Assembly (NCBI GenBank): GCA_029851415.1
Contig: CM056741.1
Location: 71,290,282 to 71,354,281 of the forward strand
Direction: 5' to 3'
DNA: 64,000 nt
DNA from: Eretmocerus hayati
Taxonomy: Eukaryota; Arthropoda; Insecta; Hymenoptera; Aphelinidae
Both the position numbers and the translations under genes were made by a program. Shown piece after piece: positions 1 to 64,000 of the stretch; position 1 is the stretch's first letter, and each line of letters starts with the position of its first letter. Below the pieces are notes generated by a model. The model was not told where the DNA came from, did no database searches, and worked only from the letters and a program-made list of their open reading frames with translations.

Positions 1-1290
1 GGACTATAGTTTATGCATCTTGAAAGAAATTTTCTCATGAGAGCAAAAAGGCGTATCCCAAGACCGCCGGTGACTGTAGGTTAGCTAGTATATTATAGGA
101 AAATGGAATAGATAGCTAGAATTGACAGCTCTGATGGATGAAGAATACCATTAAGAGTTCACAAACCATAAATTGAGATAGTTTTACAGTGCATAAGTGG
201 AATGACGTCAACTTTTGGTAGTGACTAACGACAAACCTTGGTAGTTGAGAATAGGTAATTGAATATCTGGAATAGAGTTCTGAAACTTTGCACAGAGGTA
301 GTAAACATCATTATCTACAAACCATTTCCTCAAAAACTTTATATCTCTTCCTGGGAAGAAACAAACTCCCAATATTTTTGATCAACAAATAGCAAGTAAC
401 AAGGTTACCTGCTCTCTTTCTAGCTGACTGTATACATCCAAAACAAATTGGATGGATTATCAACGAATGCATTTTCTCAATTAATAGCTGAGACGAATAT
501 ATCTGGAACACAGTTTGAAATACGGTTCTGGACAAAATAGTTTCTCTTCAAAATAGAAACCCTCTTAGCAAGTCAGACTCAATTTCACATTAGAATAGAA
601 GTAGTATACTCCAAAATAAAGAAGTAGGTTACCAGTAGCTAGCAATAACTCAACTTCATTTCATTTTTTTGTGCTCAAGGAGTCGCAAATTTCCACCTTT
701 GAGATGGAAACACCATCCAGCACAAGGGCACATCAGGGATACTAGCAGACCACTCGGATTGCACTGGGGCAATCTTCAGCCACAATTTGTGTAGCTGTCT
801 GCTATACCAAGCCACAGAGAGCACCAATAGTTTAAAGGTAGAAATATATTCATACAGAATTACTCGTAGGACCCATCTTTCTGAAATAAATAGGAGTAAT
901 GGTAGAATACGTATGATTTGTATTGTATGACAAAGTAAAGGATACTACCTTGAGACCTGAAGCTTTGTATCAATACATAATTATTAGTCCTTGAGAAGTA
1001 AGATTTGACTCTAACATCATTAGAATACAGTCGAGTCCAGTACACATCTCCTAGAGTAATCCAATAAGATTTTCAGTGAGAGATAAAGTCTAGCCCCTAT
1101 GAAATAATAGCAGTAGTAGTAACACTATATCATATTTTTTTTGCATAGTCAAGATAGGATATACATTCAGTAATTAATAAATAGGTACTTAGGGTCAAAT
1201 CATACAATAGTATAGTTGAATCAAACCTGAAATATCAGTCACTTGTGGAATAAGTCAGAGTTTAACTCTATTCAATTGTTGTCATTTAAT
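1..1290. other. AT-rich flank upstream of the retroelement, no assignable gene
   Basis: This stretch is AT-rich and has no long ORF. Its composition matches the sequence beyond the 3' end of the retroelement (after about 12150), so it may be the host DNA into which the element inserted. A short minus-strand ORF around 949-1045 ends in a donor-like AAG/GTAGTA and a further open stretch lies at about 670-840, but I could not join them into a convincing gene. No copy of the 3' LTR-like segment (11501-12152) was found here. Confidence 0.4.
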
Positions 1291-1509
1291 TAGACGCTAC
1301 AAGAACAAGCACCGCATACCGCGTCCATTAGAGTAGCGAAGCGTCGCTTGAGTCACTTGTTGATTCAATTTAGGGTCCGCACACTGAAGTGCGCCGCATA
1401 AAAAAAATAGTACTAGGGGATCTAGAGTCCCTAGCCCATCTACATAGAGTAGAATGTGTCGCGCATGCGTGTATAGGACCGACGCGAGTTCGGTTCACGT
1501 AGGAAGTTC
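1291..1509 (+). other. Leader before the first accessory ORF
   Basis: GC content rises here relative to the AT-rich flank, suggesting the start of retroelement sequence. An imperfect palindrome with CTAGGG and CCCTAG arms lies at about 1415-1436. I see no recognisable tRNA primer-binding site and no copy of the downstream LTR. Confidence 0.3.
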
Positions 1510-1917
1510 ATGCCTGGCATTGACCACAAAAAGTGTAAACCAAACAAAAAGGCGCGTGCACGTGCGCGTAGGTGGAAAGAGGCACAAGTGCGAATATTTT
1601 GGGCAAGGGTGCTAGCAGAGTTGAAAGCTACAGGCCCACCGCCGCCGTTGCCATCGGTGAACCCTCTAGACTCGATTCCGCTCCCGGACCACCCGCCGAT
1701 CAAGTGTTTGTCCTGTTTTGCGATAAATCAAGTGAGGCGCGATATCTGTCCCAAGTGTTGGAAAAAGAAATTCAACGTCCCAAATAAAGTTCCCAAACGT
1801 CGCATAAACTTCCAAATTCTCTTGGAAGCGGAAAAGTTAGGACCAGTTGAGATACCGCTAAAGAAAGCCAAGGAGGATAGAATCGTCTTTAAGAAAAGCC
1901 AATTGTTCCGTCGGTGA
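1510..1917 (+). CDS. Accessory ORF 1 of the retroelement: basic protein with a zinc-ribbon-like motif
   Basis: A 135-residue ORF starting at ATG 1510 and ending at TGA 1915-1917. I do not recognise the protein. It begins very basic (KKARARARRWK, about residues 13-23), then has a PPPP stretch (43-46) and a CX2C-X10-CX2C motif with cysteines at 66, 69, 80 and 83, which looks like a small zinc ribbon. The C-terminal half is again lysine- and arginine-rich. This composition would suit nucleic-acid binding, but that is inference. It is the first of three small ORFs that lie between the element's 5' side and gag. Its CpG-rich composition resembles gag and pol, not the AT-rich flank, which supports it belonging to the element. 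Confidence 0.55.
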   Translation: MPGIDHKKCKPNKKARARARRWKEAQVRIFWARVLAELKATGPPPPLPSVNPLDSIPLPDHPPIKCLSCFAINQVRRDICPKCWKKKFNVPNKVPKRRINFQILLEAEKLGPVEIPLKKAKEDRIVFKKSQLFRR

Positions 1918-1988
1918 AACTTTCATATTTCTTCACCACACCGTACATATTTCTATCTAATAGATTAAGTAGATACGAAGATGATAGA

Positions 1989-2606
1989 ATGAGTTTAGAA
2001 CTTAGGTTAGATTTTGACGAGTTCGAGCGTTGTTTGCATCAGAACCCAGCCGTTCCGGTGTACCATTACGTCTTACCTTATCGAGGAGACCGTTTAGTGC
2101 TGTGCGATCCTTGTTTCGCGAGTTATCCGGAATCTAAGTTCCAAAACTTCCCAGTCACCAACGAGACTGATTATCACGACTTCGTCTATGCTGGTGAAGA
2201 GACAAATTGTGATAAGTGCAAAATAGTTTGCATCGCGAAACGGTACGCGTACGAGTGCCTAACGTGCAGCGAAGCAGCTCTGCGAAGCCGTGAACAGTGT
2301 AAAGACGAACCCGACCGCCTCCCGTGTTCACACGAGATATTTACGTGCGTGCGCCAAAACCCAAACGTTCCCACGTTCTATACTGTTACAGTCGGCGGAC
2401 TTGGAGCAGATCTGTGTCACAACTGCTTTTCCTCACGCGAGATTGAGCCGGAGTATACATTGAAAACTACGACCAATTTTCACGAATTCGCTGTAGGCGG
2501 AAAATCCATATTCTGCAAAAGGTGCAGTGTACCTTGTGTTGTAGCCATTCCGTCAGTCGAGTGTCGTAGCTGTTTTGCCGAGTGCAACCGTCAATTTCCG
2601 GAATAA
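1989..2606 (+). CDS. Accessory ORF 2: duplicated eight-cysteine module
   Basis: A 205-residue ORF from ATG 1989 to TAA 2604-2606. The frame is open back to 1914, but only non-ATG codons lie there. It consists of two tandem copies of one module. Copy 1 has cysteines at 15, 39/42 (CX2C), 74/77/81 (CX2CX3C) and 90/93 (CX2C). Copy 2 has them at 120, 143/146, 176/179/183 and 192/195. Shared text includes QNPxVP before the first pair and a tyrosine- or phenylalanine-containing H-[DE]-F segment before the triplet. Four cysteine clusters per copy suggest two zinc sites. I do not recognise the family. It could be a zinc-binding regulatory or nucleic-acid-binding protein. The frame is the same as ORF 3 and gag, but several stops separate it from ORF 3. 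Confidence 0.6.
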   Translation: MSLELRLDFDEFERCLHQNPAVPVYHYVLPYRGDRLVLCDPCFASYPESKFQNFPVTNETDYHDFVYAGEETNCDKCKIVCIAKRYAYECLTCSEAALRSREQCKDEPDRLPCSHEIFTCVRQNPNVPTFYTVTVGGLGADLCHNCFSSREIEPEYTLKTTTNFHEFAVGGKSIFCKRCSVPCVVAIPSVECRSCFAECNRQFPE

Positions 2607-2759
2607 ATCTTGGAGAAACGCGGTCAGAATTTAATTTTGGGCAGAAGACCGTTTTCATTTCTTCAGTTTTATTGATATCAGTAGACTTAAGAATCCTCTT
2701 GGAATTAATAATAGTAATTAAGTAATGTGAGAGGAGATAGTCCTCGATTAGAACTTTTC

Positions 2760-3011
2760 ATGTGTATCCGCAAGGAAAAAGCTCTAACCTCAATATTTCG
2801 CACATTAGACGGTAGCGAACGCGCTTTTATTGAAGCTTTTAATTTAATAGATCGAGCCAACGAGAGATCGCGGTCTTATGCGGATGACATAGTTTCCCAT
2901 GAAATACCACTCATTTTTGTACCTAGGAAATCAAACGACTGTCCAAAAACGATAATTGACCGACTATTGCGTGACTCTATAATAACGAAGAGGGTTAGCG
3001 ACAATCATTGA
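2760..3011 (+). CDS. Accessory ORF 3, in frame with gag across one UGA
   Basis: An 83-residue ORF from ATG 2760 to TGA 3009-3011; the open frame extends back to about 2718 without an ATG. The protein is charged, with no membrane segment or known motif, and I do not recognise it. Its position is the striking part. It is in the same frame as gag, and only TGA and one sense codon (CTT) separate it from the gag ATG at 3015. UGA followed by C is a weak termination context, so occasional readthrough could make an N-terminally extended Gag. Termination-reinitiation is the other obvious reading. Alternatively it is simply an N-terminal relic of gag cut off by a stop mutation. Confidence 0.5.
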   Translation: MCIRKEKALTSIFRTLDGSERAFIEAFNLIDRANERSRSYADDIVSHEIPLIFVPRKSNDCPKTIIDRLLRDSIITKRVSDNH

Positions 3012-3014
3012 CTT

Positions 3015-4598
3015 ATGTTCAATAAAGGGCGAATCACGAGAAGCCAAGCGCAAAAAGACGCGGAAAAACAACGCGAAATTGATGCGGTTGACCCATTCCA
3101 AACTCGTTCTCGTTTAGAACGGTCTCTCAACGACACAACGTCGTCCACATTGGCAGGAATTGAGGAAGATCTTAACGAAAGTGTAGAACTCCTATCTTCC
3201 ACGGTGAAACCTTCTGGGGGTAACAGTGAAGAAGAATCCCTTGGAGCCGCCGGTTATACTCCTGACGTGAAGTTAGAGAATCGGTTAAGCCCGCAGGATT
3301 CCCTCGAGGATTCACCAGTAAGTTCTGATACGGAAGCAAACACGGGAAAAATAGGAGCCGGACGACAGGGACCTCCCCCGCCACCACCTTTCCCACCTGG
3401 AATTCCCCCAAATTTTGGGCCAAGGAATAATAATCCGGGTCAAGGAATTCCAAATACATCAACTCCGCGAGTTCCTGCAGTCATGGCACTGCAAGCAAAT
3501 CAGCTGGTAGCAATTCGGGATGCTATCGCAGTAGTCCCGGAATTTAGTGGAAAAAACATTCCGTTTAGCCAGTTTTTGCACGGTTGCGATGATGCACTTG
3601 CGATGATAGACCCCCAAGCAGAGAAAAATCTCACGCGTCTCATCCGTGGTAGACTAATAGGCGAAGCTCGGCAAGCTATCTCGGGAGAAGAATTTGATAA
3701 AATCGAAAAACTCAAAGACTTTTTGAAAACAATATATGCCCCCGCGAAAACGGAAACGCAACTTCTCGGAGAATTGGGCAATCAGTTTCAAAGAGAAAAC
3801 GAGAGTGTCATCGCGTTCGCGAATCGCTTGCGTGACTTGGGTTCACGAATCACGGAAGCCAGGAAAATCAAGAATGAGGGCACAATTGATCAGGATTTCA
3901 AGACCGCTCTTGAAAAAACCATGATTGAGTGTTTTAGTAGGGGTCTTAAACCCGAAATTGAACAACGATTACCAGAGGCAGACAATGTCAAGGACATAGT
4001 AAGAAACGCAATCGCGGTCGAAAGACGTTTGGCCGCGCAGAAAGATCTTAGAGCGATTTCAATGAGTACAGAAAATCGGAAATTTCAAAACCGAGTAAAC
4101 TCATGTCAATGTGAGTCAGGAACAATCCACTGCCTTGCTACAGATGTAAAACCTATTTGTGAACATTGCAAGAGAGAAGGGCATACAATCGATTCTTGTT
4201 ACCAAAAAGCAAAAACACAGAGCATAGTTTGCCAATTGTGCAACAAGGGTGGCCATACCGCGAAACACTGCCCGCTCATTGCCCCAAAAATGGACACTGC
4301 CGTAACATGCCAATTCTGTGAAAAAACTGGGCATGTCGCTCAGAATTGTTATGCTCTGAAAAATAAGTATCCAAACGTCCTAGAACAGAATGAGACTAAG
4401 ACCGACGAGGTCATGTGCCGGTATTGTAAAAAGCCGGGACACAGCATCTTAGAATGCCGCAAGCGCGAATATAATGAACAAAAGAAGGCGGAAAACCGCG
4501 TCAGCCTTCCGATACGGAGCGCATCGCCGGAGGCTCAGGAACCTTGCTCCGCCGAAAATTTCGATCAAATGTTGTCCGAACTCATACCATTGAGTTAA
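3015..4598 (+). CDS. gag: Gag polyprotein (capsid and nucleocapsid)
   Basis: A 527-residue structural polyprotein that would form the virus-like particle and package the genomic RNA. The N-terminal third is charged and acidic, followed by a polyproline stretch near residues 120-135. A gypsy-type capsid region follows (about 170-340; it includes VPEFSGKNIPFSQFL and a helical tract to LRDLGSRI). The C-terminal nucleocapsid carries four CX2CX4HX4C zinc knuckles starting at residues 382, 406, 432 and 468, more than the one or two usual in insect gypsy elements. The ATG at 3015 is the first one after the accessory ORF 3 stop. The last 55 bases overlap pol, in the frame relation expected for -1 frameshifting. 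There is no internal stop. Confidence 0.9.
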   Translation: MFNKGRITRSQAQKDAEKQREIDAVDPFQTRSRLERSLNDTTSSTLAGIEEDLNESVELLSSTVKPSGGNSEEESLGAAGYTPDVKLENRLSPQDSLEDSPVSSDTEANTGKIGAGRQGPPPPPPFPPGIPPNFGPRNNNPGQGIPNTSTPRVPAVMALQANQLVAIRDAIAVVPEFSGKNIPFSQFLHGCDDALAMIDPQAEKNLTRLIRGRLIGEARQAISGEEFDKIEKLKDFLKTIYAPAKTETQLLGELGNQFQRENESVIAFANRLRDLGSRITEARKIKNEGTIDQDFKTALEKTMIECFSRGLKPEIEQRLPEADNVKDIVRNAIAVERRLAAQKDLRAISMSTENRKFQNRVNSCQCESGTIHCLATDVKPICEHCKREGHTIDSCYQKAKTQSIVCQLCNKGGHTAKHCPLIAPKMDTAVTCQFCEKTGHVAQNCYALKNKYPNVLEQNETKTDEVMCRYCKKPGHSILECRKREYNEQKKAENRVSLPIRSASPEAQEPCSAENFDQMLSELIPLS

Positions 4599-7500
4599 AA
4601 AACACGAGTAAGTACGTGCCTTATATCACGTGTACGCGTCCGCAATTATCAGCTGTAATCGAACTTATGCTGGATTCAGGATCAGAAGTTAACATAATTA
4701 AACGAGCATACGTATCAATATCAGACACAATTCTCCATGATGAAATTTTCAATATCAAAGGAATCGGTCCGAATACTGTCCAGTCATGTGGAGTTGTAAA
4801 CTTTCATATTCAAGACAAACCATCTGCCTTCATAATAGTGCCAGATGATTTCCAAATACCATTTGCTGGTATACTTGGTTCACAACTTTTCCTTGAAAAC
4901 AAAGCAAAAATTAATTTCTTTGATTGCACAATACGTATCGGCAAAATCAGTTTGAATTTTAGTCAAAATGCCCATTCCGGCGAGGACTTGGAGAATTGGC
5001 AAGTGCTCAACATTGGCACGGAGATGCGTGATGACTTCTTGCCAGTTGTCTTTGTACCTCAACTGGATTCTTGGATCAGAATGCTAGTTGATAGCGGAGC
5101 CGAAGGCAACGTACTCAAGTTAAAAGCATTACCTTTTGGAATGAAAATCGACCATACTCAGAGAGTATATTTGAAGGGCGTTAGCCGTGAACTAATAGCC
5201 ACATTAGGTACTGTCATTCTCAATATTTTTAACTTCCGGACCATTTTTCACGTAGTCCAAAATAATTTCGAACTTCCATGCGACGGAGTCCTTGGAGCTG
5301 CCTATTTAACACACAGTGAGGCTCTCCTAGATTATGAAAGCAAAGTATTGAAAATCGACAACGAAATAGAACCTTTATACTTTGATAATTTAAAATTTCC
5401 AGAACCCATACTTTCAGATGATGTTGAACCAATTCATAATATTTTACACACCACGATTGAAAGAAGTAAGTCCAATGAGAGTCTGGATTCACACTTGAGC
5501 ACTTTCGTGAACGTTAATTCTGATGATCATGGGTGCTCAGGTGTGACCTCGAACTCAGAATCGAACGACGAAAATTGGGTAGAAAATAATCAAGAATTAT
5601 CAGGCCCTCTAATTTCCGATGAAACAAAATTTATTTCACCCCACGACGATATGTCTGAAGTTCATAAATCTCAGTTTGCAAAAGACCAATGCCAAATATC
5701 GGAGATTTTAGGAATCGAACCGCCGGATGATGCAGATATCGAAAACATATTTTCAATTTTTGCAAATTCAGAAACTGAACCTTCACGAAATAAGACCGTA
5801 AAAATCTTTGATATTAAAGAGGGAGTCAAGGAGATTGTGAATGCGTTGTGTTTGGACCATCTAGACATAGCCGAAAAACATTACGTTATCGACATGGTCA
5901 ACCGATACGAAGATAGATTTTTGCTAGAAGGGGAACATCTAGGAGTTGCCAGCAAAATCATGCATCGAATCTTTGTGACAGATGAAAAACCAATTAATAT
6001 CAAACAATACAAAATACCAGTTGCTCTTGTAGACGAAGTCAACAAGCAGATCAAAGAATACTTAGATGCCGGAATCATTGTTCCTTCAAATTCACCTTAC
6101 AATTCACCTATTTGGATGGTTCCGAAAAAACCAGATGCAACTGGCAAACCTAGATGGCGCCTCGTGTCAGATTTTCGTAAATTGAACGAAGTAACTGTAC
6201 CTGATGCGTATCCTTTACCTGACATACAGCAAATAATAGATAGAATAGGAGGCTATCGCTATTACTCGGTAATGGACCTGGCTTCGGGATTTTTGCAGAT
6301 TCGCATGGACCCACGTGACCAATTCCGCACAGCGTTCTCTTCTCAGTTTGGTCATTTCGAATATGCTCGTATGACCTTCGGTCTCCGTAATAGCCCTGCG
6401 ACCTTTCAGCGATATATAGATGACACCCTCGCGGGCCTTCAAGGAAAAATTTTGTACAGTTTTATCGACGATATTGTGATATTCGCGAATTCGATCGAAG
6501 AACACGAAGAAAAGATGAAGTTATTTATGGAAAGGATGAGGCAAGCGAATCTCAAACTGAATATCCACAAATGCGTGTTTTTAAAGAGCGCAGTCATATA
6601 TTTAGGTCATGTCATCTCATGCGATGGACTTCGGCCGGACCCAAAAAAAATCGAAGCGGTCGAAAAATTTCCTCCTCTAAAATCAGTGAAAAATGTGAGA
6701 CAATTCTTAGGTCTAGCAGGTTACTACCGTCGTTTCATTCCTAATTTCGCCAAAATTGCTAAACCACTCACTAAACTTCTACAGAAAGATGTGGAATTTA
6801 TTTGGAGTGCAGAAGCCGAGGCAGCTTTTCAGAAATTGAAAGAGTGTCTCTGCAATCCACCCCTCTTACAGTTCCCTGATTTCTCAGATGATAAGCCTTT
6901 CATTATCACTACCGATGCATCTGGGTGGGCCATATCTGGGATCCTATCACAAGGCGTTATCGGGAAAGATAAGCCGATTGCGTACACCTCACGGGTTTTG
7001 AACAAAAGCGAACAAGCCTTCGAAGTTTACGAAAAAGAGGCACTTGCGATGGTTCATTCCGTCCAAACTTTCCGTTCATACATCTACGGTAGGAAAATAA
7101 AATTGGTAACTGATCATCAACCATTGATCTGGTTCAAATCCGCAGAACTGAACACGCGTGTTCAGAAATGGAGGTTTCAGCTTTCAGAGTATGATTATGA
7201 GGTGATTTATAAGCCTGGTAGAGAAAATTCCAACGCAGATTGTTTATCGCGAAACCCAGTCGAGCCAGTTCCAGAAGAAGCTATTCACGTACTCACGAGA
7301 AAACAGAAACGCGCTCAGGAAACTAAAAATTCGGTAGTATCAGAGAAAACAGAATCGTTCGAACTACAACTCGAAACCGAAACAGAATCCGAAAAGAATT
7401 CACGCCCAAGTCCATTCTCTCCGCCTAGTACGGTGAGAAAATCCTCGCGATTAGCAGCAAGCGACCCGCGTAGCTACCAAGAAGACTCAAGCATTAGTGA

Positions 7501-9184
7501 AGATTTCGAAGCCCGAGCGAATCCCCCTAGTACTATTTCAGATGTTGTGGAAAATCCCGGAAATTTTTCACATATTCCACTTTTACTTCAGGAATCCGAA
7601 AATGAGTCGAATTCCGAGGCAACTACCTTAAGTGAATTAGATAGCAAGGGTTCAATATCAACAAATTTTCAGATAGTAGAAACGAAGGACCTAATTGAAT
7701 TTAGGAAGGAAAGCATAATATATTTTGCAAATGAAGACGGAAAACCTTGCGACGAAGGTGCAAAAAGGCTAATTGAAGCAAATAAGATCGCGATTGCACA
7801 GAACAGTAACATCGGTGAAACCATAGCAACCAAACGAAGCAATAATAGTCGATTCTTCGCTCTCTGCATCAATGGGTCACGCGCTGAATCTCTATTACGA
7901 ACAAAGGAGAATATCTTCGATGCATTAGTTGATTTGCGCAAACAAATCATTGAAATGAACATCAAGCTTTTCAATATTTCATACAGCCAAGAAATAGAAG
8001 GTATCAACTGGGTCGAAATTCGTAATTTACTTAAGTTAGTCTTCAAGGACTCTGACTTAAAGATTATTGTTTGCAAAAATTCACTGAGATTTGTGCCGAT
8101 AGAAAAACGAGATGAAATATTCAACGAGTTACACACACTACCGATTGGAGGTCATCGAGGGGTATCAAAAACTTACAATAGAATCAGACAGGAATATTAT
8201 TGGGAGGGTTTGAAAGACGATATTCAAAGAAGAATTCAGCAATGTTTACCTTGTCAACTCAAGAAGTTAGTTAGACTCAAAACGAAACAACCTATGATTA
8301 TCACTGATACACCGGGAACTACTTTCGATAAGGTAGCCATGGACATCGTTGGCCCCCTAACGAAGTCGCGAAATGGGTGTGAGTACATACTCACTATTCA
8401 AGATCAATTTTCGAAATTTTCTTTAGCCGTACCCCTGCAAAATACTTTAGCAATCACAATAGCTGATGCATTCATCAAGAAGTTTATTTGTGTTTTCGGT
8501 GCACCGCGAGTGTTGCTCACCGATCAAGGTCAAAATTTTCTGAGTAAATTCATGCAACGAATCTCACGTCGTTTTAAAATCAGACGTATCCGTACAAGTC
8601 CATATCATGCAGAATCAAACGGATCTTTAGAAAGATCACATCACGTCTTGAAAGAATTCCTAAAAATGTACACAGATCAAGATCATGACTGGGAAGAATG
8701 GCTGGACATCGCCATTCTGAACTTTAACACCTGTATTTCCGAATCCACAAAATTCACCCCCTACGAGGTCGTGTTTGGGAAGTTAGCTAGACTTCCATCA
8801 GGTGATCCGTTGCAAGAAGGCGACCTCGACCCTACTTATAATGGGTACATCAAGGATCTCGTGACACGACTCAACGGGATGAGAACTCTCGTTTATGAGA
8901 ATTTACTGGATTCTAAGAATCGGTCCAAAAGATATTTTGATCGGGTGCTGAATCCTCGTAATTTCAAAATTGGAGATTACGTGTTTTTACTGCGAGGCGG
9001 TAAAATAAAGAAGTTTGACGACCAATATGAGGGACCTTATAAGATCATAGAAGTCCTCGACAAAATGAATGTGAGAATTCAAATGGGCAAAAGGAGCAAA
9101 ATTGTCCATATCAATAGACTTAGGATTTCTCATATCCACCGAGAAAAACCTAATGAGAGGAAAAAGAAGAAAACAGTCGAATGA
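4544..9184 (+). CDS. pol: Pol polyprotein: two proteases, RT, RNase H, macro-like domain, integrase
   Basis: The open frame is 1546 codons, numbered here from the TTG at 4544. No ATG precedes the protease, so expression by frameshift from gag is likely. Retropepsin 1 has DSG at 44 and ILG at 110; retropepsin 2 has DSG at 183 and VLG at 249. RT spans about 490-720 with FIDD at 640-643. RNase H has D791, E832 and D857. A Ser/Glu-rich linker (about 906-1045) leads into a macro-like domain (about 1048-1180). Integrase has a zinc finger (H1197, H1204, C1234, C1237), a DDE core D1267-D1327-E1363 with exactly 35 residues between the last two, and a C-terminal GPY module (1497-1499). Catalytic residues are all present in RT, RNase H and integrase. 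The length is large for gypsy Pol because of the extra protease and macro-like domain. Confidence 0.92.
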   Translation: MLRRKFRSNVVRTHTIELKNTSKYVPYITCTRPQLSAVIELMLDSGSEVNIIKRAYVSISDTILHDEIFNIKGIGPNTVQSCGVVNFHIQDKPSAFIIVPDDFQIPFAGILGSQLFLENKAKINFFDCTIRIGKISLNFSQNAHSGEDLENWQVLNIGTEMRDDFLPVVFVPQLDSWIRMLVDSGAEGNVLKLKALPFGMKIDHTQRVYLKGVSRELIATLGTVILNIFNFRTIFHVVQNNFELPCDGVLGAAYLTHSEALLDYESKVLKIDNEIEPLYFDNLKFPEPILSDDVEPIHNILHTTIERSKSNESLDSHLSTFVNVNSDDHGCSGVTSNSESNDENWVENNQELSGPLISDETKFISPHDDMSEVHKSQFAKDQCQISEILGIEPPDDADIENIFSIFANSETEPSRNKTVKIFDIKEGVKEIVNALCLDHLDIAEKHYVIDMVNRYEDRFLLEGEHLGVASKIMHRIFVTDEKPINIKQYKIPVALVDEVNKQIKEYLDAGIIVPSNSPYNSPIWMVPKKPDATGKPRWRLVSDFRKLNEVTVPDAYPLPDIQQIIDRIGGYRYYSVMDLASGFLQIRMDPRDQFRTAFSSQFGHFEYARMTFGLRNSPATFQRYIDDTLAGLQGKILYSFIDDIVIFANSIEEHEEKMKLFMERMRQANLKLNIHKCVFLKSAVIYLGHVISCDGLRPDPKKIEAVEKFPPLKSVKNVRQFLGLAGYYRRFIPNFAKIAKPLTKLLQKDVEFIWSAEAEAAFQKLKECLCNPPLLQFPDFSDDKPFIITTDASGWAISGILSQGVIGKDKPIAYTSRVLNKSEQAFEVYEKEALAMVHSVQTFRSYIYGRKIKLVTDHQPLIWFKSAELNTRVQKWRFQLSEYDYEVIYKPGRENSNADCLSRNPVEPVPEEAIHVLTRKQKRAQETKNSVVSEKTESFELQLETETESEKNSRPSPFSPPSTVRKSSRLAASDPRSYQEDSSISEDFEARANPPSTISDVVENPGNFSHIPLLLQESENESNSEATTLSELDSKGSISTNFQIVETKDLIEFRKESIIYFANEDGKPCDEGAKRLIEANKIAIAQNSNIGETIATKRSNNSRFFALCINGSRAESLLRTKENIFDALVDLRKQIIEMNIKLFNISYSQEIEGINWVEIRNLLKLVFKDSDLKIIVCKNSLRFVPIEKRDEIFNELHTLPIGGHRGVSKTYNRIRQEYYWEGLKDDIQRRIQQCLPCQLKKLVRLKTKQPMIITDTPGTTFDKVAMDIVGPLTKSRNGCEYILTIQDQFSKFSLAVPLQNTLAITIADAFIKKFICVFGAPRVLLTDQGQNFLSKFMQRISRRFKIRRIRTSPYHAESNGSLERSHHVLKEFLKMYTDQDHDWEEWLDIAILNFNTCISESTKFTPYEVVFGKLARLPSGDPLQEGDLDPTYNGYIKDLVTRLNGMRTLVYENLLDSKNRSKRYFDRVLNPRNFKIGDYVFLLRGGKIKKFDDQYEGPYKIIEVLDKMNVRIQMGKRSKIVHINRLRISHIHREKPNERKKKKTVE
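4556..4596 (+). promoter_or_regulatory. Programmed -1 frameshift site, slippery heptamer A AAU UUC
   Basis: The heptamer AAATTTC at 4556-4562 fits X XXY YYZ exactly in the gag frame (AAT at 4557 and TTC at 4560 are gag codons). Slipping back one base enters the pol frame, which is open through this point. Sixteen bases downstream AACTCA (4579-4584) can pair with TGAGTT (4591-4596) around a six-base loop ending at the gag stop; this spacing is longer than usual, so the stem may not be the real stimulator. Confidence 0.75.
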
Positions 9185-9327
9185 CTGATTTCTGTCATTA
9201 CTAAAAATAACTAACCATGACTACCCGTCATTACTAATCAGACTAACAAATCGAACCATGATTCGCCACATCCGTGTCCTCGCGATAACACCACCGCTAG
9301 GTACTAAAGTCATCAACCTGATTACAG
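9185..9327 (+). promoter_or_regulatory. pol-env intergenic stretch with candidate splice acceptor
   Basis: The env ATG is immediately preceded by TTACAG (9322-9327), a reasonable 3' splice site. Errantivirus env is normally translated from a spliced subgenomic RNA, so 9327/9328 is a plausible acceptor. The donor was not located. Confidence 0.35.
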
Positions 9328-11322
9328 ATGGAATGGGCAAGAGTCATCTTACTGGTTGTAATTATCAAATCAACTCATGGACTCATCGGATATGATTGTG
9401 GGTCTCGGAAGCTCGACGTTACCACCTTATCACTGAAAGATATCGGAGAATGCGAGATACCGGATTTCAACATCAATGCCACCGAACAATATGTCCAGTT
9501 ACTTCAAATTAACGAGTTTACCGAGACCCACGTCATCCAGTGCAAAATCGAAGTCCGACGACATATATTCCGCTGTGGAATGTTCAGCCATTTGTCTGCC
9601 GTACATAACGGACTCGACGAATACATCTACGAGATCAGTAGAAGTTCCTGCGAAGAAGCACACAGAACAGGAACATTCAACTTCGGGAATTCAATTATTA
9701 TTAGAGGGTTAAAACCCAATAGTACTTCCTCTCACTCTATAACTCTTGCGGGAACTATTGATTCCGATGGAACGTGTTCCGGAGTGTCATATGCTGACCC
9801 GTTTGGTAGTTGGAAAGAAGTAGTAGTTCAAGGTTCACTAAAAATAACTTTGCAAGATTACACCGGTCAAATTAGTATCGAAGATAATAAGATACACTTG
9901 TCAACCGGAACCAAATGTGCCCTCGGAATCAATAATTGTCTCGACCTAGATGGAGGCTATGCGTTCTGGGATTCGATTCCCAGAGATAGTTGTAAGTTCG
10001 ATCGATATGGTATACTATACGAAGGTATGGCCCACAAAATGGTGGATTACGATGTAGGTCAGGGTCAGACAGTCTATTCATTGGCGACTAAAGATGTTAC
10101 TTTTGCTTTAACGGTAAAGGGAAAATCAAATATCTGCGGTTATACTATCACTCTCACAGAGCATCCAAAACTTGTTATATACGAAACGCATAAGAGTCAG
10201 TCGCTTCCCATTCGAGGCAATTCGGTCGCGATCGCCAATCTTGATATTTTCGCTTACGTAAACTCCAAATTTGTTTATGTGGAGAAGCACATTCGGTCGC
10301 AAATAAAACAACTATATCGCGACGTTCTCACTCAGAGATGCAACCTAGAAAGACAAACCATCCGAAACTCTCTCTCAATTGCCACTCAAGCACCGGACGA
10401 ATTCGCATTCGACTTAATGAAAGGCCCGGGTTACATGGCTGTAACAGCTGGAGAAGTAGTACATATAGTCAAATGTATTCCTGTAGAAGTCAAGGTCCAC
10501 CATAGCGAGCTCTGCTACGCGGAACTCCGGGTGTCACGAAATAACGAAACCTTCTACCTCACACCAAGAACTCACATCCTAAAATCAAGGGGGATTGAAA
10601 TGCCGTGCAATAATTTATTGCCTCCATACTATCATATCGACGGAACCTGGTACAAAATGATACCTCGTCCAGTAGAGTCAATACCCCCTACTGTCATGAA
10701 ACCCGCGTCGAAAGCGACTTGGTCATACACGAACCCCTCTGAACTAGCGGTCAGTGGAATTTATACGGAATCAGATATCGAGCAGCTTCGCGAACGTATC
10801 ATGTTTCCATTCGAAAAACCAGCATTACTTAATGACTTGGCTAGAGAGATTCGAGGCCATCCCGTCGAAGACAAAGATGGTACAATACTTAAATTGCTCA
10901 ATGAAGAAGCAGTAGAACGCATCATGGATTCTACTTGGAACCGTCTGTGGTCCAAATTTATGACTTTCGGCACAGTTAGTGCCGGAATAATAGCTGTGCT
11001 CATGATATTTCAAGTTATCAAATCCGTCATCGAAATACTCATTCATGGGTACGCACTTCATTCAGTCTATGGATGGTCAATTCATCTATTGGGCGCTGTA
11101 TGGTCGTCATTGGCTCATTTACTGATTTATATGGCTCAAGCCAGACCAGCAGGTGAACCAATTCCAACCGAGGAATTGGAGGCAATTCATGTCAACACCG
11201 ACACCAAGCCTCACTCAAATCAAGACCCTTCAGCTCCCAAATCAAACCTTTACCCTACAGCCTCAGTCAACGAGGAACTGCAAGAAATAAAACAAAATAA
11301 GACCTTCTTCCAAGTCAAGTAA
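9328..11322 (+). CDS. env: Envelope glycoprotein, chuvirus-like rather than baculovirus-F-like
   Basis: A 664-residue type I membrane glycoprotein that would mediate entry of enveloped particles. It has a signal peptide (about 1-18, ending at STHG before LIGYDC), a cysteine-rich ectodomain with N-glycosylation sequons (e.g. N50-A-T), a transmembrane segment at about 549-570 and a second hydrophobic stretch (about 571-610), then a hydrophilic tail. I see no furin-type site followed by a fusion peptide, as expected for the F-like Env of gypsy. The N-terminal block (GYDC, LSLKDIGECEIP, a YVQLLQINEF segment, CGMFSHLSAVHNG) resembles, from my memory of the family, glycoproteins of chu-like negative-strand RNA viruses that insect retroelements have captured. 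The membrane topology is clear; the family assignment is tentative. There is no internal stop. Confidence 0.8.
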   Translation: MEWARVILLVVIIKSTHGLIGYDCGSRKLDVTTLSLKDIGECEIPDFNINATEQYVQLLQINEFTETHVIQCKIEVRRHIFRCGMFSHLSAVHNGLDEYIYEISRSSCEEAHRTGTFNFGNSIIIRGLKPNSTSSHSITLAGTIDSDGTCSGVSYADPFGSWKEVVVQGSLKITLQDYTGQISIEDNKIHLSTGTKCALGINNCLDLDGGYAFWDSIPRDSCKFDRYGILYEGMAHKMVDYDVGQGQTVYSLATKDVTFALTVKGKSNICGYTITLTEHPKLVIYETHKSQSLPIRGNSVAIANLDIFAYVNSKFVYVEKHIRSQIKQLYRDVLTQRCNLERQTIRNSLSIATQAPDEFAFDLMKGPGYMAVTAGEVVHIVKCIPVEVKVHHSELCYAELRVSRNNETFYLTPRTHILKSRGIEMPCNNLLPPYYHIDGTWYKMIPRPVESIPPTVMKPASKATWSYTNPSELAVSGIYTESDIEQLRERIMFPFEKPALLNDLAREIRGHPVEDKDGTILKLLNEEAVERIMDSTWNRLWSKFMTFGTVSAGIIAVLMIFQVIKSVIEILIHGYALHSVYGWSIHLLGAVWSSLAHLLIYMAQARPAGEPIPTEELEAIHVNTDTKPHSNQDPSAPKSNLYPTASVNEELQEIKQNKTFFQVK

Positions 11323-11490
11323 TCCGCGCTAACAATTGAAGTAACGTCAAATCATTCTCAAATCAAAACTTATCCTTCCTATTTTCTTTCCCTTCTCTTG
11401 TTTTCATAAGAACCCATCCACAGGACGAAATAGATCCACCTGTCACCAAGAGAGCACTTGCTGTTCGCTTTGACTCCATCAAGTGTTTTT

Positions 11491-11500
11491 AGGGTGGGGG
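11491..11500 (+). promoter_or_regulatory. Polypurine tract, plus-strand primer
   Basis: AGGGTGGGGG is almost all purine and lies just before a segment beginning TGTGATGTCG, the expected arrangement of PPT and 3' LTR. It lies 168 bases after the env stop codon. Confidence 0.6.
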
Positions 11501-12152
11501 TGTGATGTCGAAGCCATCCTCAGAAAAATTTTTTCTTTTCGTCCACGAGACAAGAGAGAGCAGCCCATATCTCTCTCTCGCCTCGGTTCCGAAAATACCC
11601 TCCTATTCTACAACTTTTATTATCGGGCAGTAAATTAAACATCTCGGTCGTTTACATCCATGGCACAAGCGAACGGAGTGCATTGACGGGGCAGCGTCTA
11701 TCTTATTGCGTTATAGCGCAGCTGTCTCGAGCGAGGCAAGCACGCTGAGAAAAGACATCACATATTCGTGACCCGAGTTGCACTCGACTTAAAGCATGCA
11801 TGGGAATCGAGTGGAAATCGGACCCCGAAAATGTGATTAGATATTAACAAGCGGATGCAGCTGCGGGCGATAAAATAAACCAATAGCTCTCGGTATTCTA
11901 TGCGTCGCATCACTTCTTGCCGCTCTCAAGAGCAACAAGAGGCGGATGACGAAAGCCTATGATACAAAGAGCTCACGTCTACGCATTGGGCCGTTTACGA
12001 CTTTCGGCGCCAGCAAGCGACGGCAGCACGTATACGAGCCTATCGCATTTTCACTTTTCCGGGAAGTGAATGAACCCGAGTATGCCAATGAATAGAATGA
12101 ATACTACCAACTATTCACGGGTGGCCCTGAGCGGTCATTGCCCTCGACCACA
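11501..12152 (+). repeat. Putative 3' LTR of the gypsy-class element
   Basis: The segment starts with TG after a polypurine tract, has a composition like the element and ends near ...CGACCACA just before AT-rich sequence resumes. An AATAAA lies at 11874-11879. It remains putative because no second copy is visible upstream, so the LTR nature cannot be proved by duplication, and the 3' limit is approximate. Confidence 0.45.
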
Positions 12153-13609
12153 AAAGGTTCAAATGAAAAAATATTGTAATTAATTTTTACACAAGAGTAA
12201 CAATAATCCCTAAAATTAGGAAGGTCATGATCATCTAGTTATACTCACTTATTCATTTTTGGTTAGAAGAAAAGGATAGAAAACCATGTCAAACAAAAAA
12301 ATTATGGATTCAAAAAACTATTGGAGGCTACATAACCTCAATATTAATTAAGCAGTAGTTTGGGAGATGTAAAATTCCCTCTAAAAAATAATTGAAATAA
12401 GGAAACAATTATTATTAACGTCAGAAAACGACGACAATTCTTGATATCTCAGCAGTTATTCATTACTTTTACTTGACATCATAAAATGTCTTATTTCTAT
12501 TCATTTATTATGATATTATGAATTGCCATGTTTTTACTAAATTGTGGGAAGAAACCGTGTGAAAATTATACTCAAACAAAAAAAAAGGGGAAATAATATT
12601 GGCAATATAACCTTAAAGCCAATTAGTTATAAGAAATATTTATACAAAAACCAAGTAGATTAAGGAGATCACGGTGGATTGCACCAAATAGAACAATCAC
12701 ACAATTCTACCTCAAAAACGAGAGACTGACAAACAACAATAGTAGAAATACCAACAATATTGTATAATGGATCAAAATAGTCAAAAAAATAGAACCCGTG
12801 CCTCCATCTAGTAGCTGTAAGTTTAGAATATTTTCCCCCTCTTGGGAAATGCATTCACTCCAGCAAAGACGCCCGTAGGAGGATAATGAAAAACTCAGGC
12901 GACTCTGGTGTAGTGATGCAGCTCTTACTCCCACCCTAACATAGTTTTTAAAAAGGGCACGCCCGCTCAAAAATGGTAGCACTTCGGTCTCGGACGTAGA
13001 CCTTGAAGTATCGTCAAATTTATCGGGTTGATAACATTGCATTACTAAATTGTCAATTTTTGTATTTTCTCTAAAGTTAAATAAACTCAATTATCTATTT
13101 CTCCAAATTCAAATTTCTTTTCTTTTCTTCTTAAAATTAAATTCCGGTGTTCCAAAATCTCGTGAAATCTTCAGCAACACCAGCACGAGAGCAGCAGAAA
13201 CAGAGATTCTTCAGAGGTGTTCAAGGTTGGTAAAAAAGTGTTCATACGTACTAACATTAAAATAAACTGGAATCTGTTGAGCTATCAAAATAAGCGACAT
13301 TCCTTCGCACGTAGTACCTCTGCCACGGTTATTCTGAGGCGAGGAACAGGCGAGTGAGGAAAGTTACAAATATTTTAACAGAATGACGTTTTGGAAGGAA
13401 CAAAACGTTATTTTGTTAAATGTTTTTAAATAAAATTATACGCGCCAAAAAAAGTTACTAACCATAGACTAATCATTCTTCCGCGTACTTTGCCCGAGTT
13501 ATTCGCGGAGTCCCGCGAGACTCAAAAAGAGTAAATTCTGCGCATCAGAAATGCGCGATGTGACAAAACGTGAAAAAAAACAGCGTAGAACCCAAAAACA
13601 CAGATCGGA
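12153..13609. other. AT-rich flank, no assignable gene
   Basis: The first 1.1 kb is strongly AT-rich, like 1-1290, and the rest is mixed. A 127-codon minus-strand ORF (12707-13090) ends in a hydrophobic stretch, but no start context, homology or splice structure supports it. Confidence 0.3.
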
Positions 13610-14045
13610 ACCACGTTTTTTTCTAGAAGAACACGCAATTTTACATCAAAATATGGATTTCCAGATTTTTAAAAAATTAGGTTTTTGAGGAAATGAATTT
13701 TTTCTGTTTTTCACCTTTTTGCTCATAGGGGGCGTCCGTAGCCTCAAAAAGAAATTTTCGAAACATATTTCGATAGATTTTTCGAAGACCTTTCAAATGC
13801 CACTATTTGCGTGGTCGTATCTTACCTCAAGTCGGAACTACACCCATTTTACTGAAAAAAGATTGGTATTTTTTCCTAAAAACACTATCACAAAGATATT
13901 CCCCACGGAAACAAAAAATTTTTTTTTCAGCCCATAGAGGGTGAAAAGTTCATTTTTTGGACCATAGAATCGATTAAGAATAGTGGAAAAACAATCTGAG
14001 ATATGTCTGCAATTCGTGGTCCGCTTTCGCGCGGAATTACTCATA
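13610..14045 (+). repeat. Diverged single-arm fragment of the 50.5-53.2 kb foldback family
   Basis: This segment aligns in the same orientation with about 52455-52905, the right arm of the large palindrome. Shared landmarks are GAACACGCAATTTTAC-like text, a CATAGGGGG block, 'CCATAGAATCGA' and 'AATCTGAGA' followed by a GTGGAATT/GCGGAATT box. The order of landmarks is conserved while sequence identity is moderate. It is therefore an older, truncated copy of the same repeat without the opposing arm. Confidence 0.7.
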
Positions 14046-14894
14046 TTTTATTCGTTGTTCTTCCCCCAAACAACCTTGAAGACTCTACGAAAACTTACTC
14101 TCTCCAGAATTGATTCATCATCTTTCTCAGCAATTATCTATATTCCTATCAGGTCAGTCACTCATGCGCAGTCTTTGCTTGAGTTGAAGCACGCTTGCAG
14201 TGGGATAGGAATAATCAATTCCATTCATAGAAAAGTGTCGGGAGTGAGGAAATTTGATGGAAACGTGCAATAAAGTCAAATCCCCAACCCAGCACAAAAT
14301 TTTACGTTAAGCAGCCTCGCATCATGATGTAATCATACAAAAGTCGAACAATGCTGCCTAATTTGAGAGTTATCGATAACTCACCTCGCAAGCAACCTCA
14401 GCTCATAAGATTATACCAGTGTCATCCTAATGATAATTTATGGCCGTTTATTAAACTTCATTAACTTCTGCACGGTCGATTTATACACGACAGTACTATC
14501 TCGAGCAACTGTTAGATTATAATTATTTCAGACTTTCATGTGCGCGGTTGCATTTAAATGTTGCATCTCTAGATGTATGCACTATACGCGCACAAACCCT
14601 GAATGTGAGTACTATAGCAAAAATCACGATTGCTCGACCTCCCTCGTTTTTGCTCCGTTTTGTTCTCGTCGTCGGAGCCCGAGCATGTCTAGACTAAGAG
14701 TTTTGTCTGATGAAAGTTCCCTTTTGTTTAAACAATGTGTGCAAGTGTTGTAAGCCAGAATGATAAGGTAACAATTCTTTGTACACGGTATTATCTGTAT
14801 ATTTGTAATCATGGTACTCAAAAGCCTGCATTTATGTTTGTTGCAGGTGCCTTCTCTGTTCACATTTATATGTACTTTGGCACCTCAACCTCAA
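14046..14894. other. Unassigned sequence
   Basis: No gene, repeat or signal that I can support. Confidence 0.4.
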
Positions 14895-14897
14895 TTA

Positions 14898-15360
14898 GGC
14901 CCGAATTTTTAGTCGTTGGCATTGGTTATGGTTTTGGTCATGACCGATACCTTGCATGGTACGCGATTCAAGAATTAGATCGGAAAATAAGTTTTGAGTC
15001 AAAATGTTCGAACTAATGTACTAAATGTGACTACAGCCGCAAGTCTGTTGAAATATCAGTGGTGAAAATTGTCCTACATGTACAGAAATTATGATTTGTG
15101 CTCTTGCGCGAATCGTGAGTGACAAGGTTATGAATCGAGACCATAGTTGTAGCAAACGCGTGGATCACCAATTCTATGCTGAAAGACAGTTTTCAATACT
15201 GGAATTTCGACAAACGAGTGGCTGTAGTCACATTTAGCACATGAGCCAGAAAAATTTGACTTAAAACTAATTTTCTGACCGAATTTATGAATCGCGTACC
15301 ATGCAAGGTATTGGTCATGACCAAAACCATGACCAATACCAACGACTATAAATTCGGGCC
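14898..15360. mobile_element. Foldback MITE flanked by TTA, PIF/Harbinger-like
   Basis: The arms (about 14898-15080 and 15178-15360) are inverted copies starting GGCCCGAATTT(T/A)TAGTCG. Both ends abut TTA (14895-14897 and 15361-15363), a 3 bp target duplication typical of PIF/Harbinger insertions. There is no ORF, so it is non-autonomous. Inside each arm a GGTCATGACC-type motif adds local dyad symmetry. The superfamily call rests on the TSD only. Confidence 0.65.
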
Positions 15361-15634
15361 TTAGTCTAATAAACCTCAAACTGTTTCTACACATCGCCTG
15401 TATTATTCTGCAATTTCCTGAATTACTGCAAAAGCTTTCTAACAGGTTATGGGCCCAGCCCGGTAACCAAGGAATTGCGAATGTAGACAGTGAGGTTGAA
15501 GTGAGGTTAAGCGCATGTCAGAGCAAGTTTTGTTTGTGAAGTCTGAGAACTATTTTGACTGCTGTTGAGGCTGAATAGTCAAAGATTGTTGTTCACGTAC
15601 AAGTCAGCATTGTCAAGAAGTACAAATCACTGTC

Positions 15635-16785
15635 ATGGATTCAGTGACCTCCTAACTTGAACATTTGTCAGAAGATTTATAAGGACAAGTGAATCATGTA
15701 TCTTCGAAGTTCAAACTAAACCTAGCGCTGGGGTCCAAAGATTCGTATGATATTGCAAGTGGAGTTGTCGTGAAACCTGATAGACCAAACAACAACGCTG
15801 AAGTATCGGCATGAATAAAAAAGGATTTGGATGCACAAACCCTTATAGGTTTAAATGTAAGAAGCTCTATAACCAGAAAAATAGCTAATCGTACGTTTGC
15901 ATATGCCATGTTTAGCAAATTAGAGATATTGCATGGTAAGAAATCTGAAGTGACTGTCGAAGAATTACAAAGAATGTTTTTTGCTTATGTCTATAATCAT
16001 GAAAAGTCAGTAGTAGAAAATTGTTTTCAAATACAGCAAATTGCTGATGATCTGAAGTCTGAAGGAGATGAAATCAAAGATTCTTCGATAATGACTAGGA
16101 TTTTAGGAGCTCTACCTCCAAAACTTCATCATTTTAGAGCAGCGTGGGACAGTACCAGTGCTGCTGATAAAAATTTGAGTACTTCGATAGAACGTTTACA
16201 GTTAGAGGAAGACAGGCTCAATGAATGTGAGAGAATATATGGAAGTAGTGGTCAGAATGCTTTTCTCTCTAAGAGCAACAAAAGTAGAAGATTTGAAGTC
16301 AAGTATGAAAACACTAAACAAGGTCAGTTTAACGATCTTTGTCACAAATGTAAGCAGCCAGGACATTACAAAAAATATTGTCGCAATAAACCATGTGCTG
16401 AATATTTAGAGCATTGCAAAACTATTTATCCATGTAATAATTGTCAGAAAATTGGTCACTTTGCCAAAGATTGCACTGAGCCACCAAAAGAGTCTAGAAG
16501 TCAAAGTTCAAATTCCAGCGATAAGCCTCGGAGAGAACATTTGACTATTGGTTTGTCTGTTGCAAAAATGGAATACATAAAGTCTTTGAAAGATTGTCAG
16601 GAATTGTGGTACCAAGATAGTGCTACAACTCAACATATCACCTCTCGTAAAGAGTTGTTCCACAACTATCAACTACTCGATGAATCAGTATCAGTAATCA
16701 TAGGGAATGCTAGTGAAATACAAGGTATTGGTATTGGGGATATAAACATGGAAGGTCACAATGGCAAGGAATGGTATAAAATTGT
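15635..16785 (+). pseudogene. Ty1/copia gag and protease region, inactivated
   Basis: One frame runs from an ATG at 15635 through a copia-type Gag. It contains three in-frame stops, TAA 15653-15655, TAA 15680-15682 and TGA 15812-15814; beyond the last the frame is open to the insertion. The Gag core includes LGALPPKLHHF and two CCHC zinc knuckles (CHKCKQPGHYKKYC and CNNCQKIGHFAKDC). The protease start reads YQDSATTQHIT, with alanine where the catalytic DSG/DTG triad has glycine. The region ends where a 1.3 kb LTR-like element has inserted, flanked by ACTGT repeats. Confidence 0.8.
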
Positions 16786-16864
16786 ACTGTGACGTGCGCA
16801 TGCACTTTTGATTGTTTCTTATCGGCATCCACATATATTTCCGCATCAGAAGTAAAAAAGGTAA

Positions 16865-17201
16865 GTACGCCGCGTACGCACCTTCAATAGTACACCGCAT
16901 GAACATCGAACATGTACGCGCCACAAATAGTACACATTCCGATTTCTTATTTTGTACGCGTCGTCAATAGTACATTTTATCAATTCCTAACTCTGTACGC
17001 GCATCCCATAGTACAGCTTTGCCCTTAGAAATGTACGCGCATCCCGTAGTACATTTTGTTCGTTTCAATGTACGCGCGGACTATAGTACAGCTTTGACGT
17101 TAGTACGCGCGTCATGTAGTACAATTTGACTCACAGTTCGTGAACGCTTCCGCAATAGTACAACAGAATTTCTTGCGTTGTACGCCCAACGCGCGTACAT
17201 G
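16865..17201 (+). repeat. U3 tandem array, about nine units of GTACGCG-N7-TAGTAC
   Basis: Units recur every 33-45 bases (near 16873, 16913, 16953, 16994, 17031, 17069, 17102, 17142 and 17179). Each joins GTACGCG to TAGTACA through about seven variable bases and is nearly palindromic. The array sits upstream of the TATA box, where LTR enhancers lie; the first and last units are degenerate. Confidence 0.75.
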
Positions 17202-17210
17202 CTTTTTGCC

Positions 17211-17219
17211 TATAAAAAA
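17211..17219 (+). promoter_or_regulatory. TATA box of the solo LTR
   Basis: TATAAAAAA follows the array directly, and GGCTCAGTAGCTCATTCC about 25 bases downstream is a suitable start-site region. Confidence 0.55.
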
Positions 17220-17520
17220 CCGAGCATTCAAGGCTCAGTAGCTCATTCCGATCTCAGCTCGCCGTTGCGACGCTGCCTCCACGACACTCGGCCACGTCTT
17301 GGCCATCGACGCTCCGCCACGATCCTAGAGATTCCGTCGCGACTCTCTTCCCGACCGGAAGTTCCGAACTCATCTCAGACATAGTGCAGTGAATGGCCTC
17401 ACGCCATGAGTGACAAAGTGTGTGTTGTGTTCGTATTCCGCACCTCGAATACCGAATCGCAATTGAACCTTGAGTGTGTACGTATCATTCGTATACCTAG
17501 TCCGCCAGCCACTCCTACGG

Positions 17521-17705
17521 CGCACAGTGGGGCCCGCGCATCTCTCTAGGGCTCAGTGCCACGCAAATTCTCAACTTATTGCCATGTTCGGGAACGAGGA
17601 ACGTTGCTTTCAGTTATCAGAATACCGTCCGATCCCGGACACGGTGATAAGTTGAGAATTTGCGTGGCGCTGAGCCCTAGAAAGATGCCCTGGCCCCACT
17701 GTGCG
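17521..17705. repeat. Inverted repeat with 63 bp arms nested in the solo LTR
   Basis: Arms 17521-17583 and 17643-17705 start GCACAGTGGGGCC and are about 90% complementary, separated by 59 bases. It is probably a small MITE that landed in the LTR. Confidence 0.65.
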
Positions 17706-17814
17706 GCGGTATAAAGTCAGTTTTGGAGGCAACTCGGAGTCACAGTATGCGTTTTTCCGGATAAAATCATTGTATACGGTCCGCGCACCGGCAACTGAGA
17801 CGCGACGTGACTTG

Positions 17815-18015
17815 ATGGATCGCAAGGACCAACGCCGTCCCCGCTCCAAAGTCTACGTTCCTCGGTCCTCGACCGAGTACCAACAAGTCATCTACGGGCT
17901 GCAGCAAGCCAAGAAGCTGGCTCGTCTTGGAGCGTTGCAAGCCGCAGTGACCACGCAACCCGAGACTGCTCAACCACCGAGAATCTCGTCTCCGAACAGC
18001 GAGACGCGGGAGTAA
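17815..18015 (+). CDS. Small ORF in the solo LTR, doubtful
   Basis: ATG 17815 opens a 66-codon frame (MDRKDQRRPRSKVYVPRSST and on) ending at TAA inside GGGAGTAAGT, which also resembles a splice donor. The product is basic, then glutamine- and alanine-rich. I do not recognise it. Some retroelements start leader or gag sequence near the LTR end, but nothing here proves translation. Confidence 0.2.
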   Translation: MDRKDQRRPRSKVYVPRSSTEYQQVIYGLQQAKKLARLGALQAAVTTQPETAQPPRISSPNSETRE

Positions 18016-18096
18016 GTCGTACTCTCATTGACAGGGATCCCGAGGGATTTGCCACACATCCAACCCCCTTCCCAAAGGATCAAGTCAGGGCACTGT

Positions 18097-18640
18097 CAAC
18101 TGAAAGATGTTTTACATGTTCCTGAGATGCCATTCAATCTATTTTCAGGAGTTCGTATGCTCGACAGGAAACATATTCAAATATCAGACTCAAAGTATTC
18201 ATTCTTTAAGGTCATTGGTACTGATGAGATAGCTTCAGTAGCTCTATGAGATGGTGTTTTATTTAGGATGTTATTCAGGCTTGAAAATAAATACCACCCA
18301 AGTGTTGGAGTTAAAATTGATGTTAATTTGAATTCAATCAAGTAACTTGAGTCAGAATTTTTGAAAGGGTCTGAAACTCGTTTTGTGGGGAAGTCTATAA
18401 AACTTTGATATGAAGATTTTGCACAACAAAATGTCAATCAAGTCAGAGAAATTTTGAAAAGAAATGGAATCAAATATGTTGAAGACTGGGGCAATTACAT
18501 ATGTGAAGGTTGTGTACACGGCAAACAACACAGGGTTTCTCACCCTCGAGATTTGAAAGTATGATTTGATATTTTCTTCTTAGGAAAGGTTGAGATTGGA
18601 TTTCATGGAACAAGATTAACGGTAACCATTCATCTTTTGA
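18097..18640 (+). pseudogene. Ty1/copia GAG-pre-integrase remnant
   Basis: Immediately after the solo LTR the copia reading resumes, shifted by one base relative to the upstream part. It reads LKDVLHVPEMPFNLFSG and, after several stops, NVNQVREILKRNGIKY then CEGCVHGKQHRVSHP, the zinc-binding pre-integrase signature. In-frame stops at 18247 and beyond break it. Further downstream nothing of the integrase core is recognisable. Confidence 0.75.
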
Positions 18641-19245
18641 TAAGATGAGGAAAATTACTTCATTCTTTCAAGTGATATTGGATCCATACACAATTCTGTA
18701 AATCATCTGTACGTTATTATTATGAAAATTAAGCTTGGATGACTCTTCGAAATGTACAGATCGATTTCAGATCATTGATGTGAATCGTCTATGTTCTTGG
18801 GAATCCTTATGTTAGAGGGAGTGAGTAGACACAAGAGGGTGCAGTTCGGCACTTTCCCCGAACTACATGATTTTTTATTCAATTTTATGAGATTCATGAA
18901 TCCATACAATATGATAACCAATCAGATTGATATTATACTAGGGAATATAATATGAGTATCACAATCGTAGACTATATATCTATCTTAGCTATGTATGTTG
19001 TGACTTGATGATCCACTGAAGCCTAATGCTTTATTCGATAAATTTTTCTCAAATGATGATCAGCAAAATTTCATTACTTCACAAGATTTGAACTCCAATC
19101 ACGTTTTCGATTCGCTCTAAATCTAACTGCTTACTGGCGAAATCTCGATAAAAAATTATTGTATGAAAGTTGCGGTGAATTTAGAATACCGATTCATCAT
19201 CCTCGCTTCGTGTTTGAGTGACGGAATCGAGTCAAAAAGGGGGAG

Positions 19246-21570
19246 TATATTATGTTTGGAGTGGAAATGTAACTCTTCATCACAAAGATCGAAGGAGACA
19301 TGATCAGATGAGACTGACACGTCGATCTGGGCTCCCAGTGTCGGAGCCAGAGCGATGCTCAGATCAGAGGAAATCCAGCAACGTAATTTTTCCAGTAATT
19401 TCTCTCCAGTAATTCCTATCCAGTAATTTTTCTCTTCTCGCAAATCTAGCAGACGAGTCTGTTTGTTTACAGGACCACGTCAATCACGTCATCTTGCTTC
19501 AGATCAGTCTGCTCGAGAAACAAATAGAGACGATTTATTGGACGCCGAACTAATACGTCTTGATGAAAGATATTTCAAGCATTTTTGGAAGGACTGGGCC
19601 ATCGGCAATAGAATTTGTATCAAGTCATGTCAAGTAGCGACGAATCAGATGAGTACTCAAAATTCAATTGTATATTTATCAGAATCTCTAAGCTCAACAA
19701 ATACAGCTTTCACAGATAACCTTCAATAATCTTGTTGTACATATATCACATCGACCCTGGCCGTGTTGTCCTTCTGAACAATTTTATAATATAAAGCACA
19801 AGCGCGTGATGTGTTAAAATAGTTTCGGAATCCATTCATCCCCTTTCGATCTAACTGCCCTCGTCTAACCACCATCTCATTCCAAATTTGATGAGATCTG
19901 ATGCTTTGTGTCGCATTGTATTTTGCGGGTCGGAGTATGGGCGGCTCAGCGCTCGGCTCAGCGAGATCCATGCAGAATTGAGAAAGAATCGCCAAGGCCT
20001 TTTTTCGTGTGATACTGACGGAGAAGCTGAATTTTTGAAGAAGCCCAGCTGCCCGTTATATTATGAGTCGCAAAGACAGAGAAAATCATAACAAACGCTG
20101 ATGAAATTTGTTGCACCTTATTGTATATCATCTCCAAACAATGTTATTTGTCCACGAGCTGCTCATAGTTGCCGTTAGATCACTGTCAATACTATTGTCT
20201 TCCATTGCGTATTTTGGGATTCTATATGTAATATTTTTCATAGCTCCCAAAAACAAGCAGAGAATTTTCATTAATCCTGTGATGAGATCATACTTCGAGC
20301 TGTGATTTCAACAAGTCAGATATGCACTAACTGATGACTGGTGAATTCGTGAGCAAGTCAAAAATAAATGTTTATAGCTCAATACAAGTTTTCCTGGCTC
20401 ATTCACAATTTCAAATTCAATTTTCAACAAGCCACGCCTGGCCGAATTGCAGAGTAGCATGCTATTGATGCTATTTTTTAACGCTTAATGCTAGTTTGAA
20501 TAGGAAATTTGGTTATTGTGAAATTTTAAATTTTTCTCAGCCATATATTGGCGCAATATTGGATAGTGTTGTTTGCCGCAATATTGGCGCTATATTGGTA
20601 ATTGCTTTTCCAATATATTGCCAATATTGCGCCAATTTATTGTGAATAGAAACGATTTTTACGCGGGTAATCTGTATGCCAAATCCTAGCTATGTGTATG
20701 ATCTCATCAAACTCGATCAGGTCAATCGATTCACGACAGTACTACTTTAAAAACGACGCATGAAAAAGAGTGATATCTCCTCTTGTTTATCCTGTGCTTC
20801 GCTGACACAAATGGCTTGTACGGCTCAAAGATGTAGAATAAATAGTCTGTTCATACAAGTGATGTAGGTTATGCTCTCTGTGACGTACAAGCAAATCCTG
20901 GATTTTGTATTTACAATAAACCAATTCGACCGCAAACTGCAGGCACCACGATTGCTGTTCTTAGGCTGGAGAGCCCCGTTGACCACAAAAAGAATCTTCT
21001 GTTGATCTTGAGTGGCAGACGCGCTCACCGGCCCCAGTCTTCCAGCAAGGGGATTTTAGTATCCCGAGAGTACACGACAATTCTCCCGTCCCAGCCCCCA
21101 GCCCCAGCGTAGCACCCAGTAGTGTGTGCTTCGCACTATTTTGTTTGCCTGTAGTATGAGTCTTGAAGGGCGTCTTGAACCGCATGGGGACTCTCGCCGC
21201 TTCAAAAGCCCATTTGTATCTTCTGCCTTTACTCTTTTTCTATTTTTCTTTCCCTTCACCCGTGCGTTTAGCCTTCGGATTGATCGGACTACTTATGAAT
21301 GATAATCGTTACGCGATAACAACATACCGTCACAGCAGTCCGTCCGGAAGTCAGGCACTCATCTTGGCAAGAAACCGCAGGAAGAAGACCAATTAAAAAT
21401 ACAATTAAAAGAGAAGAATATGATAAAGAGTGTGCAATGGAGAGAGGATACACGACTACCGCAGCACGTCACGCGCCCTTTATACCTCAGAATAATGTGA
21501 TAGTAGTCTCATCAGGGCGAGGTGATGAAGAGATTTTGGATGTAACCTCGATCGGTGCAGCGCTATTACA
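19246..21570. other. Unassigned sequence with a short CAATATTGG repeat cluster
   Basis: No gene was recognised. CCAGTAATT is repeated three times at 19390-19430. At about 20545-20640 GCAATATTGGCG and its reverse complement recur and can form a hairpin. The first 250 bases may contain remnants of the copia 3' LTR. Confidence 0.3.
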
Positions 21571-21822
21571 GTGCGTCCACAAATGATGCATATGTTCGCA
21601 TGAGCACATGTGCAGCTCATCGAACTTGAGCAAAGATCGAAAACCTCACATCAGAGAATTTCTGATTTGAACCGGTTTGAGTCTCTCCTCGATTACCGGT
21701 TGATCCAAAGCAGAGATCGACGAGTTTCATCTGGTTTTGGCTAAAATTTGATGAGCTGCACATGTCCGCGTGAGCAATGCATATGCGCAGTGTGCACTGC
21801 ATATGCATATTTGTGGACGCAC
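21571..21822. repeat. MITE with imperfect terminal inverted repeats
   Basis: The ends are GTGCGTCCACAAAT and its complement. Further in, GCACATGTGCAGCTCATC (21603-21621) matches an inverted copy at 21750-21767. The whole is 252 bases without an ORF. Confidence 0.65.
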
Positions 21823-24561
21823 CCTCAGGCGATCGTCAACAATACCGATCAAGGGAGTTCAGCAAGTGCGGCGCTCTGCGCAAATTCAAAAATGTAACTC
21901 AATGTAACGTCTCCGAAGAGGTTAGTTCTTTCGCCAAAAGAAGAAAAAATAAAGAGCGCGTATATGATAATTTGAGGGAACGATCCAAACGCCGTTGTTG
22001 CTGGAATGAATGGCAAATGAGAATGAGGATGAAGAATGTGGTGGCATGAACGAAACTGGGCATGAGAGAGAAGACGTCGGAATCCTCGTAAAAACAAAAA
22101 TCTTCCAAGGGAACAGATAGCATTCGAATGTCGACTGGCTCTTTTGCTGGATAAGAAGCCGAACTCGAACCTGACTTTTGAATTAATCACTTCTCTCTTC
22201 TTCCCCCCCCCCTCTCGACTTGCTTCTCTCTCTTACTCGACTGTGCGATGTGGTCCGACACTTGATAAAACTCCGCTAGACGCGAATTGCATAATATTGA
22301 GGCTTGCGCGCGTGCGGAATGTACTTGCACGCGTGGGTATGATTATGTAGCGTTATTACACAGGCAGATAACTTAATGAGCGTGCGGGCAGCGATTTTCA
22401 GAACAAGCTGCATCGCGCTTGCCGCTCCCCTCGACCGTTGGGCCTTAAAAAGTTCTGTTCTCGCTATAGGCCTCGAATTCGAGAGCATCAAATGCATCGC
22501 TCGCTTAAGCAACAAGCCAATCTATGGTTACGATCGTTACATTGATTAGTCTTCGCGGTTCACCGATTTGCTGATGGTTCATGGCCAATCGTCTCTCTCG
22601 ACCAAGATTGACCTGTCTCAACATACGCTCTCATAATTCCCAATGGTTCCACAGGTACACGCCTAGCAGGGAAATGGCGATACAAATTTTCCAGCCAGCC
22701 CATTGTCTGCTGGCTGCGACGTCGCACGCATTGTAATGTTCTCGTGCTTTCACTGTTGCGAGATATTGCAGACTACATGTCATAGCCCAAAGATACAGAC
22801 TTGTTGTTGCAGTGGCGCCAGACCGCATTGTAATAGGGTCATAGGTGACTGAGAGTGCAAAGATCGTGACTTTTCACGAGCAGAGGCGGACGAGTGGTGG
22901 TGTCGCATATTTCGGGAAGCTATACCAAGGGATTGAGCAATTCAAGTACGTTACATGCCCACCCTTGCAGTTGTGGTCAGCGGCTCTCACTTATTTCGAT
23001 CCTGAAGGCTGATTTGGGCCGGAGGCAAACGAACGAGACAGTGTCAGTGTCCGCTCTGCTGTTCTGCGGATACTTACTCTCGAGTTCTCTTTTTTCAATC
23101 GCCGTCGAGCGCTTGGTTTGCCTCGTTTGCACTGATTCTGGCCACTTGACTTCTTTCGCCACGTCCACTTTGATTATATAATTTTCTTTGATACACCTCG
23201 CTTTCAACCCTGCACTGCGTCGCCCTGCAGTGTCTGTCGAGTTCGATATCTCACTCACCACTTTCCTCGCGCGAGACACGTTCGATCAAATTACTCCCTC
23301 CTCGTAGATCCTTGACGTTTTCACATCAGAGGATCCCCGCTCTCTGCTTCTCGCCCTTTCGATCCCGTCTCCATTCGCTAGCGTTTCATTTTTTGCTTCT
23401 TAAATCGGCGTCCATCCTCGAGTCACAACTCTAACTTATGGTACTCTGCAATTTCAGTTTCGAGTTGCCCTATTTATTCTCCCTTCCTACCCATATCAGA
23501 GATACAGTAGACTTGTTCTAATCATATTGGCCTTGGTAATATTCCAAAAAAAAGACTCAATGATCTCTATGCTGGTGCACGAGATCCTGTTTGTGCTCAT
23601 CTACCGCCCACGTATCTGTGGCATTCTTCAACTTCTAGACTGCTGGCCTGACGCATGTGTTAGCCAGATACTCCATGATTGGATTAATTATCGTCACTGA
23701 GTTTTTGATTCAGTTTCTTCGGTGAACAGCTGTCATGTACATACGTGATTGAAGAAGTATCAGGCTCGATTTAGAAGAGCTACGTCAGAATTAGTCTGTT
23801 TTGATCATTCATTGGAAATTTCGGTTAGTTGGTGATGTGTTCAGAGCAAACATCACCAGCCATCGTTCAAAATCTTTCCATGTACTGAATACTCATATTC
23901 CCGTTAAAAATTCCTACAAAATGAGCTGAATACGTGATATTTCAACAATCCCAAGGCTCAGACGCAGGAAGAATACAACTCAGAATAGGTCACAATGTCG
24001 CAAACGTACTGCCCATGCTGCGCTGGGGTCTACAGGATTCGGGGTGATCTCAAACGTTTTTTTTTTTTACAAAATACTTGATCGGCTGAGCAGTCTGTCA
24101 AAATGGTTTCGATGGATAAGTATGTTATACTTATTGGGTTTACCAAATTGATGCACAAGGATGAGTATCAATGAGCGCAGTGAGGGATTTGTTGAACGTA
24201 AAATGGATTCCATGATTGATCTCCGATGACGAAAGGAGAACATTCATAATATGTACTAAAATGAAATGAGATCAAATGTGATACAATTTACCCAGCACAA
24301 CTCAATTTCAGTGGCTAACAAGAATATTGAAATGATGTCTCCGGCCAGCCAGCGTTGTCATAAGGTGGACTCCGTTAAAATAAAGGCATCACGTGTAAAT
24401 AATGCTCAAAAGAGTAAAATCTGATAATGTTTGACTATCATTGAAGCAAATACGAAGCAAAGCAAGTCCTCGAAATCTAGGACAGAACACCGTTTTTAGC
24501 CTCTGCAGCGAACGTGTCAGGCAATATTTGAGGTCTTTGATTGATTGAGTTATCTAACGTG
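21823..24561. other. Unassigned sequence
   Basis: Several overlapping short ORFs occur on both strands, none with recognisable content. A C10 run lies near 22205. Confidence 0.3.
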
Positions 24562-24693
24562 CGACGCCTCCTATTCATAAAGTCGTATGTCAGAAATCAG
24601 TGCAATAAAGTCCTATCTGCTATGCTTACACATATAGGTTAGGACTTTATTGCACTGACTTCTGAGATACGACTTTATGGACAGGAGGCGTCG
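24562..24693. repeat. Long hairpin, 53 bp arms with a short loop
   Basis: The left arm starts CGACGCCTCCTATTCATAAA and its inverted copy ends at 24693; about 49 of 53 positions pair, with a loop of about 25 bases. It may be a tiny MITE or a hairpin RNA source. I found no target duplication. Confidence 0.75.
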
Positions 24694-27600
24694 ACTGTGT
24701 CTTTTGGTCAAGTTTCTCAGTGTTTAGCGTTGCAATTTTATGACGACCACGCAACCACATGACAGGCTACAAGGTTTGGTTATGAGTAAAGCAACCTCCT
24801 CTTCAAAGATTTTAGCGAAGTTCGACTGCTTTTGTGTCGCGGGTCAGGGATTTTTCTGTAACCTTAGGTACATGTTGTACATGATCAATTACCATTGTAT
24901 ATGTGGAAGTCTCTGTCGATTATACCGTTGAGGCAAAAGAGTCAACACGTTGTTCGTATCATCACACTAAACTATCTATAATTTATTACGTCTTTCTCCT
25001 ATTATTTTATGATTCCTGTATAGTCTCGGGCACAATAGTTTCCTACTATCTTCCTCAAACGGAGAAATTGATTTGAGGAAACTTAAGAGAAATCGCAATC
25101 AGAACAAATTAGCTTCTGACTCTCTAGACTTACTCGAATTCTTTTTGGATTTGGGCTGAATGGCGTTCTATTGCTCTCTTGTTATTGCCTAACATATACG
25201 TGATAACTCGTCATTTATCCCAAATCCAAAGAGCTTTGAGTTATCTGAAGCAAATTTCAGCTCGCGCGGCTGCCGCATGCCCACAAAGTCAAGATCATGT
25301 ATCAACGCGATTGTACATTTGTAATTTCTTCAAATCTCCAGTCCTCATTCTTGGATCAGATTTTTCTCTCAATCTGATGGAGGATCATTCACGATTCACA
25401 GTAGATTGACAACAGTTATCTTCGCTCTTGACATCAGAATGAAAAAACTAAAATTCACTGTAGATATCAATGCACTGTCCCCTACGATGCGCTCGATGAT
25501 GAGGTTCTAATGTTGACTTTGAGAGACGTATCTTAATGGAGTTGCAACCACCTAAATTCATAGAGTGATGAAAAATGAACGAAAGTCACGCGTGTCTGGA
25601 ACGAGGAAAAGGCGGCCAATCTGTCAAATGTTACAATGTTGAGCTCGACAGGGTCGTTCAAAGTTCAAAGTTTCTTCACTTGCTCCGCGCACCAGGAACT
25701 CAATAACGACGATGGCCACCGATCGAGGCCTCGTCGTACTTGTCTCAGCAGAACAACACCTGGTCAGGCAATCCGGGTGTATACGGCAAGCGTCAATTTG
25801 TTGGGCATTCGCGCCCGGCTGCGACCCGTTTCGACCGCTTTCATCGCTTCGAGTACAACCGATTCGTCAAATTTCCAAAGTGGGTCGAGCATTCGGACGA
25901 TGCGATCGGTTGGTGTCTGCGGACCACAACCTCGTCTCGACGCAGTCGTGTTCGTCTCCCTCGTGCACTGTACAGCGATTCGATCACAGCGAATAAGTAC
26001 ACGCAGCTGGGTAGGTGCAAGCTGGAGTACGTGCAACGGGCACCGAGCAGAGCGAAATATAACCATGGTGAGAGGGAGAGAGGTGCGGAGCGAGCAAGAG
26101 TTACAAGGCTGAGCGTTCTCCAGCTCTCTTTCTCCGAGTCGCTTGCGCGCGAGCTGAGCCTGCCGAGTCGCGAGTGCTGAGCTGCTACTCACTTGGGGCC
26201 CCACTCCTCTTGGTCCCAGCCGAGGGGGCTCGAGTCGCGAGAGAGCCTTTCCAGCTGTCTCCAGTTGGCCCGTTGCCGCAGCCGAGATAGGACAGCCATC
26301 GTCGAGCGAGTGCGAGCTGCAGCGAGCGCGTCCGCCTCCGCGCGACCACGACGACGACGGTCCATATTCTGCGCTGAGCGACGGTGCACTCTCTCTTTCA
26401 GTGGAGCTCGCGCAATCGCTGCCTCCGCGCCGCGGTTAGGACCCATACAGTGCTCGGCCTCGCTCTCTGTGTTTGCAAAACGCTCGCTGTGCATCGTTGC
26501 GTCGTTGCTGGCCTGCCGTTGCCGTTGTTTCGGTTGTTTTGTTGTTGTTGTTGTTGTTGTTGTGGTGCTCTCTGTTGTTCGCGCGAGTGCGTTGCCCAAG
26601 TTGCCGATGAGGCTGCCCCTGGTTGGGCCTTGTCGCATCAGCTGCTGCCGATAAGCGGCTGACCTTTGCTGGACCCGAGTACCTCGAACATTTGTCCACA
26701 CCAAGAGAAACGTCGTGGGACCGAAGGCAGAACTGACAGCAGTGCAACAGGTGCGTTAGCTTCGACTCAATTCCCCCCACTTGCCATGCGCCCCAGCAAC
26801 CACTTGCGATCCCTCGTGTCTGAGCGCGCGAACCCCCAGATCGCTCCCGTGACGAGTGAGCTCAAGTTTTGGCCCTGCGGCGTTTTGGAAATCGCCGAGC
26901 GTTGAATGTGGATCTCAGAAAGTGGCGAGCGATTTTCATCTAAAGCCCGCTTTGCGCTCACACATCCTTTCAATTCGTCGCTGCTGACACGAACGCATCG
27001 TGAGTGGCTATGAAATTATCGCTCGGGGCCAGCGTTCGTCAGGACGGTCTCTTTAACGATGCATCATTTTTACCCGCAACAGCTGGTGAGCTGCATACGC
27101 ATCGTTTGGATGCATTACGAAATGCATGTAGTAATCAGCCTCACCGTCATGTAGTATGTGTATGCACATGTTTGAGACAGAGAGAGAGAGAGAAAGAGAG
27201 ACAATATAGCCGGTCACAGCTTGTTCACAAGTTAGGTGCATCGTGTCGCTTGCCGACTTTTCACATTTTAATTCATAATACATTCGCGCGCTTCGCTCGG
27301 ATTGCACATGGGAAATTGATCGTACCTTTGGCAAGACGGATGTGACGTCTCATTACACTTTCTCAAAATTCGCAGACATCGCGAGGAGCAAATTTCACTT
27401 TCCACACTCTGGTCGATCGCAAAGTGAGCGCGCGCCAGCGATGTATAATCATCAGCATTACCAAGATTACTTTTTATCGCCTCATTTCAACGGGTTGAGT
27501 GAAGTTTTGAGTGAAGTACCTGTGATTTATCATCCAGCATCTCCCGTGTACAGTGCGAATTCACCCAAATTTCTAAGACCAATTTTTTATACTCTAAACT

Positions 27601-27728
27601 GTCCGAATAGCTTCCAAGATATACATTGAATGATGAAAATTTGAAACGTTTCGCGTTTGAGATTCCAGAGCAAATAGAGCTTTAGACTTTTGCAGCTCAA
27701 AATGTATAACGAAATGCCCGATTCCCCG
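24694..27728. other. Unassigned sequence, CpG-rich and promoter-like at 25.6-27.4 kb
   Basis: From about 25640 to 27440 the sequence is GC- and CpG-rich with many overlapping open frames on both strands, a (GTT)8 run at 26541-26563 and a (GA)n tract at 27176-27202. This is what a promoter and 5' UTR of a host gene could look like. A frame at 27441-27629 (MYNHQHYQDYF and on) looks moderately coding but ends quickly. No exon can be assigned. A weak inverted repeat (TTTGGATTTGGG) lies at 25144 and 25220. Confidence 0.3.
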
Positions 27729-29099
27729 AGCTACTCTCTCAGTATGAATCAGTCAGATCTAACTGACAATCAGTCCATATACACTGATCGGGTCAGTTAA
27801 GTGGGATCAATTTTAACTGAATGAATCAGTCTATATAGACTGATTCATCAGTATATCTGTGCATTTTTACTGATTCACATATGGTTTACTGATTCAATTT
27901 TACTGATTGACAAGTGTCACGCGAACTTTACTTATCTTCTTTGACAAAAATATGTCAGAAAACATGTTCAGCCGAATCGTGATCCTCGACCGCAACTCAC
28001 TGTATGAAGATGATAACCATGCGTGAGTACAAGTGAAGACACTTTTCGACGGTTTCTCTTGGAACTTCATTCAGAGCAACTCATCCCAAGTAGATCCTAA
28101 TTTGTTCTAAACGGTTTTCGACGTGAAATTTGACGAGTAATCCGATGAAAATGTTAGATTTGAGCTGAAGGGGTCCCCGAGGCCCTAAAAATCACTTTTT
28201 CTTCAAAATTTACTCTTTTTAAGGTTAAATTACCGTTTTCCGATTCTGCGAGTATTTTTTTCGAAAAGTTCCGCTTTTTTTACATTGCAATGTGTGTTTT
28301 TAATATTTTTTTACTTAGGTCCTATGGAAAATCGATCAAAAAATGCAAAAATCGTATTTTTTGTGGATTTTGAAAACGAAAATAGGCCGCTAAACTTGCA
28401 CGGATCACTTTCGGGGCCTAAAAACTGATGTGTTTTCCACCTTTTTCATAATGTATAACATGTACCCAAAGTTACAAAAGAATCCGTGACCTGTGACCCA
28501 AAAGTTGGCGATATTAAGAAGAATGACTCAAATGTAACAATGCACGGAACTGACATTGCGACCCTCTATCCTCGAAAATAAAAAAGAGAGGTGAACGGAA
28601 CCGTCTGGAAATTCATTTCCAAGTGTATTATGATAAAATACATGGAGGAAAATTTAAACGGAGTAATTCGAAGCTCGCTCGTCGAAATGAAAGGTCATAA
28701 CACGTTCCGTGTGTAAGTTATCGCGATGATACCGATATGGTAATTACTGATTCAAACTTTACTGATTGACAACTATTTCGCGAATGTCACTGACTATCAT
28801 CAGTAAAATTCTCGGGGTATTTATGCTAGAAAAAAGAAGTTATGCCGAATCAGTACTCTAGGCGCTAACTGACCGGATCAGTCCATATGGCCTGACAATC
28901 AGTTAATCGATTTAGGATCAATTATCAGTGTATATGGACTGATCCGGTCAGTTAACTCATTCAGTAGTAATGACTTTCGAGAATTTGATGATCACCTGGC
29001 CTTTAGAGCAAAAAAAGAATTACTGATTTAATCAGTGACGTTTTCAATACTGATAGAATCAATGACAATCTGACTGATTCGTGCTGAGAGAGTAGAGCT
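27729..29099. mobile_element. Non-autonomous TIR element with ACTGAT subterminal repeats
   Basis: The terminal inverted repeats match over about 28 bases (ACTCTCTCAG followed by GAATCAGTCAG). Both subterminal regions (27757-27920 and 28740-29070) are filled with ACTGATTCA, TCAGTTAA and TATATGGACTGATC-type words on both strands. The interior has no credible ORF. Subterminal arrays of this kind serve as transposase-binding sites in some cut-and-paste families (hAT, Mutator); the superfamily is not determined here. Confidence 0.7.
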
Positions 29100-30436
29100 T
29101 ACGATCTCATGAAACTTGAGGACTTATAACTATTAAATTCTTAAAGCGTACTTGTGTTCAGCGTGGACTCTCATTTTGCGTCAATCACACGCGCTCATGA
29201 ACATGCACGAGACCGCTATGTATCTTTTTGTACAACAATAGTAGTGAATGTGCATATATCTGAGAGTATTGGAAGTGTGCAGTGTACAATGCGACCCGTG
29301 GCGACCGCGTATGACTCTTTCAAGGCAACTAGCAAGGGGTAAGTATGTCGCCTCTCTCTTTCGATATGCCGATCTGCGCCCCCTATAGAACCACGAGTTT
29401 GTCGCACTTTTCTCGCTCTGCGTGTCCTACTATATCCTATCTATACGTGTCCCGTGGACGCGAGCGGTTTTAAATTGATGTTCGTTCAAGTGTATTCCCT
29501 GTGGAGACGGACAACTTCATATCCTACATGGTTTTGAGAAGTTCCCCAGCGCTCGCAAATGCAATCAAAATCTTTGACAAAATCAAAAGTCGAACGTAGA
29601 GCCGGTCCATTGACGGAGACTCGAATTCTGCGCGGATCGACGGAAACCGGTCCGCGGATCTCGACTGGGAAATACGCGTGCCCTCCAGCGTTAATTTTCA
29701 ATGGCTTTTTGGAATTCCTCTACAAAGCCTATCGGCATTCTGAATCTTGAAGACTCTGGCCTCCACTTTATATAGTCAGCACAGTCCGAACCCATCAACA
29801 GCGGTGTTTAACTGAAACAACAAATCGTTCGCGCTGAGCTGAACGACGTATGAATCTCGAGTTCTGGTCCCCGCAATAGTCATTCAATCTTAGACGTTTC
29901 ATAGACTCGCAGGTTTTTTATAGATGAAATTTTAAAAGGAATTGATGACGAATTTTTCCAGATCCAAAAGATATTCTGACCGCGGCGCAGTTGCCTCAGT
30001 CACGATTTTGGCATCCCGCTCGCCTGATTGTATATGATTCATTCGTTACTTTTATAATTTTCATTGATATCCGATAAACTTGAATGTTTCCGTATGACTC
30101 ATTATTCACAAATATTACAAATTTGAGCCAAGTTGCTCAACACGCATGCGCGTACATTCTTTTGAACTTTTAATTTAACTGACTGATTGGAAGTGGGAAA
30201 CCCGTGTTTTAGAACCCAAAGTTTCGAAGATTCCAAAAATTGTCAAGCCCACGCTCTGTGGCAACCTAATTGTGAGCTCTGATTAAAACCTGAGCGATGA
30301 CTTTTCTGGCATGATGTCCTTTGTTCCTTAGCTCGGAGTAATTTTACATATTGAGATATGGAGATATGCAAATTATAAACAATCCGCAAAAGGATCTTTT
30401 GAGTAACTCTTGTACCATTGAAATTCACTGACCATC
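29100..30436. other. Unassigned sequence
   Basis: No gene, repeat or signal that I can support. Confidence 0.35.
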
Positions 30437-33400
30437 TCAGATTAGGCCAGTAATTCTAGACTTCGAACTGTACATGAGTGCCAAAGGACGGTTCTATTTT
30501 TTTTTTGATGCGGGATACCCTATAGAACACCCCCCCATAAAATGGAACAACCCCAGGGGTGCGCAAAAAATTACAACAACAAAATAGTGCGAAATTTTGT
30601 ACTTTTTTGCGTTATTTCGCATCCCGAGGAGCCGTTATGATATTTGGATCATTTTTCATGGTACTGTGTTGTAGGCGATGAAATTTTCTAAATTTTAAAA
30701 AAAAAACCATAGTAAAATTCTTTCCGTAACTCGAGATAATTAGCAACAAAGCTGGAAAATGCCAAAAATTTCCTTCATTTTTCATTTTGAGGGAAGCCAA
30801 TGGATCGATGTGTACTTGCTGGAAAATGTAGTCCTCATAGAGTACTATATGTAAAAAAAAAATCAAAGCGATCCGTCAATAAATATTGACGCTATTCTAA
30901 TTGTTTATCCCAAATTGTTGTTTTTTGCAATAGCTGTAAAATTTTTCCACGTGCACTAAAGTTGTCGCAAAAAATCAGAGAGCTTCCTGGAACCCTCAAC
31001 TATAAGATGCAATCATAAAACCGGTCACTTTGTTACAAAAAATCGTCTCTGGAGCCAATTGTTTATAAAAATCGGAAATTGCCGATTTTATTTTGCACAC
31101 AATTCCGCGAGTAATGGATATATGGAAAAATTCGTTCTTGGACGTTGTAGTACTAATTCTGCTCTAAATTTTAAAAAAAAGAACATCACTCCACGACCTT
31201 TTGGACCGGAGATACCGATTTTTTTTTAAAAATCGATATTTTATAAACAATTGAATATTAAGGGCCGAAATTTGCGGGAAATGGTAGAAAAATGTTCAAA
31301 GTTTCATATACAGAATGTTTGGTTCACATACCTTGACTTGCGTCCTTGTCCCAGCAGGTGAAAGTTAATGTTTCCTTTATCTCGCTTGAAAAAAGCTGCA
31401 GGGGTGAGGAGTGGGGGTACTCCCGCGGCAGCGTGGCGGGCCGACCAGAAACTGAGCCGCGCTCTTCAAATCCGAGCGCTCGGAACTTTTGACGATATCT
31501 CGGGTCCTACTGGACCGTTTTTGATCATGTTTTTTTTAATTTGGGGTAGCTTTCAGAAATAAACACAATGGCGTATCAATTATAGGGATTTGAACAGCCA
31601 TTTTGGGTGTATAAGGGGTACCGTGAAAATAAGAGGTTTTGGTCCTATTTTTCCCGTGTATCAACTAATGTTTCTCACAGAAACATTCTGAATCTGTTGA
31701 ACGTGGATAATCGATAAGGGAAAGCTCCTCGGAAAATTTGAAAATTGTGAAAACTTTTCCAAAAAAAAAAAAATCTTTATTGGAGAGCGGATAATCACCA
31801 AAAAAATAAGCATAGGGAACACCATGTCAGTTTTCATTCTGGAAATCCGGAAATCGGGGTATATGCTATGGACTTTGATTCTTCATTACAAAGGACAAGA
31901 AAAAGCGAGGATTCCTGCCCTCGGTGGATTTTCATGAGAAATCAGAGACAGATAGATGAAAACGCGCTAATTACGATGACACCGCGGAAAAGTCGGACTA
32001 AATTCGCATTTCGTAGCGCGATTCGTTAGAAAATCAGTATTTACTTGGTTAGGTTGACTGTCTGTGTTTACACTGGCGAGTCGTAGAACGCAAAAAATTG
32101 ATAATAGCACATCAAGCCATCCGGTCCGCACTCTTGGTTTTGCATAGAATAGGAATCATTCATAAGGTAAGTACCGAACTTGCCCCCATTAAGCCATTTT
32201 CTTAATAACTTTGGCCCATCTCCATATTTTCCAACGTACTTTAACTCATTTCAAAGCTTGTCTCAAGACCTTCAAAATGAGCTAAGATACGTCCAATTTA
32301 AATGAAGTGGAGCCGAGCTGTTTGAATTCTCCCAAAAGGTGATTTTTGAGAGTTCACAAAAGTGTGTACCCAACTTGCCCCCATCATTTGAAACAATGTA
32401 AATCGGCGATGAAGTGAATGGAATCGCTTTTATCCGTTTTGATCACCGTGCAGCGACATTTATAGCTTTTTGCTGGCCCAAGACATCGTTTTCGACCTAT
32501 TTTGACGTGATAAACACGTTCTGAGTGGTAAAAAAAGCCATACTGCACGCCTTTCTGAGATAACCATATGGGGGCATGTTGGGTACACTCCGATGGTGGT
32601 CTTCTTGATTCTCAAATCATCTCCGTGTTTTGTACATAAAATCGCTCCAAATCAAAGTTTTGCAACTCTGAAGAACGGATTTCGAAGGTCTTGAGGTAAG
32701 GAATCGAATGCGCTAAGGTACATACGTCAAGATTGGTCGAATAAAAATAAGTTGGCACCGGTTTTAGTGAACGCGGTTTCCTCGGTGATTTTTTAGCCGT
32801 GCAAACACGAAAAATGGAAAACTCACTTTATATTTTCTGGAGAGAACGCAGGAATGATCCGGGGTCGATGAAAACTACGTATTTTCTCATATTTCAACAT
32901 AACAAACGTAAAAAAAAATTGCGGGAAGGTCAACGAGTGCCCATTCCTGAGATCGGCATATGGGGGCAAGTTGGGTGCAGAGGCAAGTTGGGTACACTTA
33001 CCTTAGTATCATTTGAGTGTTGCAGAGTATTCGTATTGAGGGCTGGGTAGTTACGCTACAGTACGAGTCTGAAACCAGACATCAAGCGGAGAATTAGGCT
33101 CAGCCCCCAGCAATTGGCAGTTGTATTTTGAATCATGACAAGTATGAATTTTTCACGCGAGATGATCGTTATGCTGCGTACCGTGTCGATTTATTCGTGG
33201 TATTTTCATTGTTAGCCGAAGGTGCTCATTACACGTATGCTGCACGATACGCAGTTTTTTCTAGAGTGACACTTTTACGAATTTAGTCATAACATTGATG
33301 ATGCAGTCCGAATTCATCAATTCGTTCGAACAATAAAACGAGCTAATTTAACTGATCTAGAGGTGATAAAAATATCAAGATTTTCTTAAAACTGCACCAC

Positions 33401-35133
33401 CCCCAATACAAATACTCTGCGATTCGAGAGCACGGATCGGATATCTTGATGTGCTGTTATCGATTTTCGTGTTCCACAACTCTCTCGCCAGTGTAAATAG
33501 ATAGTCAACCTAACCAAGAGAATACTGATTTTCTAATGAATCGTGCTACAAAACGCGAATTTAGTCCGACTTTTCCAGGGTGTCATCGAAGTCAGCGCGT
33601 TTTCATCTATCTGTCTCTGATTTCTCATGAAAATCCACCGAGGGCAGAAATCCTCGCTTTTTCTTGTCCTTTGTAATGAAGAATCAAAGTCCATAGCTTA
33701 TACCCCGATTTCCGGATTTCCAGAATGAAAACTGACATGGTGTTCCCTATGCTTATTTTTTTGGTGATTATCCGCTCTCCAATAAAGATTTTTTTTTTTG
33801 GAAAAGTTTTCACAATTTTCAAATTTTCCGAGGAGCTTTCCCTTATCGATTATCCACGTTCAACAGATTCAGAATGTTTCTGTGAGAAACATTAGTTGAT
33901 ACACGGGAAAAATTGGACCAAAACCTCTTATTTTCACGGTACCCCTTATACACCCAAAATGGCCGTTCAAATCCTTAGAATTAATACGCCATTGTGTTTT
34001 TTTCTGAAAGCTACCCCAAATTAAAAATAAAATGATCAAAAACGGTCTAGTAGGACCCGAGATATCGTCAAAAATTCCGAGCGCTCGGATTTGAAGAGCG
34101 CGGCTCAGTTTCTGGTCGGCCCGCCACGCTGCCGCGGGAGTACCCCCACTCCTCACCCCTGCAGCTTTTTTCAAGCGAGATAAAGGAAACATTAACTTTC
34201 ACCTGCTGGGACAAGGACGCAAGTCAAGGTATGTGAACCAAACATTCTGTATATGAAACTTTGAACATTTTTCTACCATTTTCCGCAAATTTCGGCCCTT
34301 AATATTCAATTGTTTATAAAATATCGATTTTTAAAAAAAAATCGGTATCTCCGGTCCAAAAGGTCGTGGAGTGATGTTCTTTTTTTTAAAATTTAGAGCA
34401 GAATTAGTACTACAACGTCCAAAAACGAATTTTTCCATATATCCATTACTCGCGGGATTGTGTGCAAAATAAAATCGGCAATTTCCGATTTTTATAAACA
34501 ATTGGCTCCAGAGACGATTTTTTGTAACAAAGTGACCGGTTTTATGATCGCATCTTATAGTTGAGGGTTCCAGAAAGCTCTCTGATTTTTTGCGACAACT
34601 TTAGTGCACGTGGAAAAATTTTACAGCTATTGCAAAAAACAACAATTTGGGATAAACAATTAGAATAGCGTCAATATTTATTGACGGATCGCTTTGATTT
34701 TTTTTTTACATATAGTACTCTATGAGGACTACATTTTCCAGCAAGTACACATCGATCCATTGGCTTCCCTCAAAATGAAAAATGAAGGAAATTTTTGGCA
34801 TTTTCCAGCTTTGTTGCTAATTATCTCGAGTTACGGAAAGAATTTTACTATAGTTTTTTTTTTAAAAATTTAGAGAATTTCATCGCCTACAACATAGTAC
34901 CATGAAAAATGATCCAAATATCATAACGGCTCCCCGGGATGCGAAATAACGCAAAAAAGTACAAAATTTCGCACTATTTTGTTGTTGTAATTTTTTGCGC
35001 ACCCCTGGGGTTGTTCCATTTTATGGGGGGGTGTTCTATAGGGTATCCCGCATCGAAAAAAAAATAGAACCGTCCTTTGGCACTCATGTCGAAAACTCAC
35101 GAATTCAGAGCTAGAATTACTGGCCTAGATCTG
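30437..35133. mobile_element. 4.7 kb palindrome (foldback element) with 1.7 kb arms
   Basis: Left arm (30437-32140) and right arm (33412-35133) are inverted copies. Stretches of more than 100 bases are identical or nearly so (e.g. around 31260-31450 against 34140-34320). Identity falls at the outer tips (GGCCAGTAATTCTAG remains) and at the inner edge. The spacer (32141-33411) holds another TIR element. Short ORFs in the arms occur as mirror copies and are not credible genes. A transcript through it would form a very long double-stranded RNA. Confidence 0.85.
32164..33004. mobile_element. TIR element nested in the palindrome spacer
   Basis: AAGGTAAGT(GT)ACC(C/G)AACTTGC begins the segment and appears inverted at its end (32982-33004). 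The adjoining GCCCCCAT and its complement recur internally (near 32185, 32375, 32570 and 32960). It is about 840 bases without a credible ORF. Confidence 0.6.
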
Positions 35134-36365
35134 TTCTTGACAACTACTTAATTTTGTACAACCGTCAGACTGTGATCGATACCAAATAGGCAAATTCAAG
35201 TCCCACCAAAAATTGTACACAACACTGACATTTTGGCTTCCAATAGATCTTCAACGCCTGAGAATTCTTTCAGGATATTCCGATTATGAGTAGATATATT
35301 TTGGGACAGTATAGTCAGATCTTAAAAAATGGTTATGCAATAGGCCAGTTCGGGACTTGCGGCTGAAATCACATGGCATCGGCAAATCGCAAGCACCAGC
35401 TTGGAGTGAGCTTGATCCAATCATAAATATGTCCAGGAAGCTGGCGTCTGGGTCTGTGAGCATGTATGGGTCGAGTTATGGCGAGATCGAGACCTTAAAT
35501 AATGCTCCAAACAGTCGGATAATAGCGTTAGAATGAACTCCACAGCATCATCCGCCGGACAGGTATATTATACGCGGCTGATGCGGCGGGTAAATGGTGA
35601 GAGGGCTGCATGAGGGGGAGACGATGATGCAGTAGGGATGTGCTCTCAGCGAGCTACTAGTCAGTTTTATTATATGCATCAGGGCACGTGAGATGCGGGG
35701 GAGGTAACATCAGAGATGTTTGCATCAGAGAGGCGCTCTCGCCACATGGACAGTTGGCAAAAAATTCATTTCCAACATTAACCCACAGAGACGTAGGTGG
35801 CGCTGATCTGCAACAGTGTGATACTCTGAACTGAACGTATGCGATTTTCTCCAACCTATCTCTGCGAGCGCATAAGTTACTCGGTTAATTTGGCGCGCGC
35901 GTTGTTCGGTCTATGCAGATTAGAAACTATGGTCGGGCTGATAGGCATCGTCATCATCCGGGTTATACTTACAGCGTCATATTAAGCCACGCAAGCGGGT
36001 TCGGGAATCTTAGACTCGACGATGTCACCTTCGTGTTAGTTTGACATGGCCAAAAGTTCTTAGCGTGCTTTTCGCATTTCATCATTACAAAGACAATCTC
36101 AATAAATTAGATCTTGAGAAATTCTAAGAATACGAAGAAGAGGGTCCCTGCGATTCTTGCAGTTGACTAGTCAAATCGTATGAGTTTCTTCATCGCTTGG
36201 TTTATTCTCCTTACTCCGATTAGCTGAGACCTTACTTAAATAGTGATCTTAGATATTTGACTTTACCAGTGCATGTATCATAAAAGTGTAAATCCATAAG
36301 CCCAAACATGTTCCGAACCAACGGAGGCTATGGTGGACAAACAAAATTCCAAAGCTTCGATGCCA
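35134..36365. other. Unassigned sequence
   Basis: No gene or repeat that I can support. Confidence 0.35.
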
Positions 36366-36500
36366 AAATAGTACATTAAGCAATCAGGGTGGGAAAGAGG
36401 ATTCCCGAACGAGTGGCCGGGAAGAGTGCGAGAAAGTAGCATTCTCGCACGGTTCCGGCGACGAGTGCGGGAACTTCCCACCCGTATTGCTTATACTATT
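36366..36500. repeat. Short inverted repeat
   Basis: AGTA(CAT)TAAGCAAT, GGGTGGGAA and CGAGTG boxes at 36369-36415 recur inverted at 36460-36500, around an internal GTGCGAGAA/TTCTCGCAC pair. Confidence 0.5.
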
Positions 36501-36756
36501 TTATGTAACCCGTGCGGAAAACTGTGCCTCCACGGTATTTGAAGGCATTAGCCGATAAGATCATTAGAATTGTTTTTTGAAATTCTGTCTTCTATTCAAT
36601 CCATAGACGATTCTATTCCGTTGATAAATCTTTTGAAATTTTGATCACATTGATTGACAAATAGTTCCTGATCATTATGAATGGACTGCAAAATTTCGAC
36701 AAGTACACAAGACGCACTATATTAACCATTATTGATCTGGTACATCAAGGCGAATC

Positions 36757-36851
36757 AGGGGGTCAAGGGGGTGGCGTCGGAAGGGGAGGAGAGCGGGGTC
36801 CAGGGGCGGCAGCCCCTGGTGGGGGTGCAGGGGGCGAAGCCCCCCGACTGA
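36757..36851 (+). repeat. G-rich island with two hairpins and quadruplex-type runs
   Basis: Within AT-rich surroundings, many runs of four or more G are followed by CCAGGGGCGGCAGCCCCTGG and GGGGGCGAAGCCCCCC, both strong hairpins. Confidence 0.6.
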
Positions 36852-37202
36852 AAAAAACGCCTGAAAGATGTATCAAAAAACGAACTTGCCATCCAGTACA
36901 TTACGATGCTGCACAAATTGAAAAAATTCTCAATTTCCAGAAATTTCAAATTCTGTTTGATGAAATTCAGGTTCTAAAGAAAACTCAGTAATAGAACTTT
37001 TGAATAAGTAGATTTTATTGAATTGAAATCACAAATACTCATAAAATATACTTTTGTGAGTATATTGGCTCAAATTAAATGAACAGCACATTTTTCATGA
37101 ATATCAACTACAATACAAAATGCATGAAATCATTTTGACCTAGTTGAAGAATCAATCTCCTCATATTGTTATGAACCAATTTAAATTTTTTGAATTCAAT
37201 TC

Positions 37203-37510
37203 ATCTAGAGAATATAAACAAAAAATTTTTTATTTTACGTGTGATCATGGGATTCATTCTCCATGACCAATTGTCAATTTTCATAAAAATATTGAGCTCC
37301 TGCTCATTCTGATTTGATCATCTAGTTGCCTATCATCTGTTGAATGACAGAAACATATCTAGAGAATATCAACAACACATGTTCATCTTACGAGTGATTC
37401 TCGAATATATTCTCTAGCACCAATGGTCAATTCCAATGATAATTTATTGAGTCCTGCTCATTCTATTTGGATCATCTAGTTGTCAATCATCTATTGAATG
37501 ACAGAATTGT
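37203..37510. repeat. Diverged tandem duplication, 2 x 154 bp
   Basis: Unit 37203-37356 and unit 37357-37510 both start ATCTAGAGAATAT and end GTTGAATGACAGAA/ATTGAATGACAGAA, with CCTGCTCATTCT and GATCATCTAGTTG in the same places. The lengths are equal and identity is roughly three quarters. Confidence 0.7.
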
Positions 37511-37938
37511 ATCTAAAAAAATTATTAGGCTTCCATCTGAAAAATGAAATTAAAAATTTTACACAACTGTTGCAGCAATGTCATTTACGAATCGATCAAC
37601 TTTGACAGAATCATTATCACGCTATTTGCGTTGATTCGCTGCTGCGAAAAGTAATTCTGAAAGATATATCGATAAAAAATAACTAACTGATAGATTTTTA
37701 CAAGTTTTCAAATTCTTTTCAGAATCGTGATCAATTCATCATTGTACTGATCTGATTCTCCTAGAAACATAGTGCAAAAGTTACTTTCTCGCACGCTTAA
37801 TCGTGTAGTAATGTCATATTCTCGCACGGATGGGATTTGGAACTGTGCGAGAATGCTTTTACGCATCACTTTTGGTACGGGTATCATGCATAAAAAGTTA
37901 ACTTTACACACAGTTTTACGCACGGAGTTACATAAAAC

Positions 37939-38603
37939 AATTTTGATTTATTAAATATGTTTGGCGCGTGACAAAGGATACGCTCCGATGAGAAACCAAA
38001 GACTCGCAATTACTTTCGGAATGGAGGAAAAAGTTTTTCGTTCCCATTCTCGCATGAGCTAGTGAAACTTGTGGGTCATGTGCACTCGTATGGAAATAAT
38101 TCGCGAACCAGTTCTCGTGTTTCGCGACGTTGATTCCATTCCCGATCCATTCCGCGTGCTCGCACGCGCTCGTGCGCGGTTATAGACATCATCGGAGCGC
38201 GCTCGACGACTTTCTCGTTGCCCCAACTAAGTATTGATACACGCGTGGAGAGAGAAATTTTTTCCAACGTGGTAAATGCCACACGCACCGAAAATTAAAG
38301 AGATTCCTTACACCGCGGTGTTATGAAATAAAACCAGTTTTCCGATCGATCAATTTTCCGCGATACGTGATGATTTCTTTTCACTTGCGTAACATGGCGA
38401 TTACGAAATTCGTTAGTTATTTACCGGTTATTTCGAGACAGGAGTCATAGGCACGTTACTCTGTTGCTCGGATACCGATACCGCGAGCAGTGTATTTCGC
38501 CGTCACTGCGGTAGGTGCTGGAAGAGCACGCGTCACGATCTTCAACCCGATGATATTTTTGAATTGTTAAGGCTGTCGGGTAAAATTCTCTTTAATATTT
38601 GAA
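37939..38603. other. Unassigned sequence
   Basis: Mixed composition, CpG-rich in part; no gene or repeat that I can support. Confidence 0.35.
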
Positions 38604-39230
38604 CGGCTCCGGGCCAGAATGGCAAGAGCCCGTTCGGCCGAAATTGAGATTTAACGGAAAATGGTAAAGATCACTTTTGAATATGTGCACGCACAACTGC
38701 GGAAGTGAAAATTCATTTCTTTGTCGACACCTAGGCCTCGTAGCTTCCAGTCAACATTTCGGAAGAAGAAGAAGATGGACTTACACCGCTCTAGCCTCCA
38801 GAATTCTTCAGTTCTTTTTTTTCCGCAAGAAAACGGTATGAGTCCATAGTTTTCTGTCATTATTTTATCCTCCCACAGTGCAAGCTCAGAGTATTCCAAC
38901 ATTTCCCCATCCCATGTCATAAAAATCCAACAACTTCTGCACCCTCTCTGTTCCAGAACGGTATATGAGTCCGTTTTGGGAAAAGCTGCACACTTACACC
39001 GTTCCGGTCCGGGAAAAGTCGAGACATTTCGGGAACCAGAACGGTATAAGTTCATTTCTTATTGCAAAATAACGCGTAAAAAGTCAGGAGAATTAAGGAT
39101 CATCACGCTACATACGGCAAATGACGTGAGACCGCATTTCATAACTCGAGTTTCCTATAGTAAAAAGATTCTGAGACAAAAGGCCTAGAAATGGTCGAAA
39201 TGGACTTACTTATCGTTCTAGTTCGGAGCC
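38604..39230. mobile_element. Diverged relative of the 42.1 kb TIR element
   Basis: The ends GGCTCCGGGCCAGAATGG and TCGTTCTAGTTCGGAGCC are inverted and resemble the 42111-43895 termini. Four internal sites read AACGGTAT(A)(TG)AGTCC or its complement (near 38830, 38958, 38995 and 39036). Confidence 0.55.
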
Positions 39231-39250
39231 ATCCATTAGGTGGTTGCGTG

Positions 39251-39747
39251 TACCCATGTAGGACATAAGATTCCATGATTATATATGATCATGAAATCCG
39301 TGGATTCCATGGTCATATATGATCATGAATAAAATCGGTTTAGAAATTTGTCATTTTCATTCCGGAAAGGTTTGACATACTAATTTACAACATCAATACT
39401 CCACGGTGATGATCGAATATTACTCAGAAAATTTTTTCCCGAAGTCATTCTCAGGTTTTGGACATTTAAAGTACCGAAGAGAAAAGATCCACATTAAATA
39501 TCATTTTTCGTCGGAAATGTCAGTTTTTGGGAAGTTGAGACCGACTCCTGGAAAATTTTTTTTTCAGTTGTATATGATCAGTATCGTGACGTATTGATGT
39601 TAGAATATGTTTGAATCAATACATCACAACTTCCTGGAATAAAAATAAGATGTTTGAAGCGGTTTTACTCATGATCATATATGACCATAGAATCCTCGGA
39701 TTTCATGATCATATATGTTCATGGAATCGTAAAATTTTACATGGGTA
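39251..39747. mobile_element. MITE with 85 bp terminal inverted repeats
   Basis: It starts TACCCATGTA and ends TACATGGGTA. Each arm has two GATTCCATGRTYATATATGA-type blocks around a TCATGAAATCC box, and the arms are about 88% complementary. The 330-base centre has no gene. Confidence 0.75.
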
Positions 39748-42110
39748 GTCGGAGAACGCGCGTGAAAGCAAAGTAATATCGAATCTTGTAGAGGAGTAGC
39801 GGCTCTTGATCTGGATTTTAGACTTAACCCTCATCGATTTCTGGCTAATCACGATTGAAAATTGTTGCATAAAGGAGTTGCTGAAAATCATGCATGAGCA
39901 GGCCGGGGATAATTTTTTTTGAGTCATGAGCTCGGCACAGTTTTGATGTGTCGTGAAGTTGATGGATTGAAATGAGATTCGGATGAGATACGAGCTGTTC
40001 CATATCATTACTGTGCACACATGCAGCGTCTTCGAGACCACAGCACACGTTCAAAATAGGTTCGTCAATATTTTACTTTCATCTGTGAAATCGGAATCTG
40101 CCCGGAGGGGCTACAACGAGACTGTGAAACGTCTCAATGATCTACAGGTCTATGGACCAAATGTTGAAGTAAGCTAAGAAGAATGTATCAATCATGTATC
40201 CAAAAGATTAGTGAAAGGCTTGAAAACTTTGCGCAAAGATTGGTCTTCAAAAGGTGTAACTCTCGGTGGAAGGAAATCTGGTGCTAGTATTTTGGGCGTA
40301 GAGCGAGTTTGTTAGAGTGAACGGGGAAGTACGTTTACAGATGCGATTACTCCGATTCGGTAGTTTCAATGCCAAACAACACTGGTGAGTCGGACACGCG
40401 GGTTTATTTTCGAAACTGAAATTGTGAGCATATTTATGAGGTCCACAAGGTTTAATGGGTTCAAAATAGAACGACCGATTCATCACCGTTTGTCGGAATA
40501 ATATTTTCTACGATTTTCGGCCGGAAGGCTTCAAAATCGGTTCAAATGGAAGAAATTATGTTTTTGTGGGTTTCGAGCTCAAGAAGTTTCTCCCCCAAGG
40601 CGATTCCCATTGGAATAAACATGAATACCTCGGTGGTAATGTATACTCCGAGTGATATTCTAAACTCGTTTGAGTGGATTTCGAGGAGTTAGAGATCACG
40701 TAGAGTCGAATTTGAGTTAAAGTTTATTCGAAACAGGGAAAGAATATTTTTGTTGAGCGAGCTGCAGGTGCAGTTCACGCATGCATCGGAGGCCATCGCG
40801 GGTTATAGGAGTGCTTGGGTTGACGTCACGCATAACTGTCATATATCCGATTGAAAAGAGGAACACGTCAAAGGGGGTATCGGTCGCGGCAGTTGGTGCA
40901 ACGCTGAAAGAATTGACAAGTGAGTGTCGTGCATGCAGGTATTATAACATTATGCGTCGTCGTCTGTACGTGCACGGAGTGTTCGAGATTCGAGTTTTGG
41001 CTGCTCATAGCTGGTGTAATAGCCAATGGGCACAGCGTGAAGTGGTCGTAGGACTCATTGGAAAGTGCGGGCTAGCGGAGGTTAAGTAACGACACGCGAG
41101 CGAGATGTGGTGCTGTGGTCGTGAGCTGCAGCTGGACCATAGGTGCACTCGTTTCCCGAGTGCAGATCGCTTTCGAAAGCCGTCGTGTGTTCGTGCGCTA
41201 TAGCGAGCGAGGGGCGTTGTTGTACTTGAAAACTAAAAAATAACTCTGCTGCAACGAGTGCAGGTTACGCGAGCGGGGGGGAGTTACTCCACTTGATGTA
41301 CATACAACGCGGACATGGCTTTCATCGAATCATTTCTCTTGACGTTTTGTCACAGAAATTTGTGTGAAGGGTCCTTCTTTTATTAGCAGTATACACAAAT
41401 CCTGCAACAATTCTCACTCCCAAGGAGAGGTCCAAACTTGCGGGTTCTGGATTCATCGCAAATTCTGGGAATCATCTTATTTTGGTGAGAAATGAAGGTG
41501 TTTCAAAGGATTCAGACCGATAGGCCTCTTATCGCGAGATTGAGCTATGGAAATTAGCATCGCCCATATGGGTCCATGTCACAAGGTCGTATAATATATA
41601 GATATAGGGGAGAGTAGGGTGAAATCGGACGGATTTTGCAGTGGGTTTATCTCTAGGCGCGCTATGAGACTTAAGTTCGACTGTTGAATAGATTGTAAAA
41701 AAATTTTCAGATCCCTAGGTCTCAGCGTTCATACTTCTTCTTGAAGTTTGAAACAAGAATTTGTATTCGCCCCACGTTAGGGGGCACTTTGGGATAGTTT
41801 CAGGGGTAAATGAGGACAGCCATTCAAAATAGAGGTATACGGCAACATCCTTCGCCTATTCAAATCGCATTTGCTCGCCTAAACACGTGGTAATAATCCA
41901 GAACCAGGAGGGGAACCCGCCCACTACGTTCACATTTTTACAGCCTCAGCGAGCGAGACATTTCCATGTCATCTCCAACATTATTGAAATAAGTGCTGTA
42001 TTGGTGCACTATCGTCTTCAGCAACCGACAATCGACTTGTAACTCTAAAGAGCCGACTTCTCTTCGTTATCCTTCATATTGAATAGTCTTATACTCGCTA
42101 TACGTCAAAT
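39748..42110. other. Unassigned sequence
   Basis: The part at about 40740-41300 is CpG-rich. A GGGAGAGTAGGGTGAAATCGG-like start at about 41609, followed by AGGGGGCAC, may be a mobile-element remnant. No gene was recognised. Confidence 0.3.
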
Positions 42111-43895
42111 GGGCGGCTCCGGATCAGAACGGTATAAGTCCATTTTTTCCATTTCTGGAAAATGCGCCTCAAAGTTTTTGTGATATGGAAAATTCGAGTT
42201 ATCGTCTGAAGTAAATATTCTTATTCTACCGTGTAGTGAGTGTGTTTTCATGTCATCTTTCGCGTGGGGCGTATTGATTTTCAATTGTTTACACTTTTCA
42301 CATCTCATTTTGCAATAAAAAATGGACTTATACCGTTCTGATCCGGAAAATTTCCCAACTTTTTTTCCGGATCAGAACGGTATAAGTCCACCATTTCTGA
42401 AAAAAATTCACATTTAATATTTTAGATCGGCAGAAGTAGTTAATATGATGAATTTTCGGCGTTTGAAGTAGGAAAATGTCGAGAAACTATGAGTTTCCAC
42501 CTTTGAGATCAAAAAACGTTAAAAGAACCACGGACTTATGCCGATTTGAGCGAGAAAAAAGGTGAAAAAAATTTTCCAGATCAGAACGGTATAAATTGAG
42601 AATTCTTTGGACTTTTAATGACTGTCCTCGACTTTTTCTCGCAGTAAACAAAATTCCTCTCTAATTTAGGATGACTTTTATAAAATCTCATTGACAGCCG
42701 AGACTGTTCTTCGCAAAGAGATCTCATTGAGGATATCGTGACTAAGGATATATTTCCAACATTGAGGTCAACAAGCGTCTATTTGGAAATCCAGTCAAGA
42801 AGAGTTTACTCAAGCGGCCTGGTGCGAAGTATAGTTTTTGGGGATCACATAGCACGCAGCTTTACGTCATGCATTCAGAGGCAATTTAAGGGTGTATAGG
42901 AAAAATCGCAATGCAGAGACTTTAATCGACCAGAGAATCCAAACGATGAATTGGGACTGATCCCCACCCAACAAACAGAATTGTTGATCAACCGTAGAAT
43001 GAGGTAAAGATTAGTTGCAGATATCTCAATAGTGGAAGGCTATCTTCATCTACGAGATTTGCCCAAATGACGTTCACTTGTACCGAGTGGCGGGGAGATC
43101 GAACCGAAGGCCGGATGACTGTTAATGAAAAGAACCCCAGTTGATAGATCACAACCATTCATAGTGAAATTGTAACCGAAATTCTGTAATGAAGCTATAG
43201 GCTTTCTCTACCATTGGCATTGTTCCTAAGGAGGAAGTGCATAGCTTAGTTGAGTTCGGCGTATCATGGACGTAGTTGATTTTTCTCTAGAGAAGATGCC
43301 TGAAAACATGGAGCAAAATCAAATTTCTTTGCAAGCTCAGTGCCGATCGCTCTTATAACTACGCTTTTGGAACCATCACTAAGAAATTCGGCTCTTTCAA
43401 TGACGATAAGAGATAAGAAAATGAGACTTCGGGGCTTCTAGAGAAAGATCCCAGGCCCATGGGAGTACTGACCCGAGGTTGTTCATTTTCGTAAGGGCTT
43501 GCCTGTGTCCAAATGCGTCAAAAGGAAGTGATCGGACGTCGGCCCACCTCCTTCGAAACCATTCGATGCAATCATTTGGACAACATAGCAAACCTAACTC
43601 GTAGTTTCTGGGAGTAGCTACCGACTCTAACTACTTGTAAAAGCACGACAGCTGAACGTGGATGACCCAAAAGCGATATTATTGAGCGAGAACATGGACT
43701 TATACCGTTCTGATCCGGAAAAAAAGTCGAAACTTTTTTCGGGACAAAAACGGTTGTGTCGCTTGTGATGCCTCAAAATGCATTTCTACCTCCGGAGTTG
43801 TGCATACATGTATTCACATGTATTTTCTATCGTTTCCCGTCAAAAACTCAATTTTCACCAAAATGGACTTATACCGTTCTGATCCGGAGCCGCCC
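42111..43895. mobile_element. 1.8 kb TIR element flanked by AAAT
   Basis: The terminal inverted repeats of about 37 bases start GGGCGGCTCCGGATCAGAAC and continue GGTATAAGTCCATTTT. They are flanked by AAAT on both sides (42107-42110 and 43896-43899). The TCAGAACGGTATAAGTCCA core is repeated inside near 42320, 42365, 42580 and 43695 in both orientations. There is no transposase-like ORF. Confidence 0.8.
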
Positions 43896-44838
43896 AAATA
43901 GTGTGTGGTAGTCGAGTCAAATATCAGCGAATGCATGCAGGGGAGAAAGATGCGTATAAGCGGGCATTTGCTTCGGGCACGTTAACAGCGACAACTCACC
44001 TCTAATCTAAATTCGCGGTCATTTGACATCGTATAACCCCACTGTAACAAATTTTTATGCAAATTCATCAGTGTCAGTGAGGGTAATTCTTGGCTACCAT
44101 TCTAAGTCGTGGAAATTCACTAGCGGCTTGTAAAATCGCCGCTCCCAGAGTAGAGTATTTACCGACTGAAATTGTGACATGCCTAAAATTTTTTTACAAA
44201 GTACACTTTGTCACCTATTTTTGATAACTCGACTCATCCTCACCCTCTGGCGCTTCGACAAATTCGCACAACATATGCGTATACATATGTCGTGCATACG
44301 TGCATATACGTGTGTACATGCATATAGGCATGTTGTACATGTGCGCATGGTACATGTGGATACGCATATATGCGTATGGAGTCGCGTATATTCATATAAT
44401 AGGCATGCATACGCAGATCAATAGTGTAATTATCATCGAAAAACGCGGGCAGATAGCCGGTTAAACGATTTTCGATAGGACTCAGCATTGTCCAAACACG
44501 CTCGGTCCAATCTGTCCAAAAATGCCTCTGGCCATTTTCCCGCAAAATTGCGGTTACTTGGGTTCAACTGGACCGGTTTTGACCCACGACGGCTCAAAAT
44601 GTTCATTTTGTGACCTAGTTTTTGACCATCAAACGGCGATTAAGTCGGTACACTTTTTCAGAGGTGGCAAAATTTCTTGCATTTGCGAAATAAACCGCAT
44701 GAGTCCTCAAAAACACCCCTGCGTCAGCGTGAACTGCCAGTATCGTTTTAGGAGGTCTACCCGCGATGAAAACTATTGCCTGTGGAGCTTTCGAATACCC
44801 ATTCACACGGCAAAAGCCTAGCCTCACCCACAACCGAT
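43896..44838. other. Unassigned sequence with a purine-pyrimidine alternating tract
   Basis: 44270-44420 is dominated by CATAYG/GCATAT/TACATG words (alternating purine-pyrimidine). No gene is supported; a cysteine-containing frame at 44522-44821 has no family resemblance. Confidence 0.35.
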
Positions 44839-45228
44839 TTAAGGCGATGCGGTCACCATGCAAGCTGAAAATCATTCCCAACTTTCTCCGATTCTGTTGC
44901 GATTTGGGCTAAACGACGAGCGCACAAATATTTGTTATCATCTGACTTAGATTTGTCCGATCTTCGTTAAGCTCAAATTGCAATAGAATCCGAGGAAGTT
45001 GGGAATGAAAATGTGCGTATATTATAGGTTAGAAGCTTCCCGTGGCCGAGTTATTCCCACTTTTCTCCGATTTTCTTATGATTTGGGCTAAACGACGGAT
45101 TGAGAAATACAGGTTGGACAATAACAAGTATTCGACAACTCGCCTCACACTTTGAATCATCAAACTTTTTATGTAAGGTGTATTTTCAAGGTCCATGGTC
45201 GCGGTGCACGGTGACCGCATCGCCTTAA
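44839..45228. mobile_element. MITE flanked by TTAA
   Basis: Inverted ends GGCGATGCGGTCACC(A/G)TGCA are bounded by TTAA (44839-44842 and 45225-45228), the piggyBac-type target. The TIR start is not the usual CCY of piggyBac, so the superfamily is uncertain. Inside, TTTCTCCGATT followed by GATTTGGGCTAAACGACG occurs twice as direct repeats (near 44883 and 45063). Confidence 0.7.
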
Positions 45229-46838
45229 TCTCCACAGCTGTATCTTGGGATAGGAGGCCTATTGGACTGAACTCTTAGAGATACCCTCATTTTTCACCAA
45301 AACAAGATGATTCTCAGAGTTTTATCAAGATTCGTGCTCCGCAGACCTCATGCTCTCCTTGTTAGTTGATCAATTTATTAGCATTTCAGTCATTGATTGT
45401 ATTGAGAAGAGGCAAACTCCAAAGACTGAACGATTTTGCATTATTTCACTCTGTTTTCATCAATCTATGCTTATAAAGATTGCATTTCATCAATAATTGA
45501 CTACCCAATTCTATCAACAGTTATTATTTCGTAGCATTTGCCTGGATGATACTTGTGCATGTATTTGAAGGCATTTTGTCGAGCAGCATTAAAACGAAAC
45601 ATTCATCGAAAAATCTTATGCTCAAAATTCGGCTTTATTTGGTGATTTTACGTAAGATGAAGGGGTGGGGCACTCGAATCTTACGAGCCCTTACGAGGGG
45701 GAGGGAGGGGTCAAAAAATCGAAAATTATCCCTTACGTAATTTATGAACGTCCCCTTACATCCTTTGGAATACCTTCATTTCTCACAAAAACAACACGAT
45801 TACCAGAGTTTGGAACGAATTCTGGATCCACAAGGTTGGACCTCTTCTTGTCAGATGAAAACCTGATCCATCGATGCCATTAAAAATGAACTTAAATGGG
45901 GTTCAATTCACAAACGCATCGCGTCAAGTAGGATTGAGTCCAACATATCTCGATTATAACTATTGAATTGACAAGCATGAGTTCTTGCTACAGCTGTTCA
46001 AGTTGTCGTGACAATCTTCAGAGCGTTGTTCGGGCTTTTACCCTGAAGAATTCGGAAAACATTTTTATCGGTGGAATAATTCTCCCTTACATATAGTACG
46101 GACTATTACTCCCACAGTTAATGACACTTTACTCCCACAGTTAATGACACTTGCTGGAGTCTCATATCGCTCTCATACTCCAATCTTCACCGATCCTGCA
46201 GCACGTAGAAAACTCTTGTCTTTTGTGGAATCCTTGTAATTGTTTAAATAGATCACGCAATAGATTTGGTAATAGGCTTGACTACTCTCGTGCTACAAAT
46301 ACTAAAGAAGAGACCACATCGTGGAAGGAAGATTTGTTCATGAATTCAATCCAATCATTGAATCAAGAGATTTTGAACTACAGTGCAATCATAAACAGGA
46401 TAGATATCAGCCTGACAGGATTATTTATATAGAACCATTGCGATATACTTTGGGTCTGATATATCCCCAAGTAGCTAAGGTACAATCTACATAATTTGAG
46501 CTTGTGAGACATCTCAGATCGTGGACGGACTATACTCGATGAATTGCACACTTCTCTGCCCACAGCTGAGTGATGATATTACGAGTGCGATGGCACTTTG
46601 AATAATCCGATGAAAGTAATAGCCGCACTTGACCGAGCGATTAGATTGAAAAAAAAAGAAAAAAAAATGCTAGCGCCAGTCTGTATCTGTATTGCTCACG
46701 ATAAATCAACGGGTTTACATACATACGCATATAATTACGGACTGAACTATGCAGCTCGAGCTGCAATCATATCACGCCCGAACGGGGCTCTGGAATCCTC
46801 ATTGCGCAAAACGATTCGCGTGCGGTCGCACGACTATA
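45229..46838. other. Unassigned sequence
   Basis: A 24-base tandem repeat (TACTCCCACAGTTAATGACA) occurs twice at about 46106-46152. A TTACGTAA-containing G-rich tract lies at about 45650-45750 and looks like a repeat remnant. No gene was recognised. Confidence 0.3.
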
Positions 46839-47933
46839 CGCTGTAAAAAATTGGTTGACTTCCAACCAAATTGCCCAACCAGTAGTTGAAAATTCAACCA
46901 CTGGTTGGATACCCAATTCAACCAGCTGGTTGACTTTTTTCCCACAACAAATATATAAGGATGAATGCGGCGCCTACGGTATTGATCGATGGTGGTCTCC
47001 GGTTGACACTTTTGATTCGGAAAAACGAGTTTCGTCATTTTTTTCACAAACAAAGAGGGATAAACATTAGCCCCGGTCTCGTATGGACGACAAAGCGGGT
47101 TGCCTGTCCTGCAGGAGTCGAATACACGTCGTAACGCTGGAGGGATAGAAAGATGGACGGATGGGGTTAGAGGGTAGATGGGATGGATGGATGGAATGGA
47201 ACGGATCGGAATCGGACGGAATGGAACGGAACGGGATGGAAAGGTGTGGAATGGAATGGGCCGGAATGGAACGGAGTGGAATTGAACGGAATGGAAGGGA
47301 ATGAAATGGAACGGACCGGAATGAAACGGAGCATAATTGGAGTGGAAAAAAGTTCCGGTCCATTCCGTTCAATTCCACTCCGTTCCATTCCGGTCCGTTC
47401 CGTTTCATTCCCTTCCATTCCGTTCAATTCCACTCCGTTCCATTCCGGCCCATTCCATTCCACACCTTTCCATCCCGTTCCGTTCCATTCCGTCCGATTC
47501 CGATCCGTTCCATTCCATTCCGTTACTTTCAATCCCGTTCCGTTCCATTCCATTGAGTTCTATTCCATCCATCTATCCTGTCTACAACCCCCCCCCCCAT
47601 CCGTCCATCTATCCATCCCTCCAGCCTTACGGCCCGTATTCGACTCCTGCAGGACATGCATTTCTGTATATATACAGAAATGATGAATGTTCAACCGTGA
47701 TGACTGGTGCTTATCACGCTTTTTTTAAATGTAACTGGTGCAAAAACTGTGATGAGACTTTTTAAATCTAATAATGTTCCCTTATTGGGTCCTCCATTTA
47801 TCCACTTTCCGAGCCGCACGTTCAGTCATATGGCGTCGGAATCAACCAGTGGTTGAATTTGGTGATCAACCACTGGTTGAGGGAAAAACTTCAACCAATC
47901 GGTTGAAGTTTTTGCCACGGATTTTTTACAGTG
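46839..47933. mobile_element. TIR element, CACTGTAAAAAAT ends, enclosing a palindromic satellite
   Basis: The termini CGCTGTAAAAAAT and ATTTTTTACAGTG are inverted and flanked by TATA (46835-46838 and 47934-47937). CAACCA(C/G)TGGTTGA words crowd both subterminal regions (46850-46935 and 47845-47905). There is no transposase; the interior is a GGAAT-type palindrome. Confidence 0.75.
47104..47657. repeat. Palindrome of degenerate GGAAT pentamers
   Basis: TGTCCTGCAGGAGTCGAATAC at the left recurs inverted at the right. Inside them 47160-47340 is (GGAAT/GGAAC)n and 47350-47570 is the complementary (ATTCC)n. Long ORFs on both strands here are repeat artefacts. Confidence 0.85.
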
Positions 47934-47937
47934 TATA

Positions 47938-50529
47938 TATTCTGAGAGCGTTGAGCCTCTCGTAATGGCTCCGGGGTCGTCACAGCACTTATGTATACGA
48001 GAGTGTCAAGCGGCCTGAAAGAACGTAGCGGTTCTCCAACATGGACTCATCGCTACCAAAAGAAAAAATACACCGATGCGGTTTACGTCGCGTAGCTGCG
48101 GATTGGGTATATGGATGTGAAGCCTTTGGTCCTTCGGGGGACGATACGATCTCATTAGAGTCTCTCGTATTCAAATCGACCACCTCCTTCACCCTTTCCC
48201 GAAAGTCTCGGTTTCATCTTTGACGTTGATGACTGCCGAACACGGTGCCTTCTTTTTTTCTTCACCGTTCAAGACACGAGCCATGGTAGACGAATGCGGA
48301 GACAGTCTCTGCCCTCGCTGATCGCGCCAAATCGTGAGAGGAGAATATACTTACTCACAAATGCACGGGGGTCATAGTTGTGCAAAGTCGAGAAAAGGAA
48401 AAAGAGTTTTGAGAAGGGGATTGACGCCATGGGAACTCGCGGATGGTCAAAATGCCCAAGCTTCGGATCAACTCATTGAGATATGCTCAGTCGCTCCGAG
48501 GATTTGAATAATGAGCAAGAGTGTAGCATTAGAGGACTTGATCCATTCACACTTCAAATTATGACTTTCAACTGCGGTAATGATTCGAAACTGGAAAAAT
48601 GAGCTTCGTGTACTCGCACGAACCGCTTCTACCGACATTGTTTTCAAGGTCATGTGCAAGTAAAATATTGGATCAAATTGAGTGTACTCGACATGCCCCC
48701 AGATGTCAATCTCAGGTATGGGGATTAGTTAGTGCTAGATCGTGTGGCTGTACTTACCCTGGCTCCATTTATTTTTACTGACCTCCCTCTTGCTCCATCA
48801 AGGATTTTTGGGAAATATTATAGAATTACCTGAATTATTGTCTCGAAATATTTATTTCGATCTAAGCATCGCCTCATTAGAATGTCCAGAGGCGGAGGTA
48901 TCGCGATTTCACCAAAAAATTATAAAACTTTCGAATTTTCCCGTTCCTTGGGATGCAAAGCTCTTTTTTTTAAAAATCAGGGAAGCTCGGACTCACTTGA
49001 TGAAATATGAACGCACCGTAGCCCATCTTAAAAGTCTTGAAACGAGCTTCAAAATGCGCTTGAGTACGTTAGAGAATATTAAAGCAAACCAAAATTGTTA
49101 CTGAAGTGGCTTAAGGAACGGCAAGTTGGGTTACAATTGCTTTACTTTGACTATCACGCATTCTATATTCTTCGGTAGTCGATTCATGACAATGAAGAAG
49201 TCCTACGAGGAGAATGATCAAAGAAATAGCTGAAATTTTCAAAACTATCAATTAGTCCACTATATGACCGAGGTCCCCGAGGAATTATAAATATCAATCG
49301 CTTTCGGGTTTCCAAATCAAATTTTGTCGGAAAGTGGTGCATAATCTTTCTGCGTGCGTTCGTGGAAAATCTAGATCTGAATCTAAACGAGCTGATTCCA
49401 CGAAAGATAATAATTTGACTGGGCAAAATACATAGTACATTTCGATACAAGGGTGAAATAGTAGATTTCGATGCAATGGCGGGGATGTTGGTTTCCGCGG
49501 CCCGAGCGATGTTTTTTCGGAATCATCGCTCGGAAGCGGAAACCACCCCGCCCGAGTGTCGAATACAATTTTTTCATCGTCGGCGTGAGAAAGAAAATAA
49601 AAAAAGCGGTTCTTTTCCGCATAGACGATGAAAAATAGGTTCTACACCCGTGTATCGTACTGTGTTTCTCGATGCGAGAAAGTGGAAAATCAGTGTGGAA
49701 AAGACACTTTTCCGCACAGCGTGTGAAATAGGTTTTTCTTCTCATTGATGAGTGAAGAGTAGAATGATATAATATTATTTTCCTACAAAATTTCCAACTG
49801 TTTTCGTTTACCGACTGGAAGAAAAAGTGGTTTACAAAATTTTGCACATTCGTCGGGGAACGCATTCTTTCTCGCATGGGTTTGTCTCACAACTGTATCT
49901 ACATCAAGATTGCATCAGAATGATCCGCAACGCTCTTGCCATATAAAAAAAGCTTTTTCCGATCTCAGAGGCAGTTCGGCTGAGATCTCAAAACAATACA
50001 CCGCATGCGGAGAGCAAGAGTCTGGCCAAAAAGTATATGAGGAGGAAAATTGAGCAAGAGAGCGTCGATGGGCGTGCGATATCGGGACACCTCGCTGGAA
50101 AAAGGAGGGAGTGGCAGTTGTGTGGCGACGGGGACCATACAATACCATGAACACATGCATGTGCGCGGGGCAGAGAGCGAGCGCGCGACAGCCTTCGCAT
50201 TCTTCGGTCGGTGAAGTGAAAGCCCTGCGAGAGTCTGGTTTATGCTATACAGTATTATAAGGCCCCACTGCCACCACATAATCGAGCACGGAAATTTAGC
50301 AGGGCTGTGGAGACTCGAAATATTATGTATCGCCGAGTGAATGACGAATTATAATCGAACGGCCGTGTGCCCCGGAGGTCTCGCCTCTTTATGGTGCTAT
50401 GATACCATTGCGCGCTCCGAAATATTGCAACGCAGGACCAATATGTGTGACGCTCGCCCGTGTGCGATCGCGCTGGACGTGTCTTACCAGTGCCGGAATC
50501 ATACTACTTGCCGCCCCCCAATAATCCAT
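47938..50529. other. Unassigned sequence with one exon-like frame
   Basis: A frame at 48742-49104 encodes a fairly protein-like sequence (hydrophobic start, then LKIREARTHLMKYERTVAHLK), but it matches nothing I know and could be chance. A strong hairpin (GGTTTCCGC...CGAGCGATG and complements) lies at 49490-49544. The remainder shows nothing that I can support. Confidence 0.25.
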
Positions 50530-53188
50530 CAGCCAGCTACAGATTCTGTAGCAGAATCAAGGTCGGCACGCAGTTTTTTTTTGTGATCGATTCGTCTTGA
50601 CTCGTTGATTAGGAATATCTCATTTTCGGCCTGAAAATCCTGTCCACTTTTTTATTCACAAAGCGTTGCAGAATTTATGATTTTTTGCGCATAAGTAGAA
50701 ATTTTTTGGTCGGAGAGGAAAATTTCTCGAACAAAAAATGTTGCATTTAACATCGCTTACATGATTTCTGCAATGGCTTGTTGAAATTCACATTCGTCGT
50801 TGCAAAAAGCGAGTTTGTTTATAACAATTCGGTATAACTTTGGATTATGAATAGAAATATTAAAAGTAAATTTGCCACTTGGTTCATTATGTTATTCGAA
50901 TTAAAAAAGTATCTCATACATTTTTTCCAACACCCATCATTTTTCAAGCATTGATGATGGAAAGGAGAAACCCGGTGCATAGCATAAATCGTCTCTGAAT
51001 GCTTCGATTCCGATTGATGCCATGCGTTGGGTTTCCCCTCTTCATCAACAATTGCTCGAGAAATAATAGGCTTAGAGAAAAATGTCTAGAATATTTGTTC
51101 ATTTCAAATAACATAATGAACCGAGTGGCAATAATTTGATTCATAATCCAAAGTTATAACAAATTGCTATAGATGAATTCCACGCCAAAGCGACCTACGA
51201 AATGGGGTCATCTCTCAGATTCTTTTTTAACCTTTTTCATTCGATTCTATGGCCCAAAATAGGAACTTCTGACCACCTATGGGGCCCAAAAAAAATTTCT
51301 CCCCTCCATTGCACGCACATCCGTCAACAGACCGAAAATTTATCGTATAAAAATCGATGCTCTTTTATTCACAAAAATGGGAATATTTCGAGTTTTTGAA
51401 TAGCTATCGATTTGAGGGTTGCGGCATCTGAAAGGGCATCAAAAAACCTATCGAAAACGTTGTTGGAGATTCCTCTTCTGTGATTTCGGGGCCTCCTGGA
51501 GGCAAAATAGTGTTTTTCACTAAAATGTTGATTTCTCAAAAAGCCATTTTTTTTATTTTTTTAAAATCGTATATTCGACGTGAAATTTTGCGTTCTTTTG
51601 AAAAAAATGGGTTTCAGAGAAGTTTGGGGCGATCCAAGTGACTTATAAGCCATTTTTTGAAAATTCGATTTTTTCGGTTTCAGAAAAAGGCGATTTTCTG
51701 CGCATGCGCACAAACGTAGACTTTCGGCGCTACTTTCAATGGAATGCTGACAAAATTTCCTATAAAATGACTACCTGCAAAGTTGAAATTCATGCACTGA
51801 AACGCGATCTGCAAGGATTAATTATGCCGAATACATTCACGAGGTCTTCTCGGGACTCAATTTTGAGTACGAAATTGACCTGAAAAAAATTCGGACCACA
51901 TGGTTTCAACGTAAAATTGTATGAACTTTCAATATATGCGATGAAAAACCCCGTTTGAGGCGAACCCGAGGTGCTACATTCAATTTTCCGCAATTTTGAA
52001 TGTGAAATATCGTATTTTCTGGCAAAAAATTGAATGTAGCACCTCTGGTTCGCCTCAAACGGGGTTTTTCATCGCATATTTTGAAAGTTCATACAATTTT
52101 ACGTTGAAACCATGTGGTCCGAATTTTTTCGGGTCAATTTCGTACTCAAAATTGAGTCCCGAGAAGATCTCGTGAATGTGTCATCTCAGCAGGCGCCACG
52201 AAGGCGTTAATGGGCTGAATTTTCATGTGATTTTGATTCGACATAATTAATCTTTGCAGATCGCGTTTCAGTGCATGAATTTCAACTTTGCAGGTTGTCA
52301 TTTTATAGGAAATTTTGTCAGCTTTCCATTGAAAGTAGCGCCGAAAGTCTACGTTTGTGCGCATGCGCAGAAAATCGCCTTTTTCTGAAACCGAAAAAAT
52401 CGAATTTCCAAAAAATGGCTCATAAGTCACTTGGATCGCCCCAAACTTCTCTGAAACCCATTTTTTTCAAAAGAACGCAAAATTTTACGTCAAATATATG
52501 ATTTTAAAAAAATAAAAAAAATGGCTTTTTGAGAAATCAACATTTTAGTGAAAAACACTCTTTTGCCTCCAGGAGGCCCCCAAATCATAGAGAAGGAATT
52601 TTCGACAACGTATTCGATAGGTTTTTACATGCCCTTTCAGATGCCGCAACCCGCAAATCGATAGCTATCCAAAAACTTGAAATATTCCCATTTTCGTGAA
52701 TAAAAGAGCATCGATTTTTACACGATAAATTTTCGGTCTGTTGACGGATGTGCGTGCAATGGAGAGGAGAAATTTTTTCTTGGGTCCCATAGGGGGTCAG
52801 AAGTTCCTATTTTGGGCCATAGAATCGAATGAAAAAGGTTAAAAAAGAATCTGAGAGATGACCCCTTTTCGTAGGTCGCTTTGGCGTGGAATTCATCTAT
52901 AAGCAAACTTGCTGTTTGCAACGGCAAATGTAAATTCAAACAATCCATCGCATGAATTATGTACACAATGTCAAATGCAACATTTTTCATCTGAAAAATT
53001 TTCTTCTCCGACCAAAACTTGTTTACTTATGCACAAAAAACCATAAATTTTGCAGTATTTTGGTAATAAAAAAAAAGTGGACAGGATTCTCAGGCCGAGA
53101 ATATATTATTCCTAATCAACGAGTCAAAGCGAATCGATTGGAAAAAAAATCTGCGTGCCGACCTTGATTGTTACAGAACCTATGGCTG
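50530..53188. mobile_element. 2.66 kb palindrome (foldback element) with near-zero spacer
   Basis: The arms run from TTCTGTAGCAGAATCAAGGT at the left (50544) to its inverted counterpart at 53161-53180 and meet at about 51993-52030 around a loop of about 40 bases. The left arm contains a 0.33 kb insert (50833-51158) and the right arm about 60 extra bases near 52180-52240. Arm identity is high. No credible ORF is present. It shares a family with the fragment at 13610-14045. Confidence 0.85.
50833..51158. mobile_element. Small foldback MITE nested in the left arm
   Basis: TATAACTTTGGATTATGAAT starts the segment and its inverted copy ends it. The arms continue through TGCCACT(T/C)GGTTCATTATG to a centre at about 51000. 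It is absent from the right arm at the matching position, so it inserted after the larger palindrome formed. Confidence 0.8.
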
Positions 53189-54247
53189 GCTAATATGCCT
53201 CGCGCATTGCGGGGATGTGAAAACGAATTTTGATGATCGAGAAGCGCATTGTAAATGCTCGTTCGCATCTTAAATCTCTTCATATTTAATCTCGGAGACA
53301 ATCGTGATCATGCACTGCTCCACTCATTTCTTGGTTTTTTTTTTTTTTTTTTTTTATATGTAACGTTGCAATAATCCGACGATCTTACAGATCAGGACCG
53401 AGTGGTATTCCGCCGCCCAAATAACCAGAGCCCCTGTCCAAATTAGCATCGATGGAAGCCTACAAAATTTCGACGACAGAGTATTGTCGCAATTCCCCTC
53501 AGCCCGTCATCTTGTTTAAAAGTTATGATTTCTAGACATTAATCAACTTCTTCGGAATATCTCCTACGTCAATCATCGTTGAATTGCATGTTTACCTTCA
53601 CAAAATTCATGGTTGATTGAATGAACTCGGCTACCATCGCATCTTCAGGATATTGAATTCTTTTTCGCTTATAAAATGACCAAGAAAAGTATTTAATCCA
53701 TACTACGGAATGGTTCACGCTCGCTTCACGAACACTGATTCACGTTGGATGCCCAACTATAGCGAAGCAATGACATTATTTCGAATAATAATGTTTAAAG
53801 CAACACAACTTACTGATAATATTCTGCAGTACTTTCATCGTGCTTCAGTTTGCAAGAATTATACAGTGATTGAACCATATGAATTCAACTAGTTGGTTTA
53901 TTCCAAGAATTCAACAAGAGAATGAACATCCAATCTCATGGTGAATAAATTGTAAAGTTGATTGATCATTGTATACTTACCTCCGATCCCAATGACTGCA
54001 GCAGAGCTACTACTTCCCCGAGACGTAATGTTAAGCCCTACTACATAGTTTTTCAGATATTTTATCGACCGAGCGCTAGTTCGTCAAAGTTGGCCCGTCT
54101 ATAGTGAACATCTGGGGGAATTAACACAGCTCGCACACGCGTTTCGTAGAATTGTTCATGAGTGTGTGTGCACGTATTATGGAGGGCATATAGCCATAAG
54201 TGAGAGACATATGTCTGCCAAAGTGTCTGCTGCATTCAATTCTCAAT
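53189..54247. other. Unassigned sequence with T21 tract
   Basis: A T21 run occupies 53335-53355; it could be the reversed tail of a retroposed sequence, but nothing beside it identifies one. Confidence 0.3.
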
Positions 54248-54648
54248 GCAGTTTCCGAAATCAGAGCGACTCGCGACTTAGTGGCGCCAGCTGCCCAGCA
54301 CACGCGTCTTCGCTATAGTTTCTTATGTATATGCATCGTTCATGTATCGTGCAATTTTTTTTTCCAAGCAATTTTCACTGCTCAACTAAATTTCATCTCT
54401 TTCACACTCTGCCGAATTCTCCCGCAAATTCTACAACGTTTCTTCGCGCAGTTTCCGAAATCAGAGCGACTCGCGACTTAGTGGCGCCAGCTGCCCAGCA
54501 CACGCGTCTTCGCTATAGTTTCTTATGTATATGCATCGTTCATGTATCGTGCAATTTTTTTTTCCAAGCAATTTTCACTGCTCAACTAAATTTCATCTCT
54601 TTCACACTCTGCCGAATTCTCCCGCAAATTCTACAACGTTTCTTCGCA
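54248..54648. repeat. Nearly perfect 200 bp tandem duplication
   Basis: 54248-54447 and 54448-54648 match almost base for base (GCAGTTTCCGAAATCAGAGC to TTTCTTCGC). The near identity indicates a recent event, or else an assembly artefact. Confidence 0.9.
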
Positions 54649-57600
54649 CAGTGAATAAAAGCGTTTGTTAAAAATTCTTTTTTAATCTTTACTTATTTTT
54701 ATACCACCTCGCGATAACATTGTTATGTATCTTAAAATAATTACGGTGATGTATTGGACCACAGACCTATCTCAGAATATTGATGAATCATCAACGAATG
54801 AGCCAATGGAGAGTTGTGAAAATTGTATCTCTTGGTTGATCCAATGCTTCCATTGTCATTCGATCTTTCGCTCTGAATCAACTTTTGCCAGTGACCAAAG
54901 TGTTTGACAAAGTTACGGGTCTAGATAATGATTAGTATATAAGGTGAGCCTGAAATTTCCATCACGCACAATTTTTAGCTCGACAGACTTATCGTTACGA
55001 CAATGGACCGTTCACGTCAAATAAAATCCCTACCAAAATTTCACCACTTACAGCACGATGAAAGTTTTCAAGTTGAAAGTCTTTGATGCGGAAAATGACC
55101 GAGACCCATCCGTTCTCATTTTCTAATACTTCGTGGCAATCCTTTTTGCCTTTCCTCGAATTTAAAAACAGTAATTTCCGCGAACAGAAAATGGTTCATC
55201 CGCACTTAATGAGAGAAAGCAATCCATTCCGTTTTCCTTACACATCATCAATCTCTCGTTACGAGATAGGGAGAATGTGCACTTTATTTTTTCACTATCG
55301 AGCAAAAATGTATCGAGTACAGTATCGTTCGTTTTCAGACACATCGATGATTCTTTCGGTTGCATTATGATCCTGATCAAACTCGTCTGAATGGAATAAT
55401 TATTCCAGGCAATTTAATTACTGCTGAATAATGTTGTCGGTCTGTCAAGACACTGCCTCCGATACATTTGACAGGAGTTGAATTGAAGCGGGATTCGCTC
55501 TCACGAGTCAGTGAGAGCTCCCTGATCTTTGGTGCACGTGCACTGATGGTGGTGCAGCAAACCGGAATCATGTCGATTCATCTCGTGCGAAAGCACTGTA
55601 TTGGGGATCAATTGTTACTTGATTCATCAAAATACTGCGTTTGAAACAATCATTTTCTTAGGTCTTTTCTTTTGTAAAACAGAAACTGCTAATGCCGGAG
55701 AATCGAAAAATTTGGCCGTTCTTTTGGAACTTATGCTATTAATCGAAATGCTGGCTCAATCGACGTGCATAGTTTCATGATAATTTTTTCAATATGTTAC
55801 AGGTAAGCCGCTAAAGCTGTTACCTGATCACACTTTCTCCTATACACGTAAGTTGATATCTCTGACTAGCTCGATCTGGACGCATATTATATGAACACGC
55901 CGCAAAGTAAATGACTCGATGCGTGCAAATTGGTGTTAGCCCAGTGACCTACAATCCGACCAAACATTTTCTGAGAGGATCAATTGAAATTATCTCGTCA
56001 CACGTATCTTTCCGATCCGATCAATATTTTTTGGAACAGCGAACCAAGGATTCACCATGAATAAAGGCATGACTTTTTCAGAACCATCGAATTTGCTTGT
56101 CATTCAATTTTTTTACAAGTTTGAAAAATTTGTTATCTGGCCATGAAATTTCAAACACCTACTCCTTATCAAGTTGCGCTTTGTATGTATGCTATCAAAG
56201 AGAAGCAAGGATCGCTGGTATTTCGAAAGAAAAGGATTTTGGGCGCGCTTAGAGAAGACTGCGGTAAGGAGAGAGGTGATGGGAGGAGAGAGGAACGAGA
56301 CGACCTTCCTTTCGCTCGTTCTGCGCTCCACACGAGATCTACTCAGTATAGAATCCAGCCTCACCTATATTTTTTTTCTATATCGCCTCGGCGATAAGGG
56401 GTCCGAGTGCATACACCTCGGCCGATGTAACAAACTACATCACCCAGCTCACATGCACTACAAGCCTGGGCCCAGGCACCCACAAATGAAGTCGAGTCCC
56501 GTAAATGCACACGCTGCAGGCGGTCGCACGTGGTTATGCGGAGCCAGTTGTTGTATACCCGCGGTCTGCGTGAGCGAGCGCAAGTGAAAATGCAGGAGTG
56601 GCTGATGCACGAGTTTTCTCTGTGCACGAGCTTGTCCTTCGAGCTCGGCATTGCACAGTCCAATTTCTTGCGTGCGCTCCTTTCTTTTTGCCCATTTCTT
56701 CTCCCCCCCCCCCCGCCCCCCGCCATATCATCGCTCGGTGCGAATCACTCTCGCCGGACGATGTGCTAGAAGAGACGAGGCCAAGCGCTCGACGGGGCGT
56801 CAATTTAGCAGCTCGCACGTTTTCTTGCTCATAATAATGAATGCCTAATGCATCGCAGAGCGCGCGAGGATTCGCGTGCCACTTTTGAGCGCTGCCCGCT
56901 GCCGCCGCGCCGCACGCGAGCGTTCACACTTTTTTCTGTCCCGCTTTTATTCAACCTGCTCCGCGGCTCTCTAGAGTAATGCAAATTTTAGAAATCTCAA
57001 TATTGTATCCCACTATAGTCTCAGACTTTTAATGGGCGACTTGCGGAGAAATCGAACGAGCCCCAAATCCAGCAGCACATGTCTCGCCACAACATTGGTC
57101 TTCGTTCGATCGCACCGTCCAAATGCGTTGCATCTGTTGCAGATGCTGAACTCTTTCGGCTCGAGGCGAGAAATCGAAACTCTGAGGCTGAATGTGTTAT
57201 GAATTTGGGATGCTGATTTACTGAGCCGTGATTTGCTCATCTGATTATCCAAAATTATTCTCATCGGCGATGAATCCGAGGGGCTCAACATAAATATTGA
57301 CATCAAAGCATACGATTTCATAGCCGAGAGTTGAAACCGGAAGAATTTTTACAAGCCTTGAGCCCTCGGGAAGCCAAGAATCTCAAGTATACATTTGTGG
57401 AGATCGACCCTCTTATTCATATCTTGTGATGCATCTTGTGGCGTCGATCAATTTTGGCATCGCTCTTCAGCGTCCTCCCAAATGGCGATTTAAAAATCAT
57501 CTAATGGGATTCGCAACTATTTTTTCGAACTTCCTACACATGACTAATGTGACAATGAGATTGAGACGCAAGTGGCTTGTGAATCCATTCAGAGAGAAGA

Positions 57601-59570
57601 ATTTTCCTGTCTGTCAGAGTGAAATTGAAACATGACATACACATGAATTTCTGCGATGGCTTTCCCGTGTTCAAGTATCTCGTAGAAATGTAAAAAGCTA
57701 TGACAATCAGCCTATACAGTTCCACTCGCTTTTTCAATTTCGATTCAGTGTGCACAGAGCGGTTCCATTGTTGCTTTGCTCGATCTGCGCGATCCGGCTG
57801 CAGAATATGATTGCACCTGATCCAGGGGAGGAAGTTTGCTGAATCTCAATTCACGATCTGGTTCGTTCGATTCGGCCGGGGTTAAATTAAGCGCGCGCTC
57901 GGCCGCGAATGTTTGTTGAGCCTCGTGGATAACCGTGATTTTTCGCCACATTATCGCACGAGTGTCGCCATCTCGTTCGTACGGCACTCATTTCTCTCGT
58001 CGTCACCGCATGTTACTGTTGATTCGGCGTCATGGTGCTCCAGCCTACGCAATGTTGGCATTGTTTAGCGATACGATTGTGGGTACATGTCTGATACCGA
58101 CCGTGCACATACCTCTCTCTACTCACACCAGAGGTTCGGTGCATGCATGCATGGATTTGGCATGAAATCCGGACCGATCTCGGAGGAGCTCTATGTACGA
58201 AATGGAAGTACATCCGTACGAGGAGAGCAACTATTTTGCCAGCGTTCGTAATCGAGCCTATCATCTGCACAGTCGCGTGGGTACACAGTATTTTGGTCCA
58301 TGTGCGCGCGGAGGCAAGATCTCCCGATCAATGCGAAGAAGTGTCGTATCGGTGCAAGAGAACGTGACCGTACGTACTCTCGTGTCGGATGCATGTGCAG
58401 ATCCGAGTGCAGATAGCGATACATAGGACACTTATCCTAAACCTAGAGCGTGCAATGTGTACTCGTATCGATGTATCGGTGGCTGTATCGTTCACCGAAT
58501 CAGTGCCGATCCGCGCCCGATCCGGCGATCGTGTTCACCAGGCCACCGGGCCAGCGCTGATTCGACTAAGCGATCGGGATGTTGAATTGCAAAGCGAGTA
58601 AAAGAACCGAAGCTCGAATGGGAGCATACCGAAAATTCCCCTGCCATATTTCCGCCATAGACGCGCGGCTTATGTTGCCCAGCAAATACAGCCGAATCAA
58701 CAATGGTGAGCGGTCAGACGAGAGGGAAAGTTCGTCGACGACGCGACCCTCGTGAGTGAGTATCTTGCACAGTTGCCCGAGAGGACTTGATTTGGGCGTG
58801 GCCTCTACCTACCCTATTGCATCTTTTTGCTCCCCTTTTCTCGCCCAACTCGATCATTGGCTGGAGCGACATCGGCGTTGGTAATATAATTTCGAAGGAC
58901 TCGATGTTGTCGAGCGATTCGCCTAAAGTCAGCTGCGACCAGTGATCTACACGGATAGATTTACTTGAAAACCGGCTTTGTACAGCCACTTGACGGATGC
59001 GATCCTTTAGAAATTCGTTACGCTCGGCGTTCTCGCCACCAGCGTACTTGATATATCGTAGCATTTTTGCATCGAACGAATATGGAGAAAGAGTTGATCA
59101 GAGGTTGCCACAAGCCGGATTCCCGCGATCCTCTTTCTTTGACGCACATTATTGCGGCGGCGCGTGAGAGAGCTTACCGATCCATACATCCACCTTGAAG
59201 CTCTCTTGAATATGAGTTGCACCTCGGTACTCTCGCTCATCCCATCGACGCATCGCGCTTTGTGATACTCCATAGGGTATAATGTATGGGTCTCACGTTG
59301 CGCCGCAACAGTACGTGATGCTGCTGCATTGGTGCGTGCGGAAAATTTTTCCTTTCACCCGCAAAGCAAGCAGCAGGCGAGCGACTCATATACTTGCTCA
59401 CGAAACTCTCTTGGAACATTAACGCGAATGCCAAATGCAATCGACATTCCGACCATATGCATACGCTGTACTCAGCTGATGCGACAATTCGAATGGGATA
59501 AGAGGACCGTTCAGAAGATTTTTCGGTTGAAAAAGTACGTTTCGAGGAAAATTTTGAAAAATGAACGCAG
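54649..59570. other. Unassigned sequence, CpG-rich at 56.2-59.2 kb
   Basis: The part from 56.2 to 59.2 kb is GC- and CpG-rich, with a C-rich run at 56703-56723 and many overlapping frames on both strands. A minus-strand frame at 58714-59064 is moderately protein-like (MLRYIKYAGGENAERNEFL and on), but unrecognised and without splice evidence. It could be a host promoter or first-exon area. Confidence 0.25.
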
Positions 59571-59811
59571 AAGGATGGTGCCTGGCTTTCGGAACACCAA
59601 TCCTCCTGAAACTCTGATGGGCTATGTTTTCTCATACCAAAATATGTAACTAACCACCCTTATAACTTGCTCCCTTGAATCATCCCTAGTACCACGGTTC
59701 AAGCGAGCGTTGCAATGATAAATTATAAAAGTCGTTTGCTACATGTTTTGGTGTGAGAATGTATCCCATCAGGGTTTCAGGAGGATTGGGTCTCCGAAGG
59801 CCTAACGCCGT
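59571..59811. repeat. Hairpin MITE, about 75 bp arms
   Basis: CCAATCCTCCTGAAAC(T/C)CTG with flanking CTTTCGGA/CCTTCGGA and CATACCAAAATATG-type boxes occurs at 59571-59650 and inverted at 59735-59811. Confidence 0.65.
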
Positions 59812-62800
59812 CCTTGTTAGTTAGGCAGATCGGATCAAGGGTACAAGTGAATGTGAGAGACGTGTCGAAAAACACGTTCATTGGGACGCATACGATGAGT
59901 GCTTCGGCGTGGAGGCGAAGAGATCGGGGAAATTAATAATGTGATATGAACAGATTGAGGATGCCTGATCCAAATATCATGATTGTATCCGGTATCATCA
60001 AGTCCACACGGACAACACAGTCCCACATCCAATTTCCATAAACAATGATCATTATTCTCACAATAAGCATTCTCAAGAATCTATCACCCGGTTCTTAGAG
60101 CAAAGTTTCTGTCGGTCTGAAACACCACGGCAAATTCTGCCAACAAATGTATGGGTTCTACAGGTCTCTCTCGTTCGAGGCAGAAGTACACAAGCAACTA
60201 CCATCCAGGGCACTAGTCTTCAGCCTTGAGTTCTCCAGTGTGTCTAACAACCTCATCCTCGACATATTATTTCGCTTCGAATTCAGCATTTGAAACTATA
60301 ACCGCTTCATACGGGTTTCCATGGATCGAAGATAGTTTTAGAAGAAACCTCGCAAAAGGAAAAATTCGAGAGGCATAAAGTCGGGTCTGTATTGGCACGA
60401 TGCTTGCGAGCTCATCCGCACTCATTACTGCACATTCGCCGCTTTCTTACAGCAATATACTTACGGTGCAATCACGCACGCGCGCGATACCATGGCGCGT
60501 TCCTGTGAAGAAAGCCGATCGCACGCGACGCCTCCTCATTTATTTATATTTTGTGTATGTTGTGAGCGAAACCCACGGCCAAATAACGCCTCCGGCTCTC
60601 GCCGCCTGAAGTTCAGCTGAATGAAGGTTTTGGGCCCTCCCACAATTACCCCTTACCGTTTATTCCTCGCACCTTGCGCACCCGTTCCTCATAATACTGC
60701 CCAAGAGCCGCGGGCGTTGCGACGATACTTGCTCTCTGTGCCAGGGCCTCGTATTTGCACCGCAGGATCGCCATACGAAAACCGAATCTTGTATAACGGT
60801 TCCCAATTGACGCTCGTTCGAGTCTCACCGATGCTCAATACAACTTGCGTTCCCAATCACACTATACGCTCGCTAAGATACCATGCACACTCTGATGCCC
60901 GGCAGTCTCCACGCAAATGGCTCCACATCTCTGAATATTCTGATGAAGAGTCTTGGTCGAATTTTTGATGATCCCATTGAGGCGAATAGACATGAATTCA
61001 TCAAAAGAAGTCTCCGTACCAAAATCACACTCGTGAGCTATCCTTGTATAGTCAACTGACATCTTAATATCTGCTAAGGTCACTTTTGAGCGTAACATTT
61101 TCGGCTACGGCGATATGAGTGAGTAATGGTTAGATGAATACAATTTACAGGCAAATCCTCTCGGCAAATTTTAATAGTTTAAAGAAGTGCAGTTGAATTG
61201 AGGGTAACTTTATTCACCAAATAATGACAAGAACTTGAACTGCATCATAATTTCACTGAAATTATTGACCCGTTTTCAATTAAGTAACTTGCCCATAAAG
61301 TTTGCGTACACGTTCGTAGTTATTTTCTCATATATTTGATCGCTCCCAAATCGAAAAAATGCTATCATCGGCAATGTTTCGAACTAAAGACAAATTTCTG
61401 TATAGCCTTACGAGCATGGATATTTGTTCGGCTGATGGCATAACCGGCAGTGGAGCGAGCAAAAAGTGAAAGCAAGCGTTGCGTGTTTTACAACAAAACG
61501 CCCATAAAGCAGAGTAACTTTTGACTGAGTACCAATCGCACCATAATCAGTCTTGTAACCTTAACGATGCGCTCAATTTGAATTCCTTGCTCGAAAAGAA
61601 TTGCTCGTTCACGTTTGCAGACAAATGATGAAAATTTATTAAAATCGATGTGAAAATTGTAAACAAAGAGGTTGCGCGATTCATTCTGGGCCTGCTTGAA
61701 AATATTCTCGATCGAGTAGTGGTATGTAATGATTGATTCCGACAGGCAATTGAAAGCGATCGACGATCCGAGCGACGTCCGAGCGATGTTGCGATACTTC
61801 CGCGCGCTGATTTACACGGTCACGCTCCATTCTCAGCTGGCGCTGCTATAAGAATCAATTGCCTCGAGAAAAAAGTGCATTCCACACAGGAGAATTTCTC
61901 GTAACTTTCACGTGCTCCGAGCGTGCTGTTGCTCATCAACGAGAACGGGCAGGCTCATGAGTTTTTGATGAGTGAATTTCATCACATTTTATACACTAAT
62001 TTGGTCGTTGGCCTGGGAAAATCAATCAATTCTATCTTATGGATGTCTCGATAAGGAGGTTCTACTACCGTGGAAGTACTCCGTGTGCGCGTGAAATATT
62101 TGACGGACGAGAGATTCGAGTCCGATTGAATTTGACTGACGCCGATAACTTGATAATTCTCTTCCTAGATTCGATTATAGCTGCACGATAAGATGATTTT
62201 GATGACCGAATACATTCGAGGATTCCATTTTTAATAAGAACGTGACGGCAATCGTCGTCGATAGGGATTGTCGACATTTGAGTTTAGGCAGCTTATCTAG
62301 AACAGACATTGATTGGGAAGCATTGTGCATCACACGAGTCTCATACGAAAATCTTTAAATGTTACGAATATTTGTGTGAACGATATTCGAATGCAAAATT
62401 GCTTGTTGATGATACACAGGTTTGGCGACAAACAGGATCTCATATTATGAGATGGAGTTTTGTGGTGTCTGATTGTACGTACAAGTAAGATCGGTGCAAC
62501 AATAAGAGTTCCGCACACGCTCTAATTGATTATCATCTCAAAGATGAGCTGTCGATTTTTCTGGGCTCTAGTCGATCCTCGGTGCAATTTTTGCACAAGC
62601 GGATGTAATAGCTTTACATACTCTCGTCACTTCCGCGTCGTTTCATCAGTCGCACACGAGCAGTATTTTCATCGCGTCTAATCGGTAGTATCTTGTTCAA
62701 ACAATGCCGTTATTGTTCGAGACATCGTTCTCATGTCATACCCAATGGTATGATGGATGATTCGGATACCAAGAGCAGTAGGCATTTGTGCTAATTGAAG

Positions 62801-64000
62801 GTTAGAATCGAGTGACAAGTCGTTGGAAAATTCATCTGTACAGCTATGATTTTCTGTCCATTTCTGTAATAACCTGAACAATAATGTGGCACCGATTGTA
62901 AATGCTCTCTTTTTTGAGATTGGATACCGTCAAACGAGTCAACTTTGGATCACTTCTGGTCATTTTTATTGGGATTCCTCTATAACTTCAAGTCTTACGG
63001 CAAAAGTGCGATGTATCTGTGGCCAATCAAAAGTTTATGGTTCCAGCTTTTAATTGGCTGGGGTTAAAGTGTACTTGGACGTCCCTGGCCGAAGCTATGG
63101 GTGTTCAAAATCGTGTTCCAAAGTTTGGGGTAACTTTGGAACGATGAAAATGGAATGTGAGAGCTCTCGACATATTATTTACCTGTACGGCTCTATATTC
63201 ATTCCTAATCATCGAGAATCCGTTTTTCACGCCTCCAGTATCATTGTGGCTTCCATGTGTCATGTTAGATCTCGTCGAAAAGACTTTTGAATCTTATCGT
63301 GCGCTTCGTGAAGCTTAATCATTAAAAGTTCCAGAGTTACCGCGCTCGATATCCGAAATAGCCTGGTTCTCTTCGATTTTCTGAGGTGTTCCATAGTTAC
63401 TCCATATCTCGAAATGACATGAATTTTCCCGCTAAACTGTTCTCAAGTTACCCCGATCCTCAAAGAAAAGCCGAAGTTTTCAGTTTCAATACTACAAAAT
63501 CGAGTCAGGGTGAAAATACATTAATGTACCGATGAGGTCGTCAAGATATTGGTATGTTTTGGTGGAATTTAGTGACATTGCTCTGGATGCAGCATGGAAG
63601 TGCTCGATCAATACTGATTGTTTGGAGCAACTTTTCCTCGCTCCAAAATCATATTTCCGAGAGAGTTCATCATGAAGGAACACACAGCCAGTCGCGGCTT
63701 CCACACCGGTGCAAAAAATTCCCTACACATACCACGGATGAGCAAAAGTGGTACTACAAAGGGAGAGGAACCTGGTTTTCAAGCAACGGAGTTGTACGAA
63801 GTTTTACTCGAGTGTTCCAAAGTTACCCCTGCAGCAGTTATTCGCTGCGATTTTTCAAAGCTATCGAGTTCAGACATAGCCTCTACAAATTATTTGAAAA
63901 TCAGACTTGTGACGAATTCGGTGATGCCAGTAATGAGTGTGCACATCCGAAAGAATCAACAAATAGTTATTACCTGGAGTATGGACGTGACCACGTTTGA
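59812..64000. other. Unassigned sequence with scattered GTTCCAAAGTTACCCC motifs at the end
   Basis: No gene was recognised. From 63115 to 63829 the word GTTCCAAAGTTACCCC recurs in diverged form (63115-63142 as a palindrome, then 63328, 63388, 63439 and 63813). A 148-codon frame is open at the window end (63554-64000) but has no recognisable content. Confidence 0.3.

What the first reader, a model, noticed from the sequence alone, without database searches (positions are those of the whole stretch)
1510..3011. Three accessory ORFs between the 5' side and gag of a gypsy-class element
Insect errantiviruses normally carry only gag, pol and env. Here three small open frames sit upstream of gag, share its composition and are closely spaced. 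If real, this is a complex endogenous retrovirus with regulatory or auxiliary proteins, a layout I do not know from Metaviridae.
Basis: partly seen in the sequence, partly recalled or inferred. Interest (0 to 1): 0.9.

Follow-up and report, generated by a model that had tools for sequence, protein, structure and literature searches.

The report
Wasp retrovirus with extra upstream genes
A young retrovirus-like element in the genome of a whitefly-parasitoid wasp carries three extra protein frames in front of its standard genes, and sequence comparison shows that natural selection has been keeping at least two of them, so insects appear to have their own 'complex' retroviruses.

Summary
The ORFs lie in an 18.6-kb Ty3/gypsy-class provirus with near-identical 2,065-bp LTRs, 4-bp target duplications, a 4.5-kb leader, ORF-A, ORF-B, ORF-C, gag, pol and a chuvirus-type (not baculovirus F-type) env. 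Real starts: ORF-B about 1989, ORF-C about 2760. Host: the chalcid wasp Eretmocerus hayati.

All three frames are open in 10 of 10 near-identical copies and 6 of 7 older ones. dN/dS: A 0.16-0.21, B 0.07-0.12, C 0.29-0.48, gag 0.19-0.32; off-frame controls above 1. A stricter test supports A and B, not C (P 0.11). ORF-B recurs in two divergent families whose elements have 4 and about 11 ORFs upstream of gag. Copies were found by ORF-A and ORF-B, so copies lacking the cassette would have been missed. No relative outside E. hayati turned up in the collections searched.

Splicing is suggested by acceptor-like sites before B, C and gag, but the test failed in the other families and no RNA was examined. 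Upstream accessory ORFs are known from Drosophila MDG1-group elements; the number, the proteins and the envelope combination appear new. Verdict: a complex Metaviridae retrovirus, new variant of a known kind.

The parts
1..1509 (+). 3' part of a ~4.5-kb leader (56 ATGs in all) without a long ORF on the + strand; its 5' part and the 5' LTR (C1:71285227-71287291) lie left of the window
1510..1917 (+). ORF-A, 135 aa, pI 10.6: arginine/lysine-rich N-terminus, proline-rich linker, C-x2-C-x10-C-x2-C pattern
1964..1964 (+). predicted 3' splice site (first exon base) upstream of ORF-B; AG kept in the 7 older copies that aligned of 10 tried
   Evidence: prediction, no RNA
1989..2606 (+). ORF-B, 205 aa, pI 5.3: two tandem Cys/His units, eight invariant Cys/His positions each
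2667..2667 (+). predicted 3' splice site upstream of ORF-C; AG kept in the 7 older copies that aligned of 10 tried
   Evidence: prediction
2760..3011 (+). ORF-C, 83 aa, in frame with gag; its stop is separated from the gag ATG by one codon
   Evidence: weakest of the three
2927..2927 (+). predicted 3' splice site inside ORF-C; the gag ATG is the first ATG after it
   Evidence: prediction
3015..4598 (+). gag, 527 aa, CCHC knuckle
4544..9184 (+). pol in the -1 frame (PR-RT-RH-IN order, Ty3-like RT)
9242..9242 (+). predicted 3' splice site upstream of env; conservation not checked
   Evidence: prediction
9328..11322 (+). env, 664 aa, Monjiviricetes (chuvirus-type) fusion glycoprotein
   Evidence: Pfam PF24664, E 6.6e-241
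11491..11500 (+). polypurine tract AGGGTGGGGG
11501..13565 (+). 3' LTR, 2,065 bp, TGTG...ACA, one difference from the 5' LTR
13566..13569 (+). target-site duplication AAAC (also immediately left of the 5' LTR)

Best explanation
ORF-A, ORF-B and ORF-C are accessory genes of a recently active, envelope-bearing Ty3/gypsy-class endogenous retrovirus of the wasp Eretmocerus hayati, one of several families that form a group of 'complex' Metaviridae. Shown: they are part of the mobile element (shared by dispersed copies with target duplications), persist together with gag, and A and B are under purifying selection; B is conserved across divergent families. Likely, not shown: the 4.5-kb AUG-rich leader is bypassed by splicing from a leader donor (one GTGAGT, preceded by CCA, lies at -2445) to separate acceptors before B, C, gag and env; I put this a little under even odds. 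Inferred mechanism: A, a small very basic protein with an arginine-rich stretch and a CxxC-CxxC pattern, works as a nuclear RNA-binding regulator (Rev/Tat-like role: export of incompletely spliced RNA, or transcription); B, an acidic tandem zinc-binding-like protein, is an adaptor that binds host proteins, perhaps to blunt host silencing or restriction; C is a small coupled ORF in frame with gag that tunes Gag translation or, by read-through of its stop, gives a minor N-terminally extended Gag.
For: Dispersed copies, LTRs and target duplications. Open frames and dN/dS. ORF-B homologs in fam50 at 48% (E 2e-73) and in fam25 at 26% (E 4e-27; both E-values for a small set of 19 proteins), directly upstream of gag in fam25, with a fixed Cys/His pattern. 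Of 31 accessory-ORF comparisons in those two families that gave an aligned stretch, 29 have dN/dS 0.06-0.45. Acceptor-like sites upstream of the five predicted starts: summed score reached by 0.27% of random ATG sets and 0.88% of random position sets; AG of the B, C and gag sites kept in all 7 older copies that aligned of 10 tried. Stop, one codon, ATG at the C/gag junction. Chemistry of A and B.
Against: No RNA, ribosome or peptide evidence. ORF-C fails the stricter selection test (P 0.11). Of the 31 comparisons, one gives 1.00 and one is undefined, and several older copies have stops. The acceptor test is not significant in fam50 (P 0.105), fam25 (P 0.506) or the fam25 envelope pair (P 0.099); the three best-scoring acceptors of the window element lie inside pol and env, before no known ORF; the site at 1374 before A is kept in 1 of 8 older copies. 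The donor at -2445 lacks the usual G as last exon base and no donor was tested against chance. The scoring matrix was recalled, not trained. ORF-B has no Pfam or PDB relative and its single-sequence model is worthless (pLDDT 34), so the roles of A, B and C rest on composition only.
Confidence: 0.58

Rival explanations
1. The ORFs are real but work outside replication control: they counter host defence or aid assembly and spread, as lentiviral auxiliary proteins or MDG1 sORF2 do, and are translated from an unspliced or singly spliced polycistronic RNA.
For: B is strongly constrained and zinc-binding-like, and Cys-rich ORFs are multiplied in relatives; acceptor evidence is not significant in the other families.
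Against: A-C have no hydrophobic segment of transmembrane strength (highest 19-residue Kyte-Doolittle mean 1.27), so none resembles the FAST-like sORF2; 56 ATGs in the leader make unspliced scanning unlikely.
Confidence: 0.25
2. Only A and B are genes; the ORF-C frame is a by-product of constraint on splice and translation signals in front of gag, or a leader peptide whose sequence hardly matters.
For: Weakest dN/dS (0.29-0.48) and P 0.11; it contains the predicted gag acceptor at 2927.
Against: Protein-level similarity to L018 (E 7e-9) and L026 (E 3e-8) in a stretch where nucleotide search found none; frame, length and junction with gag kept.
Confidence: 0.3
3. Chance ORFs in a noncoding leader.
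Against: dN/dS, off-frame controls, ORF-B conservation at 26-48% identity in other families.
Confidence: 0.02
4. A nested insertion or host gene fragment carried by this copy only.
For: None beyond lack of known homologs.
Against: Same order before gag in the 18 best-matching loci of 30 examined, and ORF-B before gag in fam25, which has its own LTRs.
Confidence: 0.01

Closest known systems
MDG1-group LTR retrotransposons of Drosophila (412, mdg1, Stalker) with sORF1 and sORF2
   Same: LTR retrotransposons with small ORFs upstream of gag and low dN/dS; sORF1 nuclear (PMC11952523, passages)
   Different: Those have two sORFs and no envelope, and sORF2 is a transmembrane FAST-like fusogen; here three ORFs (4 and about 11 in relatives), without transmembrane-strength segments in A-C, plus a full envelope gene
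Insect errantiviruses (gypsy, ZAM and kin)
   Same: Ty3-like gag-pol-env provirus; F-type env is present in the related fam50 and fam25 elements
   Different: The window element has a chuvirus-type envelope and an accessory cassette; ZAM and Beagle subclades have a short peptide-coding exon upstream of gag from which env is spliced (PMC12992720, passages)
Anakin (Pao-chuvirus hybrid of mosquitoes)
   Same: Envelope taken from a chuvirus-type glycoprotein (PMC7642597, passages)
   Different: Anakin has BEL/Pao pol; this pol is Ty3-like. PMC10084718 (passages) reports Gypsy flanks around such glycoproteins in Hymenoptera but no clear capture by Gypsy
Complex retroviruses (lentiviruses, deltaretroviruses, spumaviruses)
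   Same: gag-pol-env plus several small accessory genes, possibly multiply spliced (Retroviridae features recalled)
   Different: Different family; accessory ORFs lie upstream of gag rather than around env (recalled); no sequence relationship was found by Pfam for A-C

Membership tests
Metaviridae (Ty3/gypsy) | LTRs flanking gag and a pol with order PR-RT-RH-IN | tested here: met
   the protease match is below Pfam's cut-off (E 0.042)
Metaviridae (Ty3/gypsy) | RT-RH closest to Ty3 among solved structures | tested here: met
   Ty3 4ol8 E 2.7e-77, 'enzymatic polyprotein' 8r0s 7.5e-52, a retroviral Gag-Pol RT 8wus 1.5e-36
Metaviridae (Ty3/gypsy) | 4-6 bp target duplications, TG...CA ends | tested here: met
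   4-bp duplications at 6 of 6 insertions with both edges read
Errantivirus (insect gypsy retroviruses) | baculovirus F-type envelope | tested here: not met
   window env hits PF24664, not Baculo_F; Baculo_F is found in fam50 and fam25
Errantivirus (insect gypsy retroviruses) | pol clusters with errantiviruses in a tree | not tested
   no reference set at hand
MDG1 group with upstream sORFs | short ORFs upstream of gag under purifying selection | tested here: met
   (A and B clear, C weak)
MDG1 group with upstream sORFs | one of them is a transmembrane FAST-like protein | tested here: not met
MDG1 group with upstream sORFs | no envelope gene | tested here: not met
Anakin (BEL/Pao + chuvirus glycoprotein) | chuvirus-type glycoprotein as env | tested here: met
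Anakin (BEL/Pao + chuvirus glycoprotein) | BEL/Pao pol | tested here: not met
   no BEL/Pao-specific Pfam match; RT closest to Ty3 among solved structures
Complex retrovirus (way of working) | accessory genes under selection beyond gag, pol, env | tested here: met
   A and B clear, C weak
Complex retrovirus (way of working) | accessory genes expressed by alternative splicing | tested here: inconclusive
Complex retrovirus (way of working) | accessory proteins regulate the element or counter the host | not testable with these tools
   needs experiments

The most novel reading that the evidence does not exclude
Chalcid wasps carry an independently evolved clade of giant complex retroviruses within Metaviridae (18.6 and 22.2 kb measured, possibly longer), with 3 to about 11 lineage-specific accessory genes encoded upstream of gag, expressed by multiple splicing under a virus-encoded basic RNA-binding regulator, some members carrying two unrelated envelope proteins (baculovirus F type and chuvirus type), and active so recently that some LTR pairs are identical.
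Probability: 0.45. Interest if true: 0.9.

Novelty: new variant of a known kind. Interest (0 to 1): 0.75.

Why it matters
Complex retroviruses are best known from vertebrates. Accessory gene cassettes kept by selection in a recently mobile insect Metaviridae lineage would show that the same solution (extra proteins on top of gag-pol-env) evolved outside Retroviridae. It gives a young, multi-copy, multi-family system in which gain and loss of accessory genes and of envelope type can be followed in one genome, and candidate proteins with which insect retroviruses may act against host silencing. It also bears on the recent LTR-gypsy burst reported for this wasp (PMC13116730, passages).

Tried and rejected
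Tried without result: homologs of ORF-B in 5.8 billion proteins with one sequence (none of 79 candidates at E 0.01); ORF-B, the RT piece and ORF-A in viral contigs (no relative confirmed). Profile searches with ORF-B (2 of 1126 candidates) and with the FG proteins (2 hits; only the 7995 candidates sharing most words were scored) found E. hayati proteins alone; eukaryote genomes are largely not held here. PDB profile search for ORF-B: best E 0.44. NCBIfam: nothing for ORF-B and ORF-C, one chance-level match for ORF-A (E 0.065). AlphaFold of ORF-B from one sequence: pLDDT 34, discarded, no fold search made. A relation between ORF-C and the FG proteins was left open: a match of 8 identical-or-so residues only. 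Chance ORFs, nested insertion and one-copy artefact were rejected. No LTR was found for fam50 in the stretches fetched. The genome-wide searches with ORF-C, gag and env did not complete.

Full report
1. What is there. The window is C1:71290282-71354281 of a 692-Mb assembly. Its left end cuts a provirus. Comparing the flanks of near-identical copies gives the edges: 5' LTR C1:71285227-71287291 (left of the window), 3' LTR window 11501-13565, each 2,065 bp with one difference, ends TGTG...ACA, target duplication AAAC on both sides. The element is 18.6 kb. Six of six insertions with both edges read have 4-bp duplications (AAAC, CATA, CTGG, CGTA, ATCC, and CCAG around a tandem pair that shares an LTR). 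LTR pairs differ by 0 (three insertions), 1 (window; outer LTRs of the tandem pair) or 2 bases (one insertion), so these insertions are very young. A purine tract precedes the 3' LTR and a primer-site-like TGG... follows the 5' LTR after 3 nt.

2. Order of genes: about 4.5 kb of leader (56 ATGs, GC 0.356), ORF-A 1510-1917, ORF-B 1989-2606, ORF-C 2760-3011, gag 3015-4598, pol 4544-9184 in the -1 frame, env 9328-11322. gag has a CCHC knuckle; pol has RT, RNase H, H2C2 and integrase models (the protease match is below cut-off); env matches the Monjiviricetes fusion glycoprotein over nearly its whole length, E 6.6e-241. The RT-RH piece is closest to Ty3 among solved structures, E 2.7e-77. So this is Metaviridae with a chuvirus-type envelope, not a textbook errantivirus.

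3. Host. The ORF-B profile returned 2 of 1126 candidates from 5.8 billion proteins, both named Eretmocerus hayati. One (QAD02_003530) is letter-identical to the ORF-B of the related element at L047, and its contig length equals that of contig C3. E. hayati is a chalcid wasp, family Aphelinidae. The genome paper reports a burst of LTR, mainly gypsy, insertions within the last million years (PMC13116730, passages). The end of C1 carries TTATGGG-like repeats; chalcids commonly have TTATTGGG (PMC8977481, passages).

4. Are the three ORFs genes? ORF-B gave 42 matches in the genome, 10 of them at 100% identity and unbroken; ORF-A gave 20 matches among 22 scored candidates, 1 of the 20 with stops. 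These queries cannot find copies that lack the cassette; searches with ORF-C, gag and env did not complete. I examined the 30 loci delivered for ORF-B (of 42 matches; two of the 30 overlap). With ORF-B from ATG 1989 as one of four queries, ORF-A is found in 21, ORF-C in 19 and the first part of gag in 21 of 30; the best 18 loci have all four. In the 10 near-identical copies A, B and C have no stop in 10 of 10, while the first part of gag is in one frame in 9 of 10 (split in L006). In the older subfamily L011-L017, A has no stop in 6 of 7, B in 7 of 7, C in 7 of 7, and gag is in one frame in 6 of 7 (split in L015).

5. Selection. Window against six older copies (L011-L014, L016, L017; L015 left out because of its stops): A 0.16-0.21, B 0.07-0.12, C 0.29-0.48, gag part 0.19-0.32. 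L030 for A gave 0.06 at near-saturated dS and L018 for B 0.20. Off-frame controls, against L014 only, gave 1.08-2.72. These pairs are not independent, since the older copies look like close kin. A neutral resampling of the distinct changes, with L015 included for A, B and C, gives an excess of synonymous changes for A (42 against 22.9 expected, reached in 0 of 5000), B (36 against 21.5, P 0.0002) and gag (69 against 40.8, 0 of 5000), but not for C (16 against 11.9, P 0.11). Stops are fewer than expected for gag (P 0.017) but not clearly for A, B or C (P 0.45, 0.055, 0.38). C is supported instead by protein-level similarity of about 34% in L018 (E 7e-9) and L026 (E 3e-8), where nucleotide search had found nothing in that stretch, and by its junction with gag: a stop, one codon, then the gag ATG in frame, as TGA-CTT-ATG in 10 of 11 copies checked of the window's group (L011 keeps stop and codon but not the ATG) and TAG-CTC-ATG in L018 and L026 (13 places checked).

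6. What the proteins look like. ORF-A: pI 10.6, arginine/lysine-rich stretch, proline-rich linker, C-x2-C-x10-C-x2-C, with a sub-threshold double-zinc-ribbon match (E 8e-4, below the curated cut-off). ORF-B: pI 5.3, two tandem units with invariant C15, C39, C42, H63, C74, C77, C81, C93 and C120, C143, C146, H165, C176, C179, C183, C192 across six sequences (window group, L018, fam50, fam25). ORF-C: 83 aa, no recognisable domain. None has a transmembrane-strength segment.

7. Relatives in the same genome. 'fam50' (ORF-B 48% identical) has, in two copies about 95-97% alike, about 11 ORFs upstream of gag: an ORF-A-like frame (32% over 47 residues, E 0.012, suggestive only), two coiled-coil-like, two Cys-rich, five that I call FG proteins, and ORF-B. 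FG1-FG3 are related to each other (E 6e-10 to 2e-17) and to the FG protein of fam25 (E 5e-4 to 8e-6); FG4 and FG5 are grouped with them only by resemblance (best E 0.016) and their frames end at different points in different copies (FG4 328, 298, 260 and, broken, 76 codons). 'fam25' (ORF-B 26%) has two Cys-rich ORFs, one FG protein and ORF-B directly before gag, and its own LTRs spanning about 22.2 kb. pol of the three families is 44-57% identical. fam50 has a baculovirus F-type envelope; fam25 has F-type (split over frames) and chuvirus-type envelope genes in tandem; near one fam50 copy a partial chuvirus-type match lies 3 kb beyond the F-type env (that it belongs to the same element is not shown). 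Of 31 accessory-ORF comparisons in these families that gave an aligned stretch (10 others found none), 29 had dN/dS 0.06-0.45, one 1.00 (FG5 against L022) and one was undefined (FG3 against L019); stop codons are present in some copies, such as three in FG4 of L022, two in B of L023 and one in B of L050.

8. How it may work. Scanning ribosomes would hardly cross the AUG-rich leader. A rough acceptor score puts good sites before ORF-C (2667, rank 4 of 759 AG sites), gag (2927, rank 5), ORF-B (1964, rank 11), env (9242, rank 23) and ORF-A (1374 and 1448, ranks 25 and 26); the top three sites lie inside pol and env, before no known ORF. Five random ATGs do as well in summed score in 0.27% of trials, five random positions in 0.88%. 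The AG of the B, C and gag sites is kept in all 7 older copies that aligned of 10 tried; the 1374 site before A is kept in only 1 of 8 that aligned. The same kind of test is not significant in fam50 (P 0.105), fam25 (P 0.506) or the fam25 envelope pair (P 0.099). A donor-like GTGAGT preceded by CCA lies at -2445 in the leader of the window copy and of the six other copies read; these are nearly identical there, so this is no test of conservation. I therefore favour multiple splicing at a little under even odds. Roles are inferred: A as a basic RNA-binding regulator, B as a zinc-binding adaptor towards host proteins, C as a coupled leader ORF or read-through extension of Gag.

9. What is known. 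Upstream accessory ORFs exist in MDG1-group elements of Drosophila, where sORF1 is nuclear and sORF2 a FAST-like fusogen (PMC11952523, passages). Chuvirus-type envelopes were captured by BEL/Pao elements (Anakin; PMC7642597, passages); a survey saw Gypsy flanks around such genes in Hymenoptera but no clear capture by Gypsy (PMC10084718, passages). Additional genes are noted in Tat-clade and fungal chromovirus elements (PMC2774666, passages). ZAM and Beagle subclades splice env from a short exon upstream of gag (PMC12992720, passages). The metazoan errantivirus survey of Chary and Hayashi (2025) was seen only as cited in PMC13172572 (passages). My literature searches (open-licence PubMed Central, no bioRxiv collection) listed no report that I recognised as this cassette, judged from titles and abstract beginnings; that does not show that none exists.

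10. Verdict. It is a new variant of a known kind: a complex, envelope-bearing Metaviridae retrovirus.

Noticed in passing
L048:1686-5542 (fam25) and L043:1117-3190 (fam50): fam25 carries baculovirus F-type and chuvirus-type envelope genes in tandem (the F-type split over frames in the copy read); fam50 carries an F-type envelope. Two unrelated fusion proteins in one LTR element looks unusual.
   Followed up: partly
L046:110-2670 and L021 (fam50, upstream of gag): About 11 ORFs upstream of gag, including a multiplied protein family with FG(Y/F)(Y/F)(I/V)D ... CPFLxP(F/Y)P in FG1-FG3; a profile search found only two hypothetical proteins of E. hayati.
   Followed up: partly
P0005 (QAD02_005161 of E. 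hayati): Public gene model that joins the first part of an FG protein to the second unit of an ORF-B, as if spliced; annotation only.
   Followed up: no
window 3009-3014 and homologous sites: ORF-C stop and gag ATG in frame, separated by one codon: TGA-CTT-ATG in 10 of 11 copies checked (L011 lacks the ATG), TAG-CTC-ATG in L018 and L026; possible read-through or reinitiation.
   Followed up: partly
window 4556-4562: A AAT TTC heptamer in the right phase for -1 frameshifting in the gag-pol overlap.
   Followed up: no
C1:114464382 and 114481442: Two copies in tandem sharing one LTR (ORF-B starts 17,060 bp apart).
   Followed up: partly
left of window, -2227 to -1441: Leader block that finds no match in 5 of 6 other copies read, though these are about 99% alike to its left and 93-94% to its right; one copy (L041) shares it. 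Two leader versions circulate, perhaps by recombination.
   Followed up: no
window 30472-35089: 4.6-kb near-perfect palindrome with arms of about 1.6 kb, 95-98% complementary.
   Followed up: no
window 15827-16792: Copia-type gag fragment with CCHC knuckle (Pfam Retrotran_gag_2, E 1.6e-14).
   Followed up: partly
window 47183-47607: TTCCA/TGGAA pentamer satellite arranged as an inverted pair.
   Followed up: no
C1 end (L054): TTATGGG-like telomere repeat, one base shorter than the chalcid TTATTGGG.
   Followed up: partly
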